64,000 bases of DNA, taken from NCBI RefSeq assembly GCF_004216695.1, contig NZ_SGXC01000001.1, positions 1,054,001-1,118,000 of the forward strand, in the 5' to 3' direction. Of the stretch, positions 1 to 64,000 are shown piece after piece. Origin of the DNA: Pigmentiphaga kullae (GTDB taxonomy: Bacteria; Pseudomonadota; Gammaproteobacteria; Burkholderiales; Burkholderiaceae_B). The translations under genes were made by a program, and so were the position numbers. The notes below the pieces were generated by a model. The model was not told the DNA's origin. It ran no database searches and saw only the letters and a program-made list of their open reading frames with translations. Every line of letters starts with the position of its first letter. Position 1 is the stretch's first letter.

Positions 1-429
1 GTTCCAGACCAGCCCCAGCCGGCCGCCGGGTTTCAGCACGCGATGGATCTCGTCCAGGGCCTCGGCCGTGGCGAACCAGTGGAAGGCCTGCGCGCACACG
101 ACCACGTCGACGCTGGCATCGGGCAGCGGGATGGCGTCGGCCGTGCCGACCAGCGGGCGTACGCCGGGATGGGCCGCCGCCAGTTTGTCCAGCATCGCGG
201 CCACCGGTTCCACGGCGATCACGTCGGCGCCGGTGGCAAGCAGGCGGGGCGTGAATTTGCCGGTGCCCGCGCCCAGGTCCAGCACGGTGGAGCCGGCGTG
301 CAAGCCCAGCGTGTCGCGCAGCCATTCGGCGATCTCGGGCGGATAGTCGGGACGCCCGCGGACGTAGGTGTCGGCCCCTTTGGTATAGCCGTCGACGGCC
401 GAGTGGTGGATGGAGCGCGTGCTGTCCAT
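1..429 (-). CDS. Class I SAM-dependent methyltransferase, partial
   Basis: The reading frame starts at 429 and runs off the left window edge, so only the first 143 residues are present. A glycine-rich SAM-binding motif I (VLDLGAGTGKF, residues 49-59) is followed by an acidic EP loop, an AFHW segment and a final RVLKPGG block. This is the usual layout of the Methyltransf_11 family. The substrate cannot be told. It is divergent from the CsaA-like gene, with 68 bp between the two starts. The C-terminus, which would help with substrate class, lies outside the window. Confidence 0.85.
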   Translation of the reverse strand, partial: MDSTRSIHHSAVDGYTKGADTYVRGRPDYPPEIAEWLRDTLGLHAGSTVLDLGAGTGKFTPRLLATGADVIAVEPVAAMLDKLAAAHPGVRPLVGTADAIPLPDASVDVVVCAQAFHWFATAEALDEIHRVLKPGGRLGLVWN

Positions 430-497
430 GTGTTCTCTCCAGTGAAGCGCGGGGGCGATCTGTTTTACCATGCGCGTTTGCCGGACAAGGAGGCCGC

Positions 498-836
498 ATG
501 CAGGAAATCAGTTGGGACGACTTCATGAAGGTCGAACTGCGCGTGGGCCGCGTGGTCAGCGCCGAGGTGTTCGCCCAGGCGCGCAAACCCGCCTATGTGC
601 TGCACGTGGATTTCGGCCAGGAACTGGGCGTGCGCAAGTCCAGCGCGCAAATCACCCACCACTACCGGCCGGACGAACTGGTGGGCCGGCTGGTGGTGGC
701 GGTGGTCAACTTCCCCCGCAAGCAGATCGGACCGCTGATGTCGGAGTGCCTCGTGACGGGTTTCCATGACGAAAACGGCCACGTCGCCCTGTGCGTGCCG
801 GACAAGGACGTGCCGCCGGGCACGCGCCTGCTCTAG
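498..836 (+). CDS. csaA: CsaA-like tRNA-binding-domain protein
   Basis: A 112-residue protein consisting almost entirely of one EMAP/tRNA-binding OB-fold: an N-terminal KVELRVGRV strand, a central GVRKSSAQI segment and a C-terminal FPRKQIGPLMSE stretch, all characteristic of CsaA. Family members are dimers with export-chaperone-like or tRNA-binding activity in the cytoplasm. Length matches the family (about 110). Its last four bases overlap the end of the convergent acetyltransferase gene. The family call is strong; the in vivo role is not known from sequence. Confidence 0.85.
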   Translation: MQEISWDDFMKVELRVGRVVSAEVFAQARKPAYVLHVDFGQELGVRKSSAQITHHYRPDELVGRLVVAVVNFPRKQIGPLMSECLVTGFHDENGHVALCVPDKDVPPGTRLL

Positions 837-1390
837 CCTGCCGCATCGCCGCGCCGGGCGAGCCATTCCGCGCGCGTGATCTCCCAGATCTCGCTGGGCA
901 GCCTGCCCGACACGTAGCCGCGCTCCTCGGTGGCGACCATGCGCATGCCGCCGCGCGCCGAGATCCGGCTGGACGCGATGTTGGCCGCGGCCTTGGGTAC
1001 GCGCAGCCTGGGTTTGCCCAGCACGTCGAACCAGTAGGCGGTGACCGCTTCGGCGGCTTCCGTCATCAAGCCCCGGCCTTGCCATTCCGGCACGATCCAG
1101 AAGCCGCGGTTGTTGTCCGGGTCGTCCATCAGGCTGATCACGCCGATCAGCCGGCCGGGCTCCTGCCTGGGCCGCAGGCTCCAGTGCCACTCGCGGCCCT
1201 GCGCCATGGCCGGCAGCGCCGCATCGCGCAGGAACGCGAGCGCGCCGTCCTCGGGATAGGGCCAGGGGACGCGGTCGGCCAGGAAACGCACGATTTCCCA
1301 GCGCGCGAAGGCGTGCTGGATGGCCGGGGCATCGGCCAGCGCCAGGGGCCGCAGCAGGAGGCGCGGGGTGGCAAGGTCGGGAACGGACAC
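833..1390 (-). CDS. GNAT family N-acetyltransferase (RimJ/RimL type)
   Basis: A 185-residue protein that opens with TPRLLLRPL, the first strand of RimJ/RimL-type GNAT enzymes. It has the acetyl-CoA pyrophosphate-binding region WIVPEWQGRGLMTEA in the middle and a tail that ends in a typical W-x-x-T-R-x-E-W segment. It should transfer acetyl from acetyl-CoA to an amine, perhaps a protein N-terminus or small molecule. It lies 3 bp downstream of the IclR gene on the same strand, so the two may be co-transcribed. Confidence 0.8.
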   Translation of the reverse strand: MSVPDLATPRLLLRPLALADAPAIQHAFARWEIVRFLADRVPWPYPEDGALAFLRDAALPAMAQGREWHWSLRPRQEPGRLIGVISLMDDPDNNRGFWIVPEWQGRGLMTEAAEAVTAYWFDVLGKPRLRVPKAAANIASSRISARGGMRMVATEERGYVSGRLPSEIWEITRAEWLARRGDAAG

Positions 1391-1393
1391 GGC

Positions 1394-2230
1394 CTACTCC
1401 TGCGCCCCGGGCTTCCAGCCCATGGAGCGCGATACGCCCCGGGTTTCCTCGACCAGCGCCGCGGCGATCTCGGCGGCGCCGGGCACGATCGCCTGGCCCG
1501 GCGGTTCGCGGAAGATCAGCGTGATGACGGTGGATGGCGCGCCCTGGTAGTCGAGGATGGGCGCGGCCAGGGCCGACAGGTTGCTGACGTAGTGGCCGTG
1601 GCCTTCGGCATGGCCCCGCGCGCGCACGGCCTGGCACATCCGGTCCAGGTCCGCGGTGCTGATGCGCTCGCCGCGCGCCTTGGCGCGCGCGACTTCTTTC
1701 TGGATGAAGGGTTTGGTGATGGCCGGCGGAAGATGGGCCATGAAGGCGATGCCCGAGGCCGAGGTAAGGACCGGAAACACCGATCCCAGGCCGAGGTCGG
1801 TGCCTATCAGGACAGTGCTGCGCTTGAGCCGCACGCAGGTCGGCCCCGACTCGCCCCACACGCACAGCAGGCCCGTCAGGTCCAGGCGTGTACAGATGCG
1901 GTCCAGGGCCTGCGAGGCCAGCGTGAAAGCGTCTGTCTTGGTCATGGCCGATACGCCCCAGCGCATTGCCTGCGGCCCCAGGCCGTAGTGGCCGGTGGCC
2001 GGATCCTGCACCACCAGTCCCGACCTGGCGAAGCTGGTCAGGTAGCGGTGCGCCTGGCTGGCCGAGATGCCGGCGTCCTTGCCGATGTCGCGCAGCGGCA
2101 GGGAGCCGGTGGCCGCCGAGAGCGCGTCGATGACCCGTACGCCCACTTCGATGGACTGGATGCCTTTCTTCTCGCGCACGGCGGGTGCCGTGGCACGCTT
2201 GGACGGTGTCGACGCGGACATGCGGGCCAA
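1394..2230 (-). CDS. IclR family transcriptional regulator
   Basis: A 278-residue IclR-type regulator. The N-terminal winged helix (LPLRDIGKDAGISASQAHRY) is followed by the effector-binding domain with ASGIAFMAHLP, then a C-terminal LAAPILDYQG segment typical of the family. These proteins usually sense aromatic or organic acids and control adjacent catabolic genes. It lies 21 bp downstream of the racemase-like gene on the same strand, so the two probably form one operon with the acetyltransferase behind. The palindrome at 3004-3020, upstream of the racemase gene, is a possible binding site. Confidence 0.85.
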   Translation of the reverse strand: MARMSASTPSKRATAPAVREKKGIQSIEVGVRVIDALSAATGSLPLRDIGKDAGISASQAHRYLTSFARSGLVVQDPATGHYGLGPQAMRWGVSAMTKTDAFTLASQALDRICTRLDLTGLLCVWGESGPTCVRLKRSTVLIGTDLGLGSVFPVLTSASGIAFMAHLPPAITKPFIQKEVARAKARGERISTADLDRMCQAVRARGHAEGHGHYVSNLSALAAPILDYQGAPSTVITLIFREPPGQAIVPGAAEIAAALVEETRGVSRSMGWKPGAQE

Positions 2231-2251
2231 CCTGTCAGGTCGTGGACGGGG

Positions 2252-2962
2252 TCATGGCGATCCGTGCAGGGCACGTTCGACCGCGGCTTCGGCATGCAGC
2301 CGGGTGGTGTCGTAGCAGGCGAGCGGCGGCGCCGCGCCGTCCAGCAGCAGCGGCAGTTCGGTGCACCCGACGACGACCGCCTGCAGGCCGGCGAGCCGCA
2401 TTCCATCGATGACGGCCAGCACGCGCCGGCGCGAAGCCGGGTCGACGCGGCCGCGCGTCAGTTCGTCCACGATGATGGCGTCGATGGCCGCGCAGTCTTC
2501 GGCAGACGGCGGGACCAGTTCGATGCCGTGATGGTCCCGGTACCAGTCCGTGTAGAAAGGCGACTGGGTGACGTGGCGGGTGCCGAGCAGGCCGGCGCGG
2601 CGTACGCCGGCGGTTCGCAGCGCCGTGGCGGTGGGAGTGCCGATGTGCAGCAGAGGCAGGCCGACGCCGCCTTCGACCTCATCGGCGAAGCGATGGGCGG
2701 TGTTGGCCGTCAGCAGGAAAAAGCCGGCGCCGGCCCGCGCCAGCCGCTGGCCGGCCTGGACCAGCGCGCCGCCCACGTCGGCCCAGCGGCCTTCGGCGCC
2801 CGCCTGCAACAGCGGTTCGAAGTCCAGTGTGACGAGGATGCTTTCGGCGTTGTGGTGGCCGCCGGCGCGGCGCTGCATGGCTTCGTTGATCAGCCGGTAG
2901 TACAGGGCCGACGATTCCCAGCTCATGCCGCCTATGAGCCCGATCAGCTGTGTTTGTGGCAT
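2252..2962 (-). CDS. Aspartate/glutamate racemase family protein
   Basis: A 236-residue member of the Asp/Glu racemase superfamily. It has the N-terminal IGGMSWESSALYY signature and the second catalytic cysteine in VVVGCTELP (C200). The first catalytic position, normally Cys or Thr directly before Asn-Thr, is Ala (LLTANTAH, A86). Cofactor-independent racemases need acid/base residues on both sides, so this may not be a two-base racemase. It could be a decarboxylase, isomerase or binding relative. It is first in a minus-strand set with the IclR regulator. Confidence 0.75.
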   Translation of the reverse strand: MPQTQLIGLIGGMSWESSALYYRLINEAMQRRAGGHHNAESILVTLDFEPLLQAGAEGRWADVGGALVQAGQRLARAGAGFFLLTANTAHRFADEVEGGVGLPLLHIGTPTATALRTAGVRRAGLLGTRHVTQSPFYTDWYRDHHGIELVPPSAEDCAAIDAIIVDELTRGRVDPASRRRVLAVIDGMRLAGLQAVVVGCTELPLLLDGAAPPLACYDTTRLHAEAAVERALHGSP

Positions 2963-3003
2963 GGATCACAGTTCCCCGATATGGCGGGGCCGAAATTCGT
3001 GAA

Positions 3004-3020
3004 ATTGTATTATGAACAAT
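3004..3020. promoter_or_regulatory. Candidate operator upstream of racemase/IclR set
   Basis: An ATTGT/ACAAT inverted repeat with a 7-bp spacer sits in an AT-rich patch (about 3000-3060) that contrasts with the GC-rich surroundings. It is about 45 bp upstream of the racemase start on the minus strand, in the 153-bp gap after the CoA ligase stop. An IclR or other regulator site is possible. Assigning it to IclR is inference. Confidence 0.3.
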
Positions 3021-3115
3021 ATGTTGGATATTGTGCAAAATCAACACCGCACATAGAGTCGAAGCGCGATGAACACGAGCAGTCACGGCATCGGAGAACT
3101 CGATCAGCTGCTGAC

Positions 3116-4693
3116 CTACGTGACCGGCCTGGATGCCGCCAGCTCCCTGAGCCCGGCCTTCGATATCTTGCCCACCCCGATGCGGGGGAAATCCTCGACG
3201 AATACGACCTCGCGCGGCACCTTGTATTTCGCCAGCTCCCGCCGGCATACCTCGATGATGGCGTCGGCCAGCCCCGTGACGCCGCCATCCGCCGGCAGCC
3301 GCACGAAGGCGATGGGAACTTCGCCGTAGGCGGCATCGGGCCGGCCGACCACGGCCACTTCGCTCACCCGGGCCACGGTCCGGATGACCCGCTCTATCTC
3401 GGCCGCCGAGACGCCTTCGCCGCCGACCTTGAGCAAGTCCTTGGCGCGGTCGCCGAACTGGATCGAGCCGTCTTCATGCAGCAGCACGCTGTCGCCCGTC
3501 CTGAAGTAGCCGTCATCGTCGAAGGCGTCCCGCGTCGCTTGGGCATTGCCGAAGTACTCGGCGAAAAGGGTGACCCCCCGTATGCCCCGGACAAGAAGAT
3601 TGCCACGTTCGCCGGGCCGGCAGTCGCGGCCCCGGTCATCGACGATGCGCACGCCGTAGCCGGCGGATGGGCGGCCGATGGCGCCCGGCCGCGGGGGCGA
3701 CCACGGATCGGTGACGATGCCCTGCGCGACCATTTCGGTCATGCCCCACGCCCCCATCATCCTCATGCCGAAATGGGCCTCGTGCTCGGGCAGCCACAGC
3801 GCATTGCACCATTGCCGGAAGGCGTGGCCGGGGGGAACGGGCATGCCCGCCAGCACGTTGGCGCTGAAGATGACGTGAGACCCCACGGTGCTGCGATGCT
3901 CGAGCGCGACCGGCCAATAGCGGCTGGCCGAGAAGCGGGGCTGCAGGACGATGCTGGCGCCGGCCCAGAGCGCGGGAAAGACTGACCACGACAGGCCGAC
4001 CACGTGGAACAGCGGCAGGAAGACCTGAAAGACGTCGTCGCCACGCAGGCCTTGCTGCATGGCGCCGAGCCTGCCGGCCCACAGGGCGTTGGCATGCGTC
4101 CACGCCACGCCCTTGGGGCGCGAGGTGGTCCCGCTCGTAAACAGCACGGACAGCGGCGCGGACGCGTCGGGCGGGCGTTGCGGCGCGGGCGTGGCCAGCA
4201 GCGCGGCATGACGCTCGTCCGGCCGCGGCACGGTGGTGGCGTCGGCGGGCTGTCCGGCATCGTCGTCGGTGATCGCCAGCCATTTCAAACCGGGGCAATG
4301 GCCGCGGATCTTTTCCGCGAATTTCGGATGTGTGACGGCCCCGCAGGCTTGCGTCAGTTCGGCGAAATAGGCCAGTTCCGGTCCGGCGGCCATGGCATTG
4401 GTGGGAACACAGACGGCGCCCAGATGCGCGCAGGCGAAATACGTCAGCAGGAATTCCGGGCAGTTCTCCAGATGCATCAGGACGCGGTCGCCGGCGCGCA
4501 CGCCGCGCCTGTCCAGTCCGCCCGCCAGCGAGGCGACCTGTCCGGCGAACTCGGCGTAGGTCCAGGTGCGAGATACGCCGGGCTCAGGCGCCCAGGTCAG
4601 GAACGGGCGCCCGGGCCGCTCGGCCGCCTTCCTGCGGAGCAACGCGGCCAGATCGTGGCCGGTGAATTGAAGCAGAGCGTCCTGGTGTGTCAT
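3116..4693 (-). CDS. AMP-dependent acyl/aryl-CoA ligase
   Basis: A 525-residue ANL-superfamily ligase. The phosphate-binding loop LFTSGTTSRPKG (residues 184-195), an adenine-pocket GAWGMTE motif, the hinge region GDRAKDLLKVGGE and the C-terminal catalytic lysine in IGVGKISK are all present. It should adenylate a carboxylic acid and transfer it to CoA. Overall it resembles CaiC-type and aromatic-acid ligases. The start at 4693 overlaps the stop of the HCCA-isomerase-like gene by four bases (ATGA), which indicates translational coupling. The substrate is unknown; the neighbours point to an aromatic or alicyclic acid. Confidence 0.85.
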   Translation of the reverse strand: MTHQDALLQFTGHDLAALLRRKAAERPGRPFLTWAPEPGVSRTWTYAEFAGQVASLAGGLDRRGVRAGDRVLMHLENCPEFLLTYFACAHLGAVCVPTNAMAAGPELAYFAELTQACGAVTHPKFAEKIRGHCPGLKWLAITDDDAGQPADATTVPRPDERHAALLATPAPQRPPDASAPLSVLFTSGTTSRPKGVAWTHANALWAGRLGAMQQGLRGDDVFQVFLPLFHVVGLSWSVFPALWAGASIVLQPRFSASRYWPVALEHRSTVGSHVIFSANVLAGMPVPPGHAFRQWCNALWLPEHEAHFGMRMMGAWGMTEMVAQGIVTDPWSPPRPGAIGRPSAGYGVRIVDDRGRDCRPGERGNLLVRGIRGVTLFAEYFGNAQATRDAFDDDGYFRTGDSVLLHEDGSIQFGDRAKDLLKVGGEGVSAAEIERVIRTVARVSEVAVVGRPDAAYGEVPIAFVRLPADGGVTGLADAIIEVCRRELAKYKVPREVVFVEDFPRIGVGKISKAGLRELAASRPVT

Positions 4694-5313
4694 GGCGGGG
4701 GATCCCACGAACCGTGCTCGAGCCAATGCTCGAGCATCCATAGGCGGTCCACCCCCCAGAGGGGCTGGCCGTCGACGATGAAGAAGGGCACGCCGAACAC
4801 CCCCTGGGCGACAGCGTGGTCCACCTCTTCCCTGAGAGCGGCCTTGATGCCTGGAGATTGCATGCCTTGGCCCAGCGCCTCGGTATCCACGCCCAGCGAT
4901 GCCGCTTCCTCCAGGACCGCTTCGGCGGTGGAGATGTCTTCCCCCTTGGCCCAAAGCCTGGCGCAGATGGCGCGTGCAAAGAGCGCCGCCCGCGCGGAAT
5001 CGTGCCGCTTCAGCCAGAGGAAGGCGCGCAGCGCGCGGATGGGCGATACGTCGGGATGGCGCAGTTCGCATATCGGCACGCCCAGCAGACGCGCCATGCG
5101 GTGCTTGTCCAGCCGGGAATAGTCGGCCTTGAGCGGTGTCGCGGGAACCGGCTTCAGTCCCATCACCTGCAGTACCGTGACGCTCAGAAGCACCGGCCGC
5201 CAGTCCACCTGCCTGCCATGGCGCGCCGCCAGTGTCTCGATTTGGGTCGAAGCCAGGTAGCCGTATGGAGAGATCGGATCGAAGTAGAAGGCGATGGGAG
5301 ACGTCCGATCCAT
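4690..5313 (-). CDS. 2-hydroxychromene-2-carboxylate isomerase-like (DsbA family)
   Basis: A 207-residue thioredoxin-fold protein of the HCCA-isomerase/kappa-GST group. The N-terminal FYFDPISPYGYL has Ser15 at the place of the catalytic serine in NahD-type isomerases. The C-terminal half has the VFGVPFFIVDGQPLWG motif with the cis-proline. NahD uses glutathione to isomerise a naphthalene-pathway intermediate. The protein sits between a Bug receptor (2-bp gap) and a CoA ligase (4-bp overlap), so a step in aromatic acid breakdown is likely. The exact reaction cannot be read. Confidence 0.8.
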   Translation of the reverse strand: MDRTSPIAFYFDPISPYGYLASTQIETLAARHGRQVDWRPVLLSVTVLQVMGLKPVPATPLKADYSRLDKHRMARLLGVPICELRHPDVSPIRALRAFLWLKRHDSARAALFARAICARLWAKGEDISTAEAVLEEAASLGVDTEALGQGMQSPGIKAALREEVDHAVAQGVFGVPFFIVDGQPLWGVDRLWMLEHWLEHGSWDPPP

Positions 5314-5315
5314 GC

Positions 5316-6281
5316 CTACAACTTCTCGATGCCGGCCGCCTTCACGATGCCGCTCCATCGCGTCAGTTCGCTGGAGATCAGACGCGAGAATTCCGCGGCC
5401 GTGCTGGTTTCCGGGTCCAACCCCATGGCGGCATACCGCTGGCGCACGTCCGGCAGCGCGATGACGCGGTGCACTTCGCGCTGGAGGCGTTCCACGATGG
5501 CCGGCGGCGTGCCGGCGGGTGCCAGCAATCCCTGCCACAATTGCACGTCCAGGCCCTTCAGTCCCAGGCTGGTAAAGGTCGGCACGCCCGGAAACGAGGG
5601 ATGTTCGGCATGCGAGGTGATCGCTACCGCCTTGAGCTTGCCTGTCTTCAGGCCGGCGCCGATGGAGATCGAGTCGGAAATGGTTGCCAGCACGTCGTTG
5701 GCGATGGCGGCATTGACCGCGTCGGTGCTGCCCTTGTAAAGGATTTCCTGGAACCGGGAACCCGCCTGCAGGTTGAGCTGTTCGCCGATCAGGCGAAACG
5801 GCGCGGCCGCGGACGAATAATTGGCTTTTTCGGGGTGCGCCTTCGCATAGGCCAGCAGCTCGGGCAGGCTCTGGGCGGGCCCGCTCTTGTTGACGGCCAC
5901 CAGCACCGGCAGCGACGCGACCAGCGAGATCGGGGAGAAATCCTTGGCGGCGTCGTACTTCACTTCCTTGTACAACGCGGGATTGATCGCGAGCGCGCCG
6001 CTGGCGCCCAGCAGGATGGTGTAACCGTCGGGCGCTGCGCGAGCCACATACTCGGTCGCGATCATCGAGGCGGCGCCTGGGCGGTTCTCGACCACCACTT
6101 GCACCCCCAGTCCTTCGGACATTTTCTGGGCCAGCACGCGGGCCAGGATGTCGCTGCCTCCGCCCGCGGTATAGCCCACCACGAGGCGTACCGGCCGCGT
6201 GGGGTAGTCGTTTCCGAAGGCGGGACCGTGTACGAATGCGGCGAGCACGACGGCCCCCGCCGACAGGCGTTTGCAAGGCAT
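5316..6281 (-). CDS. Bug family solute-binding protein
   Basis: A 321-residue periplasmic binding protein of the tripartite tricarboxylate transporter (Bug/TctC) family. A cleavable signal peptide ends near residue 23 (AFGNDYP). Mature-protein landmarks are RPVRLVVGYTAGGGSDILAR, VENRPGAA and the PDGYTILLG segment that contacts ligand carboxylates. No TctA/TctB membrane genes are nearby, which is common for the many orphan Bug receptors of Bordetella relatives. It probably binds a carboxylated substrate for the linked CoA ligase pathway. Confidence 0.9.
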   Translation of the reverse strand: MPCKRLSAGAVVLAAFVHGPAFGNDYPTRPVRLVVGYTAGGGSDILARVLAQKMSEGLGVQVVVENRPGAASMIATEYVARAAPDGYTILLGASGALAINPALYKEVKYDAAKDFSPISLVASLPVLVAVNKSGPAQSLPELLAYAKAHPEKANYSSAAAPFRLIGEQLNLQAGSRFQEILYKGSTDAVNAAIANDVLATISDSISIGAGLKTGKLKAVAITSHAEHPSFPGVPTFTSLGLKGLDVQLWQGLLAPAGTPPAIVERLQREVHRVIALPDVRQRYAAMGLDPETSTAAEFSRLISSELTRWSGIVKAAGIEKL

Positions 6282-6387
6282 GGTGTCTCCTGAGTCATTG
6301 GCCGCTTCTGCTGGGCTGGCCGATCACTGGCAGGGACAATATAAGGCTTCCTTACAATGTACGTAACGAGGGGGAACCCTAGCTCGG

Positions 6388-6903
6388 CTACATCTTCAAC
6401 GCCCGGCCCTGCAGCTTGTCGACGACGCGGAACAGCGTCGCGCGTTCCTGCGCCGACAGGTCCGCCAGCAGGTCTTCCTGGAATTCCAGGGCCACCGGCA
6501 CGATGGCCCAGTAGACCTCTTCACCCGCATCGGTCAGGTCCAGGAAGGCTTCGCGCCTGTCGTTTTCGTTGGGCCGCCGCTGGATCAGTCCGGCCGCTTC
6601 GAGATCGGCGATCGCGCGCGACACCATGACCTTGGTCATGCGGGTCTTGGCGCAGATGTCGCGCGCCGTCATCGCGCCGTGTTCCTCTTGCGTGCCGCGC
6701 TTTTCTCCCAGGAAGGAAATCACGCGCCAGCGCGGACCGTCGATGCCGAAGCGTTCGGAGTACGCCGCATAGCTGCGCGCGAAGCGGTCGGCGACCAGGC
6801 TGGACAGCATGTTCAGCCGGTAGGGCAGGAAGGCGTCGAGGCGCAGGGAGTGGTGTTCGCCCGCCGGGCGAGGGGAAGCGGATGTCGATCGCTTGATGGC
6901 CAT
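6388..6903 (-). CDS. MarR family transcriptional regulator
   Basis: A MarR-type regulator of 171 residues from the ATG at 6903; an in-frame start at 6981 would add 26 residues and neither has a strong ribosome site. The winged helix spans the MTARDICAKTRMTKVMVSRA recognition region, followed by the NENDRREAFLDLTDAG wing. It is divergent from the MhpA-like hydroxylase gene, with two near-identical palindromes between the genes. By analogy with MarR regulators of aromatic pathways it probably represses the plus-strand operon until a phenolic or CoA ligand binds. Confidence 0.88.
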   Translation of the reverse strand: MAIKRSTSASPRPAGEHHSLRLDAFLPYRLNMLSSLVADRFARSYAAYSERFGIDGPRWRVISFLGEKRGTQEEHGAMTARDICAKTRMTKVMVSRAIADLEAAGLIQRRPNENDRREAFLDLTDAGEEVYWAIVPVALEFQEDLLADLSAQERATLFRVVDKLQGRALKM

Positions 6904-7029
6904 GGGGACGAAGCTGGAGTCTGGGTGCCGAAGGGCGAATTCTAGCCCTCTTGCCGGGGCGGACGCAGGCACGGTACGCATCGGCCTGCGGGTTTTGCCT
7001 AGTCGAGGGACTGTCGAAAATCGCTTGAC

Positions 7030-7081
7030 TTGGTTTCATAAGAAACCAATACTACCGAAAATTGGTTTCGTAAGAAACTAA
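7030..7081. promoter_or_regulatory. Two tandem MarR-type palindromic operators
   Basis: Site 1 (7030-7049) has perfect 8-bp arms TTGGTTTC and GAAACCAA around ATAA. Site 2 (7062-7081) has TTGGTTTC and GAAACTAA around GTAA, one mismatch. The centres are 32 bp apart, close to three helical turns, so two dimers would sit on the same face. The pair lies between the divergent MarR gene and the hydroxylase gene, 45 bp before the latter's start. Confidence 0.75.
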
Positions 7082-7126
7082 TTGCGGCGGATGGACCGCA
7101 TATCGATTCTTGATGGAGTGTCCAGC

Positions 7127-8818
7127 ATGGCATCGACCGAAGGCATATCGGGCAGCGGCGCGCGATATGACTCCCTTTACTTCGACTATGTGCATCATCC
7201 CTTCGAGCCTCCCGCGGAAATGCGCGGGGAAGCGCCGGTGCACCAGGTGGTCGTGGCCGGCGCCGGACCCGTCGGCCTGACCGTGGCGCTGGAGCTTGCC
7301 CGGCGCGGCATCGAGGTGGTGGTGCTGGAGGAGGACGACACCGTCAACCGGGGCAGCCGGGCGGTGGGTACCGCGCGGCGCAGCCTGGAGATCTTCGAGC
7401 GCATCGGCGCGGGCACGCGTTTCGTCGAGACCGGCGTGTCGTGGAAGGGTGGCCGCAGTTATTACCGGGACAAGCTGGTGCTGGATTTCCAGGTGCAGCA
7501 GGATCCCCGGCTCAAGCATCCGCCCATGGTGTCGCTGGCGCAGTGCCACGTCGAGCAGTACCTGTACGAGGCGCTGCGCGCCTATCCCAACGTGTCTCTG
7601 CGCTGGTCGTCGCGCGTGGAGCAGGTCGAGCAGGACGGCGAACGGGTGACCGCCCGGGTCCATACGCCGTCCGGATCCTACGCGCTGCATGCGCGGTGGC
7701 TGGTGGCCTGCGACGGCGGCCGCAGCGCGGTGCGTCGCTCGCTGGGCAAGGAACTGCGGGGCAGCGTGTACGAAGGCCGCTACCTGATCGTCGACATCCA
7801 GATGCGCAGCAAGGAGCCGCCCGGCCGGCGCGTCTGGTTCGATGCGCCGGCGTTCCCCGGGGCGACCATCATCATGCACAAGCAGCCTTTCGACATCTGG
7901 CGCATCGACTATCAGTTGCTGCCCGAAGAGGACCTGGAACAGGAGATCCAGCCCCAGCGGGTGCGCCAGCGGGTGACGGAGTTCCTGACGTCGATAGGCG
8001 AGACGGCCGATTGGGAGATCGACTGGATCAGCCCGTACCGCGCGCACAGCCTGACCCTGGACGACTACCGCGACGGCCGGGTGCTGTTCGCCGGCGACGC
8101 CGCGCACCTGGTGCCCATCTTCGGCGCGCGGGGCATGAACGGCGGGGTGGACGACGCGCACAACCTGGGTTGGAAGCTGGCCGGCGTGGCGGCGGGGCAT
8201 GCCACGCCGGCCTTGCTGGATACCTATTCGATCGAACGCGTGGACGCGGCCAGGCAGAACATGGCGCTGGCGGAGAAAAGCACGCGCTTCATGACGCCCC
8301 CCACGCGCGGGCATGCCGTCATGCAGGAAGCGGTGCTGTCGTTGGCGGTCAGCGAGCCCTTCGTGCGCGAGCTGATCAATCCGCGCCAGGTGACGGAACT
8401 GCGCATGACCGGGTCGGCGCTGCGCCTGCCCGACGACGGTTCGTTCGGCCACGGCCCCGCGCCCGGCGCGGTCTGCCCGAACCTGCCGTGCGGCGCCTCG
8501 GCCGGCGGGCCGGTCTTCCTGCACGACAGGCTGGGCCGGGATTTCACGCTGCTGGTGTTCGGCGACGGCGGATTGGCCGGCAAGTCGCGGCGCCTGGACG
8601 CGCTGCGGATCTCGATGGAGATGCCGTTCGGCCTGGATGCCGTCGCGGTCGACGATGTCGAGGCCGCCGGGGCGTTCGACGCGAGGCCGGGTACGGCCTA
8701 TCTCGTCCGGCCCGATGGACACGTGATGGCGCGGTGGCGCGCCTGGGAACCCGAAACGGTGCTGCCGTGCCTCGCGCGCGCGGTGCAGGGTAAAGAGGAG
8801 ACCGTACATGCTGGTTGA
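7127..8818 (+). CDS. MhpA/PheA-like FAD-dependent aromatic hydroxylase
   Basis: A 563-residue class A flavoprotein monooxygenase. The FAD dinucleotide-binding motif GAGPVG is at residues 45-50, the DG motif is in LVACDGGRSAVRR, the second FAD motif is in GDAAHLVPIFGARGMNGGVD, and a C-terminal thioredoxin-like domain follows. This layout fits 3-(3-hydroxyphenyl)propionate or resorcinol/phenol hydroxylases. The start at 7127 has GGAG (7115-7118) at good spacing; an upstream TTG frame overlaps the operator and is less likely. It is the first gene of the operon and its end overlaps the DUF2783 gene by 11 bp. Confidence 0.88.
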   Translation: MASTEGISGSGARYDSLYFDYVHHPFEPPAEMRGEAPVHQVVVAGAGPVGLTVALELARRGIEVVVLEEDDTVNRGSRAVGTARRSLEIFERIGAGTRFVETGVSWKGGRSYYRDKLVLDFQVQQDPRLKHPPMVSLAQCHVEQYLYEALRAYPNVSLRWSSRVEQVEQDGERVTARVHTPSGSYALHARWLVACDGGRSAVRRSLGKELRGSVYEGRYLIVDIQMRSKEPPGRRVWFDAPAFPGATIIMHKQPFDIWRIDYQLLPEEDLEQEIQPQRVRQRVTEFLTSIGETADWEIDWISPYRAHSLTLDDYRDGRVLFAGDAAHLVPIFGARGMNGGVDDAHNLGWKLAGVAAGHATPALLDTYSIERVDAARQNMALAEKSTRFMTPPTRGHAVMQEAVLSLAVSEPFVRELINPRQVTELRMTGSALRLPDDGSFGHGPAPGAVCPNLPCGASAGGPVFLHDRLGRDFTLLVFGDGGLAGKSRRLDALRISMEMPFGLDAVAVDDVEAAGAFDARPGTAYLVRPDGHVMARWRAWEPETVLPCLARAVQGKEETVHAG

Positions 8819-9017
8819 ACAGACATTGCCCGCTGGGCTGCTTGAACGCAATTGGGAGGCGCTGGCCGTCGCGTTGAACGAGGCCGGTCCGGACAAGGAG
8901 GCGGTCTTCCTGGCCAAGGTCGCCCTGGCGCTGTCGTCCATGCTGCCCGATCCGGGCCGGCTGGCGCAGGTCATCGAGGTCGCGCTGCGCGACCTGCGGC
9001 ACGGGGAGCGGGCATGA
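8808..9017 (+). CDS. DUF2783 small protein
   Basis: A 69-residue, mostly helical acidic protein that matches the DUF2783 pattern: a short N-terminal helix, an EAVFLAKVALALSSMLPD core and a C-terminal IEVALRDL helix. DUF2783 genes are often found directly behind MhpA-like FAD hydroxylases, as here (11-bp overlap), which suggests a partner or accessory role for the hydroxylase. No catalytic residues are evident. Confidence 0.75.
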   Translation: MLVEQTLPAGLLERNWEALAVALNEAGPDKEAVFLAKVALALSSMLPDPGRLAQVIEVALRDLRHGERA

Positions 9018-9094
9018 GCGCGCCCGCCCGGCCGCCCGAAGGGCGCGCGACCTCCCCGGGGGAGGATGTCGCGCAGCGACAGGAGGGCAGTCCA

Positions 9095-10300
9095 GTGAGC
9101 ACGGGCGACAAACGCATCGCCATCGCCGGCGCCGGCATAGGCGGCCTGGCGGCCGGGCTGGCCCTGCTCAAGCAGGGCTTCGACGTGGACATCTACGAGC
9201 AGGCGGCCGAGCTGGGCGAGGTGGGCGCCGGGGTGCAGATCAGCCCCAACGGCACGCGGCTGCTCCAGGCCTGGGGGCTGGGCGACGCCATGTTCGAGCT
9301 GGGCACCCAGACCAAGGGCAAGGAGATCCGCGTCTGGAACACCGCGGACGCCAACCGCTACCTGGAACTGGGCGCCGCGTCGGTCTCGAAGTACGGCGCG
9401 CCCTACCTGACGTTCCACCGCGCCGACCTGCATGCGCTGCTGCTGGATGCCGTGCGCAGGGAAAAGCGCGACGCCATTCACCTGAACGCCGCCTTCGCGT
9501 CGCTGGAGACGGCGGACGGTGGGGCGCAGATGCGCCTGGCCTCGGGCCGGACCGTCCGGGCCGACGTGCTGATCGGCGCCGACGGCGTCCATTCCAAGGT
9601 GCGCCAGTCGCTGTTCGGCGCGGACCGGCCGCGCTTCACGGGCTGCATGGCCTGGCGCGGCCTGATCGAGGCGGACCGCCTGCCGGCATCGATCAACCGC
9701 ACGGGCGGCGTGTCGTGGCTGGGGCCGACCGCGCACGTGCTGACCTATCCGATCCGCAAGGGGCGGATGCTGAATTTCATCGGCATGGTGGACCGCGCGG
9801 ACTGGACGGTCGAGTCTTGGAACGCGCGCGGCACGATAGAGGAATGCCTGAGGGATTTCCAGGGCTGGCACGAGGACGTGATCGCCATGATCGAACGCAT
9901 CGAGGTGCCCTACAAGTGGGCCCTGATCGTGCGCGACACCCTGCCCGTCTGGGTGCGGGGGCACGTGGCCCTGCTGGGCGATGCCTGCCACAGCACGCTG
10001 CCCTTCATGGCCCAGGGCGCCAACATGGCGCTGGAAGACGCCATGGTGCTGGGCCGTTGCCTGCGGCGCACGCCCGGCGACCTCCCCGCCGCGCTGGCCT
10101 CGTACGAACGCATGCGGGTCGAGCGGACCACGAGGATCGTGAACGAATCGGCGGCCCAGATCACGCGCGTGCATGCGCCCGTGCTGGCCGAGGCCGGCAG
10201 CGCGCGGGACCACATCCAGCGCGAGTGGGAGCCGCACCGCGTCGAGGACCGCTACGACTGGGTCTATGGCTATGACGCCATCGAACAGCCTTTCGCCTAG
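9095..10300 (+). CDS. Salicylate/3-hydroxybenzoate hydroxylase-like FAD monooxygenase
   Basis: A 401-residue class A FAD monooxygenase. GAGIGG is at residues 12-17, the DG motif is in IGADGVHSKVR, and GDACHSTLPFMAQGANMALED closes the FAD site. It resembles salicylate 1-hydroxylase, 3-hydroxybenzoate 6-hydroxylase and 6-hydroxynicotinate 3-monooxygenase. The GTG at 9095 is preceded by a consensus AGGAGG (9081-9086), so it is preferred over the in-frame ATG at 9014 that overlaps the DUF2783 stop. It should hydroxylate, possibly decarboxylate, an aromatic ring using NAD(P)H and O2. It is the second monooxygenase of the operon. Confidence 0.85.
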   Translation: MSTGDKRIAIAGAGIGGLAAGLALLKQGFDVDIYEQAAELGEVGAGVQISPNGTRLLQAWGLGDAMFELGTQTKGKEIRVWNTADANRYLELGAASVSKYGAPYLTFHRADLHALLLDAVRREKRDAIHLNAAFASLETADGGAQMRLASGRTVRADVLIGADGVHSKVRQSLFGADRPRFTGCMAWRGLIEADRLPASINRTGGVSWLGPTAHVLTYPIRKGRMLNFIGMVDRADWTVESWNARGTIEECLRDFQGWHEDVIAMIERIEVPYKWALIVRDTLPVWVRGHVALLGDACHSTLPFMAQGANMALEDAMVLGRCLRRTPGDLPAALASYERMRVERTTRIVNESAAQITRVHAPVLAEAGSARDHIQREWEPHRVEDRYDWVYGYDAIEQPFA

Positions 10301-10310
10301 GAGCCCCGCC

Positions 10311-10922
10311 ATGTCTTCTTGCGCCGCCGACGACCTTGCCATACGAAGCCTGCGGCAGCGATGGGCCTTCCATCGCGACCAGGGCGATTTCGCCGGCATG
10401 GCCGGCTGCTTCCATCCGGAGGCGACGGCCAGTATCTCGTGGTTCAACGGCAAGGTCGCGGACCTGGTGCCGCTGCTGGTGGCCAGCGACGCGGCGCGCA
10501 AGCCCGGCGAACACGGTAAGCACTGGGTCGGGAACTGCCGCGTGGACCAGCGCGGCGACCGGGCCTTGCTGGAGTCCGACATGGCCATCCTGATCCGCGA
10601 ATACATCGACGGACAGTTGTTCGACTACACCGGCCACTGCCGCTTCCTCGACCAGGTGGAACGGCGCGCGGGCAGGTGGGGCATCCTGCACTGGACGGCG
10701 ATCTTCGACAAGGACCGGCTCGATCCGGCGCAGGGCGAGGCGCCCGCGTGGCTGCGCGAGGTCGACCTGGCCACCCCGGATGCCGGGCTGGCCTTCATGC
10801 GCCTGCGGCAACGCAGGAAGGGCCGCGACGTGCCCGCCTCCACGGTGGTGGGCGGCGGCGAGGCCGAGCGGCAATTGCGGCGCGGTGCCTGGGCCTGGCT
10901 GGAGCGGCGCGATGGCCAGTGA
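10311..10922 (+). CDS. NTF2/SnoaL-like protein
   Basis: A 203-residue protein with a SnoaL_4-type cone fold. The helix LRQRWAFHRDQGDFAGMAGCFHPEA and the later sheet residues HWVGNCRVDQRGDRALLESD and GRWGILHWTAIFDKDRL are typical of this group, which includes ring-hydroxylating dioxygenase beta-like and isomerase/lyase folds. It starts 10 bp after the FAD monooxygenase stop behind a GGAG. A role as isomerase, dehydratase or small-ligand-binding helper in the pathway is possible; the reaction is not known. Confidence 0.75.
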   Translation: MSSCAADDLAIRSLRQRWAFHRDQGDFAGMAGCFHPEATASISWFNGKVADLVPLLVASDAARKPGEHGKHWVGNCRVDQRGDRALLESDMAILIREYIDGQLFDYTGHCRFLDQVERRAGRWGILHWTAIFDKDRLDPAQGEAPAWLREVDLATPDAGLAFMRLRQRRKGRDVPASTVVGGGEAERQLRRGAWAWLERRDGQ

Positions 10923-10953
10923 ACATTCTCCATTGAAAGGTGAGTCCCGCACG

Positions 10954-12018
10954 ATGAATCCTTCCACTCTCTGGTACACCCGCTGCCCGGTGCCGACGGC
11001 GTTCGGCATCGCCGTCGAACGGGGTTTCCTGGATGCCGAACTGGCGCGCGACGGCATCGTGGCGCGGTCGCTCGCATCGAGCACCGACAACCAGGTCAGG
11101 CAGTCGCACTTCCATCATTCCCAGCCCAACTCGTTCCGCCACGGCGGCAACGGACCGCCGCTGGTGACCCGTTCGCGCGGCGGCCGGGTCAAGCTGATCG
11201 GGCTGTCGTGGAACGACAGCATCAAGCCCATGCTGGTCATGCCCGACAGCGGCATCGCCTCGGTGCGCGCGCTTGCCGGCAGGAAGGTGTCGCTGCCGAT
11301 ACGCGCCGGCGATTCCATCGATTTCTGGAAGGCCTCGTCGCTGCGCGGCACCGAGCTCGCGCTGGCGCAGGAGGGCATGACCATGGACGACGTGGCGATG
11401 ACCCCGGTCTCGACCAACCGGACGTTCATGGACGGGGCGACGGCCTCCACCGCCCAGACGGCCACCCTCTGGGGCGCGCACTGCATGCTGGGCCATCAGC
11501 GCGAGGAAGCCTTCGCGCTGGTCCGCGGCGAGGTGGACGCGCTGTACAGCCAGGGCGCGATCGCCGCCGTGGTGATGGGGTTCACCGGCGCGGTCGCCAT
11601 CGCCGATGCGGCCTCCAGCCCCGACCTGGCCGGCCGCGTGAACAACGACGCGCCGCTGGCCTTGACCGTGAGCGAGGACCTGCTGGCCGAACAGCCGGAA
11701 CTGGTGGCGCGCTGCGTGGCCGCCGTCCTGCGCGCGGCAGCCTGGGCGTCGGCCAACGAGCGCGAGGCCAAGCGCGTCATCGCCGCCGACACCGGCCTGC
11801 CCGAAGAACTCGTGGACGCCGCCTTCCCGCAAGACGTGCATCGCCAGCTCGAGGTCGACCTGCGGCCCGAGTGGGTGGAGGCGCTGCGGGTGCAGCACGA
11901 CCACCTCCTGCGGCACGGCTTCCTGGCCGCGCCCGTCGCCTTCGAGGATTTCGTCGACCACGGTCCGCTGCGCCGCGCCCGGGAAATACTGGCCGGCGAA
12001 GCGGCCGTGCCCCTGTGA
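10954..12018 (+). CDS. DszB-like arylsulfinate desulfinase / SsuA-fold protein
   Basis: A 354-residue periplasmic-binding-protein fold without a signal peptide. It aligns along its length with DszB (2'-hydroxybiphenyl-2-sulfinate desulfinase): YTRCPVPTA matches the segment around DszB Cys27, and the HFHHSQPNSFRHGG segment matches that around His60 and Arg70. Here these residues are C11, H52 and R62, with the His-Arg spacing of ten kept. The shared VDALYS motif follows. A C-S bond-cleaving desulfinase is therefore plausible, though automated tools would call it an ABC substrate-binding protein. An alternative start at 10912 adds 14 residues. Confidence 0.7.
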   Translation: MNPSTLWYTRCPVPTAFGIAVERGFLDAELARDGIVARSLASSTDNQVRQSHFHHSQPNSFRHGGNGPPLVTRSRGGRVKLIGLSWNDSIKPMLVMPDSGIASVRALAGRKVSLPIRAGDSIDFWKASSLRGTELALAQEGMTMDDVAMTPVSTNRTFMDGATASTAQTATLWGAHCMLGHQREEAFALVRGEVDALYSQGAIAAVVMGFTGAVAIADAASSPDLAGRVNNDAPLALTVSEDLLAEQPELVARCVAAVLRAAAWASANEREAKRVIAADTGLPEELVDAAFPQDVHRQLEVDLRPEWVEALRVQHDHLLRHGFLAAPVAFEDFVDHGPLRRAREILAGEAAVPL

Positions 12019-12038
12019 ACACGAGAAAGGAGACCGCC

Positions 12039-12560
12039 ATGCCTGAAGAATTCACCCGCTTCCTGACCCTGTTCGACCGGCTGGTCCGCTACTCCGACGA
12101 CTGGGTGGCGCGCATGGATGCCGGCAAGATGGACTGGGCGCCGATCGAGAACGACAGCACCCGCTTCGGCACGCGGGTGTCGCGCATCACGGTGCGCAGC
12201 CTGCTGATCCATACGGTGCTGGCCGAACGCAACTGGGTGCGCGCCATCCCGGCCTGCGAATCCGGGGGCGTCATTCCCCTGCCCAACGATCCCGCCGCCG
12301 CGGCCCGTTTCGACGGCACGGACCTGCGCGCGACGGCGCTCGCCCTGCACGAGGAAAATCTCGCGGCGCTGGGCCGCTACACGCCGGCCGAGCTTGGCAA
12401 AAAGGTCCACTTCGTCGGCCGGGAATGGTCAGGCATGGGGCTGCTGTGGGGCATGTACGCCCATCGCGCCTTCCACGTGGGCAACATCGATATCTACTTG
12501 CGGCAGAGCGACGTGGTGGGGCCCGAGTTCTTCGAGTTTAATCCCGCCATCATGGCCTGA
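12039..12560 (+). CDS. DinB-like metal-dependent protein
   Basis: A 173-residue four-helix protein of the DinB/YfiT superfamily. The three metal-ligand histidines are in place: H58 in LLIHTVLAERNW, then H142 and H146 in YAHRAFHVGNIDIYLR. Family members include thiol-dependent maleylpyruvate isomerases and metal-dependent transferases; most are uncharacterised. AAAGGAG (12026-12032) supports the start. Its place in an aromatic operon would suit an isomerase acting on a ring-cleavage product, but this is inference. Confidence 0.75.
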   Translation: MPEEFTRFLTLFDRLVRYSDDWVARMDAGKMDWAPIENDSTRFGTRVSRITVRSLLIHTVLAERNWVRAIPACESGGVIPLPNDPAAAARFDGTDLRATALALHEENLAALGRYTPAELGKKVHFVGREWSGMGLLWGMYAHRAFHVGNIDIYLRQSDVVGPEFFEFNPAIMA

Positions 12561-12595
12561 CGCCGTTCACTTTCCTTCTCTTGCGATCCTGACCC

Positions 12596-13171
12596 ATGAC
12601 GACTCCCCCCCTACGCATCGCGGGCCTGTGCGGCAGCCTGCGCAAAGCCTCCTACAACCGGCAGGCCCTTGAGGCCGCGGGCAGCCTCATGCCGGCCGGC
12701 ATGGAACTGTCGGTGCTCGACATCCGGGACTTTCCCATGTTCGACGCCGACGTCCTGGCCGCCGGCATGCCCGACGCGGTCCGGAAGGCGCGCGATGCCG
12801 TGCGCGGCGCCGATGCGGTGCTGATCGCCAGCCCGGAATACAACTTCTCGGTGTCCGGCGTCCTGAAGAACGCGATCGACTGGATCTCGCGGGGCGACGA
12901 CCAGCCTTTCGCCGGCAAGCCGGTCGCCATCCTCAGCGCCACCCAGGGGCCGCTGGGCGGCGCGCGTTCGCAGTACGACCTGCGCAAGATCATGGTCTTC
13001 CTGGATGCGCTGGTGCTGAACAAGCCCGAGATATTCATCGGCATGGCGCCGGCCAAGTTCGATGCGGCCGGCGCGCTGACCGACGCGCCCACCCGGGAAA
13101 TCCTGGGCCGGCAGATGGCGGCCCTGGAGAAATTCGTGCAGTTCGTGCGGCGCGGACGAGCCCAGCCCTGA
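12596..13171 (+). CDS. NAD(P)H-dependent FMN reductase
   Basis: A 191-residue flavodoxin-fold reductase of the SsuE/ChrR/ArsH group. The FMN phosphate loop is GSLRKASYNRQ near the N-terminus, and the signature SPEYNFSVSGVLKNAIDW surrounds the isoalloxazine site. It reduces FMN, quinones or similar acceptors with NAD(P)H. In sulfonate and Dsz-type systems such a reductase feeds FMNH2 to a monooxygenase. Here both monooxygenases look FAD-dependent and self-reducing, so its partner is unclear; a quinone-reducing role is an alternative. Confidence 0.85.
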   Translation: MTTPPLRIAGLCGSLRKASYNRQALEAAGSLMPAGMELSVLDIRDFPMFDADVLAAGMPDAVRKARDAVRGADAVLIASPEYNFSVSGVLKNAIDWISRGDDQPFAGKPVAILSATQGPLGGARSQYDLRKIMVFLDALVLNKPEIFIGMAPAKFDAAGALTDAPTREILGRQMAALEKFVQFVRRGRAQP

Positions 13172-13213
13172 GGGGCGAACGGCGTCCAGACATATTCCAA
13201 CCGGAGAATGGCG

Positions 13214-14200
13214 ATGTTCGGATTGATGAAGCGGTTGCTGCAGATCGGGGGCATTGCGATGGTGGGCCTGGCCTCCCCCGGCGTTCATGCACAGGGGTTC
13301 CCGGCCAAGCCTTTGCGGTGGATCGTCGGCTACCCAGCCGGCGGGGGCAGCGACAACGCGGTGCGGATATTGGCGGCCAGGCTGGCCGAGAAACTCGGGC
13401 AGCCCGTCATCGTCGAGAACCACCCCGGCGCGGCCACCATCGTCGCGGCCGAAACGGCGGCGAAATCGCCACCGGACGGCCATACGCTGTTCTCGGTCGA
13501 CAACGGCACGGTCGTCTTCAACCCCCTGCTCTACAAGAAGCTGCCCTACGACCCGTCGCGCGACTTCGCGCCGGTGGCCCTGTACGGCAAGTTTCCGCTG
13601 CTGCTGGTGGTGAATCCGCAGGTGGTGCCGGCGGACTCGGTCGCATCGCTGGTGCGCCTGGCCAAGGCCGCGGGAGGAGCCATGGGCTATGCCTCGCCCG
13701 GCCTGGGCAGTCCGCAGCACCTGGCGGGCGAACTGTTCAAGGAAATGACCGGCGCGCCGCTGCTGCACGTACCCTACAAGGGCACCGCGCCGCTGACCCA
13801 GGACCTGCTGGGCGGCCACATCGGCGTCTCCTTCATAGGCGTGCCCAGCGGCATGCGGCAGGTCCAGGCGGGCAAGCTGCGCGCGCTGGGCGTGGCCGAG
13901 GCGGCCCGCCTGCCCTCGTTGCCGGAGATCCCGACGCTGGCCGAGGCCGGGGCGGGAGACATCGTGGCCTATGCCTGGCAGGGCGTGGTCGTGCCGGCGG
14001 GAACCCCCGCGGCCACCGTGGATAAGTTGTCGGCCGCCCTGCAAGCCATCGTGAAGAACCCGGATGTTCAGACGCGCCTGCGCGAGATCGGCGTCGAGCC
14101 GCTGGAGGGCGGGAAGGCCGAGATGGCGGCCTTGACCGCCGGCGACCTGAAGCGCTGGGGGGACGTGATCCGGAAGCGGGGCATCACGCTGGAGCAGTAG
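13214..14200 (+). CDS. Bug family solute-binding protein
   Basis: A 328-residue periplasmic Bug/TctC receptor, last gene of the plus-strand operon. A signal peptide ends at about residue 26 (VHAQGFP). Mature landmarks are LRWIVGYPAGGGSDNAVR, VENHPGAATI and PPDGHTLFSVDNG. The ATG at 13214 is chosen because CCGGAG (13201-13206) is at proper spacing from it and too close to the ATG at 13208. It is a paralogue of the minus-strand Bug protein at 5316-6281. It presumably captures the operon's carboxylate substrate. Confidence 0.9.
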   Translation: MFGLMKRLLQIGGIAMVGLASPGVHAQGFPAKPLRWIVGYPAGGGSDNAVRILAARLAEKLGQPVIVENHPGAATIVAAETAAKSPPDGHTLFSVDNGTVVFNPLLYKKLPYDPSRDFAPVALYGKFPLLLVVNPQVVPADSVASLVRLAKAAGGAMGYASPGLGSPQHLAGELFKEMTGAPLLHVPYKGTAPLTQDLLGGHIGVSFIGVPSGMRQVQAGKLRALGVAEAARLPSLPEIPTLAEAGAGDIVAYAWQGVVVPAGTPAATVDKLSAALQAIVKNPDVQTRLREIGVEPLEGGKAEMAALTAGDLKRWGDVIRKRGITLEQ

Positions 14201-14212
14201 CAGGCCGGAGAC

Positions 14213-14328
14213 CTGTATACAGATTTTCCACAGATGAAGGCGTGCCCCAGTGTTATCGGGCAAAAATACTAGGGTTTTCCCGCTATTTCCCTTGTTTTGA
14301 ATCCGGAGCAAAATCAACCTGTATACAG
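14213..14328. promoter_or_regulatory. Two identical GTATAC palindromes upstream of vanA
   Basis: The 10-bp palindrome CTGTATACAG occurs at 14213-14222 and 14319-14328, each inside the longer shared string ACCTGTATACAGATTT at its start. The copies are 106 bp apart, about ten helical turns, in the 196-bp gap before the oxygenase gene. The GTnnAC core is typical of GntR/FadR-type operators, which also control vanillate genes in several bacteria. No GntR gene is in the window. Confidence 0.6.
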
Positions 14329-14396
14329 ATTTGATGATGCTCCGTTCCTCGCATGCGCCCAGCCGCTGCCACGGGCCGGGCTCCTGGAGGAAGACC

Positions 14397-15488
14397 ATGT
14401 TTCTGAAGAACACCTGGTACGTCGCCTGTACCCCCGATGAAATCGCCGAAAAGCCGCTGGGTCGCCAGATCTGCGGTGAACGCATGGTCTTCTACCGGGG
14501 CCAGGACGGCAAGGTGTCCGCGCTGGAAGACTTCTGCCCCCATCGCGGCGCGCCGTTGTCGCTCGGTTTCATCGACAAGGGCGAACTGGTGTGTGGCTAT
14601 CACGGCCTGCGTATGAATCCGGACGGCACCTGCGCCGGTATGACCGGGCAGCGCGTGCGCGCTTTCCCCAGCATCCGCAGCTACCCGGCCGTGGAACGCT
14701 ACGGCTTCATCTGGGTATGGCCGGGCGACGCCGAACTGGCCGATCCCGCCAGGATCCATCACCTGGAGTGGGCCGAAAGCCCGGACTGGGCCTACGGCGG
14801 CGGGCTGTACCACATCCATTGCGACTACCGCCTCATGATCGACAACCTCATGGACCTCACCCATGAGACCTACGTCCACGCCAGCAGCATCGGCCAGGCC
14901 GAGATCGAAGAATCGGCGCCCTCCACCAAGACCATCGGCGACGAGGTCGTGACCAGCCGCCACATGGAGAACATCAAGGCGCCCCCCTTCTGGGCCGCCG
15001 CGCTGCGCGGCAACGGCCTGGCCGACGACGTGCCGTGCGACCGCTGGCAGATCTGCCGCTTCACGCCGCCCAGCCACGTGCTGATCGAAGTGGGCGTGGC
15101 GCACGCCGGCAAGGGTGGCTACCACGCGCCGGCCGAGTCCAAGGCCTCCAGCATCGTGGTCGACTTCATCACCCCCGAGACCGAAACCTCGATCTGGTAC
15201 TTCTGGGGCATGGCCCGCAACTTCAAGCCCAACGACGAACAGCTCACGGCCACCATCCGCGAAGGCCAGGGCAAGATCTTCGGCGAGGACCTGGACATGC
15301 TGGAGGCGCAGCAGCGCAACCTGACCGAGAACCCGGGCCGCAAGATCCTGAAGCTCAACATCGATTCGGGCGGCGTGCAGTCGCGCGTCGTGCTCGATCG
15401 CCTGCTGGCCGCGGAAGCCGCCGAGCGGGCCAGCCGCGTCGCGGCATCCGCCGAAGCGGCAACGGCGCAGGCCGCCGCGGCGGGTTGA
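14397..15488 (+). CDS. vanA: VanA-type Rieske oxygenase (vanillate O-demethylase oxygenase subunit)
   Basis: A 363-residue Rieske non-haem iron oxygenase. The [2Fe-2S] ligands are C47-x-H49 and C66-x2-H69. The mononuclear iron facial triad lies in DNLMDLTHETYVH. The N-terminal FLKNTWYVACTPDEI and overall length match VanA, which demethylates vanillate to protocatechuate and formaldehyde. TGGAGGA (14385-14391) supports the start. The partner reductase vanB is not next to it: a convergent toxin-antitoxin pair begins 7 bp downstream. Other methoxybenzoate demethylases remain possible. Confidence 0.82.
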   Translation: MFLKNTWYVACTPDEIAEKPLGRQICGERMVFYRGQDGKVSALEDFCPHRGAPLSLGFIDKGELVCGYHGLRMNPDGTCAGMTGQRVRAFPSIRSYPAVERYGFIWVWPGDAELADPARIHHLEWAESPDWAYGGGLYHIHCDYRLMIDNLMDLTHETYVHASSIGQAEIEESAPSTKTIGDEVVTSRHMENIKAPPFWAAALRGNGLADDVPCDRWQICRFTPPSHVLIEVGVAHAGKGGYHAPAESKASSIVVDFITPETETSIWYFWGMARNFKPNDEQLTATIREGQGKIFGEDLDMLEAQQRNLTENPGRKILKLNIDSGGVQSRVVLDRLLAAEAAERASRVAASAEAATAQAAAAG

Positions 15489-15495
15489 AGGGTAG

Positions 15496-15810
15496 TCAGG
15501 CGGACGCTTGCTCCGCCACGGGCAGCGGCTGCACCGCCAGCCGCAACCCCATCGCCCTCAGTATGGCCGTCACGCTGCTCAAGGCCGGGTTGCCAGTGGG
15601 CGAGAGCGTGCGATAGAGCTGGGTCGGATTCAGCCGTGCCTGGCGGGCCACGGCCTGCACGCCTCCGAACGCCTGTGCGAGCTGGCGCAGCACGATCAGC
15701 AACTCGGCCTGGTCGCCATCCTTCAGGATGTCGTTGATGACTTCCAGTGCCAGCGCCGGGTCGCTGCGGTACAGCTCCGCCATTGCGTCGTCATGGGGCC
15801 TGCTTTTCAT
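15496..15810 (-). CDS. Addiction-module antitoxin (HigA-like HTH)
   Basis: A 104-residue helix-turn-helix protein of the addiction-module antidote type. An N-terminal AELYRSDPALALEVINDIL helix leads into LRQLAQAFGGVQAVARQARL and LYRTLSPTGNPALSSVTAIL, the usual pattern of antitoxins paired with RelE/HigB-like killers. It overlaps the end of the toxin gene upstream by 20 bp, the toxin-first order typical of this class. It would neutralise the toxin and repress the pair. Confidence 0.82.
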   Translation of the reverse strand: MKSRPHDDAMAELYRSDPALALEVINDILKDGDQAELLIVLRQLAQAFGGVQAVARQARLNPTQLYRTLSPTGNPALSSVTAILRAMGLRLAVQPLPVAEQASA

Positions 15811-16135
15811 GGTTGCCTCGTCGTTTCCAGTCCTGCCAGCAGTCAACCGCTCGATCGATGTCCGACCGCTGTGTGGATTTGTTGCCGCCGGATAGCAGCA
15901 GTACTACATGCGAGCCGGACAACGCGTAGTAAAGGCGGTAGCCGGGCCCCACATCGATTCGCAATTCCCAGACGCCGTCGCGGCAGAACCTATGGTCGCC
16001 GAAGTTCCCCTGTTCGATGCGTACCACTCGCCGGATGATAGCGACTTTGGTTGGGTTGTCACGCAGGCGGCGCAGCCAATCGATGTAGAGATCCTTGCCT
16101 TCGCCAGCGGTCAGGTAGTGCTCGATCCGATACAC
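15791..16135 (-). CDS. RelE/HigB-like toxin
   Basis: A 114-residue toxin of the addiction-module killer group: a YRIEHYLTAGEGKDLYIDWL N-terminus, VRIEQGNFGDHRFCRDGVWE core and GPGYRLYYA near the catalytic sheet. Family members are ribosome-dependent mRNA interferases. The start is taken at the GTG at 16135 to match the usual family N-terminus; an upstream GTG at 16216 would add 27 residues. The region is visibly less GC-rich than its surroundings, which suggests transfer. It lies about 115 bp from the left end of the ICE. Confidence 0.78.
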   Translation of the reverse strand: MYRIEHYLTAGEGKDLYIDWLRRLRDNPTKVAIIRRVVRIEQGNFGDHRFCRDGVWELRIDVGPGYRLYYALSGSHVVLLLSGGNKSTQRSDIDRAVDCWQDWKRRGNHEKQAP

Positions 16136-16250
16136 GATATTTTCGTTTATAGACGAATTTTCAGTCAATAGGAATGAACGTTCCTTGTCCGATAGTCCCT
16201 GGTATGACTGCGTCACGAAATACGTAGTAGGAGCTTTTCAGCCTTGCCCC

Positions 16251-16258
16251 ACAAAAAA
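16251..16258. repeat. ICE attachment site, left copy
   Basis: ACAAAAAA, identical to 58675-58682, lies about 290 bp beyond the last Trb-operon gene and 35 bp from the outermost start of the toxin frame. Eight bases alone are weak evidence; the position outside the outermost conjugation gene and the matching copy outside the integrase gene carry the call. Confidence 0.65.
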
Positions 16259-16489
16259 GTGCCGGTGTCAAGTCTTTCGCGCAAATCACGCAGGGCTTGA
16301 AACCGTATATGGGACAGTAGGTTAGCTCTTTTCGGGGCCGCTTTGCAGAACCGCGGCTTCGTCGGCTAGGAGCCACATAAGAGCGTCGGGAGAGAAAGCC
16401 GCATCGCACCGTGTCGTGCTGGATTGCCGAGGAACGGCGGGCCTGTCGCGTCATCATAGCCCAAGAGGCTTGGCGGCATCCAGAATGAA

Positions 16490-16516
16490 GAACGCGCAGC
16501 CGGTGGCTGCGCGTTC
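16490..16516 (-). terminator. Hairpin after the trb operon
   Basis: A perfect 12-bp stem (16490-16501 with 16505-16516) closes on a 3-base loop, 28 bp downstream of the DUF2274 stop. The tract after it on the minus strand (TTCATTCT) is only weakly T-rich, so it may end transcription of the Trb operon or simply protect the message 3' end. Confidence 0.5.
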
Positions 16517-16543
16517 GATGGATGCCGTTGGTATGTGACGCCA

Positions 16544-16789
16544 TCATGTCGGCTTCGATGGCGCGCTCCGGGTCGCCGTGCCCTTCCTGAATCCCCGATC
16601 CCCCGCCATGAACGCCTCCAGCATGTGCGGGATCAATTTCTCTGCATCGACCGCCTCGCCATACGCCTGCGCGTGCAGCGAGGCGTAGCGGTCGAGGTCG
16701 GCTTTCAGGCTTGCCGGGCAGGCGAAGGTCAGCTTGACACTCTCGGTCTTGGGCAGAGGCCCGAGCCGCAGCTTCTTGGTCGTGGTCAT
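16544..16789 (-). CDS. DUF2274 protein
   Basis: An 81-residue protein that starts with a KLRLGPLPKTESVKLTF strand and has a helical middle (LKADLDRYASLHAQAY) like ribbon-helix-helix proteins. It matches DUF2274, which closes the Trb operon in Tn4371-type elements. It overlaps trbI by four bases (ATGA). A DNA-binding role in transfer control is possible but not shown. Confidence 0.8.
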   Translation of the reverse strand: MTTTKKLRLGPLPKTESVKLTFACPASLKADLDRYASLHAQAYGEAVDAEKLIPHMLEAFMAGDRGFRKGTATRSAPSKPT

Positions 16790-18060
16790 TGCGAAGCTCC
16801 CCGGTTAAAGAACAGGGGCTGGTACGGCCGCAGCACCAGATCCCGGTTGACGATGATCCGCACCGGCAACCCTGGCCGCGCCGTCAGTGTCGGCTGGATG
16901 TTCATGTTGCGGCGGGTGATCTCCTGGCCGACCTGGTTGATGCTGTCTTGCGCGCTATCGCGCCCGGCGATCACGATGCGGTTGCCATCCTGGCGATTCT
17001 CCGGCGCGGCCAGCTCGGCGCCTACGCCCAGCAGCGTCGTCAGCACCGCGCCCGAGACGATGCGCTTCCAATGCCAGTCCACGTCGTCCTCCAGGCCGGC
17101 GTAGCCCGCTGAATCGGTGCCCACAAGGTTGTCGAGCGTCAGCGATGAGGTATCCGGCAGGATGACCCGGTTCCACACTATCTGCACGCGGCTCTGCCCA
17201 TAGCTGACCTGGCTGTTGTACTTGCCCAGGATGCGCGAGCCCTGCGGGATCAGCAGGAACTTGCCCGTGGCCGTGTCATAGACCGGCTCCGTGACAGTGG
17301 CGATCACGTCGCCCGGCAAGTCCGACTTCATGCCAGTCACCAGCGCGCCCGCGATCACGGTTCCGGCCATCACCTGATAGGGCGACGCCGGCAGCGCCAG
17401 ATTGCCGGAATTGCGGGTTTCCGTAGAGCCGGCTTTCAGGAACGCCTCTTTCTGGTCTTGCCGGTTCTGTACGGCGGTCGGGTCGGCAGGCTGCGTCGCC
17501 ACCGATGCCGGCCCGGCCGCGAGTGGGTCGAAGGCCGCGAGCGCGCTTGCACCACCAGGCGCACCCGGTGTCGCCTGCGCCACGGTCGCGGCGGCTTGGC
17601 CTTGGCCGCCCGAGCGGAAGAACACCGACGAAGCCGCAGCGGCTTCCGCCTCTTTGCGCAAGGCATCGTTGGGGTCGTGGCCGGGGGCCGCGTAAGCGGC
17701 CACGGCCGGCTGCTGCGAGTTCACGATGGCAGGGCCGAGGTCGCCCGGCAGCGGCGGCCCCAGCTCGGGCACCTTCGGCGGCAGCTTCGAGTAGTCGGCC
17801 GGCAGACCGTCCAGCCCTTCGGACTTCGAGACGCGATCGACGTTGTATAGCTCGGTCTGTTCGCCTGCGCTGCGCCGCTGCGGTTGCAGCGACCAGATCG
17901 TGGCCCCGAGCACGGCGACCGACAGGCCGCCGACAAGGACGGCCAGCGTGCGCCGGTTCAGGCGCGTGACCGGACGCGGCTGGGCGCGCAGCGTCACCGA
18001 CTCGGGCGCGACCTTGCCCGCCTGTGGCGTGTCGAGGTCGGGGGTGTCGTCCTGGCTCAT
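16786..18060 (-). CDS. trbI: TrbI, VirB10-like T4SS core protein
   Basis: A 424-residue VirB10 homologue. A short cytoplasmic N-terminus is followed by one membrane helix (about residues 37-57), a proline-rich periplasmic linker with PPKVPELGPPLPGDLGP, and the C-terminal beta-barrel domain with IPQGSRILGKYNSQVSYGQS and AGLEDDVDWHW. It spans inner to outer membrane as part of the mating-pair channel. It lies 2 bp after trbG and is coupled to the DUF2274 gene. Confidence 0.93.
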   Translation of the reverse strand: MSQDDTPDLDTPQAGKVAPESVTLRAQPRPVTRLNRRTLAVLVGGLSVAVLGATIWSLQPQRRSAGEQTELYNVDRVSKSEGLDGLPADYSKLPPKVPELGPPLPGDLGPAIVNSQQPAVAAYAAPGHDPNDALRKEAEAAAASSVFFRSGGQGQAAATVAQATPGAPGGASALAAFDPLAAGPASVATQPADPTAVQNRQDQKEAFLKAGSTETRNSGNLALPASPYQVMAGTVIAGALVTGMKSDLPGDVIATVTEPVYDTATGKFLLIPQGSRILGKYNSQVSYGQSRVQIVWNRVILPDTSSLTLDNLVGTDSAGYAGLEDDVDWHWKRIVSGAVLTTLLGVGAELAAPENRQDGNRIVIAGRDSAQDSINQVGQEITRRNMNIQPTLTARPGLPVRIIVNRDLVLRPYQPLFFNRGASQ

Positions 18061-18062
18061 GG

Positions 18063-19055
18063 TCAGTCCCTCCGCGCCACGCCGTCCGTGCGCTCGATTC
18101 GCACCACGTCGCCCTTGTCACCGCCCAAGCGCAGTTCGGCCGCGCCGAACAGCCGATCCACGATGTAGTACGGCGAGCGGAAGCGGTAGTTCACCAGTTG
18201 CCCATCGCCCTGCGCACCGATGACAAAAAGCGGCGGCAGCTCGCCTTGCGCGATGCCGGCGGGGAACTGGATATAGACCTTCTGCCCGTCGTCGAAGGCG
18301 CGCAACGGCTTCCACGGCGGATTGCTGCCGCTGATCGCGTAGCGGAAGCGCAGGTTCTCCAGCGACAAGCCGGAGTCCACCGGCGCAGCGGCGCTAGCGG
18401 CCTGTGCCTGGCGCTGCAAGGCCAGCATCCGGTCGCGCGGGTACTCCCAGGACACCGATGCCATCCACGTCTTTTCCGTCGAAGCCAGCTCCAGCAGGTA
18501 CGTCCTGCGGCTGGTGGTGATGACGAGATTGGTCTTGAGGCCCGAGCGAATCGGCTTGACCAGCACGTTCACGCGCAGATCGGCACCGCTGCCGCTGGAC
18601 GTGTCGCCCACGATCCAGCGCACGGTATCGCCGGCGGCCACCGTCACCAGTTCCTCGCCCGGCTGGAGCGAAACGACGGTCACGCGGCCCACGGCCGCAT
18701 AGACCTGATACAGCGCGCCATCGGTGAAGGGCCACACCTGAATCGCGTTGACGTAGCCCTCGCGCGTGGGCGCGACGCGGGCCTCGGCATTGGCGCGCGA
18801 GACGCGCACCGTCTCGTCGGCCGGCTCCGGCGTGGGCTTGGCGTCCTCGGCTTCGGGCAATGGCTTCAACTGCGCCGGCATCGGCAGCACCTCGGGCACG
18901 GCCACCACCTCCACCGGCGCGGGCGGTTCGGGCAGCGGCTGGGCCTGCACCGGCTCATCGAGCGAGATGGTCGGCGGTGGCTTGCCCTGCGTGGCGCAGC
19001 CCGCCAGGGCAAGCAAGATCACCGGCAAGGCGGATTTACGGAAAAGATCATTCAT
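18063..19055 (-). CDS. trbG: TrbG, VirB9-like T4SS lipoprotein
   Basis: A 330-residue VirB9-type protein with a lipoprotein signal (lipobox LALAGC at the N-terminus), a proline-rich linker, and a C-terminal beta-sandwich that includes RYAISGSNPPWKPLRAFDDG. It forms the outer-membrane core complex with TrbI. The start at 19055 overlaps the trbF stop by four bases. Confidence 0.93.
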   Translation of the reverse strand: MNDLFRKSALPVILLALAGCATQGKPPPTISLDEPVQAQPLPEPPAPVEVVAVPEVLPMPAQLKPLPEAEDAKPTPEPADETVRVSRANAEARVAPTREGYVNAIQVWPFTDGALYQVYAAVGRVTVVSLQPGEELVTVAAGDTVRWIVGDTSSGSGADLRVNVLVKPIRSGLKTNLVITTSRRTYLLELASTEKTWMASVSWEYPRDRMLALQRQAQAASAAAPVDSGLSLENLRFRYAISGSNPPWKPLRAFDDGQKVYIQFPAGIAQGELPPLFVIGAQGDGQLVNYRFRSPYYIVDRLFGAAELRLGGDKGDVVRIERTDGVARRD

Positions 19056-19756
19056 GGCTTGGCTCCTTCGGAAGAATCCAGTTCGCGGCTCCACGACAGG
19101 CCGTTGACGTAGATGCCCAGGGGGTTCTTGCGCAGGCGTTCTTCGGTGCGCGGCGGCTGGAGCACGATGGACACCACGGCCGTCCACCGCTCCAAGCCCG
19201 CCGCGGCGCCGTTGACGTAGCGGCGTTCCGTCCAGCGCACGTTGAAAGACGTGTCGCTGGCGCGCACGACGCTGGTGATCTGCACCGTCACCGACTCCTT
19301 GCCGATGCGCGCGAACGGGTCGTTGACCCGTGCGTAGTCGTTGAGCACGGCCGCGCCCTTGTCGGTCGTGTAGTCGTAGGCGTCCAGCCAGTTCTGGCGG
19401 ACGACGATGGGGTCGATGGACAGCGAGCGCACCAGCGTCACGAAGCGCGCGATGTGGTGCGCGGTCTGCGCATCGTTGGGCCGGTATGGCGTGGCGGCTT
19501 CGCCCACGGCGCGTACCTGGCCCGTGTTGTCCACCTCCACGACGTAGGGCGTCACGATGGATTGCGCCGAGCGCCACACCAAGCCGCCGGCCATCAGCAG
19601 TGCAAGCGTCAGGCAGCCGAAGGCCATCAGGCGCCAGTTCTTCGCCTGGACGCGCGGCGAGCCGATGCGCTTGTCCCACACCTGGCCGGCAGCTTGGTAC
19701 GGCGTGGCAGGCTGCGGCGTGTCGGCGTAGCGCACCTGCGGTTTCTTGAATCGCAT
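19052..19756 (-). CDS. trbF: TrbF, VirB8-like T4SS protein
   Basis: A 234-residue VirB8-type inner-membrane protein: a cytoplasmic N-terminus, one membrane helix in LMAFGCLTLALLMAGGLVW, and a periplasmic NTF2-like domain with VRQNWLDAYDYTTDKGAAVL and FNVRWTERRYVNG. It scaffolds assembly of the transfer channel. It is 12 bp downstream of trbL. Confidence 0.93.
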   Translation of the reverse strand: MRFKKPQVRYADTPQPATPYQAAGQVWDKRIGSPRVQAKNWRLMAFGCLTLALLMAGGLVWRSAQSIVTPYVVEVDNTGQVRAVGEAATPYRPNDAQTAHHIARFVTLVRSLSIDPIVVRQNWLDAYDYTTDKGAAVLNDYARVNDPFARIGKESVTVQITSVVRASDTSFNVRWTERRYVNGAAAGLERWTAVVSIVLQPPRTEERLRKNPLGIYVNGLSWSRELDSSEGAKP

Positions 19757-19768
19757 GGTCAGTTCTCC

Positions 19769-21154
19769 TTATGAATCGGAATCGCGCAGGCTCGGCCCCT
19801 GGCCGGAGCCGCCGCCATCGCCACCGCGCAGCGCGTGGGCGGTGGTGGTCGCGGCGTGGGTGAGTTGCTGGCGGCGATGCAGGCGCTTGGCCCAAGCGGG
19901 CTGTTCCTGTGTCTGCGCCGTAGCGGCGCCGGATGCGGCCTCGCCTGCGGCACCCTGACCGGATGCCGCACCCGCGCCGCCATCGGCAGCAGCGCCATTC
20001 CAGCCAGCGCGGAAGGGAGCGGCCATGCGTTGCCCGGCAGCGGAAGCGCGGGATGCAGCACCTCGCCCGGCTGCCTGCGCGCCGGTCTTGGCGACGTTGC
20101 CCAGGCCCGCCATCGCGCCCTTTGCGCCGCCGCCAGCGGCGGCGGAACCGGCCTGGAACGCCGACTTCGCACTGCTGGCCGCCGACGTGGCGGCGCGCGC
20201 ACCGCTACCGGCCAGCTTGGCGGCAGCCGGGGCCATGCGCGCACCAGCAGCCACGGCGCCACCCACGCCCGTCGCGGCGGCGCCGATGGCGACGGCCGTG
20301 CCGGCAGCGCCGACAGCAGCACCGGCCATTGCGCCAGCGCCGAGCTGCGGCGCACCGGAGACGAGGCCCGTGGCGATGCCAGGGCCGAAAATCCCGAGCG
20401 CCAGCAAGGTGAGCGAGGCCAGCATGATGACCAGCGCGTGGTCAATAGACGGCTCGGCGGGATGGACTTGGAACTGAGCGAACAAGCCCGAGCCGATACC
20501 GACGATCACGGCCAGCACCAGAACCTTGACGCCGGAGGCCACCACGTTGCCCAAGACCTTTTCGGCGAGGAACGCGGTCTTGTTCCAGAGCGCGAATGGC
20601 ACCAGCACGAATCCGGCGAGCGTGGTCAGCTTGAACTCGATCAGCGTGATGAACAGTTGGATCGCCAGCACGAAGAAGCACAAGACCACGACCAGCCACG
20701 CGAGGAACATCACCACGATGGGGTCGAGGTTCACGAACACTTCGGGAAAGCCCGCCATCTCGCCGATCTGCTCCAGAATCGGCGCCCCGGCGTCGATGCC
20801 GGTTTTCGCCAGCCGGCCCGGCTGCAAGAAGTTCTCCATCGTGATGGCCGAGCCGGTGGCGGTGATGCCCAATCCCGCAAACGAGCGGAACACGATGCTG
20901 GCCAGCCAGTTGAAGTTATTGATGATGTAGGCGAAGGCACCGACGTAGAGCACCTTGCGCAGCAGCTTGGCGATCACGTCCTCGCCCTGGCCGGTGGCGT
21001 GGCTCATGGCCCAATACAGGCCGGCGATCGTCATGTCGATGACGATCAGCGTGGCCGTGAGGAACGCCACTTCGCCCCGCAGCAGCCCGAAACCCGAGTC
21101 GATATAAGCGGCAAAGGTGTTGAGGAACTGGTCGATGATGGTCACGTCATTCAT
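19769..21154 (-). CDS. trbL: TrbL, VirB6-like T4SS membrane protein
   Basis: A 461-residue polytopic protein. The first 250 residues hold several membrane helices (LLRGEVAFLTATLIVIDMTI, PIVVMFLAWLVVVLCFFVLA and VKVLVLAVIVGIGSGLFAQF among them). The last 200 residues are an alanine/glycine-rich low-complexity tail that probably lies outside the membrane. VirB6/TrbL proteins form the inner-membrane part of the channel. It overlaps the TrbK-like lipoprotein gene by four bases. Confidence 0.92.
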   Translation of the reverse strand: MNDVTIIDQFLNTFAAYIDSGFGLLRGEVAFLTATLIVIDMTIAGLYWAMSHATGQGEDVIAKLLRKVLYVGAFAYIINNFNWLASIVFRSFAGLGITATGSAITMENFLQPGRLAKTGIDAGAPILEQIGEMAGFPEVFVNLDPIVVMFLAWLVVVLCFFVLAIQLFITLIEFKLTTLAGFVLVPFALWNKTAFLAEKVLGNVVASGVKVLVLAVIVGIGSGLFAQFQVHPAEPSIDHALVIMLASLTLLALGIFGPGIATGLVSGAPQLGAGAMAGAAVGAAGTAVAIGAAATGVGGAVAAGARMAPAAAKLAGSGARAATSAASSAKSAFQAGSAAAGGGAKGAMAGLGNVAKTGAQAAGRGAASRASAAGQRMAAPFRAGWNGAAADGGAGAASGQGAAGEAASGAATAQTQEQPAWAKRLHRRQQLTHAATTTAHALRGGDGGGSGQGPSLRDSDS

Positions 21155-21471
21155 GGCGTGTCCTCCGGTTCGGCGGGATCGGCCGGCGCCATGCCATCGG
21201 CCGGCTCCTCGAAGCTCGGCGGGATCGGCGGCAGGTCGGCCAGCGTCTGGTATTCATCCGGCCCGGCCTGGCCGGAGAAGAAACGCCGCCGGAAGGCTTC
21301 GGCGGCGGCGCGGCAAGCGTCCTCGCCCGTGGCCTGCCGGTCGGCCGCGCATTGCGCGCGCAATGCCTTCAGCCGCACGGGATCGGCGGCCAAGGCATCG
21401 GCAAGGTCGTCGGCCGGCTGCTCGCCGCAAGCGGCCAGCAGCACGACACCAAGGGCGAGGACGCATCGCAT
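21151..21471 (-). CDS. trbK: TrbK/EexN-like entry-exclusion lipoprotein
   Basis: A 106-residue lipoprotein with lipobox LLAAC (C15). The core LKALRAQCAADRQATGEDAC followed by AEAFRRRFF matches the EexN family. It sits between trbJ and trbL, where TrbK blocks redundant entry in RP4-type systems. A second paralogue with the same core pattern is encoded at 29080-29358. Confidence 0.82.
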   Translation of the reverse strand: MRCVLALGVVLLAACGEQPADDLADALAADPVRLKALRAQCAADRQATGEDACRAAAEAFRRRFFSGQAGPDEYQTLADLPPIPPSFEEPADGMAPADPAEPEDTP

Positions 21472-21483
21472 GGCGGCCTCCCG

Positions 21484-22209
21484 TCAGTTGCCGTAGAAGT
21501 TCACGGACTGCGGCGTGTACGGCGTGCCGTCGCCGAGGAAGCGCCGCCGCACCTCGCGGGCGCGCTCCGTGGCTGCCGCCTGCCGCGCCAGCTCCAGCGA
21601 TGCCGCCCGGTCTTGCGTGATCTGGAGTCGCTGCGACTGGATCGACTGCTTGGCCTGCAAGGCCAGCAATTGATTCATGGCCTGCATCGCCTGCAACGCA
21701 CCTTCGGCCGACTGGCTCTTGCCCACAAGATCGGCCAGCACGCTTTCGTCTTCGCCCAGGTTCTGCGACACCTGCGCCTGCATCTGCATGGTGGTCTGCA
21801 AGCCGTTGAGCGTGTTCCGCCAACGCTCCTGCGCGTCGCGGTACATCTGGTCGCCGCTGACGGTGGCGGCGTACTGCTCGGGATACAGGCGCGCGAACTC
21901 CCGATCCAGATTCGTCACGTCGTAGGCCAAGCCCCTGGCCTGGGCGATCAGCCGCTCGGTGGTCGCCAGATTGGCGCGCAACTGGTTCACCACGCTGGAC
22001 GGCAGGCTGGCGAGGTTGCGCGCCTGGTTCATCAGCATCTGCGCTTCGTTCTGAAGCTGCTGGATTTGGTTGTTGATCTGCTCCAGCGTGCGGATCGCGG
22101 TCAGCGTGTTCTGCACGAGGTTCGTGGGATCGACCACGACCCATTGCGCATGGGCGGTGGCGGTGCAAAGCATGGCCGCGATGGCGGCGGCAATAAGACG
22201 CTTTTTCAT
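21484..22209 (-). CDS. trbJ: TrbJ, VirB5-like T4SS protein
   Basis: A 241-residue secreted protein with a signal peptide ending in ATAHAQW, then long coiled-coil-forming helices (LEQINNQIQQLQNEAQMLMN and LQAMQAMNQLLALQAKQSIQ). It matches TrbJ, a VirB5-like minor pilus component. The start overlaps the trbE stop by four bases. Confidence 0.92.
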   Translation of the reverse strand: MKKRLIAAAIAAMLCTATAHAQWVVVDPTNLVQNTLTAIRTLEQINNQIQQLQNEAQMLMNQARNLASLPSSVVNQLRANLATTERLIAQARGLAYDVTNLDREFARLYPEQYAATVSGDQMYRDAQERWRNTLNGLQTTMQMQAQVSQNLGEDESVLADLVGKSQSAEGALQAMQAMNQLLALQAKQSIQSQRLQITQDRAASLELARQAAATERAREVRRRFLGDGTPYTPQSVNFYGN

Positions 22210-24659
22210 GGCAGGTTCTCCAGGGGTTGGTCAGCGAGGGAACCCGGCGCGAGGCCGGGGAACGAGGGCAGCAGGTCGGCCGCCCAATCGAGGCCGCGGT
22301 GGCGAAGCCAGGCACCCGCGAAACCGGGCACGCCGGCGTCCAGCAGCACGCGGTCTATGTCGCGCTGGTCTTGCGGCGTGGAAGCGCCCGCGAAGGCCAG
22401 CGCCGCCGGCCCCAGGTCGAGGTCGAACAGGCGGTTGCCGAGGCGGGATTGGTAGTAGTAGTCGCGCTTGGGCTGCGCGGTGGCGACGATTTCGATCTGC
22501 CGCCTGTTGAGGCCGAAGCCCTCGTAGATCGTGCGAATCTGCGGCTCGGTCGCCTGCGGGTTGGGCAAGAAAATCCGACTCGCGCAGCTTTCGATGATCG
22601 CGGGTGCGATGCTCGAATCCTTGATGTCGGCAAGGCTCTGCGTGGCGAATATGACGCTGACGTTCTTCTTGCGCAGTGTCTTGAGCCACTGGCGGATACG
22701 CGCGGCAAACACCGGGTCATCGAGGAACAGCCATGCTTCGTCGAGGATCAGCAGCGTGGGCGCCCCGTCGAAGCGTTCATCAAAACGCGCAAAGAGGTAA
22801 TGCAGCACGGCCATGACGGCGGCCTTGCTGTGCATCAGCTCCTCCATCTCGAAGCACTGCACGTCGGCCGTGCCCAGCCGGTCGTGGTCGGCGTCCAGCA
22901 GCTTGCCGTGGGCACCGCCGAGCACATAAGGCGACAGCGCCTGCCGCAGCGTGTTCGATTGCAACAGCACGGAAAGCCCCGTCATCGTGCGCTGCTCCAC
23001 CGGCGCCCCGGCGAGACTTCCCAGCGCCGACCAGATAGCCGCCTTCTCGTCGGGGCCGACCGCCACGCCTTCGTGCAGCAAGCGGCCTTCGATCCATTCG
23101 GCGGCCCAGGTGCGGTAGCCCTCGCGGTCGATGCGTGCCAGTGGCTGGAAGGCGATTTCGCCATCCGTGCCCAGGTCGTAGTGCTCGCCGCCCAGGCCCA
23201 GGATCGTGGCCCGCATCGAGCGGCCCATGTCGAAGGCGAAGATGCGCGAACCGCGATAGCGGCGGAACTGCATCGCCAGCGTGGCGAGCAGAACCGACTT
23301 GCCCATGCCGGTCGGGCCAGCCACCAGCGTATGCCCCACATCGCCGATGTGCGTCACCAGCCGGAACGGCGTCGCGCCCTCGGTGCGCGTGACGATCAGC
23401 GGCGGGCCGTCGAGGTGGTAGTTCTTCTCCGGCCCTGCCCACACCGCCGACACCGGCATCAGGTGCGCAAGATTCAGCGTCGAGACGATGGGCTGGCGCA
23501 CGTTGGCGTAGGCGTTGCCCGGAATGGACGACAGCCACGCATCCACGGCGTTGAGCGCTTCGGGAATGGTCACGAAGCCCCGGCCCTGGATGACGCGCTC
23601 CACCATGCGCAGCTTCTCGTCCGCCACGGCGGCGTCCTCGTCCATGACGGTGACGGTCGCCGTCAGGTAGCCGAAGGCGACTTGATCGCTGCCCAACTCC
23701 TGCAAGGCAGCGTCCGCATCGGCGGCCTTGTTGTTGGCGTCGGTATCGACCAGCGGGCTTTCCTGCTGGAAGATCGTTTCGCGCAGCAGCGCGATGACGT
23801 TCTTGCGCTTGGCGAACCACTGGCGGCGCAGGCGGGAAAGTTCTTTCTCCGCCTCGGCTTTGTCGAGGCAGAGAAAGCGCGTGCTCCAGCGGTACGCAAA
23901 GCCAAGGCGGTTGAGGTCATCCAGAATCCCCGGCCAGGTCGAGGTCGGGAAACCTCGCACCGACACCACGCGCAGGTGCTGGTTGCCCAGCATGGGCGCC
24001 AGGCCACCGACCAGCGGCGAGTCGGTCAGCAGCGCGTCGATGTGGAACGGCACTTCGGGCACGCCCACGCGATAGCGCCGCGTCGAGATGGTCGCGTGCA
24101 GGTAGGTCAGCGTCTGGCTGTCATCGAGCCAGGCGATCTCCGGCATCACGCCGTCGAGCAGGTCAAAGACGCGATCCGTTTCCGCGACGAAGGCTTGCAG
24201 CCGCTCGCGCCAGTCCACGCCGGTCGTCGGCGTGTTCTCGTAGAGCATCTTGGCTGCACGGGCGCGGGATTCTTCCGGCGGCAGGTAAAGCAGCGTCAGG
24301 TGATAGCCGCTCTCGAAGTGATTGCCCGATTCCTCGAAGGCGGCCCGGCGTTCTTCCTCCACCAGCCACGAAAGCGGCTCGGGAAACTCCGAGCGCGGAT
24401 AGTCGGCGGCGGCGCGGCGCTCGGCCTCGATGAACAGCGCCCAGCCCGATCCCATGCGACGCAGCGCGTTGTTCAACCGCGCCGACGTGGCGATTAGCTC
24501 GCCTTGCGTCGCGCTGTCGAGGTCAGGCCCGCGAAACCGGGCCGTGCGCTGGAAACTGCCGTCCTTGTTCAAGACGACGCCCGGTGCGACCAGCCCGGCC
24601 CAGGGCAGCCAGTCGGCAAGCAAGGCCGGGCGCTGGCGGTATTCGGCGAGGTTCAGCAT
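22206..24659 (-). CDS. trbE: TrbE, VirB4-like T4SS ATPase
   Basis: An 817-residue VirB4 ATPase. The Walker A motif GPTGMGKS is at residues 448-455 and Walker B is in LLILDEAWLFLDDP; the sensor segment IFATQSLADI follows. The N-terminal half is the CagE/TrbE domain. It powers pilus assembly and substrate transfer at the inner membrane. It is 15 bp downstream of trbD. Confidence 0.95.
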   Translation of the reverse strand: MLNLAEYRQRPALLADWLPWAGLVAPGVVLNKDGSFQRTARFRGPDLDSATQGELIATSARLNNALRRMGSGWALFIEAERRAAADYPRSEFPEPLSWLVEEERRAAFEESGNHFESGYHLTLLYLPPEESRARAAKMLYENTPTTGVDWRERLQAFVAETDRVFDLLDGVMPEIAWLDDSQTLTYLHATISTRRYRVGVPEVPFHIDALLTDSPLVGGLAPMLGNQHLRVVSVRGFPTSTWPGILDDLNRLGFAYRWSTRFLCLDKAEAEKELSRLRRQWFAKRKNVIALLRETIFQQESPLVDTDANNKAADADAALQELGSDQVAFGYLTATVTVMDEDAAVADEKLRMVERVIQGRGFVTIPEALNAVDAWLSSIPGNAYANVRQPIVSTLNLAHLMPVSAVWAGPEKNYHLDGPPLIVTRTEGATPFRLVTHIGDVGHTLVAGPTGMGKSVLLATLAMQFRRYRGSRIFAFDMGRSMRATILGLGGEHYDLGTDGEIAFQPLARIDREGYRTWAAEWIEGRLLHEGVAVGPDEKAAIWSALGSLAGAPVEQRTMTGLSVLLQSNTLRQALSPYVLGGAHGKLLDADHDRLGTADVQCFEMEELMHSKAAVMAVLHYLFARFDERFDGAPTLLILDEAWLFLDDPVFAARIRQWLKTLRKKNVSVIFATQSLADIKDSSIAPAIIESCASRIFLPNPQATEPQIRTIYEGFGLNRRQIEIVATAQPKRDYYYQSRLGNRLFDLDLGPAALAFAGASTPQDQRDIDRVLLDAGVPGFAGAWLRHRGLDWAADLLPSFPGLAPGSLADQPLENLP

Positions 24660-24674
24660 CGCGGCGTCCTCCCC

Positions 24675-24947
24675 TCACACGTCCAGTAGCGGGCGGTGCT
24701 TGATGTGCCGGGCGAAGACCTGCATGAACTGCGGATCGACGCGCGCGCCCCATACCGCCAGCGAATGGCCGACAACCCAGAGCACCACGCCCGGAATCCA
24801 CAGTTGCAGGCCCAGGCCGACAGCGGCGGCCAGCGTGCCGTTGGCGATCGCCACCGTGCGCGGCGCACCGCCAAGCAGAATCGGCTCGGTCAGCGAGCGA
24901 TGCAGCGGCACCTCGAAGCCGTCCGCGAAGGTGTCCGGGGCACTCAT
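24675..24947 (-). CDS. trbD: TrbD, VirB3-like T4SS protein
   Basis: A 90-residue VirB3-type membrane protein with the family start VPLHRSLTEPILLGGAPR and two closely spaced hydrophobic helices. It overlaps trbC by four bases. VirB3 proteins work together with the VirB4 ATPase encoded next. Confidence 0.92.
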   Translation of the reverse strand: MSAPDTFADGFEVPLHRSLTEPILLGGAPRTVAIANGTLAAAVGLGLQLWIPGVVLWVVGHSLAVWGARVDPQFMQVFARHIKHRPLLDV

Positions 24948-25327
24948 ACGACGGCCCCGCCGGAGAAGCTGAAGAACGACAGGAAGAAGCTCGAAGCCGC
25001 GAAGGCGATGGACAGACCGAAGACGATCTGGATCAGCTTGCGGAAGCCGCCGGACGTGTCGCCGAAGGCGAGCGCGAGGCCCGTAGCGATGATGATGATG
25101 ACCGCGACGATGCGCGCCACCGGCCCCTGGATGGATTCGAGGATGGATTGCAGCGGGCCTTCCCACGGCATCGAGGAACCGGCGGCCTGCGCGGTTCCGG
25201 CCAGGAACAGCAGCAGCGCGGCCAGCAGCAGCCCTTGCCCCGCAGGGCGGGCCAGGCAGCGCAGCCGCGCAAGACGCAAAGCCGGATTTGCAGAAATACG
25301 GAAAGCAGGAATGGTCATCTGCGTCAT
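24944..25327 (-). CDS. trbC: TrbC, prepilin (VirB2-like)
   Basis: A 127-residue prepilin. A long signal region ends near AQAAGSSMPW, and two hydrophobic helices (IVAVIIIIATGLALAFG and a second after FRKLIQIVFGLSIAF) follow, as in TrbC/VirB2 pilins. The TraF peptidase encoded at 41965-42552 is the likely maturation enzyme. It overlaps both trbB and trbD by four bases. Confidence 0.92.
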   Translation of the reverse strand: MTQMTIPAFRISANPALRLARLRCLARPAGQGLLLAALLLFLAGTAQAAGSSMPWEGPLQSILESIQGPVARIVAVIIIIATGLALAFGDTSGGFRKLIQIVFGLSIAFAASSFFLSFFSFSGGAVV

Positions 25328-26376
25328 GGCAGTTCTCCAAGTGAGTCAGGGGATGGGGAAGTCGCCGCAGCGGGTGCGGCATCGGGAAGTGGCGGCAGCT
25401 CGGGAAACGGCGTTTCCAGTGCATCCGCCAGTTGGTAGCCCACGCCGTCGAAGCCGACGACGCGGGCGATGTTCTCGATGCGGCGTTTGCGCCCGCGCCC
25501 GGCGATGTGGATCACCACGTTGACCGCCTCGGCGATCAGCGCACGGGGCGGATTCACCGCCACTTCGAGAATCAGTTGCTCCAGGCGCAGCAGCGCGCCG
25601 AGCGCGGAGCCGGCATGGATCGTGGCGATGCCGCCGGGGTGGCCCGTGCCCCACACCTTGATGAGATCCAGCGCCTCGGCACCGCGCACCTCGCCGACGA
25701 CGACGCGATCAGGGCGCAGGCGCATGGACGAGCGCACCAGTTCGGTCATCGACACCACGCCTGCGCGCGTGCGCAGGGGAACGTGGTCGCGGGCCGCGCA
25801 TTGCAGCTCCACCGTGTCTTCGAGCACCAGCACGCGGTCGCCTGTGGCGGCAATCTCGGCCAGCAGCGCATTGGCGAGCGTGGTCTTACCGCTGCTGGTG
25901 GCGCCGGCGATCAGGACGTTCTGCCGCTCGCGCACGGCGCGAACGAGAAAGCCCGCCTGCGCGCTGGTCATCATCCCGTCGATGACGTACCGCTCCAGCG
26001 GAATCACGCCGATGGCGCGTTTGCGCAGCGCGAAGGCCGGCCCCGGCGCTGCCGGAGGCAAGATGCCCTCGAAGCGTTCGCCGGTTTCGGGCAACTCGGC
26101 GGACAGCAGCGGCTGGCCGCGATGGACTTCCGCGCCGACGTGGGCGGCGACCAGGCGGATGATTCGCTCGCCGTCCGCCTCGGGCAGTTCCACGCCCATC
26201 GGCGCACGCCCACTGGAAAGCCGATCCACCCAAAGGGTGCGATCGGGATTCAGCATCACCTCCACCACGTCCGGGTCTTCGAGCGCAGCGGCGATCAGTG
26301 GCCCCATCGCCGTGCGCAGCATCTGGATGCGGCGGTCGAGCGACGTGGCGCTCATGGACTGCGGAACGGCGCTCAT
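25324..26376 (-). CDS. trbB: TrbB, VirB11-like T4SS ATPase
   Basis: A 350-residue VirB11-type hexameric ATPase: Walker A GATSSGKT at residues 158-165, an Asp box in [12 protein letters not shown], and the His box/Walker B region [20 protein letters not shown]. It drives the switch between pilus assembly and DNA transfer. It is the first trb gene and is coupled to the upstream ribbon-helix-helix gene by ATGA. Confidence 0.94.
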
Positions 26377-26837
26377 GACGCACGCTCCTGCGCTTGCGCG
26401 ACTGCTGCCGCGTCCTCCATCCGCATCGGGTCGGGGTGCAGTTCCTCCACCACGTCGCGCACCAGGCTGCGGCCCCGCAGCAGGTGGCGGCCAAGCTGCT
26501 CGGTGAACTGCTCGAAGCGCGCTTTGCCCTGCGCGCGTGCCGCGTCTTGGTGCGCCTCGGGAACTGGCGTGCTGACCGTGAGGTAGTAGCGGATGAACAG
26601 CGCCAGCGTTTCGATGGCGATGTTCTGGTCGCGCTCCATGCGCTCGGCTTGGCGCGACAGGCGATCAAGCCGCTTGGCAATGGCCGCCTCGCGCTGGTCG
26701 GCAGCATCGGGCGAAAGCCACGATGCGAGCGCCGCCGCGACGATCGACGACTTGGACACGCCTTTCTTGGCGGCCAGCTCATCGAGCCGCTTGGCGTGCT
26801 CCGGCTGGATGAACAGGTTGAGGCGGTAGTGGCTCAT
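26373..26837 (-). CDS. CopG-like ribbon-helix-helix protein
   Basis: A 154-residue protein whose first 45 residues form a ribbon-helix-helix ([20 protein letters not shown], then [18 protein letters not shown]), followed by a helical arm. It lies between traG and trbB with four-base overlaps on both sides, as in other Tn4371-type elements. It probably regulates the transfer operon; it could also bind the relaxosome. Confidence 0.85.
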
Positions 26838-28843
26838 AGCTCGATTCCGTCGTTGGGGTCGAGGGAAGCCAGCCGGGCCGTGCGCTGCATGGCTGGATCA
26901 AGCTGGCGAGGAAGGCGAAGCGGCGGGTCGTCGTCGTCATCGAGCAGCCCAAGGTCGGCCGCGGGCGCGGCCAGCTCGGGGTCGTAGGCGACGGTTTCGG
27001 AGAGTTCGGGCTGACGGCGCGGGCCGCCGTCGTCGGCCGAAGCCGAGTTCTCCAGGCCATCGGCGGATGCCGTGGCAGGTGCAGCGGGCACGGACGGAAT
27101 CGCCAGCCCGCTCCAGTCGTCGGGCCGCGACGGCGGCGCGTCGGCGTACTGCTGGTTCGCCAGCGTGGGCGGTGGCAGCACGCGACGCTTGAAATTGGCG
27201 TCCGCGTAGTAGCGCAGTTTCTTCGCCTTGATCGGCGCCACGCTGGACACCATCACCACGGCCTCGTCGGGCGGAAGCTGCATCACCTCGCCGGGCGTGA
27301 GGAGCGGTCGGGCCGTTTCCTGGCGCGACACCATGAGATGCCCGAGCCACGGCGCCAGCCGGTGGCCCGCATAGTTGCGCTGGGCGCGCAGCTCGGTGGC
27401 CGTACCCAGCGTCTCGGAGATGCGCTTGGCGGTGCGTTCGTCGTTCGTGGCGAACGTCACGCGCACATGGCAGTTGTCGAGGATGGAGTGGTTTTGCCCA
27501 TACGCCTTGTCGATCTGATTGAGCGACTGCGCAATGAGGAAGCTGCGGATGCCATAGCCGGCCATGAAGGCCAGCGCCGTCTCGAAGAAGTCCAGGCGCC
27601 CCAGCGCCGGGAACTCATCGAGCATCAACAGCAGCTTGTGGCGGCGCTCGATGCCGTCGGAGCCGTCGAGCGATTCGGTGAGGCGCCGGCCGATCTGGTT
27701 GAGGATCAGGCGAATGAGCGGCTTCGTCCGCGAAATGTCCGAAGGCGGCACCACCAGGTACAGCGACACCGGATGCTCGGCAGCGATCAGGTCGGCGATG
27801 CGCCAATCGCAGCGCGAGGTGACTTCGGCCACCGTCGGGTCGCGGTACAGACCGAGGAACGACATGGCGGTGCTCAACACGCCGGAACGCTCGTTGTCCG
27901 ATTTGTTGAGCACTTCGCGCGCCGCAGAGGCGACGACCGGATGCGGCCCATCGCCCAGGTGCGGCGTGGTCATCATCCGGTGCAAGGTCAGCTCGAACGG
28001 GCTGGCCGGGTCGGACAGGAAGTTGGCGACGCCGCGCAGCGTCTTGTCCTCGCCGGCGTAGAGCACATGCAAGATCGCACCGACCAACAGCGCGTGGCTG
28101 GTTTTCTCCCAATGGTTCCTGCGCTCCAGCGCGCCTTCGGGATCGACCAGAATGTCCGCGATGTTCTGAACGTCGCGCACCTCATGCGCGCCGCGCCGCA
28201 CCTCCAGCAGCGGGTTGTAGGCCGCCGACTTCGCATCCGTGGGGTTGAACAGCAGGCAATGAGAGAAGCGCGAGCGCCAGCCGGCGGTGATCTGCCAGTT
28301 CTCGCCTTTGATGTCGTGGACGACGGCGGATGCAGGCCAGGAAAGCAGTGTCGGCACCACGAGGCCGACACCCTTGCCCGATCGCGTAGGCGCAAAGGTC
28401 AGGACGTGTTCCGGGCCTTCGTGGCGAAGGTACTGGCGGTCGTGCTGGCCCAGGAACACGCCGGCCGGCAGCGTGAGGCCCGCTTTGCGAATGTCATCCG
28501 CGTTCGCCCAACGGGCCGAGCCGTAGGTCGTGACCAGGCGCGACTGCCGCGAGCGCCAGATCGACATGCCGATGGCGACCACCACCGCCAGCAGGCCGCT
28601 GCCGCCCGCGATGGCGCCGCCGGTGTCGAACACGCGCGGCGCGTAGGCGTCGAAGAAGAACCACCACTCAAACAGCTTCCACGGGTGGTAGATCGGCGTG
28701 CCGAGAAGATCGAACCAGGGCGAGCCAAGGCGTAGCTGGTAGCCAAGGGCGGCTGCTGTCCATTGTGTGGCGCCCCACACGCCGGCGATCACGATGCCGA
28801 ATACCACGGCGATCTGACCGAACAGCACGCTCGTCCCTTGCAT
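26834..28843 (-). CDS. traG: TraG, VirD4-like coupling protein
   Basis: A 669-residue type IV coupling protein. Two N-terminal membrane segments (about 8-25 and 80-95) precede the ATPase domain with Walker A APTRSGKG (151-158) and Walker B in LLMLDEFPALGRLD. The tail is acidic. It delivers the relaxase-DNA complex to the Trb channel. It is coupled to the ribbon-helix-helix gene downstream and separated from the eexN unit by a terminator. Confidence 0.95.
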   Translation of the reverse strand: MQGTSVLFGQIAVVFGIVIAGVWGATQWTAAALGYQLRLGSPWFDLLGTPIYHPWKLFEWWFFFDAYAPRVFDTGGAIAGGSGLLAVVVAIGMSIWRSRQSRLVTTYGSARWANADDIRKAGLTLPAGVFLGQHDRQYLRHEGPEHVLTFAPTRSGKGVGLVVPTLLSWPASAVVHDIKGENWQITAGWRSRFSHCLLFNPTDAKSAAYNPLLEVRRGAHEVRDVQNIADILVDPEGALERRNHWEKTSHALLVGAILHVLYAGEDKTLRGVANFLSDPASPFELTLHRMMTTPHLGDGPHPVVASAAREVLNKSDNERSGVLSTAMSFLGLYRDPTVAEVTSRCDWRIADLIAAEHPVSLYLVVPPSDISRTKPLIRLILNQIGRRLTESLDGSDGIERRHKLLLMLDEFPALGRLDFFETALAFMAGYGIRSFLIAQSLNQIDKAYGQNHSILDNCHVRVTFATNDERTAKRISETLGTATELRAQRNYAGHRLAPWLGHLMVSRQETARPLLTPGEVMQLPPDEAVVMVSSVAPIKAKKLRYYADANFKRRVLPPPTLANQQYADAPPSRPDDWSGLAIPSVPAAPATASADGLENSASADDGGPRRQPELSETVAYDPELAAPAADLGLLDDDDDPPLRLPRQLDPAMQRTARLASLDPNDGIEL

Positions 28844-29000
28844 GACCTGGCCTCCGATTTCTCCTGCGCTTCTTCCTCATGGAAAGCGCGGCACAAGGAC
28901 GTGCCGCAAGCGTCAGAATCGGTGCCGGGTCGGTGCCGGTCAAAGACCGTTTCGAGCAGAAACGTCGAGCAAAAAGACAGAATTCGCGCGGCGTCGAACC

Positions 29001-29036
29001 AAAGAAAAACGCCGCAAGCGATAGCGCATTGCGGCG
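29001..29036 (-). terminator. Rho-independent terminator after traR-eexN
   Basis: An 8-bp stem (CGCCGCAA at 29010-29017 with TTGCGGCG at 29029-29036) is followed on the minus strand by TTTTTCTTT. It lies 44 bp after the eexN stop and upstream of traG, so traG-trb transcription probably starts anew in the 157 bp that follow. Confidence 0.65.
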
Positions 29037-29079
29037 TGTCGAACAGAAAATTGAAACCGATGCGGCGAACTGCCAACGA

Positions 29080-29358
29080 TCAGAACTTGGGCGATTCCTT
29101 CGGCCGCGTGTAGGGCGTTTCGCCGTCGCCATAGAACCGTTTGCGCGTGGCCTCGGCCACCCGATTGCAGAGCACGTCACCCCGCTTGGGCCGATCCGTC
29201 TTGCACTGTTGGCGTAGTTCCTTCAACCGTTCGGGATTGGCTGCCAGTTCCTCCACCGTTGGGATATTCGCTTCCGATGTGTTGGCCTTCTGAGGCGTTT
29301 CGGATTGGCCGCAGGCGGTCAACACCGGCACCAGCAAGAAATGGATGATCTTCGTCAT
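29080..29358 (-). CDS. eexN: EexN family entry-exclusion lipoprotein
   Basis: A 92-residue lipoprotein with lipobox LTAC (C16) and the EexN core LKELRQQCKTDRPKRGDVLC followed by AEATRKRFYGDGETPY. The two conserved cysteines probably form a disulfide in the periplasm. It overlaps the LysR gene by four bases, so it is expressed with it. It resembles the protein at 21151-21471 in cysteine spacing and core. Confidence 0.85.
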   Translation of the reverse strand: MTKIIHFLLVPVLTACGQSETPQKANTSEANIPTVEELAANPERLKELRQQCKTDRPKRGDVLCNRVAEATRKRFYGDGETPYTRPKESPKF

Positions 29359-30299
29359 GGCGCAGGTTCCTCCGGGGGATCAAGATTGCGGCCCAGCATG
29401 GGCCTGGGAGATTCCAGAGATTCGATGGCCTGTACGCGCTCAATGAATCGAGCCAGAACCTCCGATGGTTCGCCTATAGGGTGCAGCAGATAGGTTGTCA
29501 GGGGTGGGACACGTGATGCCAAGGGGCGGGCCACCACGCCCGGTTGTCTGCTAGCTGTAATGTGTGCTGCACCCGTAAGCCCAAGCGCGAAGCCGGCCGA
29601 TACAAGCGCCATCATCAAATCGCAGGAGGCCACGCGCTCCGCGATCAGGGGTTCCATGTCCGCACGGCGCAGTACCCGATCAACGTGTTTCGCGTGGCTT
29701 TCGCAAACCTGTGGATCGCACAGAACCAGAGGGTAGCGGAGCAGTTCCTCCAACGGAATGCGCTTATGCGCCAGCAGAGGATGTCGAGCAGGTACAGCCA
29801 CCATGAGCGCATCGCTCCAGACGGGTATAGCGACGATGCCCTCGCCCACTTCGTCTGATTGCGCGAATCCTACGTCATAAAGATCGTCGTGTAGCCCCTT
29901 GATTTGTTGCGACAACGGCACTTCGGAGAAGCGAATCTCGACTTCAGGTTCTTCCTGTCGGCACAAAGCGAGCACCGCCGGAAGGCGCGACGGTGTAATG
30001 CCGTCCGATAAGGCCACCCGCAACTGACCGTGAAATCCATTGGCCGCTGCTTTTACGCTGTCGCGCGCTTGTTGCAGAACAGCAAATACCCGGCGGACAT
30101 GCTCCAGAAACAACTTACCTGCACGTGTTAGGCGAGTGCTGCGTGTGGTACGGGCAAACAGTACAACACCTAGTTCCTCCTCTAGCTCCTTAATGGCGCG
30201 AGAAAGTGGAGATTGTTCGATGTGCAGCTTCTCCGAAGCTCTAGCGAAGTGAAGCTCCTCCGCCACGGCGAGAAAGTATTTTAGATGTCTCAACTCCAT
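29355..30299 (-). CDS. traR: LysR family regulator (TraR-like)
   Basis: A 314-residue LysR regulator: the N-terminal helix-turn-helix is in RHLKYFLAVAEELHFARASE and LHIEQSPLSRAIKELEEELG, followed by a LysR substrate-binding domain. Tn4371-type elements carry a LysR-type TraR next to traG, which fits the position here. The ATG at 30299 is chosen because it gives the usual MELRHLKYF start. It is coupled to eexN and probably acts on the transfer promoters. Control of the metal cargo upstream is an alternative. Confidence 0.85.
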   Translation of the reverse strand: MELRHLKYFLAVAEELHFARASEKLHIEQSPLSRAIKELEEELGVVLFARTTRSTRLTRAGKLFLEHVRRVFAVLQQARDSVKAAANGFHGQLRVALSDGITPSRLPAVLALCRQEEPEVEIRFSEVPLSQQIKGLHDDLYDVGFAQSDEVGEGIVAIPVWSDALMVAVPARHPLLAHKRIPLEELLRYPLVLCDPQVCESHAKHVDRVLRRADMEPLIAERVASCDLMMALVSAGFALGLTGAAHITASRQPGVVARPLASRVPPLTTYLLHPIGEPSEVLARFIERVQAIESLESPRPMLGRNLDPPEEPAP

Positions 30300-30334
30300 A
30301 GACGAATAGCTCCCACGAGTGCGCATCGCAGGCG

Positions 30335-30362
30335 GTAGCCGCGACCTGTGAGTCGCGGCTAC
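30335..30362 (-). terminator. Hairpin at the end of the metal-efflux operon
   Basis: An 11-bp stem (GTAGCCGCGAC at 30335-30345 with GTCGCGGCTAC at 30352-30362) on a 6-base loop lies 11 bp after the last cargo gene and before the LysR start. There is no T-tract on the minus strand, so it is a weak or factor-dependent terminator, or an mRNA-stabilising stem. Confidence 0.45.
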
Positions 30363-30373
30363 GCCCTAAACAA

Positions 30374-30637
30374 TCAGTTGCCGCCGTTGGACGGGCGGCG
30401 TTCCGCAGAAGATTGCGCCGCGTTTGGCTTCTTCTTCGCGGCGTCGCATTGCTCCTTCAGCTTCTTTACTTCGGGATAAGCCACGTCACTGATATACCGC
30501 TTCGTATCTGCCAATTGCTCGCATGTCTTCGGTATCGCCTTCGCATCGTCGTCATGCCCGCCGGTATGGGCCATCACGAATGGCGAAGCGAGCGAGGCGC
30601 TGGCTAGAGCTGCAATCAAAACCGGACGAATGTTCAT
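30374..30637 (-). CDS. Small periplasmic protein of the metal cargo, unknown function
   Basis: An 87-residue protein with a signal peptide ending near SPFVMAHTGG. The mature part begins with a His/Asp cluster (HTGGHDDDA), contains two cysteines (KTCEQLAD and KEQCDAAKK) and is otherwise charged and helical. AGGAGAT precedes the start. The His/Asp cluster could bind a metal. It closes the operon behind the membrane-anchor protein. No family was recognised. Confidence 0.7.
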   Translation of the reverse strand: MNIRPVLIAALASASLASPFVMAHTGGHDDDAKAIPKTCEQLADTKRYISDVAYPEVKKLKEQCDAAKKKPNAAQSSAERRPSNGGN

Positions 30638-30762
30638 TTCAATATCTCCTGGGATGAGGCCCGGCCTATGTGGCAGGGCGGGAAACTTCGGCTTCCTGCC
30701 ATGCAATTGGCATGGGGGGGAAGCCGGAGTGCATGGGCATGTGCCCGTAACCAATTTGCCAA

Positions 30763-31395
30763 TCACAAGACGCGCTTCATTTCCATGTATTGACCGCGAG
30801 TGCGAACAATCACCGTCACGTCAGCGTCGCCACGGTTCCGCCAGAACCAACCGTGATTTCCACTAAAGGCAGCCTCGATCACGCCATTGCTAGCGGGCAC
30901 CGCGCGACCCTTTTCATAACTGATGGACTGGCCGCCACCATCGCCGTGGGTATCGAAGTTCACAACGCCCCCTTCGGCAACCCAACTGAACTCGACCTGC
31001 TCGCCGGCCTTCATACTCAACTTCACCTCCGCCCCTTGGCCGGGCTTGAGTGCGACGCGCATTTCATCGCGCCAGGCGGCGCCGTTCTCCGCCTGCGCGG
31101 CGTTCTGTGCTTGTGCAGGCGCGGCGGTGCCTGCATTCCCTGTCGTCGCGGCAGCGGGCATGGCTGCATCCTTCGCGGCATCCGCAGCGGCTTCTTCGGC
31201 CAATTGCGCCTTGATCTCCCCCATTTCCGTCAGGCCGAGGACGCGACCAATCCCTGTTGGGTCGATCGCGTACTCGGAGGGAAGGACGATGCCGACCAAA
31301 ATTGCGATGGCGGCGACGAGTGCAATGAGCGTCGAGCGCAGCAGTTGTTTCGACGATGGAAGGTCGTCGAGGGTTGGCTTGGATACGTTGTACAT
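30763..31395 (-). CDS. Membrane-anchored periplasmic protein
   Basis: A 210-residue protein with one membrane helix near residues 22-40, an Ala/Gln-rich linker (about 65-105) and a C-terminal beta domain with two tryptophans in GNHGWFWRNRGDADVTVIV. The layout is that of proteins named transmembrane anchor in metal-efflux clusters. It starts behind GGAGA and follows HupE/UreJ by 21 bp. The role is unknown; help in periplasmic metal handling is inferred from context. Confidence 0.7.
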   Translation of the reverse strand: MYNVSKPTLDDLPSSKQLLRSTLIALVAAIAILVGIVLPSEYAIDPTGIGRVLGLTEMGEIKAQLAEEAAADAAKDAAMPAAATTGNAGTAAPAQAQNAAQAENGAAWRDEMRVALKPGQGAEVKLSMKAGEQVEFSWVAEGGVVNFDTHGDGGGQSISYEKGRAVPASNGVIEAAFSGNHGWFWRNRGDADVTVIVRTRGQYMEMKRVL

Positions 31396-31416
31396 GGAAT
31401 TTTCTCCGTGTTTGAT

Positions 31417-32163
31417 TCAGGAAACGAAATAGCCGGTGAGCTGATAGCCGATCAGGATGAAACCGGCACACATCATCGCTACGTTGGCGGTGTACGCATG
31501 GCGCCAGAAACTAGCTGTTCGGCGCCAGTAGCTCATTGCGATCAGAATAGTGCCGAGCGCGATCAACTGCCCGATTTCAACGCCGACATTGAATGCCAAA
31601 AGATTTGGAATCAGGCCATCGGGCGAGATGTTGTATTCGATGATCTTGGTTGACAGGCCGAATCCGTGAAAGAGTCCGAATACGACTGTTGCGACTTTCG
31701 TGTTGGGCTGGAAGCCGAGCCAACGCTGAAATGCGCCGATGTTGTCGAGCGCCTTGTAAACCACCGAAAGACCGATGATCGCGTCGATGATGTAGCTGTT
31801 TATCCCGACGTTGAAATACACGCCAAGCAGCATCGTGGTTGAGTGGCCGATGGCAAATAGCGTCACATACAGGGCGATATGCTTCATCCGGTACAGGAAG
31901 AAGATTACGCCAAGCAGGAACAGGATATGGTCGTATCCCGTCGCCATATGTTTCGCCCCTAGATACATAAAAGGGATGAGGTTGACGCCGGATATTTCCT
32001 GGATGTAGCCCTTATCGCCCTCGGCAACGGCATGGGCGAGTGCCTGATTCGCGCACGCGAACAGCAGGATAGTCGTCGCCATAAGAAACAGGGAAGTCCG
32101 TTGCCAGGTCGGTCGATGGCGATCCGGCATTACTTCAAGTGATCTTTCACGCATGAATTTCAT
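31417..32163 (-). CDS. HupE/UreJ family membrane protein
   Basis: A 248-residue polytopic protein of the HupE/UreJ_2 type. A signal-like first helix ends at ALAHAVAEG, and about six further helices carry family histidines: GAKHMATGYDHILFLLG, AIGHSTTMLLG and FGLFHGFGLS. HupE/UreJ proteins are linked to nickel or cobalt movement across membranes. Placement 99 bp after the RND pump gene suggests a part in Ni/Co (or other divalent) handling. Starts at 32154 or 32130 are possible. Confidence 0.8.
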   Translation of the reverse strand: MKFMRERSLEVMPDRHRPTWQRTSLFLMATTILLFACANQALAHAVAEGDKGYIQEISGVNLIPFMYLGAKHMATGYDHILFLLGVIFFLYRMKHIALYVTLFAIGHSTTMLLGVYFNVGINSYIIDAIIGLSVVYKALDNIGAFQRWLGFQPNTKVATVVFGLFHGFGLSTKIIEYNISPDGLIPNLLAFNVGVEIGQLIALGTILIAMSYWRRTASFWRHAYTANVAMMCAGFILIGYQLTGYFVS

Positions 32164-32262
32164 ACCTCAATTACTCTCCTAAGAATCCATGTGGTTCGGG
32201 TGCGGCAAGCGTCTTTCTCGTTCGCCGCACCATGTGAACCTGTTGATAAATTGGCATCGTGC

Positions 32263-36639
<4,377 letters not shown>

Positions 36640-36643
<4 letters not shown>

Positions 36644-37887
36644 GGTGCGGTGTCCTCAACGGTGGCGGTGAGGCGTTCCACCTCGACCAGCAGAAGGTGA
36701 TAGCGGGTGGCGGCTTCCACAGCTCGCGCACGCAGGTCGAATAGCGTTCGCTGCGCTTGAGCCAACGACAAATAGGAGAATCGGCCTTGCTCGAAGCCGC
36801 GCCGAGTCGTCGCTAAGGCACTTTCAGCCATAGGCAGCATTCGTGTGCGTAGCGATTCGGCTTCGTGCCGCGCGTGCGTGAGTTCCTGATATTTGTCGAA
36901 CAGCGTCTGGTGGCGCTCGAAGCGTTCGGCATCACGCCGCGCTTCCAGCGCAGCAAGCTCCGCATTTGCTTGAGACACCGCGTATCCAGAGCGCGTTGGA
37001 CTACCCAACGGCACCGAGATCGACATCACCACGCCGTGATCCTTGAAGGCTTCCAGGCGTCGCACGCCCAAACTGACGTCGATGTTTGGTTTGGCCTCAG
37101 CCTCGGCGAGCCGGCGCCGGGCGCCGATGGTGTCGGCCCGCAAACGCGAAGCCCACAGTTCCGGCGTCATGGGCAAACGGGCGGCCAGCGTCTCGAATGG
37201 CGCCACGGTCGGCAAGGCTTGCAGGTCACCGACGACCTCACCGAAGTCAGGCGCCAGCGCGCCCCAGCTCGCTGCTAAAGTCATCTTTGCGCTAGCCAGC
37301 TCGTGTGCAGCACTTTCGCGATTGAGTTGCGCCTCAGCGAGCGCAATCTCCGCGGCCTGCAAATCCGACTCGGGATTTCGAGCGGCCTGCACCCACGCTG
37401 CAACCTCCTGGCGGGTGCGCTCCGCTTGCTGGATACGTTCCTCGGCATACGCCAGCCGCTGCTGTCTGGCGAGCACCTCGATGAAGCGAGTTGTAGTCAG
37501 GCTTGCCAAGTCGATCCGCACTTTGGTGGCCTGATGCTCTTGCTCCCTCATCTCGGCCCGGCCCAACGTCTGACGGGCCTCGCGCTTGCCGCCGAGTTCT
37601 ATGACCCGACCGATGCGCAATGTCGTTTCCGCCGAGCGAACACCTCGCAGGTTGCCGTTCCCAGCGACGTTCTCAACCTCGCCGCCAATGGTGTAAGGCG
37701 GTGGCAGGGCTTCGCGCTGTGTGCGCGCTCGGACGGCCTGGAGCTGCGCCGTTTCGGCGGCGATGGATGGGTGGGCGGCCAGTGCTCGGGAGACTGCCTC
37801 CTCCAATCGCAGGGGTTCGGCGGCCAGGGCTGCGGATGTACCGCAGGCTCCGACAAACACCAAGGCTACTAAGCGGATCAAATTCAT
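36640..37887 (-). CDS. czcC: CzcC-type outer-membrane efflux protein
   Basis: A 415-residue TolC-fold outer-membrane factor: signal peptide to about ALAAEPL, then two long alpha-helical repeats rich in Ala, Gln and Glu, with a GGEVENVAGNGNLRG strand near the start. The ATG at 37887 has GAGGA at proper spacing and is favoured over the GTG at 37899. It is the first gene of the pump operon, 83 bp downstream of a BlaI-type operator. Confidence 0.9.
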
Positions 37888-37969
37888 GAAAATCCTCACG
37901 ACGACGACAGGTGGCGAGCAAACGATTCCGCGTCATGGCTGCTCGCACACGCCTGAGTGGAGTCGTCAT

Positions 37970-37992
37970 AAAACCGATCATCCATCGGTTTT
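37970..37992. promoter_or_regulatory. BlaI-type operator upstream of czcCBA
   Basis: A 23-bp palindrome with perfect 9-bp arms, AAAACCGAT and ATCGGTTTT, around CATCC. The same arms and 5-bp spacer recur upstream of the blaI-like gene (39471-39491). It lies between the M56 gene stop and the czcC start, where repressor binding would block pump transcription. Confidence 0.8.
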
Positions 37993-38027
37993 TCAGGCAA
38001 AAAAACACAGCACGCGCGCATATGGAC

Positions 38028-39026
38028 TTACCTCGTCATCACAGTGATGAGAGATTCGGTCACGGAATGCAGCCAGCCGGTAGATAGGCTGCAAAACGCC
38101 AGAACAAGAATGCCCAGCATCGGCCCCAGGTATGAGACAGACGAGTGCTTGGACGACAGCAACGCCTCGACACGCTCAGGGACGAAATCGGAAAAGAACG
38201 CCATAGCCAAAGGCATCTGTTTCTTGGCGTGTTGCCGAAATATCTTTTCTACTGCAACGATGGTTTCGGCTACGGCGACAGGGCATCCCACTTCGTTTGC
38301 AGCAGCGAAATCACAACGCTGTTCCAAGGCGAGTTCCAGATCGCGCAACAGCCGGCGACGAGTGCCCGGCAACTGGATGCTCGACAAGACGACAGCGATC
38401 AGGCGATGCAGCACATCTCGATTGGCGATATGAGCCTGTTCGTGCGCCAGCACCACGCGCAATTGCGTTGGGTCGAGTCGCCGCATCAACGAGGTTGAAA
38501 GCAGGATGTGGCCATTCCCGACGCCACAAGCCAGCGCCATAGGCTGATCGACATCAAGCACGCGAAGTTTGTCTGGATGCCCCGGACGCCAGCTCAGGCG
38601 CACCATCGAGGCAAGGGTTCGACGAGCACGCCAAAGGCCAACTGCGGCCCGTAAAGCCAGCCAAACCGCGTATCCCGCCAACAATGCCAATGCTCCCCAT
38701 AGCCAGGCACTTTGCCCATTGCCGCTCGGGTGCCAAACGCACAGGTGCAGCAGCGTGTCAGCGTGCGCAGAGCAGGCAGCGGCAAATCTGGCCGAATCAT
38801 CAAACATCGACGGCATGGCGATGGTCATGGCCGTATAGGCAATACCCGCCAATGCGGGTGTTACCAGCATCCACCAAGACACTCTTGCTCGCTGATAGGG
38901 GGTCTTTCCCGACAGCGCACGGCGTAATGGGCGCTCGCAGGCTCCAATCAGCAGGGTAAGCGTTACTGCCAGCACGAAGCCGGATAGCAATGCGAACTGA
39001 AGTAGTGGGCCATAACTCGTCATCAC
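38028..39026 (-). CDS. M56 family (BlaR1/MecR1-like) membrane metallopeptidase
   Basis: A 332-residue membrane protein with helices at about 8-28, 50-72 and 105-128, a cytoplasmic zinc-protease domain with HEQAH (195-199), and a final helix near the C-terminus. In BlaR1/MecR1 the protease switches off the BlaI/MecI repressor; here the extracellular penicillin-binding sensor domain is absent, so the signal must be sensed otherwise. It is coupled to the repressor gene by ATGA and is followed by the operator of the efflux operon. Confidence 0.87.
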   Translation of the reverse strand: MMTSYGPLLQFALLSGFVLAVTLTLLIGACERPLRRALSGKTPYQRARVSWWMLVTPALAGIAYTAMTIAMPSMFDDSARFAAACSAHADTLLHLCVWHPSGNGQSAWLWGALALLAGYAVWLALRAAVGLWRARRTLASMVRLSWRPGHPDKLRVLDVDQPMALACGVGNGHILLSTSLMRRLDPTQLRVVLAHEQAHIANRDVLHRLIAVVLSSIQLPGTRRRLLRDLELALEQRCDFAAANEVGCPVAVAETIVAVEKIFRQHAKKQMPLAMAFFSDFVPERVEALLSSKHSSVSYLGPMLGILVLAFCSLSTGWLHSVTESLITVMTR

Positions 39027-39421
39027 GGCTGATCCAATTCAGCGCGACGACGGGCAATCAACTCCTCCAGCCTCTTGAGCTGGTCATCATCCGCCCTTGC
39101 AGCAAGATCGACAAAGGCGCTCAACAACGCATCCGGCTGCGGGCCTGCGACACGACGCACCGTGGACTCGACCAGCTTCTGGATCAGTTCCCGGCGAGAT
39201 ACTCGTGCCGAGTATTCGTAGGCATGGCTGATCTTTTCGCGCTGGAGCATGGCCTTGCGAAACAGACGTTCCAGCGTGGATTGCACTGTGTTCAAGGAAA
39301 TCGAGCGAGACTGCCCAATGCGCGCGTACACCGCCTTGGTGTCGGACGGGCCGAAGCGCCAGATGTCTTCGAGCACGGCGATTTCCAGATCGCCAAGTGT
39401 TGGTACGCTGTGGTTGGTCAA
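39023..39421 (-). CDS. BlaI/MecI/CopY family repressor
   Basis: A 132-residue winged-helix repressor: PTLGDLEIAVLEDIWRFG, SLNTVQSTLERLFRKAML and HAYEYSARVSRRELIQKLV match BlaI/MecI/CopY proteins. The TTG at 39421, behind GGAG, gives a normal N-terminus; an upstream TTG at 39484 would start inside the operator. Translation is coupled to the M56 gene. The operator at 39471-39491 implies autoregulation and the one at 37970-37992 control of czcCBA. Confidence 0.87.
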   Translation of the reverse strand: MTNHSVPTLGDLEIAVLEDIWRFGPSDTKAVYARIGQSRSISLNTVQSTLERLFRKAMLQREKISHAYEYSARVSRRELIQKLVESTVRRVAGPQPDALLSAFVDLAARADDDQLKRLEELIARRRAELDQP

Positions 39422-39470
39422 TGTTGTCGGCTCCGAGCTTTGACTCGAACTCAAGAGTATCCACCACGAA

Positions 39471-39491
39471 AAACCGACCGTCAATCGGTTT
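39471..39491. promoter_or_regulatory. BlaI-type operator upstream of its own gene
   Basis: AAACCGAC and ATCGGTTT arms around CGTCA, one mismatch, the same spacing as the copy before czcC. It is 50 bp upstream of the repressor start, as expected for autoregulation. Confidence 0.75.
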
Positions 39492-39530
39492 ATTGTGCGA
39501 CCCCGTGCCGGACACTGCTATCGTAGGAAG

Positions 39531-41516
39531 TTAACCAACGGCAGGCCCACGCTGCCGTCCTATCTCCCAGGACACGCCGCCGCCGCGCACCGTAGCGGCA
39601 AGCTGCTGGCCCAGCCGCTGCTCGACCACCGGCCGCCACGGCACCAGACTGAACCCCTTGCCGTCATCGAGCATGGCGTAGCGCCCACTGGCGAGCATGA
39701 CGCTGCGCCGGTAGATACCGGCCACGCGCTGACCGTCACCCGCAGGCCGATGTTCCAAGCCGGTTTCGGCCGCAATGTCCTTGGCGGCCTGCGCCAGCTC
39801 CCGATTGCGCAGCGTGCCCAGCAGGTTGCGCGCGAGGATCACGCGCTGCCCACGCCGCTCGGCCAGCCCCTGTTCGGCCAGGAAGTCGGCGCGCTGCTGC
39901 ATTGCCTGCTTGGTCTCGCCGCCAAAGCCCAGGTCGCCCAGGCCCGAGCCGCCGCCGATCAACTGCTGGTCGAGCCAAGTGGCACCGATCACGCGGGCCT
40001 GCCGCTCGATGGGCAGGTGCGATTTCAGTTCCACCGCCACGCCGCCCAGGCGCTGCGCGTCATAGCGGCGGCCCTGTTCGGCCAGGTCGTCCGGCACCTT
40101 CCATAGCCCCTCGGCCACGCGCTCCACGATGCCGGCGCGGCGCAGGGCTTCCAGCCGGCGGACGTGGGCCGCGACGACTTCGTGCGAATCGCGGCCCGGC
40201 ACGGCCTGACCCTGCGCGACGGCCAGGTGGTGGTCAGTGCGGTACAGGCCATCGCTCGCCAGCGCGGCGATGTTCTTGTCGGCCGCGCGCACGTCGGCCG
40301 CCCCCTTCACCTCCACCACGGCGCCGGTCGGGTAGTTCGCCAGTTCGTCGCGGGCGTTGAGCGCGACGTAGTGGGCCTTGCCGTCCACGCCGTCGATGAC
40401 CAGATAGCCCCGGTCGCGCAGCTCGTCGGCCAGTCCCTTCGCGGCCACGCGGCCGAGGATGGTTCGGCCGTCGTCGCCCGGCTCGAACACCGCCAGTTCG
40501 CGCGGCTCGCCGCGCATCGCCCGCTGCATGGTGCGGATGATGTCGCCACGTTCGCCCAGGGCGCGCAGGGTCTTTTCCGCGTCGGCATGGACGGCCCAGG
40601 TGCCGGGCTGCATCTCGTCGGCCAGGCCCAGGCGCTGCAAGCGTTGCAGCCGGCCGATCAGCAGCAGGCGCTGGCGTTGCAGCCCAGGTTCGTTGAACCG
40701 TTCGATCTGCACCCGACCATCCTCGCCGGCCTCTCGTTGCAAGGTACGGTCGAGGCTCGTCCACCGTTCCTGCTCCACCTCGCGTAGCAAGGTCTGCTGG
40801 ATCTCCAGCTCGGTGCGCGGCCCCAGCCATTCGGTCGCCAGTTCGGCGGCGCGATGGCGGAAGCCATCGGCGATGTAGTCGCCCGCGATGATGAGGTCTT
40901 TGCCGGTGTCGTCGCGTCCGCGCACGACGATGTGCGTGTGCGGGTTGTCGGTGTTCCAGTGGTTGACGGCTACCCAATCGAGGCCCGTGCCCAGGTCGGC
41001 CTCCATGCGGCCCATGAGGTGCCGCGTGTAGGTGCGCAGGTCTTCCAGCTCGGCGCCGTCCTCGGGCGAGAGGATGAAGCGGAAGTGATGCCGGTCGTCG
41101 GCGCAGCGTTCCTTGAAGGCGTCGAGGTCGGCGGCATCGGTCTGCGGCCCGTAGGCTTGGCCCGGCTCGCCATCGCGGCCTACGCCATCGCGCTCGATGT
41201 AGCGCAGGTGCTTGGCGAGCGACTGCGGGCTGGCCTGGCGCTGGTTGACCAGCAGCGTCTTGATGGTCACGCGCCGCGACATGGGCGTCAGCTTCGCCCC
41301 GGCGAAGCGCGCCGCCGTGTGGCCGCGACCCAGGCGCGAGCCGGGCCGCTGGCCCGTGCCCCTCCCGGAGCCGCCGGCAGCACCAAGACGACGCACCGAC
41401 GACTTGCCGCTGCTGGCCTTGCCTGCCTGCTTGAGCACCTTGGAGACGAAGCCCTGGCCCCGGTTCTTCGGGGCGCTGGGGCGGATGCGGAAATCATCGT
41501 CGCGGCGGTCGGTCAT
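39531..41516 (-). CDS. rlxS: Relaxase (TraI/VirD2-like, DUF3363)
   Basis: A 661-residue relaxase. The metal-binding histidine motif is in VNHWNTDNPHTHIVVRG (H186, H193, H195), preceded by an arginine-rich N-terminus; Y106 in HLRYIERDG is a candidate nicking tyrosine. The C-terminal two thirds match DUF3363. It nicks oriT and leads the strand through the channel. It overlaps by four bases with the reading frame at 41513-41968. Confidence 0.92.
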   Translation of the reverse strand: MTDRRDDDFRIRPSAPKNRGQGFVSKVLKQAGKASSGKSSVRRLGAAGGSGRGTGQRPGSRLGRGHTAARFAGAKLTPMSRRVTIKTLLVNQRQASPQSLAKHLRYIERDGVGRDGEPGQAYGPQTDAADLDAFKERCADDRHHFRFILSPEDGAELEDLRTYTRHLMGRMEADLGTGLDWVAVNHWNTDNPHTHIVVRGRDDTGKDLIIAGDYIADGFRHRAAELATEWLGPRTELEIQQTLLREVEQERWTSLDRTLQREAGEDGRVQIERFNEPGLQRQRLLLIGRLQRLQRLGLADEMQPGTWAVHADAEKTLRALGERGDIIRTMQRAMRGEPRELAVFEPGDDGRTILGRVAAKGLADELRDRGYLVIDGVDGKAHYVALNARDELANYPTGAVVEVKGAADVRAADKNIAALASDGLYRTDHHLAVAQGQAVPGRDSHEVVAAHVRRLEALRRAGIVERVAEGLWKVPDDLAEQGRRYDAQRLGGVAVELKSHLPIERQARVIGATWLDQQLIGGGSGLGDLGFGGETKQAMQQRADFLAEQGLAERRGQRVILARNLLGTLRNRELAQAAKDIAAETGLEHRPAGDGQRVAGIYRRSVMLASGRYAMLDDGKGFSLVPWRPVVEQRLGQQLAATVRGGGVSWEIGRQRGPAVG

Positions 41517-41968
41517 GGCTGCGCCCCCTGCAAGCTCTGGCGTGTCCGGTCGTGCGAAGCACGCGGACACGCCCGCATCGGCGCGGGCTTCGCGCCCCAC
41601 GCGGCACGGCGGCGAAGCCGCTCCGTGCCGCGCAACCCCCATGTGCAGACTGGCTTTCTACGCGGCCCGGTGCCGCGTCCTTTTGTCTTGCCTTCCGCCT
41701 TTGCCCTTCGCTGTCGCTCCGGGCAGCGGCGGCCCGGCGGCGCTGCTGCGCGAGCAGCCAGCGCGCCGGCGAACGCGGACTCGGCCGCTGGCCGGGCGCG
41801 TTCGAGGCAAGACGCCTGCACGTTGGACGGCTGCGCCGAAGGCAGCGCGAAGTGCGGTGCGAATGCACCCGCACTGCACGCGCGACGACACGGCGACGAA
41901 CAGCAGAACGACACGCCGGATGGCACGATGAGATGCACGGCGACGTGCAGCGAATCGACGGCCTTCAT
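41513..41968 (-). CDS. Arg-rich ORF between traF and relaxase, doubtful
   Basis: A 151-codon frame joined to traF and to the relaxase by ATGA overlaps at both ends, which argues for translation. Its first 75 codons use G/C third positions as its neighbours do; the rest is Arg/Gly/Pro-rich low complexity with mixed codon use and no domain. It could be a real small protein, a translational bridge, or a chance frame over an oriT region upstream of the relaxase gene. Confidence 0.4.
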   Translation of the reverse strand: MKAVDSLHVAVHLIVPSGVSFCCSSPCRRACSAGAFAPHFALPSAQPSNVQASCLERARPAAESAFAGALAARAAAPPGRRCPERQRRAKAEGKTKGRGTGPRRKPVCTWGLRGTERLRRRAAWGAKPAPMRACPRASHDRTRQSLQGAQP

Positions 41969-42552
41969 GGGCGGGATTCCAGCCAGACCGGATGCGCGAC
42001 GCCGATCACGGCGGATGTGCTGACCGGCCCGAAATACCGGCTGTCGAACGACGCCGGGTTGGTCACACTCAAGAGGAACAGTTCGGCGGGTTCGAGGCGG
42101 CGGCATTGCTGCCAGGATGGCAGCGGCCGGCCCCAGCGGTCAGCGGGCAGCACGGCGGCCGAAGGCACGCCGTCGATGCGGACAACGCGGCCAGTGATGC
42201 ACACCTCCTGCGGCGCGACGGCGCCCACGCGCTTGAGCAGCGGCACGCGCGCCGGCAGATAGCCGCGCTGCGCGGCCAGCGTGGCAGCGTCTGGCGGCAG
42301 CGTGGTCAGGACGATGCTGCCCACGGACAAAGGACGTGGCAGCGAGCCGGTGCCGTTGCTCAGCGGATCGACGCGATACCAGCCGACCGCCACGCTGTCG
42401 GACGGGTTGTAGATCAGGCGCGGCAGCGGATGCACGAAGGACGCCCAGGCCAGCGCAGCCAGGCCGCAGGCGGACAGGCCCGCCAGCACGAGGCGAGCGC
42501 GCAGGCGCGAGCGAGGACGCGGCGCGGTGCCGGCAGTGGAAACGGCGGTCAT
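41965..42552 (-). CDS. traF: TraF, S26 family conjugation signal peptidase
   Basis: A 195-residue S26-type peptidase with one N-terminal membrane helix (about residues 20-40). The catalytic serine is probably S53 in NPSDSVAVGWYR and the general-base lysine K107 in LLKRVGA. In RP4 TraF cuts and cyclises the TrbC prepilin, and a TrbC-like prepilin is encoded at 24944-25327. It overlaps DUF2840 by four bases. Confidence 0.9.
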   Translation of the reverse strand: MTAVSTAGTAPRPRSRLRARLVLAGLSACGLAALAWASFVHPLPRLIYNPSDSVAVGWYRVDPLSNGTGSLPRPLSVGSIVLTTLPPDAATLAAQRGYLPARVPLLKRVGAVAPQEVCITGRVVRIDGVPSAAVLPADRWGRPLPSWQQCRRLEPAELFLLSVTNPASFDSRYFGPVSTSAVIGVAHPVWLESRP

Positions 42553-43082
42553 GGCAGTGCCCTCGCGGTCAGCCAGGCGGCGTGCCGCTCGGCGGTGTAT
42601 TCGGGCAGCGGCAGGCGGGCAGCGAGCCGGTTGGCGAGCGTGCGCCAGTACGCCGGCGAGACGCTGACGGGCGCGATGCCCAGCGCCTCGATGGCGTCGA
42701 TGCACTCCAGCACGGCGCGCACCTGCATCTCGCCTTCGGCGTGCAGCAGCAGGCGTGCGCCGGGCTGCACGCCGGGGATGCGCTGTGCCGCATCGAGCGG
42801 CGTGCAAGCCTGCATGACCATGAGTTGCCAGCGAACGGTGCCGTAGTCGTTGGCCTGCCAGCGGATGCGGCACAACATGGCGCCCGGCAGGAACACCGCG
42901 CAGCGCCGCCAACGGTCGAGCTGGTGCGTGCGCGCAGGTTCGCCGAAGCGCAAATAGAGCTTGAAGCGCGGTTCGATGTAGGCCAGCGCCACGCGCGTCA
43001 GCGGCGCGCTGGCAGGCTGGCCGGAAGGTGCTGCGAGCGCAGCCGTGGCCGCGCCAGCGGCAGGCGAAGCGGATGCGGTCAT
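42549..43082 (-). CDS. DUF2840 protein
   Basis: A 177-residue protein that matches DUF2840, a family confined largely to Tn4371-type elements: FKLYLRFGEPARTHQLDRW and CRIRWQANDYGTVRWQLMV segments are visible. It lies in a fully coupled string parA - ribbon-helix-helix - DUF2840 - traF, each with ATGA overlap, and so may serve partition or transfer. No enzyme motif was seen. Confidence 0.82.
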   Translation of the reverse strand: MTASASPAAGAATAALAAPSGQPASAPLTRVALAYIEPRFKLYLRFGEPARTHQLDRWRRCAVFLPGAMLCRIRWQANDYGTVRWQLMVMQACTPLDAAQRIPGVQPGARLLLHAEGEMQVRAVLECIDAIEALGIAPVSVSPAYWRTLANRLAARLPLPEYTAERHAAWLTARALP

Positions 43083-43351
43083 GGGGCGTTCTCCCTGCGG
43101 TGTTCTGGAAACTCGCGCTCCAGCAGGCCGCGCAGCAGGTCGGCCACGGTCACGCCCTGCGTGAAAGCCGATACCTTGATGCGCGCCCGCATCGCGGGCG
43201 TGATGTCGAGGGTCAGGCGAGCCGTGTAGAGGTCGCCCTTGCCAAGTGCATCGGCATCGCCCTGGCGAATCCACGCCTCGGCGTGCGGATTCGCCGGTGG
43301 ACGCGCGCCGATGCCGACGCGCTTTGCGCGAGGTGGCGGCTTCGCTGTCAT
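43079..43351 (-). CDS. ParA-linked ribbon-helix-helix protein
   Basis: A 90-residue protein whose C-terminal half (YTARLTLDITPAMRARIKVS, then GVTVADLLRGLLEREF) is a ribbon-helix-helix. It is coupled to parA and is probably the small centromere-binding partner of the ParA ATPase, in the manner of ParG/Omega-type proteins. A separate large ParB-like protein is encoded at 49204-51255. Confidence 0.8.
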   Translation of the reverse strand: MTAKPPPRAKRVGIGARPPANPHAEAWIRQGDADALGKGDLYTARLTLDITPAMRARIKVSAFTQGVTVADLLRGLLEREFPEHRRENAP

Positions 43352-43986
43352 GTCGGCCACCGCAGCAGTTCGTCCACCAGCGCGGTGATTTCGCGCGCGG
43401 CGGCGCTGTCCGGCGCCGTCTCGCGTGCAAGCCGGCCAGCGGCCACGCTGTCGGCGAACACGATGCGCTGATGCACTTCCGCGCGCAGCGCAGGAAGCGG
43501 CTGGTCGGCCAGCGCCTGGCGCGCTTCGCGCCCGATCACGGTGGTACTGACGCGCCGATTGATGACGAAGGCCGCGCGCAGCGCAGGCCGAAACACCTGT
43601 GCCTCGCGGATCAGCGCCACCATCTCGGCGCTGGCCCACAGGTCGTAAGGGCTGGGCTGCACGGGGATCAGCACGCGCTCGGCCGCCAGCAGCGCGGAGC
43701 GCGCCAGTGCCGCGATGCGCGGCGGGCCGTCGATGATGACGTGATCGGCCCGCCTGGCGAGTTCTGGCGCCTCTTGGTGCAGCGTTTCGCGTGCGAGGCC
43801 CACGGCGCTGAACAGCCGTGGCAAGCCTTGCTGGCTTCTGCGCTGTGTCCAGTCCAGCGATGAACCCTGCGGGTCGGCGTCCAGCAGGACGACGTGCTGG
43901 CCGCGCATCGCCAGCTCGCCGGCGATGTGCGTGGCGAGCGTGGTCTTGCCCACGCCGCCTTTCTGGTTGAGCAGAGCGACGATCAT
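43348..43986 (-). CDS. parA: ParA partition ATPase
   Basis: A 212-residue ParA with the deviant Walker A motif KGGVGKTT at residues 9-16, switch I in LLDADPQGSSLDW and HVIIDGPPRIAAL. It lacks an N-terminal HTH, so it is the short ParA type that works with a small partner. It stabilises the excised element. The start at 43986 matches the family length; an in-frame start at 44055 is less likely. Confidence 0.93.
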   Translation of the reverse strand: MIVALLNQKGGVGKTTLATHIAGELAMRGQHVVLLDADPQGSSLDWTQRRSQQGLPRLFSAVGLARETLHQEAPELARRADHVIIDGPPRIAALARSALLAAERVLIPVQPSPYDLWASAEMVALIREAQVFRPALRAAFVINRRVSTTVIGREARQALADQPLPALRAEVHQRIVFADSVAAGRLARETAPDSAAAREITALVDELLRWPT

Positions 43987-44151
43987 GGCGCGGCCCTCCG
44001 TGTTGGAAAGCCGGGCTTTTGCTGCTGCGTTTGTGGCCGCGGGGTGGTTGTCCACCGCAGCGGCGTTTCTCTACTAAAAGTTAGAGAAATTAAGTTAGGG
44101 AAGTTAGAGGGTGCGCAAACCCAATGCTGGCGCGGGTTTGCGGACGATCGG

Positions 44152-44217
44152 CACGCCTGATAGCACGATAGTCCCACGCCTGATAGCACGATACCCCGCA
44201 CGCCTGATAGCACGACA
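44152..44217. repeat. Iteron array, candidate ICE replication origin
   Basis: Three copies of a 19-bp direct repeat beginning CACGCCTGATAGCACGA at 44152, 44175 and 44199, spaced 23 and 24 bp. They lie between repA and parA, next to an AT-rich patch with three GTTAG repeats (about 44084-44108) and a TTATCCCC string at 44238. This is the look of a RepA-bound oriV. Confidence 0.7.
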
Positions 44218-44239
44218 CCATTCACAGGTTTTCCCGAAG

Positions 44240-45097
44240 TTATCCCCGTGCCGTCTGCGGCACGGGCCGGAACGTCAGCAGCTCCATGCCGTTGTCCGGC
44301 ATCCGCTCGATGCCCAGGACGTAACCGGGCAGCGACTGCCGCGCGACGAGCGCGCGCAGATCGCAGGCGAAGTCGTAGGGCTTCGCGGTGCTGCCGGACT
44401 TCTGGTGCAGATAGCGAAAGTCGAACTGCCAGCCGTATGCCTGCTTGCCGCCGTGCTTGCGCACCAGGCGGTACAGCCACCGCTCGATGCCGCCGGTGAG
44501 CCGGAAGTACGCCGGGTCGATGGTCAGCACCAGGGCGGCGTCGAGCACGCCCGCAAAGAACCAGTCCGGCAGGATCAGCTCGATGCCCAGCGGCGTGCCG
44601 CGGGCATCGGCCAGTTCCTTCCACTCGTTGATCCAGGAGAAGCGGTGCAGGCGCCGCCCGGTCGTCTCGCGGATGGACGTGGCCACCGTGGTCGATTGCA
44701 GGCGATCCAGCGCGGCCTTGAGGCGCTGGTAGTCGCGCAACGACTTGCCGCGCCCGATGAAGCGCAGGATCTCGTAGGGCGTCGCGCGCATCAGCCGCGA
44801 CGGGCGCAGGCCCGCGTCCTTCGCTTCCACGATCTGCGAGGCCGCCCATATCAGCACGTCCGCATCCCAGATCGTGGCGATGCCGTGCTCGGCCGTGCCT
44901 TCCACGCGAATCGTCACGTTGCCCGCACGGAAGTCGATGGGCTTGACCCGCTTGGACTTGCCGAGCGAGAAGAACGGATAGGCCATCAAGTCCTGGCTGT
45001 CGCGCGGCGCCATGTCGCCGGGCAAGGCGCGGAACAGGTCGAGCTGTTCGCGCTCCTGCAACGACCGCTGCCGGAACGGCAGCGCGGAGCTGGACAT
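44240..45097 (-). CDS. repA: RepA replication initiator
   Basis: A 285-residue RepA-family initiator, with LMAYPFFSLGKSKRVKPIDF at the start, a winged-helix core around DYQRLKAALDRLQSTTVATS and IERWLYRLVRKHGGKQAYGW. It would bind the iterons just downstream and let the excised circle replicate, as reported for some ICEs of this family. It lies 26 bp downstream of the AlpA-like gene. Confidence 0.9.
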   Translation of the reverse strand: MSSSALPFRQRSLQEREQLDLFRALPGDMAPRDSQDLMAYPFFSLGKSKRVKPIDFRAGNVTIRVEGTAEHGIATIWDADVLIWAASQIVEAKDAGLRPSRLMRATPYEILRFIGRGKSLRDYQRLKAALDRLQSTTVATSIRETTGRRLHRFSWINEWKELADARGTPLGIELILPDWFFAGVLDAALVLTIDPAYFRLTGGIERWLYRLVRKHGGKQAYGWQFDFRYLHQKSGSTAKPYDFACDLRALVARQSLPGYVLGIERMPDNGMELLTFRPVPQTARG

Positions 45098-45123
45098 GGT
45101 GATGGCCTGCCGCGCGCCGCCGA

Positions 45124-45405
45124 TCAGCGCGCACGGCTGTCGGCCGAGTGATGCTCGGCGTATTCGGGATCGGAGGTCGTCTCGAAACTGCGGTCGGCGG
45201 CCCAGGCATCGAGGTCGGCCACGGCGTACATGACGCGGCGACCGAACTTGCGAAAGCGCGGGCCGCCGCCAATCACGCGCTGCTTTTCCAGCGTGCGCGG
45301 CGACAGGCGCAGGTACTCGGCGGCTTCGTCGTTGGTGAGATAGCGTTGGGGCTGCGCGGCAGCGGTCGAGACAGCGGCGGCAGGCCGCAAAGGAGCGGGA
45401 CGCAT
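45124..45405 (-). CDS. AlpA/MerR-like HTH protein
   Basis: A 93-residue protein with an excisionase-type helix-turn-helix: RYLTNDEAAEYLRLSPRTLE, then FRKFGRRVMYAVADLDAW. A GGAGG at good spacing supports the start at 45405. Such proteins act as recombination directionality factors or activators of integrase genes. No other Xis candidate was recognised on the element, so it may help excision; a repA regulator is the alternative. Confidence 0.82.
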   Translation of the reverse strand: MRPAPLRPAAAVSTAAAQPQRYLTNDEAAEYLRLSPRTLEKQRVIGGGPRFRKFGRRVMYAVADLDAWAADRSFETTSDPEYAEHHSADSRAR

Positions 45406-45488
45406 GGTGTGAACCTCCATCGGTTGAAAACGCCCGGCCACACAGCGCGACCGGATGGAGGCAGTCTCAGAAAACGCGGCCTTGCCGC

Positions 45489-46247
45489 TCAGGGTCGTTT
45501 TGAGTCGTCCTCAAAGCGACCCTTCTCAAGCGGCGGAAGCTGTGCTAATCGGCGGTAGCCGCCGCGCATCAGCGCATCGCCGCGACGCACCAGGCGGCGC
45601 ACCTTGGAGCGCAGCCCGCCATCGCTGTACCAATCGGCTGCGGCATCTACGCCGAACAGTCCTTCCGCGACTTCACGCAGGGATGCGCCCGCCAGGGTCG
45701 CGTCGAGCGCCTGCAAGCTGTGCAGTTCCAGCAGTGCGGTAGGTGTCGGTCTGGGCTTGGCGGCCGCCAGTGCTCCGTGGAGCGCACGACCGCGCGCAGG
45801 CGCGGCGGTGCCGCTCCGTTGGGCATAGGCCACGGCCATGCCGTCTTCCAGGCCGGGCGCGAGCGCGAAGCGCAGGCAATGACCTGGGCTGCGCGCGATC
45901 AGCGCCAGCCCTTTGCCGTCATGCAGCAGTTGCTTGTGACCGGGGATGCGCCAGAACGCGAAGGTCGCCGCATCCTGTGACGGATCGGCATCGGGGTAGA
46001 GCTGCACCACGGCGGCATGGCCGGGCAGCCAAGCCGGATGCGCGTCGCGCGCATCGAGCGCCGGGTCTTCCAGCAGGCGCAAGCCCCAGCGATGCGCCGC
46101 TTGCGACCGGCGATGGTGGCGCAGCCAGTCGAGCCGATAGTCGGGATGCCGGCGCAGGAACTCCCAGGCGAGCGCAAGGCCGTCCAGATGCAGCACGTAC
46201 AGATACGCGGCAGTCGGATACCAAGGCTCGGCGCTGTGATCGACCAT
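45489..46247 (-). CDS. DUF2285 protein
   Basis: A 252-residue protein with an N-terminal tryptophan-rich domain (AAYLYVLHLDGLALAWEFLR and RHPDYRLDW) and a C-terminal DUF2285 domain (LDATLAGASLREVAEGLFG and LRSKVRRLVRRGDALMRGGY) that looks like a helix-turn-helix. This pair is widespread in ICEs upstream of the AlpA-repA block. It is probably a DNA-binding regulator. Confidence 0.82.
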   Translation of the reverse strand: MVDHSAEPWYPTAAYLYVLHLDGLALAWEFLRRHPDYRLDWLRHHRRSQAAHRWGLRLLEDPALDARDAHPAWLPGHAAVVQLYPDADPSQDAATFAFWRIPGHKQLLHDGKGLALIARSPGHCLRFALAPGLEDGMAVAYAQRSGTAAPARGRALHGALAAAKPRPTPTALLELHSLQALDATLAGASLREVAEGLFGVDAAADWYSDGGLRSKVRRLVRRGDALMRGGYRRLAQLPPLEKGRFEDDSKRP

Positions 46248-46555
46248 GACGCCACCTCCCGCGAACAGGACTCGCCGCCACGGAAGGACTGCGCGCTACA
46301 TCGCCATCGTCAAAAGGTCATGGGTCAAAAAGATGGATCGGGTTGTCAAGACCGATTGGCTCCGATGCGTTGCGGTATTCGTCTCAATGCTGCGGCGACA
46401 GCGCCCCGAGTTGGAGTGCTGCACAGGCCAGCCTGCCGCAGCCCGCGCCAGCCATCATGTCTATTTGGATCAGACTGGAGGGGCTACGCCGCAAGAATGC
46501 CGATTGAGACCTGCCCGGCATGACATCAGACTGAAAAAGTCACAGTAGGCTGTGT
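46248..46555. other. 308-bp gap with no gene recognised
   Basis: No frame with good codon use or ribosome site was found between the DUF2285 start and the DUF2958 stop. The short plus-strand frame here is Arg-rich and looks spurious. It should hold the promoter of the minus-strand DUF2285-AlpA-repA block. Confidence 0.5.
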
Positions 46556-46906
46556 TCAGTCCGGGATGGCGCCGTCACGCTCGGCCGCGCGGGTGTACTC
46601 CGACAGCGTGCGCGTGGGACGGAAATAGAGGTCGCGCATCACGGGCTGCTGGCGCGGCCCAACGATGCCGGCCAGCTCGGACAGCTTGACGGTTCCCTGC
46701 GCCGGCATCCCGATTCCCAGGTCGATGAGTCCCCAGGCGGTGTCGCCATCGGCAGGATCGAGTGCGGCCAACAGCCAGGTCACATGCGCGTCCGGCGTGA
46801 ACAGCCGTACCACGGGCACCGGGTCGATGACTTGGCCAGCAGCGCGGGCCTCGCCGTTGGCGAGCAGTTGCGCGCGCTCCGGGGCGGTGGTGAGTGGCTG
46901 GGGCAT
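46556..46906 (-). CDS. DUF2958 protein (copy 1)
   Basis: A 116-residue DUF2958 protein with PVPVVRLFTPDAHVTWLLA, a DPADGDTAWGLIDLGIGMP core and RDLYFRPTRTLSEYTRAA end. It is a clear paralogue of the protein at 53214-53564. DUF2958 genes are common on ICEs and plasmids; no function is established. The upstream region has two GCACGGATGCGGTT repeats (46934 and 46998). Confidence 0.82.
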   Translation of the reverse strand: MPQPLTTAPERAQLLANGEARAAGQVIDPVPVVRLFTPDAHVTWLLAALDPADGDTAWGLIDLGIGMPAQGTVKLSELAGIVGPRQQPVMRDLYFRPTRTLSEYTRAAERDGAIPD

Positions 46907-47085
46907 GGTCGGCAATCCCACAAATCCAATGATGCACGGATGCGGTTTCACGTTGAAGCGCAGAACCGCCAAACCGGATTTACGCCTTCGTGCGCAAGCA
47001 CGGATGCGGTTCTATGGCTTTGCCGGAATCCGCCGATACGGATTTCCGTAAAGGCACAAAGACGTAGAACAACACCAAATGAACA

Positions 47086-47106
47086 CTATAGATTGTAGCT
47101 CTATAG
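47086..47106. promoter_or_regulatory. Palindromic operator before the XRE gene
   Basis: CTATAGA and TCTATAG arms around a 7-bp spacer, in an AT-rich patch 43 bp upstream of the XRE start. Probably the autoregulatory site of that regulator, and possibly also the promoter region for the divergent DUF2958 gene. Confidence 0.55.
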
Positions 47107-47148
47107 GGCGCAATGGGTTGTCATCTTGGTTTTGAGAGGAAACCATAG

Positions 47149-47454
47149 GTGGCGGCTGGGAACTCATTGGCGAAGGCGTTGAAGACAGTCAGGAAAGCGC
47201 GTGGCTTGAGCCAGGAAGCGTTCTCCGACGTGTCCAGCCGCACCTATATGAGTACCCTCGAACGCGACCTGAAAAGCCCCACCTTGAACAAGCTGGCCGA
47301 GCTGTGCGAGGTGATGGAGATCCACCCGCTCACGCTGCTGACGCTGGCCTACGCGGGCAATAGCCCGCACAAGGCCGACGAGCTGCTGGCGCAGGTGCGC
47401 CAAGAGCTGGAGGCGGTGTTGAGCGAACGCGACGCGGCGGAGCCGCGCGCGTGA
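47149..47454 (+). CDS. XRE family HTH regulator
   Basis: A 101-residue Cro/CI-type regulator: LAKALKTVRKARGLSQEAFS, SSRTYMSTLERDLKSPTLNK and LAELCEVMEIHPLTLL make up the HTH bundle, followed by a charged helix. The GTG start has GAGAGGA ahead of it. It is the only plus-strand gene of the ICE, divergent from the DUF2958/DUF2285/repA block, which fits a repressor of ICE maintenance or excision genes. Confidence 0.88.
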   Translation: MAAGNSLAKALKTVRKARGLSQEAFSDVSSRTYMSTLERDLKSPTLNKLAELCEVMEIHPLTLLTLAYAGNSPHKADELLAQVRQELEAVLSERDAAEPRA

Positions 47455-47481
47455 TGCGGTGATGTGCTGCTATTAGCAGCA

Positions 47482-47511
47482 CAGCGCCCCGCCGCGATGG
47501 GCGGGGCGCTG
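47482..47511. terminator. Hairpin between convergent XRE and DUF736 genes
   Basis: A perfect 12-bp GC-rich stem (47482-47493 with 47500-47511) on a 6-base loop lies between two convergent stops. A smaller GCTGC-TATTA-GCAGC hairpin precedes it (47466-47480). There is no long T-tract on either side, but the position suits a bidirectional terminator. Confidence 0.6.
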
Positions 47512-47517
47512 CGGCGG

Positions 47518-47832
47518 TCACGCCGCCTGGGGCTTGCTGCGCGACCAGATCAGGTCGTGCGTGCCGTCCTCGCCTTCGATCAGGCGGGCATAGACCGCTG
47601 CCGGGAACGAAGGGTCATCGAGGGTCACGGACAGGTACTCGCGCCCAGCCTCGCTGGTCTTCTTCCACGCCGCGCCGATGTCGTGGCTGGCGGCCTGAAC
47701 GCGGAAGTCCGGGGCTTTCTCGCTGTCCCCCTTGTCGTTGGGAACCAGCTTGACTTTGACGTTGAGCGTCAGGGTGCGAAGCGTGCCGGTGAAGCCGTCT
47801 TTGTCTGCGGTGAAGGTGCCGATGTTGGCCAT
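47518..47832 (-). CDS. DUF736 protein
   Basis: A 104-residue DUF736 protein, starting MANIGTFTADKDGFTGTLRT and followed by LNVKVKLVPNDKGDSEKAPD and FRVQAASHDIGAAWKKTSEA. The family is small, single-domain and mostly on mobile elements of alpha- and betaproteobacteria; its function is unknown. It is preceded by a 670-bp leader that resembles the one before DUF932. Confidence 0.87.
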   Translation of the reverse strand: MANIGTFTADKDGFTGTLRTLTLNVKVKLVPNDKGDSEKAPDFRVQAASHDIGAAWKKTSEAGREYLSVTLDDPSFPAAVYARLIEGEDGTHDLIWSRSKPQAA

Positions 47833-48502
47833 GATGTTTCTCCTTTCGGTTGAACAAGGTTCGCGCCCATCGCGTCCTTGTTGTGATCCGGCCGGCGGGG
47901 GACGGGCTGGCTGCACCGCTTGCGGTCGCAACGCAGTGGAGAGCCGGGAGGCGAAAAGAATTTGCTGCGCGAGGAAGCCGCGTAGCGGCGGGGAAATTGT
48001 TTTCGCCGGACGGTTGCAGCCATAAGCCCGAGGCGCAGCCGCGCCACCGCCAGGATTCACAACGAGACAAGGACGCCTTGGGCCGAACCGCTCCGAAAGG
48101 AGATGGGGCCGACTCGGCACCCCCGCCCGAAGGCTTCTCCGGCTCGCCCGCTGATGCGGGCCAGGTCAACCATCCGACGACAGGCGAGAACGCCCCCGCC
48201 GCACCTTGCGGCGCCGCTCTTGAGGCGTGGCGTGGAAGCTCCATAGCGATGCCGGGCGGGTTGTCCGTGAACCGTCCTTCGTGACGTGATGGGCAGGAAC
48301 CGCCAGCGTTGAGGACGGCACGCACCTGCACAACCTGTCGCAGCGAGCGCCAGCGTGTTCGCCAGCGCCCGTCCATCGCGGCGGGGCGCTGGCCGGGCCG
48401 ATCCGGCGCAGCCGGTTCGGCCGCATCGAGGGGCGCCAAGCATCGCGCGGCGGGGATAGCCCGCAGGGCTTTCCCCTGGAGGCAAGCGAAGCGCGCAGCG
48501 CC
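47833..48502 (-). ncRNA. Long conserved leader of DUF736 (leader family)
   Basis: A 670-bp stretch without a credible gene. Its far end (48396-48502) is nearly identical to 52742-52849, which lies at almost the same distance before DUF932. It contains a stem made of GGGGATAGCCC and GGGCTTTCCCC and the string GGCAAGCGAAGCGCGCAG that recurs in all leaders. A structured 5' leader RNA is likely; the radC-type ICE leader RNAs are the comparison to make. Confidence 0.45.
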
Positions 48503-48850
48503 GCAGGCGCGAAGGCGTGAGGGATTGAAGCCGAATGGCCGTGACGGCAAAGACGGCACGGGGCGTAGCCCGAAAGCCCGGCGGCGCTATGCGCCGACAC
48601 GCCCAGGCCGTTCCAGATTTCTAAGCAGGAAACGCGGACATGCCTCTGATGAAATGGGCGCGGCCCTACGCTGCGAGGTATGCACGCGGCAAGCCGAAAA
48701 CCGCTGGTGATTCCCGCGCACGGCGGGCGCTACGGCTTGCAGGCCCATACGGGCCTGCCATTACCGGGCGGGAAGCCCGGTCACGTCAACGCCGCCGTCT
48801 GAGCTGCCGCGAGGGCGGCGGCGTGCCGATTCGGCTGGTGGCCTTGAACA

Positions 48851-48922
48851 CCGGGCGCGGCCACTGCCGCGCCCGGATTTTTGCGTCCACCGCGCCCAGG
48901 ACGGAACGGCCTGGGCGCGGTG
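48851..48922. terminator. Two strong hairpins after the 69-residue gene
   Basis: Hairpin 1 (48888-48900 with 48910-48922, 13 bp) directly follows the stop at 48933 on the minus strand. Hairpin 2 (48851-48861 with 48866-48876, 11 bp) is followed on the plus strand by ATTTTTG, so it would stop plus-strand transcripts. Confidence 0.6.
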
Positions 48923-48932
48923 CTGATCGCGG

Positions 48933-49142
48933 TTATTCCTTCGTCTCGATGAGCCACCACACGGCACGCGGCAAGGCGCGGCCCGTGATGGGGTGAATGT
49001 CGGTGAGGTCGGCGCAGGCCGTCCAGCCCGAGGGCGGGCGGTAGCCGCGCACGTCGCCATCGCCGTTCCAACGGCGGGCGCGTACCGTGCCAGCGGCGTA
49101 GATCGCCGCCATGCGCGGGCGGCTAATGGTGGTGCGGGTCAT
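48933..49142 (-). CDS. Small hypothetical protein
   Basis: A 69-residue protein, basic N-terminus (MTRTTISRPRMAAIYAAGTV), then a tryptophan-rich C-terminal half (RRWNGDGDVRGYRPPSGWTA, AVWWLIETKE). It is 61 bp downstream of the parB-like gene, flanked by hairpins. Good codon use supports it. No family was recognised. Confidence 0.65.
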   Translation of the reverse strand: MTRTTISRPRMAAIYAAGTVRARRWNGDGDVRGYRPPSGWTACADLTDIHPITGRALPRAVWWLIETKE

Positions 49143-49161
49143 GGGGCTTCTCCTTCCAGCG

Positions 49162-49189
49162 AAGCGCCCCGGTCGAGGCCGGGGCGCTT
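49162..49189 (-). terminator. Hairpin after parB-like gene
   Basis: An 11-bp stem (AAGCGCCCCGG with CCGGGGCGCTT) on a 6-base loop, 14 bp after the stop of the ParB-like gene. No T-tract is present. Confidence 0.5.
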
Positions 49190-49203
49190 GCCTTCGGCGC
49201 GGG

Positions 49204-51255
49204 TCAAGCGGCCAGCGCCTCGGCGGGTTCATCCGCTATTGCCTCGGCATCCTCCGGGGCGTTCTGCTCCGGGCCTGCCTCTTGCGCGGCGTCCTGCGGG
49301 CCTGCGGCCTCGAAGATGGCGGGCATCCAGCCCGTGCCATCGGCCAGCCGCTCGGCTTCGCTGGCAATGTCGGCCTTCTTCAACTTCGCCAGCCGGTTGG
49401 CCTGCTCGGGTGCGTACTCGCCCACGGCATCCAGAATCACGGCCTTGGAAACGTGCTTGAAGTAGCCTTCTGCGGTCGGCTTCCACCATGCGGCCATGTC
49501 GAGGCCCACGGCCTGCGCCAGTTCCTCGCCGGGTTGCTGCACCGTGGCGCGGGGCGTCACCACGTCCACCGTGGAAGCCACGCACACGGCCAGCAGCCGC
49601 ACCAGTTCATCTTGCGACTTCGCCAGCAGCGCGGCGAACAGTTCGGCGCTGTCCTCCGGCAAGGCTTCACCTGCCACCTGTTGCAGTTCGCGCAGCGCCA
49701 CGGCAGCGGGCGATTCCGGCCAGTCCGGGGCCATGCCTTCCAGCCGGTCTTGCACCGTGAGGCGCACGCCGAGCGGCAGGCCATCGCCGTAGGCGTCGGG
49801 CTGCAAGACAGTCTGCACCATGCCATGCACCAGCGCGGCCAGCGCGACGTGCGGATGCCGCGCGACTTCGATTTGCAGCGCCGCCGTGCGGTGGGCACTC
49901 AACCGCTGCGCCAGCCGATCGGACAGGCTCGCGGCCTTGGGTGCGTCGTCGGCGTCCTCGTGCTCGTCGTTGGCGGCTTCGCCTTCGGTGTTGCCGAAAC
50001 CGCGCCGCAGCTTTTCCAGCGTGCGCAGCGCCTTGGCCTCGGCTTCGCGCAGCAGGCCGCGATGAATAACGGCCTCGCCGTTGCGGTCGATGGTGACGAT
50101 GGCACCGGCCACCTCGCGCACCTCGGGAGCGTAACCTTGCAAGGCGTCCTCCGCGTCTTGTAGTTCGCCGACCACCTGATCGCGCCGCTGTTCCAGTTTC
50201 TCGGCCTTGGCCTCGTCCTCGGCGTCGCAGGCTTCTTCCAGCTCGGCGTCGATCTTTTCGAGGCGGCTTTCCAGCGAGGCGATGCGGCGGGCCTCGCGGC
50301 TGGTCGGCTCACGGCGGTGGCGCGGGGCGTTCTGGAACGCCTGCCGTTCCTCGTAGGCCAGATGCGGCACGGCCTCCACCCATGCCCAACCCTCGGCGCG
50401 CACGTCCTCGGCCAGCGTTGCCAGCTTGTCGCGCACCAGCGTTTCCAGCACTGCGGTATCGGTCAGGTAGGTTCCGGCATCGCCTTCCGCGAACAGGTCG
50501 CGGCGGATGCCGCCGCCTGCCTGCCGGTAGGTGTTCAGTCCGACGAAGCGCACCAGCGCGTGCGCGGCGTCGATTTCGCGCTCGGTCAGGCGCTCGCGCA
50601 GCTTGGACGGGCTGCGCTGCCATTCCGGCGCACCATAGAACGCGGCTTCCTGCGCGGCGTGGTCGTCGGTGATGGTCAGGGCCATCAACTGTTCCAGCGT
50701 CACGCCACTGGCGCGATAGTCGGCCATGAGGCGCGGCGAGACATTCGCCAGCTTCAAGCGGCGCTGCACCACCAGCGGGGACACGCCGAAGTCGGCAGCA
50801 ATGTCCTCGATGGGGCGTCCTTCCTTGACCAGCGCGGCGAAGGCCGCGAACTGGTCGGCGGGGTGCATGTTCTCGCGCTGCACGTTCTCCGCAAGGCTGA
50901 CGGTGCGGGCGGAAGCGTCGGCCACCAGCAGGCACGGCACTTCGTAGTCGGCGGGAATGCGCTTCTTCTTCGCCAGCAGCTTCAAGGCGGTCAGGCGGCG
51001 ATCGCCGGCCACCACCTCGTAAGTCTCGCCATCGGCGGAAAGGATGACGATGAGGTTTTGCAGCAAGCCGATGCGGGCAATGCTCGCGGCCAGTTCGGGG
51101 ATGGACAGGCGCGGCATCTTGCGGGCGTTGCGCTTGGAGCGGCGCGGCAGCAACTGCGAGAGCGGAACCAGAATCAGGTTCTTGGACGGGTCGGCCATTT
51201 CCAGCGGGGCGGCGGCTTCGATGGCGACGGCTTCGGTTTTGAGTACGGCGTTCAT
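49204..51255 (-). CDS. parB: Large ParB/RepB/Spo0J family protein
   Basis: A 683-residue ParB-like protein. The ParB/Sulfiredoxin nuclease-type domain is near residues 30-130 (LSIPELAASIARIGLLQNLI, VVAGDRRLTALKLL, SLAENVQRENMHPADQFAAF), followed by an HTH (EDIAADFGVSPLVVQRRLKL). A long helical C-terminal half with a coiled coil (about 315-365) and an Ala/Glu-rich tail is unlike chromosomal ParB. ICE-borne proteins of this type may act in CTP-dependent DNA loading or regulation. It starts 75 bp after DUF932. Confidence 0.88.
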   Translation of the reverse strand: MNAVLKTEAVAIEAAAPLEMADPSKNLILVPLSQLLPRRSKRNARKMPRLSIPELAASIARIGLLQNLIVILSADGETYEVVAGDRRLTALKLLAKKKRIPADYEVPCLLVADASARTVSLAENVQRENMHPADQFAAFAALVKEGRPIEDIAADFGVSPLVVQRRLKLANVSPRLMADYRASGVTLEQLMALTITDDHAAQEAAFYGAPEWQRSPSKLRERLTEREIDAAHALVRFVGLNTYRQAGGGIRRDLFAEGDAGTYLTDTAVLETLVRDKLATLAEDVRAEGWAWVEAVPHLAYEERQAFQNAPRHRREPTSREARRIASLESRLEKIDAELEEACDAEDEAKAEKLEQRRDQVVGELQDAEDALQGYAPEVREVAGAIVTIDRNGEAVIHRGLLREAEAKALRTLEKLRRGFGNTEGEAANDEHEDADDAPKAASLSDRLAQRLSAHRTAALQIEVARHPHVALAALVHGMVQTVLQPDAYGDGLPLGVRLTVQDRLEGMAPDWPESPAAVALRELQQVAGEALPEDSAELFAALLAKSQDELVRLLAVCVASTVDVVTPRATVQQPGEELAQAVGLDMAAWWKPTAEGYFKHVSKAVILDAVGEYAPEQANRLAKLKKADIASEAERLADGTGWMPAIFEAAGPQDAAQEAGPEQNAPEDAEAIADEPAEALAA

Positions 51256-51333
51256 GGTGATGACTCCTTGCGGTTGGGATGCAGCAGCGAGAGAAGCGGC
51301 AAGGGCTGCTGCCTGCCCCTGCCGCGTGGGGAT

Positions 51334-52158
51334 TCAGGCTTTCAACTGGCGCAGGCCATCGGCCAGCAGCCACAGGGCGCGATTGAGGCGCACGCTTTGG
51401 TCGATGCCCTGCACGGGCCGGGTGGTCTGGCGGCGGCCATTCGCGGCGCGGGCGGACAGGCCGCCTTTGGTCAAGTTCTCCTGCGTGCGGTTGAACACGC
51501 TCCACAGGTCGCGGCGGTCGTCGTCGTGGCGGCGCGGCATCAGGATTTGCGATTCCGTGATGGGCGCGGGCTTGTCCTCGTCGTACTTCAATGCCAGCGC
51601 AGCGCGGGCGAACACTTCCGATTCCCCGGCGTCGAGCGTGATGGCGCGCATGGCATCGCGGGATTCCTGCGCCCGGTCGAAGCCGTGCAGGACTTCGTAA
51701 GCGCCTTCGATGACGTGCCCCGCTACGTCGCCCTTGTGGGGAACGCGCACGTTGGCCACGGTGTCGCCGCAGACAAGGCCATTGCTGCAAACGAAGCGGA
51801 ACATCCCGGCCAGCATCTGATAGCTGCTAGTGCCGTCATGGGAGTTCAGCAGGATGATTTCGTTGGCCTCGCGGCCGTTGATCTGGCTGGCGTGGCGCAG
51901 CCGGATCATGTGCTTCGTGTAGTCGCGGCGGTCGTCGTGGCGCACGCGGGTTTGCGTCACCATGAAAGGCTCGAAGCCTTCCCCGCGCAGTTCTTGCAGC
52001 ACGGTCGCGGTGGGGATGTAGCTGTACCGCTGCGAGCGGCTTTCGTGCGGGGCGTCCGCGAAGATGGACGGGGCCACGGCCCGGATTTGGTCATCGGACA
52101 AGGGACGTTCCGAACGCAGCACCGGGGAACGGGAAGCGAAGCGGGATGCGAGTTGCAT
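51334..52158 (-). CDS. DUF932 protein
   Basis: A 274-residue DUF932 (phage/plasmid-like) protein: YIPTATVLQELRGEGFEPFM, HMIRLRHA, EIILLNSHDGTSSYQMLAGM and FRFVCSNGLVCGD are family landmarks. Function is unknown; members occur on ICEs and phages, often near RadC- or antirestriction-type genes. It follows a 691-bp leader and precedes the ParB-like gene. Confidence 0.87.
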   Translation of the reverse strand: MQLASRFASRSPVLRSERPLSDDQIRAVAPSIFADAPHESRSQRYSYIPTATVLQELRGEGFEPFMVTQTRVRHDDRRDYTKHMIRLRHASQINGREANEIILLNSHDGTSSYQMLAGMFRFVCSNGLVCGDTVANVRVPHKGDVAGHVIEGAYEVLHGFDRAQESRDAMRAITLDAGESEVFARAALALKYDEDKPAPITESQILMPRRHDDDRRDLWSVFNRTQENLTKGGLSARAANGRRQTTRPVQGIDQSVRLNRALWLLADGLRQLKA

Positions 52159-52849
52159 GGCATTTCTCCTGACAAAGAAAAAAGGGTTTGCTGTTCACCG
52201 CACACCGGATTCCTAGATTCGGAAGCCCAGCCTTTCGGCTGTTCGGTGCGGTCGGCACGAGGAACCCGGTTGGCCCTGTTGCCACCGTCTTTCCTGAGTT
52301 CATCGCCCGCGACGGTCAGGAGCGCGCGAACGGGTGCCGTCAAGGAGGCAAGCGCAGGGTTGGTGCGGCCCGCAGGCGCAGCCGAGGACACGGCCCTGCG
52401 CGCCTTGACGGCACACGGGCGCGGGCTACAGTCGCGGTGAAGGTGATGAAGTCAGGGGAGACGGCTGGACATGGCAACGGCCCCTCAACACGCCGACCGC
52501 ACGGCAAGCGAAGCGCGCAGGCCCGGATCTAGGAATCCGGGCCGGAGGCGTCAGCCGAGCGGAGCGAGGGAACGATGGAAGCCCATCAGGGGCGAGACGC
52601 CGCAGGCGGCTCGATGCGCAACGCGCACGACAGCGCGACCGGCCACGTTTCTTGGCCGGGGACGCACAGCCTTCAAGGCTCGATGCACAAGCTCATGCGC
52701 CAGTCATCGGGAAACAGGTTCGACAGCGACTGCCGTGGTCTGGCCGATCCGGCGCAGCCGGTTCGGCGGTCTTTGAGGGGCGCCAAGCATCGCGCGGCGG
52801 GGATAGCCCGCAGGGCTTTCCCCTGGAGGCAAGCGCAGCGCGCAACGCC
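52159..52849 (-). ncRNA. Long conserved leader of DUF932 (leader family)
   Basis: A 691-bp region with no credible gene. It holds two repeat blocks: 52742-52849, nearly identical to 48396-48502, and 52503-52640, similar to 56086-56203 and 53761-53815. Shared strings include GGCAAGCGAAGCGCGCAGG, GGAGGCGTCAG and CACGACAGCGCGAC. Near the gene it also has an inverted repeat around GGATTCCTAGATTCGG (52206-52221). Probably transcribed as the 5' end of the DUF932 message. Confidence 0.45.
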
Positions 52850-52869
52850 CCGTCAGGGGCACTTAGGCA

Positions 52870-53148
52870 TCACGCCGAGTCGTCAGGACGCAGGCTGGAT
52901 TCCGCAACCGGCATCCAAGGCGAAGTCGAGTTCAGGTAGTAGCGCCTGCCACGCGCATACAGCCCCGAAGGCTCGGTAGGCTGGTAGAACCCGGTGACGC
53001 GGCGCCGGAACTGCGCGCCAAACTCGTTGGTGTAGATCACCGCGTCGCCGATCTTGAAGCGCAAGGGCTGACCGTTCTCCGGCGCGAACGGCTTGAGCGC
53101 ATCGTGTTGCGCCGTGATTTCGATGATGTAGTCGTGATGGCTGCTCAT
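52870..53148 (-). CDS. Small hypothetical ICE protein
   Basis: A 92-residue protein starting MSSHHDYIIEITAQHDALKP, with a beta-rich middle (FKIGDAVIYTNEFGAQFRRR, VTGFYQPTEPSGLYARGRRY). It lies 65 bp after the second DUF2958 gene on the same strand. The composition suggests a small barrel, but no family was recognised. Confidence 0.7.
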   Translation of the reverse strand: MSSHHDYIIEITAQHDALKPFAPENGQPLRFKIGDAVIYTNEFGAQFRRRVTGFYQPTEPSGLYARGRRYYLNSTSPWMPVAESSLRPDDSA

Positions 53149-53213
53149 GGCATTGATCTCCTGCGAAGGTTGGGAAAGCGCAAGGAGCGCCTTGCGGCGC
53201 TCCAAGGGCTGGT

Positions 53214-53564
53214 TCAGACGACGACACGCCCGACCAACCGGGCATCGCGCGCGTAGGCGCTCAACCGCTTCTCGGCGCGGAAAGACAGGTCGCGCTCGAT
53301 CGGCAGGCCCAGCCTGCCGCGCACGGTCGCCAGCTCGCCCAGGCTGACCCAGCCGATTTCCGGCATCCCCAGGCCCAGGTCGCAAAGACCAAAGGCGTGG
53401 TCGTGGTCATCGGGATCAATCTCGGTCAGCAGCCAGGTCGCGCCGGCATCCGGCGTGAACAGCTTGACGACGGGTGCCGGATCGAAGTCCGGGTTCTCCA
53501 AGGATTCGCGGCCGTTGGCCAGCAGCACGATGCGCTGCTCGTCAGTGATGAGTGCGTTGTTCAT
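53214..53564 (-). CDS. DUF2958 protein (copy 2)
   Basis: A 116-residue DUF2958 protein: APVVKLFTPDAGATWLLTEI, a DHDHAFGLCDLGLGMPEIGW core and RDLSFRAEKRLSAYARDARL end, collinear with the copy at 46556-46906. It is preceded by a leader of the repeated family. Two divergent paralogues on one element suggest separate roles or successive acquisition. Confidence 0.82.
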   Translation of the reverse strand: MNNALITDEQRIVLLANGRESLENPDFDPAPVVKLFTPDAGATWLLTEIDPDDHDHAFGLCDLGLGMPEIGWVSLGELATVRGRLGLPIERDLSFRAEKRLSAYARDARLVGRVVV

Positions 53565-53815
53565 GGTGAACTCCTGAAAGGTTGCCGGGCGGAATTGCCC
53601 GACCCTTCCGGGGCACGGCGCAGCGCAAGCAGTCAGGGGTCAACGACGGCCGCCAGAACGCAAGCGCCATCGGCGCGCAGCCCTTGACGGCGAGAACGCC
53701 GTGGCACGATGAAGGGGACAGCAAGACCGCCTCCCTCGCACCTCCACGCACGCGGTTTTTGGCAAGCGAAGCGCGCAGGCCCGAATAGCAATCCGGGCCG
53801 GAGGCATCAGCGATG
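53565..53815 (-). ncRNA. Conserved leader of DUF2958 copy 2 (leader family)
   Basis: About 250 bp that parallel 55887-56203 block by block: GGCAAGCGAAGCGCGCAGG, CACGCACGCGG, CAGCAAGACCGCC, GGCGAGAACGCCGT (a hairpin with GGCG and CGCC arms), GACGGCCGCCAG and GCAGTCAGGGGTC. Same order and close spacing in both copies. Confidence 0.5.
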
Positions 53816-53832
53816 TGAAAGGCGGGCAGTTC

Positions 53833-55143
53833 TTAAATGCGCGCCCAGTCCCGGTGCAGATCGTCAACGATCATGGGATGACGGTGCCCGCCTCGGTCTG
53901 CATGTTCGCGCAAGTGAGGATGATCTGGCGGTAGATCAGGGTGATCGTGGGCGATGTCGGAAGAATCACTAGCGGGCCAGAGCCACAGCGCCAGTCCCAC
54001 TCCGACAAGACCAATCAGCGACATGATGATGAAGGTCGATTGCAGCCCAAAGGCAGCGCCGAAGCGACCGGCCAAGGGATAGCAAATGAGCCAACACGCA
54101 TGGGAGAGGGCGAATTGCGCGGCAAAGACCGCGGGGCGATCCTCGGGGTGAGCGGAGCGGCGCAACAGCCGGCCGGAAGGTGTTTGCGCCACGCTGTAGC
54201 CGAAGCCGACCACCAACCAGATCACCACCAGAACGGCATATGTCGGAATCATTGCCCCGGCTGCCGTTCCCACAACCAGCATCGTCGCTCCCGCAATCAT
54301 GACAGGCCGATCAGCAATCTTGTCGAGCAGGCGAGGCAGCGCGAAGGCCGCAACCATCGACCCGCCTCCGAAGGCCGCCAGCGCCCACGCTACCTCGGAT
54401 TCGCCCAGGCCGAAGCGTGCCTTCACGATGACCACCGTGTTCACGATCACCATTGACCCCGCTGCTGCCACCGCGAGGCTGATCGCCAGCAGACCCCGAA
54501 GGCGCGGCGTGGCGAGGTAAATGCGCGTGCCCCGCGTAGTGCGATCCCATATGCCACGACGCGGGCCGGGAACGGTTGTGGGAAGCCTCACGCTGACCAC
54601 AAGCGCGGCTGACACGAGGAAGCCGAGAACCGTTCCGGCAAACAGGTTGTGGAAGCTGATGACCGTCAGTAGCGCGGCGGCCAGCATCGGGGAAATCAGG
54701 CTTTCCAAATCGTAGGCCAGCCGGGAAAGCGACAGTGCTTTCGTGTACTCGTCTTCGTCGGGAAGGATGTCCGGGATAGTGGCTTGAAAGGTCGGCGTGA
54801 AGCCTGCGGACGCCGCCTGCAAGACGAAGATCAGCAGATAGATTTGCCAGATTTCGCTGACAAAGGGCAGGCAGAGCGCAACGGATGCTCGTACTAGGTC
54901 AAGGGCAACGAGCAACGACCGTCGCGGCAGCCGGTCGGCGAACGCCTGCGCGACCGGGGCGACTCCGACATAGGCCAGCATCTTGATTGCGAGTGCCGTC
55001 CCGAGTACCGCGCCGGCATTCGCCCCGGCCAGATCGTAGGCAAGCAGGCCAAGGGCCACCGTCATCAGGCCGGTGCCGACAAGCGCAATCACCTGAGCGG
55101 CGAACAGGTGACGATAGGTACGGTTCTTCAGGACGGAGAGCAT
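53833..55143 (-). CDS. nreB: NreB-like MFS nickel exporter
   Basis: A 436-residue MFS protein with about twelve membrane helices and a histidine-rich cytoplasmic tail (HDHPDLPPDHPHLREHADRG, then HRHP), the hallmark of NreB-type nickel exporters. It would pump Ni(II) out of the cytoplasm. It starts 9 bp after the CsoR/RcnR-type regulator gene, and both follow one palindromic operator. An unrelated MFS exporter with a chance His tail is a less likely reading. Confidence 0.85.
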   Translation of the reverse strand: MLSVLKNRTYRHLFAAQVIALVGTGLMTVALGLLAYDLAGANAGAVLGTALAIKMLAYVGVAPVAQAFADRLPRRSLLVALDLVRASVALCLPFVSEIWQIYLLIFVLQAASAGFTPTFQATIPDILPDEDEYTKALSLSRLAYDLESLISPMLAAALLTVISFHNLFAGTVLGFLVSAALVVSVRLPTTVPGPRRGIWDRTTRGTRIYLATPRLRGLLAISLAVAAAGSMVIVNTVVIVKARFGLGESEVAWALAAFGGGSMVAAFALPRLLDKIADRPVMIAGATMLVVGTAAGAMIPTYAVLVVIWLVVGFGYSVAQTPSGRLLRRSAHPEDRPAVFAAQFALSHACWLICYPLAGRFGAAFGLQSTFIIMSLIGLVGVGLALWLWPASDSSDIAHDHPDLPPDHPHLREHADRGGHRHPMIVDDLHRDWARI

Positions 55144-55152
55144 CGGCGGGCC

Positions 55153-55410
55153 TCAGAGCAGTTTGGTCAGTGCCTTCATTTCGGTCAAAACGGAGTCTTC
55201 GTCATGGGCCAGGCAATGGTCGATGTGGTCGTGGATCAGGACGCGCTTTGCGGCCGTCACCGCGCTTTCCACCGCCGCGAGCTGGCGGGCGATGTCGAGA
55301 CAGGATTCGCCACTTTCGATCATCCCTATGACGTGCCGAAGATGACCATCGGCGCGTTTCAGCCGCTTCACGAGATCGGGATGGGTTGAGTGCTTGTGTG
55401 TCGCGTTCAT
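55153..55410 (-). CDS. nreA: NreA-like CsoR/RcnR family metal sensor
   Basis: An 85-residue all-helical CsoR/RcnR-type repressor. The metal-site positions are C37 (SGESCLDIA), H62 and C66 (HDHIDHC), with N-terminal histidines H5, H7 and H10. Cys-His-Cys is the CsoR pattern, but with an extra His it is also that of the nickel sensor InrS, which fits the nickel exporter downstream. The operator at 55421-55439 lies directly before its start. Confidence 0.87.
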   Translation of the reverse strand: MNATHKHSTHPDLVKRLKRADGHLRHVIGMIESGESCLDIARQLAAVESAVTAAKRVLIHDHIDHCLAHDEDSVLTEMKALTKLL

Positions 55411-55420
55411 GTGGCAATTG

Positions 55421-55439
55421 TATCCCCCCTGGGGGGATA
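55421..55439. promoter_or_regulatory. CsoR/RcnR-type operator of nreAB
   Basis: TATCCCCCC and GGGGGGATA, a perfect 9-bp inverted repeat around a single T, 10 bp upstream of the nreA start. G/C-tracts flanked by TA-rich ends are the known recognition feature of RcnR/CsoR proteins. Confidence 0.85.
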
Positions 55440-55493
55440 TGAAAATGTGCGCCGCCCGCGAAGGAGCGACGCACCGAAGGCCGCACGACGCAA

Positions 55494-55886
55494 TCAGCCC
55501 GCCGCCGGCGCTGTCATCGACTGCAACTGCTCGATCACGCCAGGCTCAACGAACACGCAAGCCTGCTCGTCCGCGATCGGCACGTTGAACACCTGCGCGA
55601 ACACCGTGCGCCGCAGATGGGCCAGCCGGCCGGTCCGGTATGCCTGCTCGGGCTTCATGCGCCCGCCAGCCTGCGACCCGCTGCGCTGCGGATCGCATTC
55701 GACCAGCGCGACAAAGCCATCGTCGGCCAGCTTCTGATGCTCGGGGCACAGGCCCCAGCCGGTCGCCGTGTGGCGCTCCATGCTCGCGCGCAGGCGCTTG
55801 TCCAGCAGGATCGCGCCGGTGTCGAACGCCGTGCCGCAGACCAGGCAAACGTGCTGTTCGAGGGAAACGTGTGATTTGTCGTTCAT
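55494..55886 (-). CDS. Cys-rich hypothetical ICE protein
   Basis: A 130-residue protein with a CLVCGTAFDTGAILLD motif near residue 14 and GLCPEHQKLADDGFVALVEC further on; the CxxC plus C-x2-H pattern suggests a small zinc site. The C-terminus (VFAQVFNVPIADEQACVFVE) looks beta-rich. GGAGA precedes the start. It is conserved in position on Tn4371-type elements as far as I recall; function unknown. Confidence 0.7.
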   Translation of the reverse strand: MNDKSHVSLEQHVCLVCGTAFDTGAILLDKRLRASMERHTATGWGLCPEHQKLADDGFVALVECDPQRSGSQAGGRMKPEQAYRTGRLAHLRRTVFAQVFNVPIADEQACVFVEPGVIEQLQSMTAPAAG

Positions 55887-56203
55887 GACGGTTCTCCGGT
55901 TGCAAGGGCGGAATTGCCCGGAACCGTCGCCCTCACGGCGCAGCGCAGCAGTCAGGGGTCGCAGACGGCCGCCAGGACGCAAGCGCGCAAGGCGCGCGCA
56001 GCCCTTGCACGGCGAGAACGCCGTGATACGGTGAAGGGACACAGCAAGACCGCCCCCTCACACCACCCCACGCACGCGGGTTTTTGGCAAGCGAAGCGCG
56101 CAGGCGCGGATCAGCGAGCCGGGCCGGAGGCGTCAGTGATGGAAGCCCGACAGGGGCGAGACTCGCGCAGCGAGGCTCGATGCGCAGCACGACAGCGCGA
56201 CGG
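55887..56203 (-). ncRNA. Conserved leader of the Cys-rich gene (leader family)
   Basis: A 317-bp gene-free region collinear with 53565-53815; the distal part (56086-56203) also matches 52503-52640. The CACGGCG/CGCCGTG hairpin around 56020 and the GGCAAGCGAAGCGCGCAGG string are clear. The 35 bp beyond it lead to the DUF1016 stop. Confidence 0.5.
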
Positions 56204-56238
56204 CGGCACGCCGGGACGCCCGACTGCTTGAGACAGGA

Positions 56239-57303
56239 CTACTCGTTGTCGGTCTTGCGCTGCTCGATCTGCAACCGCGCCCGTTGCGTTGCTTGTTGCA
56301 GCCGCTCCACCAGCACGCCCCTCGGCGGCAAGGCGGTCAGGTACTCGGCGACGTGGATGCCCGACTTGTCCAACTCCAGCAATTCGATCTGCTCGCGCTT
56401 CTTGCCGGTGCAAAGGATGATCCCCAGCGGCGAGGCTTCCTCCGGCTCCCGTTCGTGCTTGTCCAGCCAGCGAAGATAAAGCTCCATCTGTCCCTTGAAA
56501 GCTGCCTTGAACTCGCCGACCTTCAACTCCACTGCCACCAGCCGCCGCAGCTTGCGGTTGTAAAACAGCAGGTCGAGGTGGAAATCCTCGCAGTCGATCT
56601 GGATGCGCTTCTGCCGGGCCACGAAGCTGAAACCCGCGCCCAGCTCCAACAAGAACGACTCCATTTCGCGGATGATCGCCGCCTCCAAGTCGCCTTCCTG
56701 CCAAGTGTCCCGCAGCCCCAGGAAGTCGAGGATGTAGGGGTCGCGCATGACCAGGGCGGGCGACATTCGCTGCGCATCGCGCATCTTCGCCAACTCCTGT
56801 GCGATCGTCTCGCCCGGCTTTTGAGACAGCGCCGTGCGCTCGTACAACATCGAGTCGATGCGCTCGCGCAGCGTCCGCACGCTCCAGCGTTCGGTGCTCG
56901 CCATCTGTGCGTAGTAGTCCCGCTGGAGCGGGTCTTTCAGCGGGATCAGGGCGATGAAGTGCGTCCAGCTCAATTCTCGTATCAGTGATACGAGAATCTG
57001 CTCGTCGGGGAAGGTGGCCGCGAACTGCACCATGCGGCGCAGGTTCTGCTCGGCAAAGCTGCCGCCGTACTCCTTCACCAACTGCGCCGCCAGGGTGGGC
57101 AGGACTTCCTTGCCATAAGCGCCCCGGCGCCCGTCCAAGACCTGCGTGCGGATGCGCTGGCCGATGCGCCAATAGAGCATCGTCAGCTCGCTATTCACCG
57201 TCGAGGCGGCGCGCTTGCGCGCCGCCTCGATCAGTGCCCGAATGTCGCCCAGCAGCGCCGAAGGCGCTGTGGACGATGCTGCGGATGACCGGCGCGTGTT
57301 CAT
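56239..57303 (-). CDS. DUF1016 (YhcG-like) PD-(D/E)xK nuclease
   Basis: A 354-residue YhcG-type protein: an N-terminal domain (YWRIGQRIRTQVLDGRRGAY, LVKEYGGSFAEQNLRRMVQF and the LSWTHFIALIPLKDPLQRDYY region) and a C-terminal nuclease fold with DFHLDLLFYNRKLRRLVAVE and LKVGEFKAAFKGQ, holding the D...ExK active site. It overlaps the integrase stop by four bases and so is expressed with it. It may act in recombination, defence or restriction escape; its role is not established. Confidence 0.85.
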   Translation of the reverse strand: MNTRRSSAASSTAPSALLGDIRALIEAARKRAASTVNSELTMLYWRIGQRIRTQVLDGRRGAYGKEVLPTLAAQLVKEYGGSFAEQNLRRMVQFAATFPDEQILVSLIRELSWTHFIALIPLKDPLQRDYYAQMASTERWSVRTLRERIDSMLYERTALSQKPGETIAQELAKMRDAQRMSPALVMRDPYILDFLGLRDTWQEGDLEAAIIREMESFLLELGAGFSFVARQKRIQIDCEDFHLDLLFYNRKLRRLVAVELKVGEFKAAFKGQMELYLRWLDKHEREPEEASPLGIILCTGKKREQIELLELDKSGIHVAEYLTALPPRGVLVERLQQATQRARLQIEQRKTDNE

Positions 57304-58499
57304 GCCGCCGCCTCCGCAAGCTGGCGTGCGCCCGTGATGGCCTGGCGCCGGCTGGCCACCAGTTCGGCCGCATCGCGCACCGGCTTGTCCTCGGTGTGGA
57401 CGTAGTGCATGAACATCGCTACGGTCTTGTGGCCCGTCAGCTTCATGCCCACTTTGGTCGGCACGCCCGAATTGGCAATGTCGGTCGTCGAGCGATGGCG
57501 GATGCCGTGCGTGCCGACGTGCGGGACGCCGGCGGCCTTGAGCACCCGGCACCAGCCGCCATAGTGCTCGCCAAAGGTCAGGTGCTTGGCCGGGTCGTTC
57601 GGCGATGGCAGGACGTAGGGGCAGCCCTCCCGGCGCGGCGCCGTCGAAAGCAGCCGATAGGCTTCCTCGCTCATGGGCTTGGAAATGCCGCCGACCTTGC
57701 TGTCGGGCCACACCACGCGCCGGTTCTCGAAGTCCAGCCAGCTCCATTCGAGCGGGCAGATTTCGGAGCGCCGGGCGGCGAACTCGAATTGCAGCCGGAT
57801 CGCCAGCGGGATGACGTAGTTCTCCAGCCCCTCCGCCTCCAGCTTCTCCAACTGGCGGAAGATCCGCACCATTTCCTCGTCCACGATGAGCCGGGTTTCC
57901 TTGCCCGGCGGGTACATGGGGACGTGGCGGCACGGGTTCGTGCCGTCCGGGCGGTAGCCCCACACTTCGGCCAGGTTGAACATCTTGCGCAGCACGCCGA
58001 AGGTCTTGTTCGCCTCGGTCGGCTTGTAGGCCAGTTTCTCCATCAGCCCGGCAATGTCGGGCCGCTTCACGTCATGCACCTTCTTGCGGCCCAGCAGCGG
58101 GATGATGTTGCGGTCTATGACGCCCTGATAGCCGTCCTGCGTGCTGGGCTTGTTGCGCTTCTTGGAGTAGTCCTCCATGAACTTCTTGCACAACTCGGCC
58201 ATCGTGGGCGCCTTGCGCGCCTCGGCCTTGGCGCCGCCGGGGTCGCCGCCCCGGCGAACCTCGGCCAGCCAGTCCTGTGCCTTGACTCGTGCCTGTTCGA
58301 CGGTCAGCTCCCCGTACAGCCCCAGCGAGGGCTTGCGGGGCTGGCCGGAGTTCGTGCGGTACTGGAGCATGAACACCCGGCGGCCGGTCGGGGTAATCTT
58401 GCACAGGAAGCCGGGCACCACGGTATCCCGCAGTTCAACATCCTTGGCCTGGGGTTGGGCCGACTCCACGGCGGTCTTGGTGAGCTTGATCTTTGCCAT
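57300..58499 (-). CDS. int: Tyrosine integrase of the ICE
   Basis: A 399-residue tyrosine recombinase. The arm-binding/DUF4102-like N-terminus is followed by a core-binding domain and the catalytic domain with R243 (AARRSE), H331 and R334 (THGIRHR), H357 (LTGHKT) and Y366 (FMHYVH). GAGGAGT precedes the start at 58499. It sits 175 bp inside the right attachment site, the layout of Tn4371-type elements. Confidence 0.95.
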   Translation of the reverse strand: MAKIKLTKTAVESAQPQAKDVELRDTVVPGFLCKITPTGRRVFMLQYRTNSGQPRKPSLGLYGELTVEQARVKAQDWLAEVRRGGDPGGAKAEARKAPTMAELCKKFMEDYSKKRNKPSTQDGYQGVIDRNIIPLLGRKKVHDVKRPDIAGLMEKLAYKPTEANKTFGVLRKMFNLAEVWGYRPDGTNPCRHVPMYPPGKETRLIVDEEMVRIFRQLEKLEAEGLENYVIPLAIRLQFEFAARRSEICPLEWSWLDFENRRVVWPDSKVGGISKPMSEEAYRLLSTAPRREGCPYVLPSPNDPAKHLTFGEHYGGWCRVLKAAGVPHVGTHGIRHRSTTDIANSGVPTKVGMKLTGHKTVAMFMHYVHTEDKPVRDAAELVASRRQAITGARQLAEAAA

Positions 58500-58672
58500 G
58501 ATGACTCCTCGGAACAACCCGGATTCCAGGAGCCAGATAGGAGCGGCGCGAGGGAAAACCGGGTCAAGTTTCAGAAAGCACCGGCATATGATGGACGCGC
58601 GTAAGTTATTGATAAACCTGCTGTATCTAGCTACGGCGCAGTCCAGCGAACTACCGGGCTGGAGTCATCGTG

Positions 58673-58709
58673 AAACAAAAAACGGGCGGCCTCGAATCGA
58701 GGCCGCCCG
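58673..58709 (-). terminator. Rho-independent terminator of the oxidoreductase-cytochrome operon
   Basis: A 12-bp stem (CGGGCGGCCTCG at 58683-58694 with its complement at 58698-58709) on loop AAT, followed on the minus strand by TTTTTTGTTT. It is 35 bp after the cytochrome gene stop. The T-tract coincides with the right ICE attachment site. Confidence 0.85.
58675..58682. repeat. ICE attachment site, right copy
   Basis: ACAAAAAA, identical to 16251-58 on the left, sits inside the terminator T-tract of the chromosomal operon and 175 bp from the integrase start. On the minus strand it reads TTTTTTGT. Confidence 0.68.
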
Positions 58710-58744
58710 CTCAGGCTGGCTCGCGCATGGGCGCCCTGTCGTCG

Positions 58745-60073
58745 CTATTCCCCCCTACCCTGCAACGCCAGCGGATACTCGCCCCGGATCCGCCTGACCG
58801 CGTCCTGCACATCGGTCCAGGCCGGCTGGCCGGTGAAGGACTCGCGCATGAACTGCACCACGGCCGTGACCTGCGCATCGTTCAGCGCATACGCGTAGCC
58901 GGGCATGTGGCCGCCCCGCGGGTTGCCCGCATCGTGCTGGGTGCCGTTCAGGACGTAGCGGATCACGTTGTCGGGCTGGTCCAGGTTCAGCGAGGTGGCC
59001 AGCCACAGCGGCGGCTGGGCGCCGAACAGGTCGGGTCCGCCGGGACCGGGATGGTGGCAGGCCGCGCACGCGTTGGCGTAGATGCGGGCGCCCAGCGTGT
59101 CGGTGGTGGCCACGGCGGCCTGCGCCGCCGCCTCGCGCTGCGGCGGCGTGGGGCCGGTCTTGCCCTGGCCGGCCCCGGCCATCTGGCTGGCGATGTAGGT
59201 GGCCAGCGCACGGGTGTCGGACTCGGCGATCTGCGAGGTGCCGACGCGTACAACCGGGGTCATGGATGCGCCGGCCGCGCCATGCTGGTCCGAGTAGCCG
59301 GCGCGCAGGTAGTCGAACAGGGCCTGTTCGGTCCACGGTATCGGCGCCTTGGAGGACCCATTGAGCGCCGGGGCGATCCAGCCTTCGGCTTCGCCGCCGC
59401 CCAGGTAGTCCTTGCCGGTCTTTTCGGCGCCCAGCGCGTTGCGGGGCGTATGGCAGGCGCTGCAGTGCCCCAGCGCCACCGCGAGGTATTGCCCGCGGTT
59501 CCAGGCCTCCGATTCCGAGGCCACCTTGGCGACCGGATCGCGATCCAGGAACAGCAGGTTCCACCCGGCCATCAGCGCGCGCTGGTTGAACGGGAACGGC
59601 AGGCGGGTGGCCTGCGGCTCGTTGCGCACCGGCGGCTGGCTCATCATGTAGGCGTACAGGCTGCGCATGTCCTCGTCGCTCATCTTGGTGAACGAGGTGT
59701 AGGGGAAGGCCGGGTAGAGGTGCGTGCCGTCGCGCGCGACGCCGCGCCGCATGGCGCGTTCGAAGGCCTCGAACGACCACGCGCCTATGCCGCTCTCGGT
59801 GTCGGGTGTGATGTTGGTCGAGACGATGACGCCGAAAGGGGTCTCCATGTGGAAGCCGCCCGCGTTGACCGCCCCGCCGGGCGCGGTGTGGCAGACGACG
59901 CACATGCTGGCGGAGGCGACTTCCTGGCCGCGCCGGACCTGTTCCTCGGGGAACTGCTTGGGGTCGATCGACGCGGTCGGGATCTCGGGTTCATGCGCGA
60001 ACAGGGCGATGCCGGCCACGACGACGGCCAGCAGGATGACGATGGTCAGCGACCACTTGGCGGCGCGGCTCAT
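58745..60073 (-). CDS. Tri-haem cytochrome c subunit
   Basis: A 442-residue protein with one N-terminal membrane anchor (about 8-26) and three haem c motifs: CVVCH (58-62), CSACH (204-208) and CAACH (336-340). It matches the cytochrome partners of membrane-bound alcohol/aldehyde and of molybdenum hydroxylase dehydrogenases, and would carry electrons from the molybdopterin subunit to the respiratory chain. Its start overlaps the upstream stop by one base. Confidence 0.92.
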   Translation of the reverse strand: MSRAAKWSLTIVILLAVVVAGIALFAHEPEIPTASIDPKQFPEEQVRRGQEVASASMCVVCHTAPGGAVNAGGFHMETPFGVIVSTNITPDTESGIGAWSFEAFERAMRRGVARDGTHLYPAFPYTSFTKMSDEDMRSLYAYMMSQPPVRNEPQATRLPFPFNQRALMAGWNLLFLDRDPVAKVASESEAWNRGQYLAVALGHCSACHTPRNALGAEKTGKDYLGGGEAEGWIAPALNGSSKAPIPWTEQALFDYLRAGYSDQHGAAGASMTPVVRVGTSQIAESDTRALATYIASQMAGAGQGKTGPTPPQREAAAQAAVATTDTLGARIYANACAACHHPGPGGPDLFGAQPPLWLATSLNLDQPDNVIRYVLNGTQHDAGNPRGGHMPGYAYALNDAQVTAVVQFMRESFTGQPAWTDVQDAVRRIRGEYPLALQGRGE

Positions 60074-62346
60074 TATTTGGCCTCCTTGTTGGCGGCGGCC
60101 AGTGCCGCGCGCACGCGTTCGGGGGTGAAGGGCGCTTCACGCAGGCGCAGGCCGGTGGCGTCGAAGATCGCGTTGGCGATGGCGGCGGGCCCGGGGACGG
60201 ATGCCGATTCGCCCGAGCCCAATGGCGGATTGCCGTCGGGCGGCATCAGCACGACGTCGACCTCGGGCAGGTCGGTGAATTTCAGGATGGGATAGGCGCC
60301 CCATTCCAGGCTGGAGACGCCGTTCTGGTCGAAGCTGACGCTTTCCTTGAGTGTGCGGCTGACGGTCTGGATGACGTTGCCCTGGACCTGGTGGCGCACG
60401 CCGTCGGGGTTGATCATCAGGCCGCAGTCCTGGCCCGCCACGACGCGGGTCACGCGGATCCTGCCGGTATCCAGGTCGACCTCCACGTCGGCCACCCAGG
60501 CGCACCACGAGGCGCCCACGCCGGGGAAGGTGCCGTGCACGTACTGGTGCTGGGCCACGCCGCGCCCCTTGACGATGCCCTTGGCGGGCCGTTCGGCCGG
60601 CGCCTTGCGGGGCTGCCAGCCGGCTTTCGCGGCCACGGCCTTGAGCAGCGCGATGGGGCGCGGATCTTCCATGAAGCGCAGGCGGAACTCGACCGGGTCG
60701 GCGCCTTCCTGGGCCGCGAGTTCGTCCATGAAGGACTCGTGCGCGAAGACATTGGGCAGCGCGGCCACGCCGCGCATCCACGATGCGCGCACGATGGGGG
60801 CCATGTCCAGCGCCACGATGTCCAGGTCCGACGCGCGGTACTGCGGGATGGCGGTGCGGTCGCCCATTTCGAATACCGTGGCCTCGGCCTTTTCCTTGCC
60901 CATCAGCAGCGAAGCCAGCAGCGGCGCGCCGTTCGAGGGATAGCGGGTGCCGAAGCGGTAGACCAGCGAATCGGGGCCGGCGATGCCGCCGTGCACGTCC
61001 ATGGTCTGGGCCGTGCCCTTGGGTTCCCAGGCGTGTTCTTCCTCGCGCATGTATTGCACGCGCACCGGCTGGCCCAGTTCGCGCGCCAGCACGGCGGCGT
61101 CGGCGGACGCGTCGTCGGCGCAGTTGCGGCCATAGCAGCCCGAGGCCTCCATCCGCACCACGCGGATGCGGTCTTCGGGAATGTCGAGCATCCTGGCGAT
61201 GTCGCTGTGCAGGTTGTGGGGGTTCTGGCTGCCGCTCCAGACGGTCAGCTTCTGGTCCTTCCAGTCGGCCAGCCCGCACGAAGGGCCGATGGAGCCGTGC
61301 ATCTGGTAGGGCCACACATAAGTGGCCTTCACCGTATGCTTGGCCGCCGCCAGCGCCTTGTCCGTATCGCCTTTCTTGCTCAGCGGGCGCTGCTTGGAAG
61401 GCTGGGACGCCAGCGCGTCGGTAAGCGAGGCCATGGAGCCCAGCGCCGGCGGCGCCTTCCATTTCACCTTGAGCAAGCGCGAGGCCAGGATGGCGTCTTC
61501 CTCGCGCCGCGCGACGACCGCCACGAAGTCCTTGATGACAACGATCTTCACCAGCGACCGCACCTTGGCCACCGAGGACTCGTCCACCGATTCCAGGCTG
61601 GAGGCCACCATGCCGCCCGAGTCGCGGCCCAGATAGGGCGGACGCACGATGCGCGCGTGCAGCATGCCCGGCACCCGCATGTCGTGGACGTAGGTGAGCT
61701 TGCCGGTGACCTTGGCGGGAATGTCGAGGCGAGGCACGGGATGGCCGACGACGGTGTAGGCCGAGACGGGCTTGAGCGGGACGTCGGCCGCCAGCGGCAC
61801 CGACTGCGCATCGCTGCCGATCAGTTCGCCGTAGGACGCGAGCCGCTCGCCGCTGGCGCGCAGCACCTGGCCGTTGCGGGTGACCAGCGACGCGACGGGC
61901 ACGCCGTGGCGCCGCGCCGCTTCTTCCAGCAGATGCTGGCGGATCTGCGCGGCGGCCTTGCGCATGGGGACGGCGGAGGCCTGCACGGAGTTGCTGGCGA
62001 TGGTGGGTCCCTGGTTGGGCGTCACGTCGGTATCGCCCAGCACCATGGTGACCTGGCTCATGTCGACGTCCAGTTCCTCGGCCACGATCTGCGTGAAGGC
62101 GGTGCGGATGCCGGTGCCCAGGTCCACGTGGCCGTTGCAGGCGCGCACGGTGCCGTCGGCCATCAACTGCACGTAGGCCGAGACGAGGTTCTTGTCCACC
62201 AGTTGCGAGCCGGCGTCGGTGGCGGGGCCGGCAGCGGCCATGCCGCGCTTGACCAGGGCGGGGAAGGTGAAGGTGACGGCCAGGCTGCCGGTGGCGGCAA
62301 GGAACTGGCGGCGGGAGAGGCGGGGGGCGTGCACGGGGGTATTCAT
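60073..62346 (-). CDS. Molybdopterin-binding subunit, xanthine dehydrogenase family (IorB/NicB-like)
   Basis: A 757-residue molybdenum hydroxylase large subunit with a Tat signal (LSRRQFLAATGSL), so the enzyme is periplasmic. It has DLGTGIRTAFTQIVAEEL near the start, the GSGESASVPGPAAIANAIFD segment with the catalytic glutamate, and VVAGQDCGLMINPDGVRHQV. With a separate [2Fe-2S] subunit and cytochrome c this is the isoquinoline 1-oxidoreductase or nicotinate dehydrogenase layout; an aldehyde oxidoreductase is also possible. Confidence 0.88.
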   Translation of the reverse strand: MNTPVHAPRLSRRQFLAATGSLAVTFTFPALVKRGMAAAGPATDAGSQLVDKNLVSAYVQLMADGTVRACNGHVDLGTGIRTAFTQIVAEELDVDMSQVTMVLGDTDVTPNQGPTIASNSVQASAVPMRKAAAQIRQHLLEEAARRHGVPVASLVTRNGQVLRASGERLASYGELIGSDAQSVPLAADVPLKPVSAYTVVGHPVPRLDIPAKVTGKLTYVHDMRVPGMLHARIVRPPYLGRDSGGMVASSLESVDESSVAKVRSLVKIVVIKDFVAVVARREEDAILASRLLKVKWKAPPALGSMASLTDALASQPSKQRPLSKKGDTDKALAAAKHTVKATYVWPYQMHGSIGPSCGLADWKDQKLTVWSGSQNPHNLHSDIARMLDIPEDRIRVVRMEASGCYGRNCADDASADAAVLARELGQPVRVQYMREEEHAWEPKGTAQTMDVHGGIAGPDSLVYRFGTRYPSNGAPLLASLLMGKEKAEATVFEMGDRTAIPQYRASDLDIVALDMAPIVRASWMRGVAALPNVFAHESFMDELAAQEGADPVEFRLRFMEDPRPIALLKAVAAKAGWQPRKAPAERPAKGIVKGRGVAQHQYVHGTFPGVGASWCAWVADVEVDLDTGRIRVTRVVAGQDCGLMINPDGVRHQVQGNVIQTVSRTLKESVSFDQNGVSSLEWGAYPILKFTDLPEVDVVLMPPDGNPPLGSGESASVPGPAAIANAIFDATGLRLREAPFTPERVRAALAAANKEAK

Positions 62347-62846
62347 TGCGTGCCCTCCGCCATGGCGGTCCTGGGCGCGGCCTTGCCCTGGAGTTCGGCG
62401 GCGCGCTGCACCGCCCTGATGATCTCGATATGGGTGCCGCAGCGGCACAGGTTGTAGGCCAGCGCCTGCTTGATCTCGTTTTCGGTGGGGCGCGGATTGC
62501 GGTCCAGCAGCGCCCGCGCGGCCATGATCATGCCGTTGATGCAATAGCCGCACTGCGCCGCGTTTTCGTCGATGAACGCCTGCTGCACGGGATCGAGGGC
62601 GTCGCCCTTGGCCAGGCCCTCCAGGGTGACGACGGGCCGGCCCTCCACGCTGCCCGCCGGGATCAGACAGGAGCGCGCCGCCTTGCCGTCGATCAGCACC
62701 GTACAGGCGCCGCACTCGCCCAGTCCACAGCCGAATTTCGGCCCGTTCAAGGCCAGGTCGTTGCGCAGGATGTAGAGCAGAGGGGTGTCTTTGTCGGCTT
62801 CGACGGAGCGTTCCGCTCCGTTCACCTGGAGTTTTAGCGATGCCAT
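62343..62846 (-). CDS. [2Fe-2S] subunit of molybdenum hydroxylase (IorA/NicA-like)
   Basis: A 167-residue small subunit with two [2Fe-2S] sites: a plant-ferredoxin-type cluster at C40, C45, C48 and C60, and a four-helix-bundle cluster at C99, C102, C134 and C136. The start at 62846 gives the family N-terminus; an upstream in-frame start would only add an odd extension. It overlaps the large-subunit gene by four bases. Confidence 0.9.
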   Translation of the reverse strand: MASLKLQVNGAERSVEADKDTPLLYILRNDLALNGPKFGCGLGECGACTVLIDGKAARSCLIPAGSVEGRPVVTLEGLAKGDALDPVQQAFIDENAAQCGYCINGMIMAARALLDRNPRPTENEIKQALAYNLCRCGTHIEIIRAVQRAAELQGKAAPRTAMAEGTQ

Positions 62847-62969
62847 GTTCGTTTCCTGTATGGAGGCGTTCAACCGGCCGGCTTCCGCCTGGAGAGCGGT
62901 GCCCACCATTACCCTAGCTGGGCCGTGGGGCGGCGAGGACACGCAGATGTGTCGACTTGTTGCCGCCGG

Positions 62970-62995
62970 AAGGGCCGCCATGCGTGGCGGCCCTT
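62970..62995 (-). terminator. Hairpin between DUF3014 gene and oxidoreductase operon
   Basis: A 10-bp stem (AAGGGCCGCC with GGCGGCCCTT) on a 6-base loop, 112 bp after the DUF3014 stop and before the start of the [2Fe-2S] gene. No T-tract on the minus strand. Confidence 0.45.
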
Positions 62996-63106
62996 GGGAA
63001 AAGACCTAGGGTTTACACTAATGGTGATGCAAATGCAAACCGAGCGGCCGGTAACTGATATCGGAAAGGATACGGAACCCGTTGAGGGAGGTACCCGGGA
63101 CGCCCG

Positions 63107-63934
63107 TCAGCGCGCCATCGAATGCGTGACCTGGCGGCGGAAATCGGCCAGCTTGGCCTTGAGCGCGCGCCGGTTGTCGGGGCCCATGCGCAGCAGGATC
63201 TTCTGGCCCGACGTCAGCGATTCCAGCGCGGGGTCGGAGAACTCGTAACTCACCCACGGGCGCTGCAGTTCCTTGGGGCCCTTCACCTCGGGCAGGTTCA
63301 CGGCCACGGGCTCGGCCGGATCGGGCGTGGCCAGCAGCGTGTCGATCACGGCGACCAGGCGGTCGTTGAAGTAGCCGCGCGGATAGCCCAGGTCCTCGTA
63401 GGCCTTCTGGAACTGGGGATAGAGCTGCTTGTAGAGCGCCGCGGCCTTCTCGGTGCTGACGGCCGTGACCGCCGCCACGAAGGGCCGGTAGCGGTTGTAG
63501 TTGGCGGAGGCGATGCGTTCGCCGGGCGCCGCGCCGTCGACGGTGAAGCGGCCCTGGGTGGGGTTCACCGGCCAGACCCGCGGCGGCGCGTGCGGGCGGG
63601 CCAGGTTGTCCACCGTGGCCACCGTGCGCTGGATGAAATGGTCCAGGTTGAAGAAGGACAGCACGGCGTCCCGGCCCAGCAGGCCGGTCATGGCCACGGT
63701 GATGTCGGGCGCGGCCGGCGGCTCGGTCGTCTCGGCGGCGGCGGGCGGTTCGATGGGGTGCTGGATTTCCGGTTCGGGCGGCGGCGGCGCCGGCGGTTCG
63801 GCGGATTCCGCGATCGCGGGGGGAGACTCCACGACGGGCGCCGGCGGCTCGGGCTGCGGCCGCAGCCACAGGTACAGGCCGGTGCCGATGGCTGCCAGGG
63901 CCAGCACCACGACGAGGGAAGACAGTCGGTTCAT
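63107..63934 (-). CDS. DUF3014 protein
   Basis: A 275-residue protein with one N-terminal membrane helix (about residues 5-24), a Pro/Glu-rich linker to about residue 75 and a C-terminal DUF3014 domain (VLSFFNLDHFIQRTVATVDN, ASANYNRYRPFVAAVTAVST, DLGYPRGYFNDRLVAVIDTL). It is probably anchored to the inner membrane with the domain in the periplasm. The function of the family is unknown. It looks like single-gene chromosomal housekeeping. Confidence 0.85.
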   Translation of the reverse strand: MNRLSSLVVVLALAAIGTGLYLWLRPQPEPPAPVVESPPAIAESAEPPAPPPPEPEIQHPIEPPAAAETTEPPAAPDITVAMTGLLGRDAVLSFFNLDHFIQRTVATVDNLARPHAPPRVWPVNPTQGRFTVDGAAPGERIASANYNRYRPFVAAVTAVSTEKAAALYKQLYPQFQKAYEDLGYPRGYFNDRLVAVIDTLLATPDPAEPVAVNLPEVKGPKELQRPWVSYEFSDPALESLTSGQKILLRMGPDNRRALKAKLADFRRQVTHSMAR

Positions 63935-64000
63935 GGCGTGCCTATGTCGGTTGGATCCGGAAACACTGTACCAGCCGCGCGGGGAGGTTCACAGGCAGAC

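Follow-up and report, generated by a model that had tools for sequence, protein, structure and literature searches.

Gene organisation of the operon

The window, a stretch of 64,000 nucleotides of Pigmentiphaga kullae DNA that covers C1:1054001–1118000 of genome G000, carries the gene of a DszB-like protein of 354 residues (DszBL; 10954–12018, forward strand), which is preceded by a SnoaL gene and followed by a DinB gene on the same strand. Past the divergent gene of a MarR-family regulator (6388–6981, reverse strand), the gene order on the forward strand is FMO1, a class-A FAD monooxygenase (7082–8818); a small protein of 69 residues (8808–9017); FMO2, also a class-A FAD monooxygenase (9014–10300, start codon inferred); a SnoaL-like protein (10311–10922); DszBL; a DinB-superfamily protein (12039–12560); an NADPH-dependent FMN reductase family protein (FMN_red, 12596–13171); a TctC-type receptor (13208–14200); and a Rieske oxygenase of the VanA_C type (14331–15488). 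The two FAD monooxygenases and the flavin reductase that the sequence-only reading had placed beside DszBL are thus all present (FMO1, FMO2 and FMN_red). On the reverse strand lie the genes of a second TctC receptor (5316–6281), a DSBA/2-hydroxychromene-2-carboxylate isomerase-like protein (4690–5271) and an AMP-binding (acyl-CoA ligase-like) protein (3116–4687).

FMO1 scored 616.9 bits with the PRK08132 model (cut-off 416), its nearest solved relative is PnpA, and translation may in fact begin further downstream than the ORF does. The nearest solved relatives of FMO2 are tropone 2-monooxygenase, 6-hydroxynicotinate 3-monooxygenase, decarboxylative vanillate 1-hydroxylase and a 4-hydroxybenzoate decarboxylase entry. 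The SnoaL-like protein is weakly related by sequence to PEP2 (E 1.4e-4) and more weakly to gallate decarboxylase (E 0.26); its model, built from a four-row alignment, has a pLDDT of 69.1, and the structural matches to the same two proteins, with an rmsd near 11, are hints only. The nearest solved relative of the Rieske oxygenase is dicamba O-demethylase. FMO1, FMO2, the Rieske oxygenase and the SnoaL-like protein suggest phenolic or methoxylated aromatic acids as substrates, and none of them names the compound. Among the genes of the operon, neither a sulfur-specific gene, nor dszA or dszC, nor a ring-cleavage dioxygenase gene was recognised.

The DinB protein just passes the DinB_2 cut-off (25.0 against 24.8 bits); H58, H142 and H146 are invariant among the four rows aligned, and a plasmid search with this protein gave no match. 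The 69-residue protein has no Pfam match and has a 44%-identical counterpart after FMO1 at the alphaproteobacterial locus L008. Annotated small hypothetical proteins also trail FMO1 relatives on Leisingera and Agrobacterium plasmids, where they were matched by position. An 81-base repeat at the start of FMO2 (9020–9100) has five matches in the genome including itself (84–100% identity); it is absent from the FMO2 start at loci L005, L006, L007 and L040, and a peptide resembling its product precedes the DszBL gene of locus L038.

Downstream of the operon, an integrative element has been inserted at positions 16258–58675 of the window; its junction shows an overlap of 7–8 bases. This stretch of ca. 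42 kb contains trb-type conjugation genes, as recognised by eye, and an integrase gene (57300–58517). It is missing at this place in the relatives L007 and L040, and slightly wider gaps were seen in L005 and L006. Beyond it, cytochrome c and molybdenum hydroxylase genes (58745–62715) were found, which adjoin the Rieske gene directly, in the opposite direction, in L005 and L040.

Active-site residues, phylogeny and predicted fold of DszBL

The ATG of the DszBL gene is preceded by a ribosome-binding site that appears plausible by eye. The protein contains the motif WYTRCPVPTA, in which C11 is located, and VDALYS at residues 194–199. The segment SHFHHSQPNSFRHGGNGPP holds H52 and R62, ten residues apart, followed by GGNGPP, and the RxGG motif reads RHGG. 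Hence, the coordinates, the reading frame, CPVP, the ten-residue His-Arg spacing, GGxxPP and VDALYS were all found as first described. In a phmmer search of the PDB, the top match was DszB (2de2, E 1.6e-20), with residues 4–333 of the 354 matching residues 20–351 of 2de2, nearly the full length; a DszB mutant structure followed at E 5.4e-19, as against only 0.02 for SsuA, and no other desulfinase of known structure was among the matches of this search. The proposed equivalence of C27, H60 and R70 of DszB with C11, H52 and R62 was reproduced both by phmmer and by a MAFFT alignment, which also paired G72 and G73 with G64 and G65; rows from L018, L019, L025 and L026 were left out of that alignment, since their genes were included as L035, L037, L039 and L036. 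The overall identity with DszB is 28%, and S25 of DszB is replaced by a threonine. The published account of DszB describes the C27S variant as inactive, a ca. 17-fold loss of activity in H60Q, an RXGG motif with R70 that is conserved in DszB homologues, R70 being assumed to be structural, and a mechanism in which the cysteine supplies a proton (PMC6100217).

The conservation of these residues was evaluated in 53 DszB-like rows, among which are near-duplicates and one gene counted twice (L029_g and L038_x), and in eight binding proteins classed as such by annotation or by neighbouring permease genes. The cysteine was present in 52 of 53 DszB-like rows, the histidine in 52 of 53 and the arginine in all 53, while none of the eight binding proteins has the histidine or the arginine at the H52 and R62 columns. 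Two of the eight have a cysteine at the C11 column, which is probably that of their lipobox. The divergent row L039_div has an aspartate in place of the catalytic histidine. In L097, a serine replaces the catalytic cysteine and the match contains an internal TGA; this copy may be a decaying gene. At the column of DszB S25, 49 of the 53 family rows have threonine and four have serine. When the 49 family rows outside the clade of the window protein were considered, only ten columns were conserved at 97% or more (C11, P12, H52, R62, G64, G65, G76, L107, G192 and D195); since three of these are the putative catalytic residues, their match with DszB goes beyond chance. Their retention makes catalysis by DszBL likely and leaves the leaving group unnamed.

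A tree with binding proteins, in line with one of the checks initially proposed, placed DszBL on the DszB side. Binding proteins and DszB-like proteins were split with support of 100/100 in a tree of 43 rows and 100/99 in a tree of 55 rows, the latter omitting L038_x, L042_x, L085_x, L039_div, L046_g and SBP_L051_c; long branches, including those of binding proteins and DszB, were flagged. In the larger tree, the two true DszB rows fell outside a group of the other 46 that includes the window protein, on a weak branch (86/65). The window protein clusters with those of Burkholderiales 67-32, Pseudolabrys and Rhizobiales 64-17 (100/99).

An AlphaFold2 model of DszBL was obtained with a mean pLDDT of 91.0. 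When its overall fold was compared by Foldseek, the closest structures were the DszB crystals 2de3 and 2de2 (E 1.1e-21 to 4.6e-21; query-normalised TM 0.74–0.78), and the predicted fold matched the best SsuA (E 2.6e-14) and THI5 (E 1.1e-12) less strongly. The weakest inner stretch of the model is residues 151–180. Because M178 aligns with F203 of DszB, this stretch covers the counterpart of the DszB loop 187–204, which is described as becoming ordered on substrate binding (PMC6100217).

On the grounds of the sequence match, the residue conservation, the split in the tree and the fold match, DszBL is a member of the DszB superfamily. As claimed at first, it is a relative of DszB with a complete active-site set. 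It could be argued that DszBL is not an enzyme and instead binds a ligand, either as a cytosolic binding or sensor protein or as the binding protein of a transporter: Pfam NMT1 matches it with 28.8 bits, above the cut-off of 20.5, and structures of the SsuA type follow DszB in the fold comparison. The NCBIfam SsuA_fam model, however, reached only 65.4 bits, below its cut-off of 163.5, and the catalytic set is conserved, while the binding proteins have neither the histidine nor the arginine. Moreover, no signal sequence or lipobox was seen by eye in the protein, and no ABC permease or ATPase gene was found among the genes examined at 3–16 kb. A transport binding protein was rejected on the basis of the model cut-off, the residues, the tree, the fold and the neighbouring genes, and a non-enzymatic role of any kind is very unlikely; DszBL is very probably an enzyme and not an ABC binding protein.

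DszB proper, the enzyme of the 4S pathway, would share the kinship and the catalytic set. The identity of 28% speaks against this assignment, as does the position of the true DszB rows outside the group of the window protein, albeit on the weak branch mentioned above. No dszA or dszC adjoins the DszBL gene; the DszA-like matches lie elsewhere in the genome (C1:605–608 kb, 42% over residues 5–297, and a stretch of 73 residues with stops at C1:275 kb, 58%), and the DszC-like matches reach 23–28%. True DszB was rejected on identity and gene context, and this reading is hardly credible.

Distribution and gene neighbourhoods of the sister family

DszBL belongs to a broad sister family of DszB, whose proteins start with WYTRCPxPT and which, with the same catalytic set, occurs in Alphaproteobacteria and Betaproteobacteria and in a Streptomyces. 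The family is rather uncommon. With a threshold of E 1e-60, members turned up in 7 of the 397 genomes examined from the order to which G428 belongs, in 3 of 149 genomes of its family and in 7 of 398 genomes of a phylum sample; with E 1e-20, they turned up in 5 of 369 genomes of a class sample. Each search included G000 or G428 itself among its matches. Within Pigmentiphaga, 5 of 11 genomes (G000, G002, G003, G005 and G007) have a copy at 97% or more, the match in G002 being that of locus L007. Of 40 plasmid relatives listed, 26 are nameless, 13 bear the name 'ABC transporter substrate-binding protein' and one is called 'hypothetical protein'. The remark that ordinary annotation hides such proteins was thus borne out, 13 of the 14 named relatives carrying the label of a transport binding protein.

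The alphaproteobacterial loci L008 and L009 retain the order FMO1 (68% identity), SnoaL (63–64%), DszBL (72%) and DinB (66–68%); FMO2 (61%) and a TctC receptor (41–42%) are encoded nearby on the other strand. Neither the Rieske oxygenase nor the FMN reductase had a match among the called genes of these two loci, the calls coming from a simple in-house script that missed some genes. Since they are shared with L008 and L009, the two flavin monooxygenases, SnoaL, DszBL and DinB form the conserved core.

An LLM-type or acyl-CoA-dehydrogenase-type (DszA/DszC-type) gene was present within 6 kb at 22 of the 42 loci outside the window clade, a count that is partly circular, since eight of the positives (L013, L051, L052 and L056–L060) supplied reference sequences; without these, it is 14 of 34. 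The positives include a true dsz locus (L059) and one locus that counts only through a gene at 5.9 kb (L010), and the loci are not independent, L094–L097 coming from one family and L033, L042 and L085 being orthologues. Both types of gene occur together at 8 of the 42 loci, as in Paracoccus (L013), and 20 of the 42 have no such neighbour. By comparison, neither type was found within 6 kb at any of the six window-clade loci or in any of 20 control stretches, which were hand-picked, not random, places in 15 of the genomes. On Allorhizobium, Sinorhizobium and Mesorhizobium plasmids, a peptide-type ABC importer is encoded together with acyl-CoA-dehydrogenase-type or LLM genes, and sulfite oxidase or rhodanese genes occur in two of them. 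On a Variovorax plasmid, sulfurtransferase, cysteine dioxygenase and metC genes lie near the DszBL relative. The Cys-His-Arg set is identical in family members with and without such sulfur-type neighbours.

At L038, the genes of TctC, FMO2 (55%) and MarR are followed by those of RidA, DszBL, an Amidohydro_2 protein, homogentisate 1,2-dioxygenase and molybdenum hydroxylase. The DszBL of this locus (row L029_g) falls in a different branch from the window protein in the 55-row tree. That DszBL lies beside an FMO2-type gene in two branches suggests that aromatic catabolism makes use of this fold. The Pigmentiphaga genome has its own shortened remnant of an L038-type DszBL gene (L034, 6806–7207, reverse strand), which adjoins RidA, MarR and an FMO2 relative. 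The firm result is a wide sister family of DszB whose members are often named transport binding proteins and of which one branch is located in an aromatic operon.

Putative reaction and comparison with known systems

The leading reading, to which we give a probability of roughly 0.45, is that DszBL is a DszB-type lyase for the desulfination of an arylsulfinate within an operon for aromatic-acid catabolism. DszBL would be a cytosolic, cofactor-free lyase. By analogy with DszB, the anionic group of an aromatic sulfinate would be held by R62, H52 and the GG loop, C11 would donate a proton to the ring carbon that carries the sulfinate, and SO2 would then depart as sulfite. The flavin monooxygenases would act either ahead of this reaction or following it, and its product may be processed by the DinB protein and the isomerase-like protein. 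The sulfinate is favoured by the kinship with DszB, by the neighbours in other branches and by the other decarboxylation candidates in the operon; because FMO2 and, weakly, SnoaL are such candidates, a further decarboxylase is less needed. Against it stand the lack of a recognised sulfur gene in the window operon and the setting of L038, which needs no sulfur. The low identity with DszB (28%) and the missing LLM-type or acyl-CoA-dehydrogenase-type neighbours at all six window-clade loci and at 20 of the 42 others also count against it.

The main alternative is a decarboxylation that relies on the same cysteine. With the same fold and the same Cys-proton chemistry, DszBL would release CO2 or another electrofuge, as a cofactor-free aromatic decarboxylase derived from the DszB family; the Cys-His-Arg set would be equally compatible with anionic leaving groups other than sulfinate, among them carboxylate. 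The window clade and L038 lie in aromatic clusters in which no sulfur gene was recognised, and Amidohydro_2 genes, from a family that includes decarboxylases, were found near L011, L012, L033 (with its orthologues L042 and L085) and L038. Set against this are the two decarboxylation candidates already in the operon and the fact that the Cys-His-Arg set is the same as in members beside DszA/DszC-type genes. We regard decarboxylation as possible and, on balance, unlikely. Improbable by comparison is a hydrolase or lyase that depends on the cysteine as nucleophile and attacks a product of ring cleavage. Such an activity would suit the DinB and isomerase-like proteins encoded near DszBL in the window and the homogentisate dioxygenase beside the L038 relative, but none of the window operon genes was recognised as a ring-cleavage dioxygenase, and no precedent for such an activity is known to us in the DszB superfamily.

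The initial proposal of a desulfinase-type enzyme in a new aromatic route thus stands as regards kinship and the catalytic set. Its sulfinate substrate is weakened, given that the operon has no recognised sulfur-specific gene, that members without sulfur-type neighbours have these same residues and that a relative is found in the homogentisate-type cluster of L038. An undescribed desulfination route in the window operon is possible. One version would be independent of the 4S pathway and would combine a PnpA-type monooxygenase with DszBL, without DszA or DszC: a sulfonyl phenol, e.g. a diaryl sulfone, would be ipso-hydroxylated by the monooxygenase to a quinone and an arylsulfinate, from which DszBL would strip the sulfinate. 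This version is doubtful. Cells with the nonylphenol monooxygenase NmoA are described as converting bisphenol S to hydroquinone, the sulfur-bearing product being unnamed in that description (PMC7074866); the monooxygenase step of the route thus has a partial precedent. A word search of titles and the beginnings of abstracts in an open-access collection found no report of an operon of this kind that encodes a DszB-like protein. No dszB is reported for a sulfolane degrader (PMC6395730) or for Gordonia alkanivorans 135 (PMC11852219).

DszB is described as a bottleneck of biodesulfurisation (PMC6100217). The sister family, if active, would be a source of new enzymes that cleave C-S (or C-C) bonds, and the chemistry of the window operon, if active, may feed on an aromatic compound rather than scavenge sulfur.

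Among known systems, DszB is the one that DszBL resembles in predicted fold, in the Cys-His-Arg set and in CPVP, RxGG and VDALYS. It differs from DszB in its sequence, with an identity of 28% and threonine for S25, and in its location outside a dszABC operon, its partners being class-A FAD monooxygenases. SsuA/TauA sulfonate-binding proteins share Pfam NMT1 and have a fold related to that predicted for DszBL; unlike DszBL, the binding proteins compared here do not have the histidine and the arginine. SsuA/TauA proteins are exported and are encoded alongside an ABC permease and an ATPase. The pyrimidine synthase THI5 is an enzyme whose fold is related to that predicted for DszBL (best E 1.1e-12), although the identity is only 13–14% and its PLP-based chemistry is different. 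BdsA of Gordonia terrae C-6 (KC831580) is described as a benzothiophene desulfinase whose gene is accompanied by two monooxygenase genes and ABC transporter genes; the operon has desulfurising activity and bears little homology to the dsz enzymes (PMC3868597). Judging from this description, BdsA may belong to the same sister family as DszBL.
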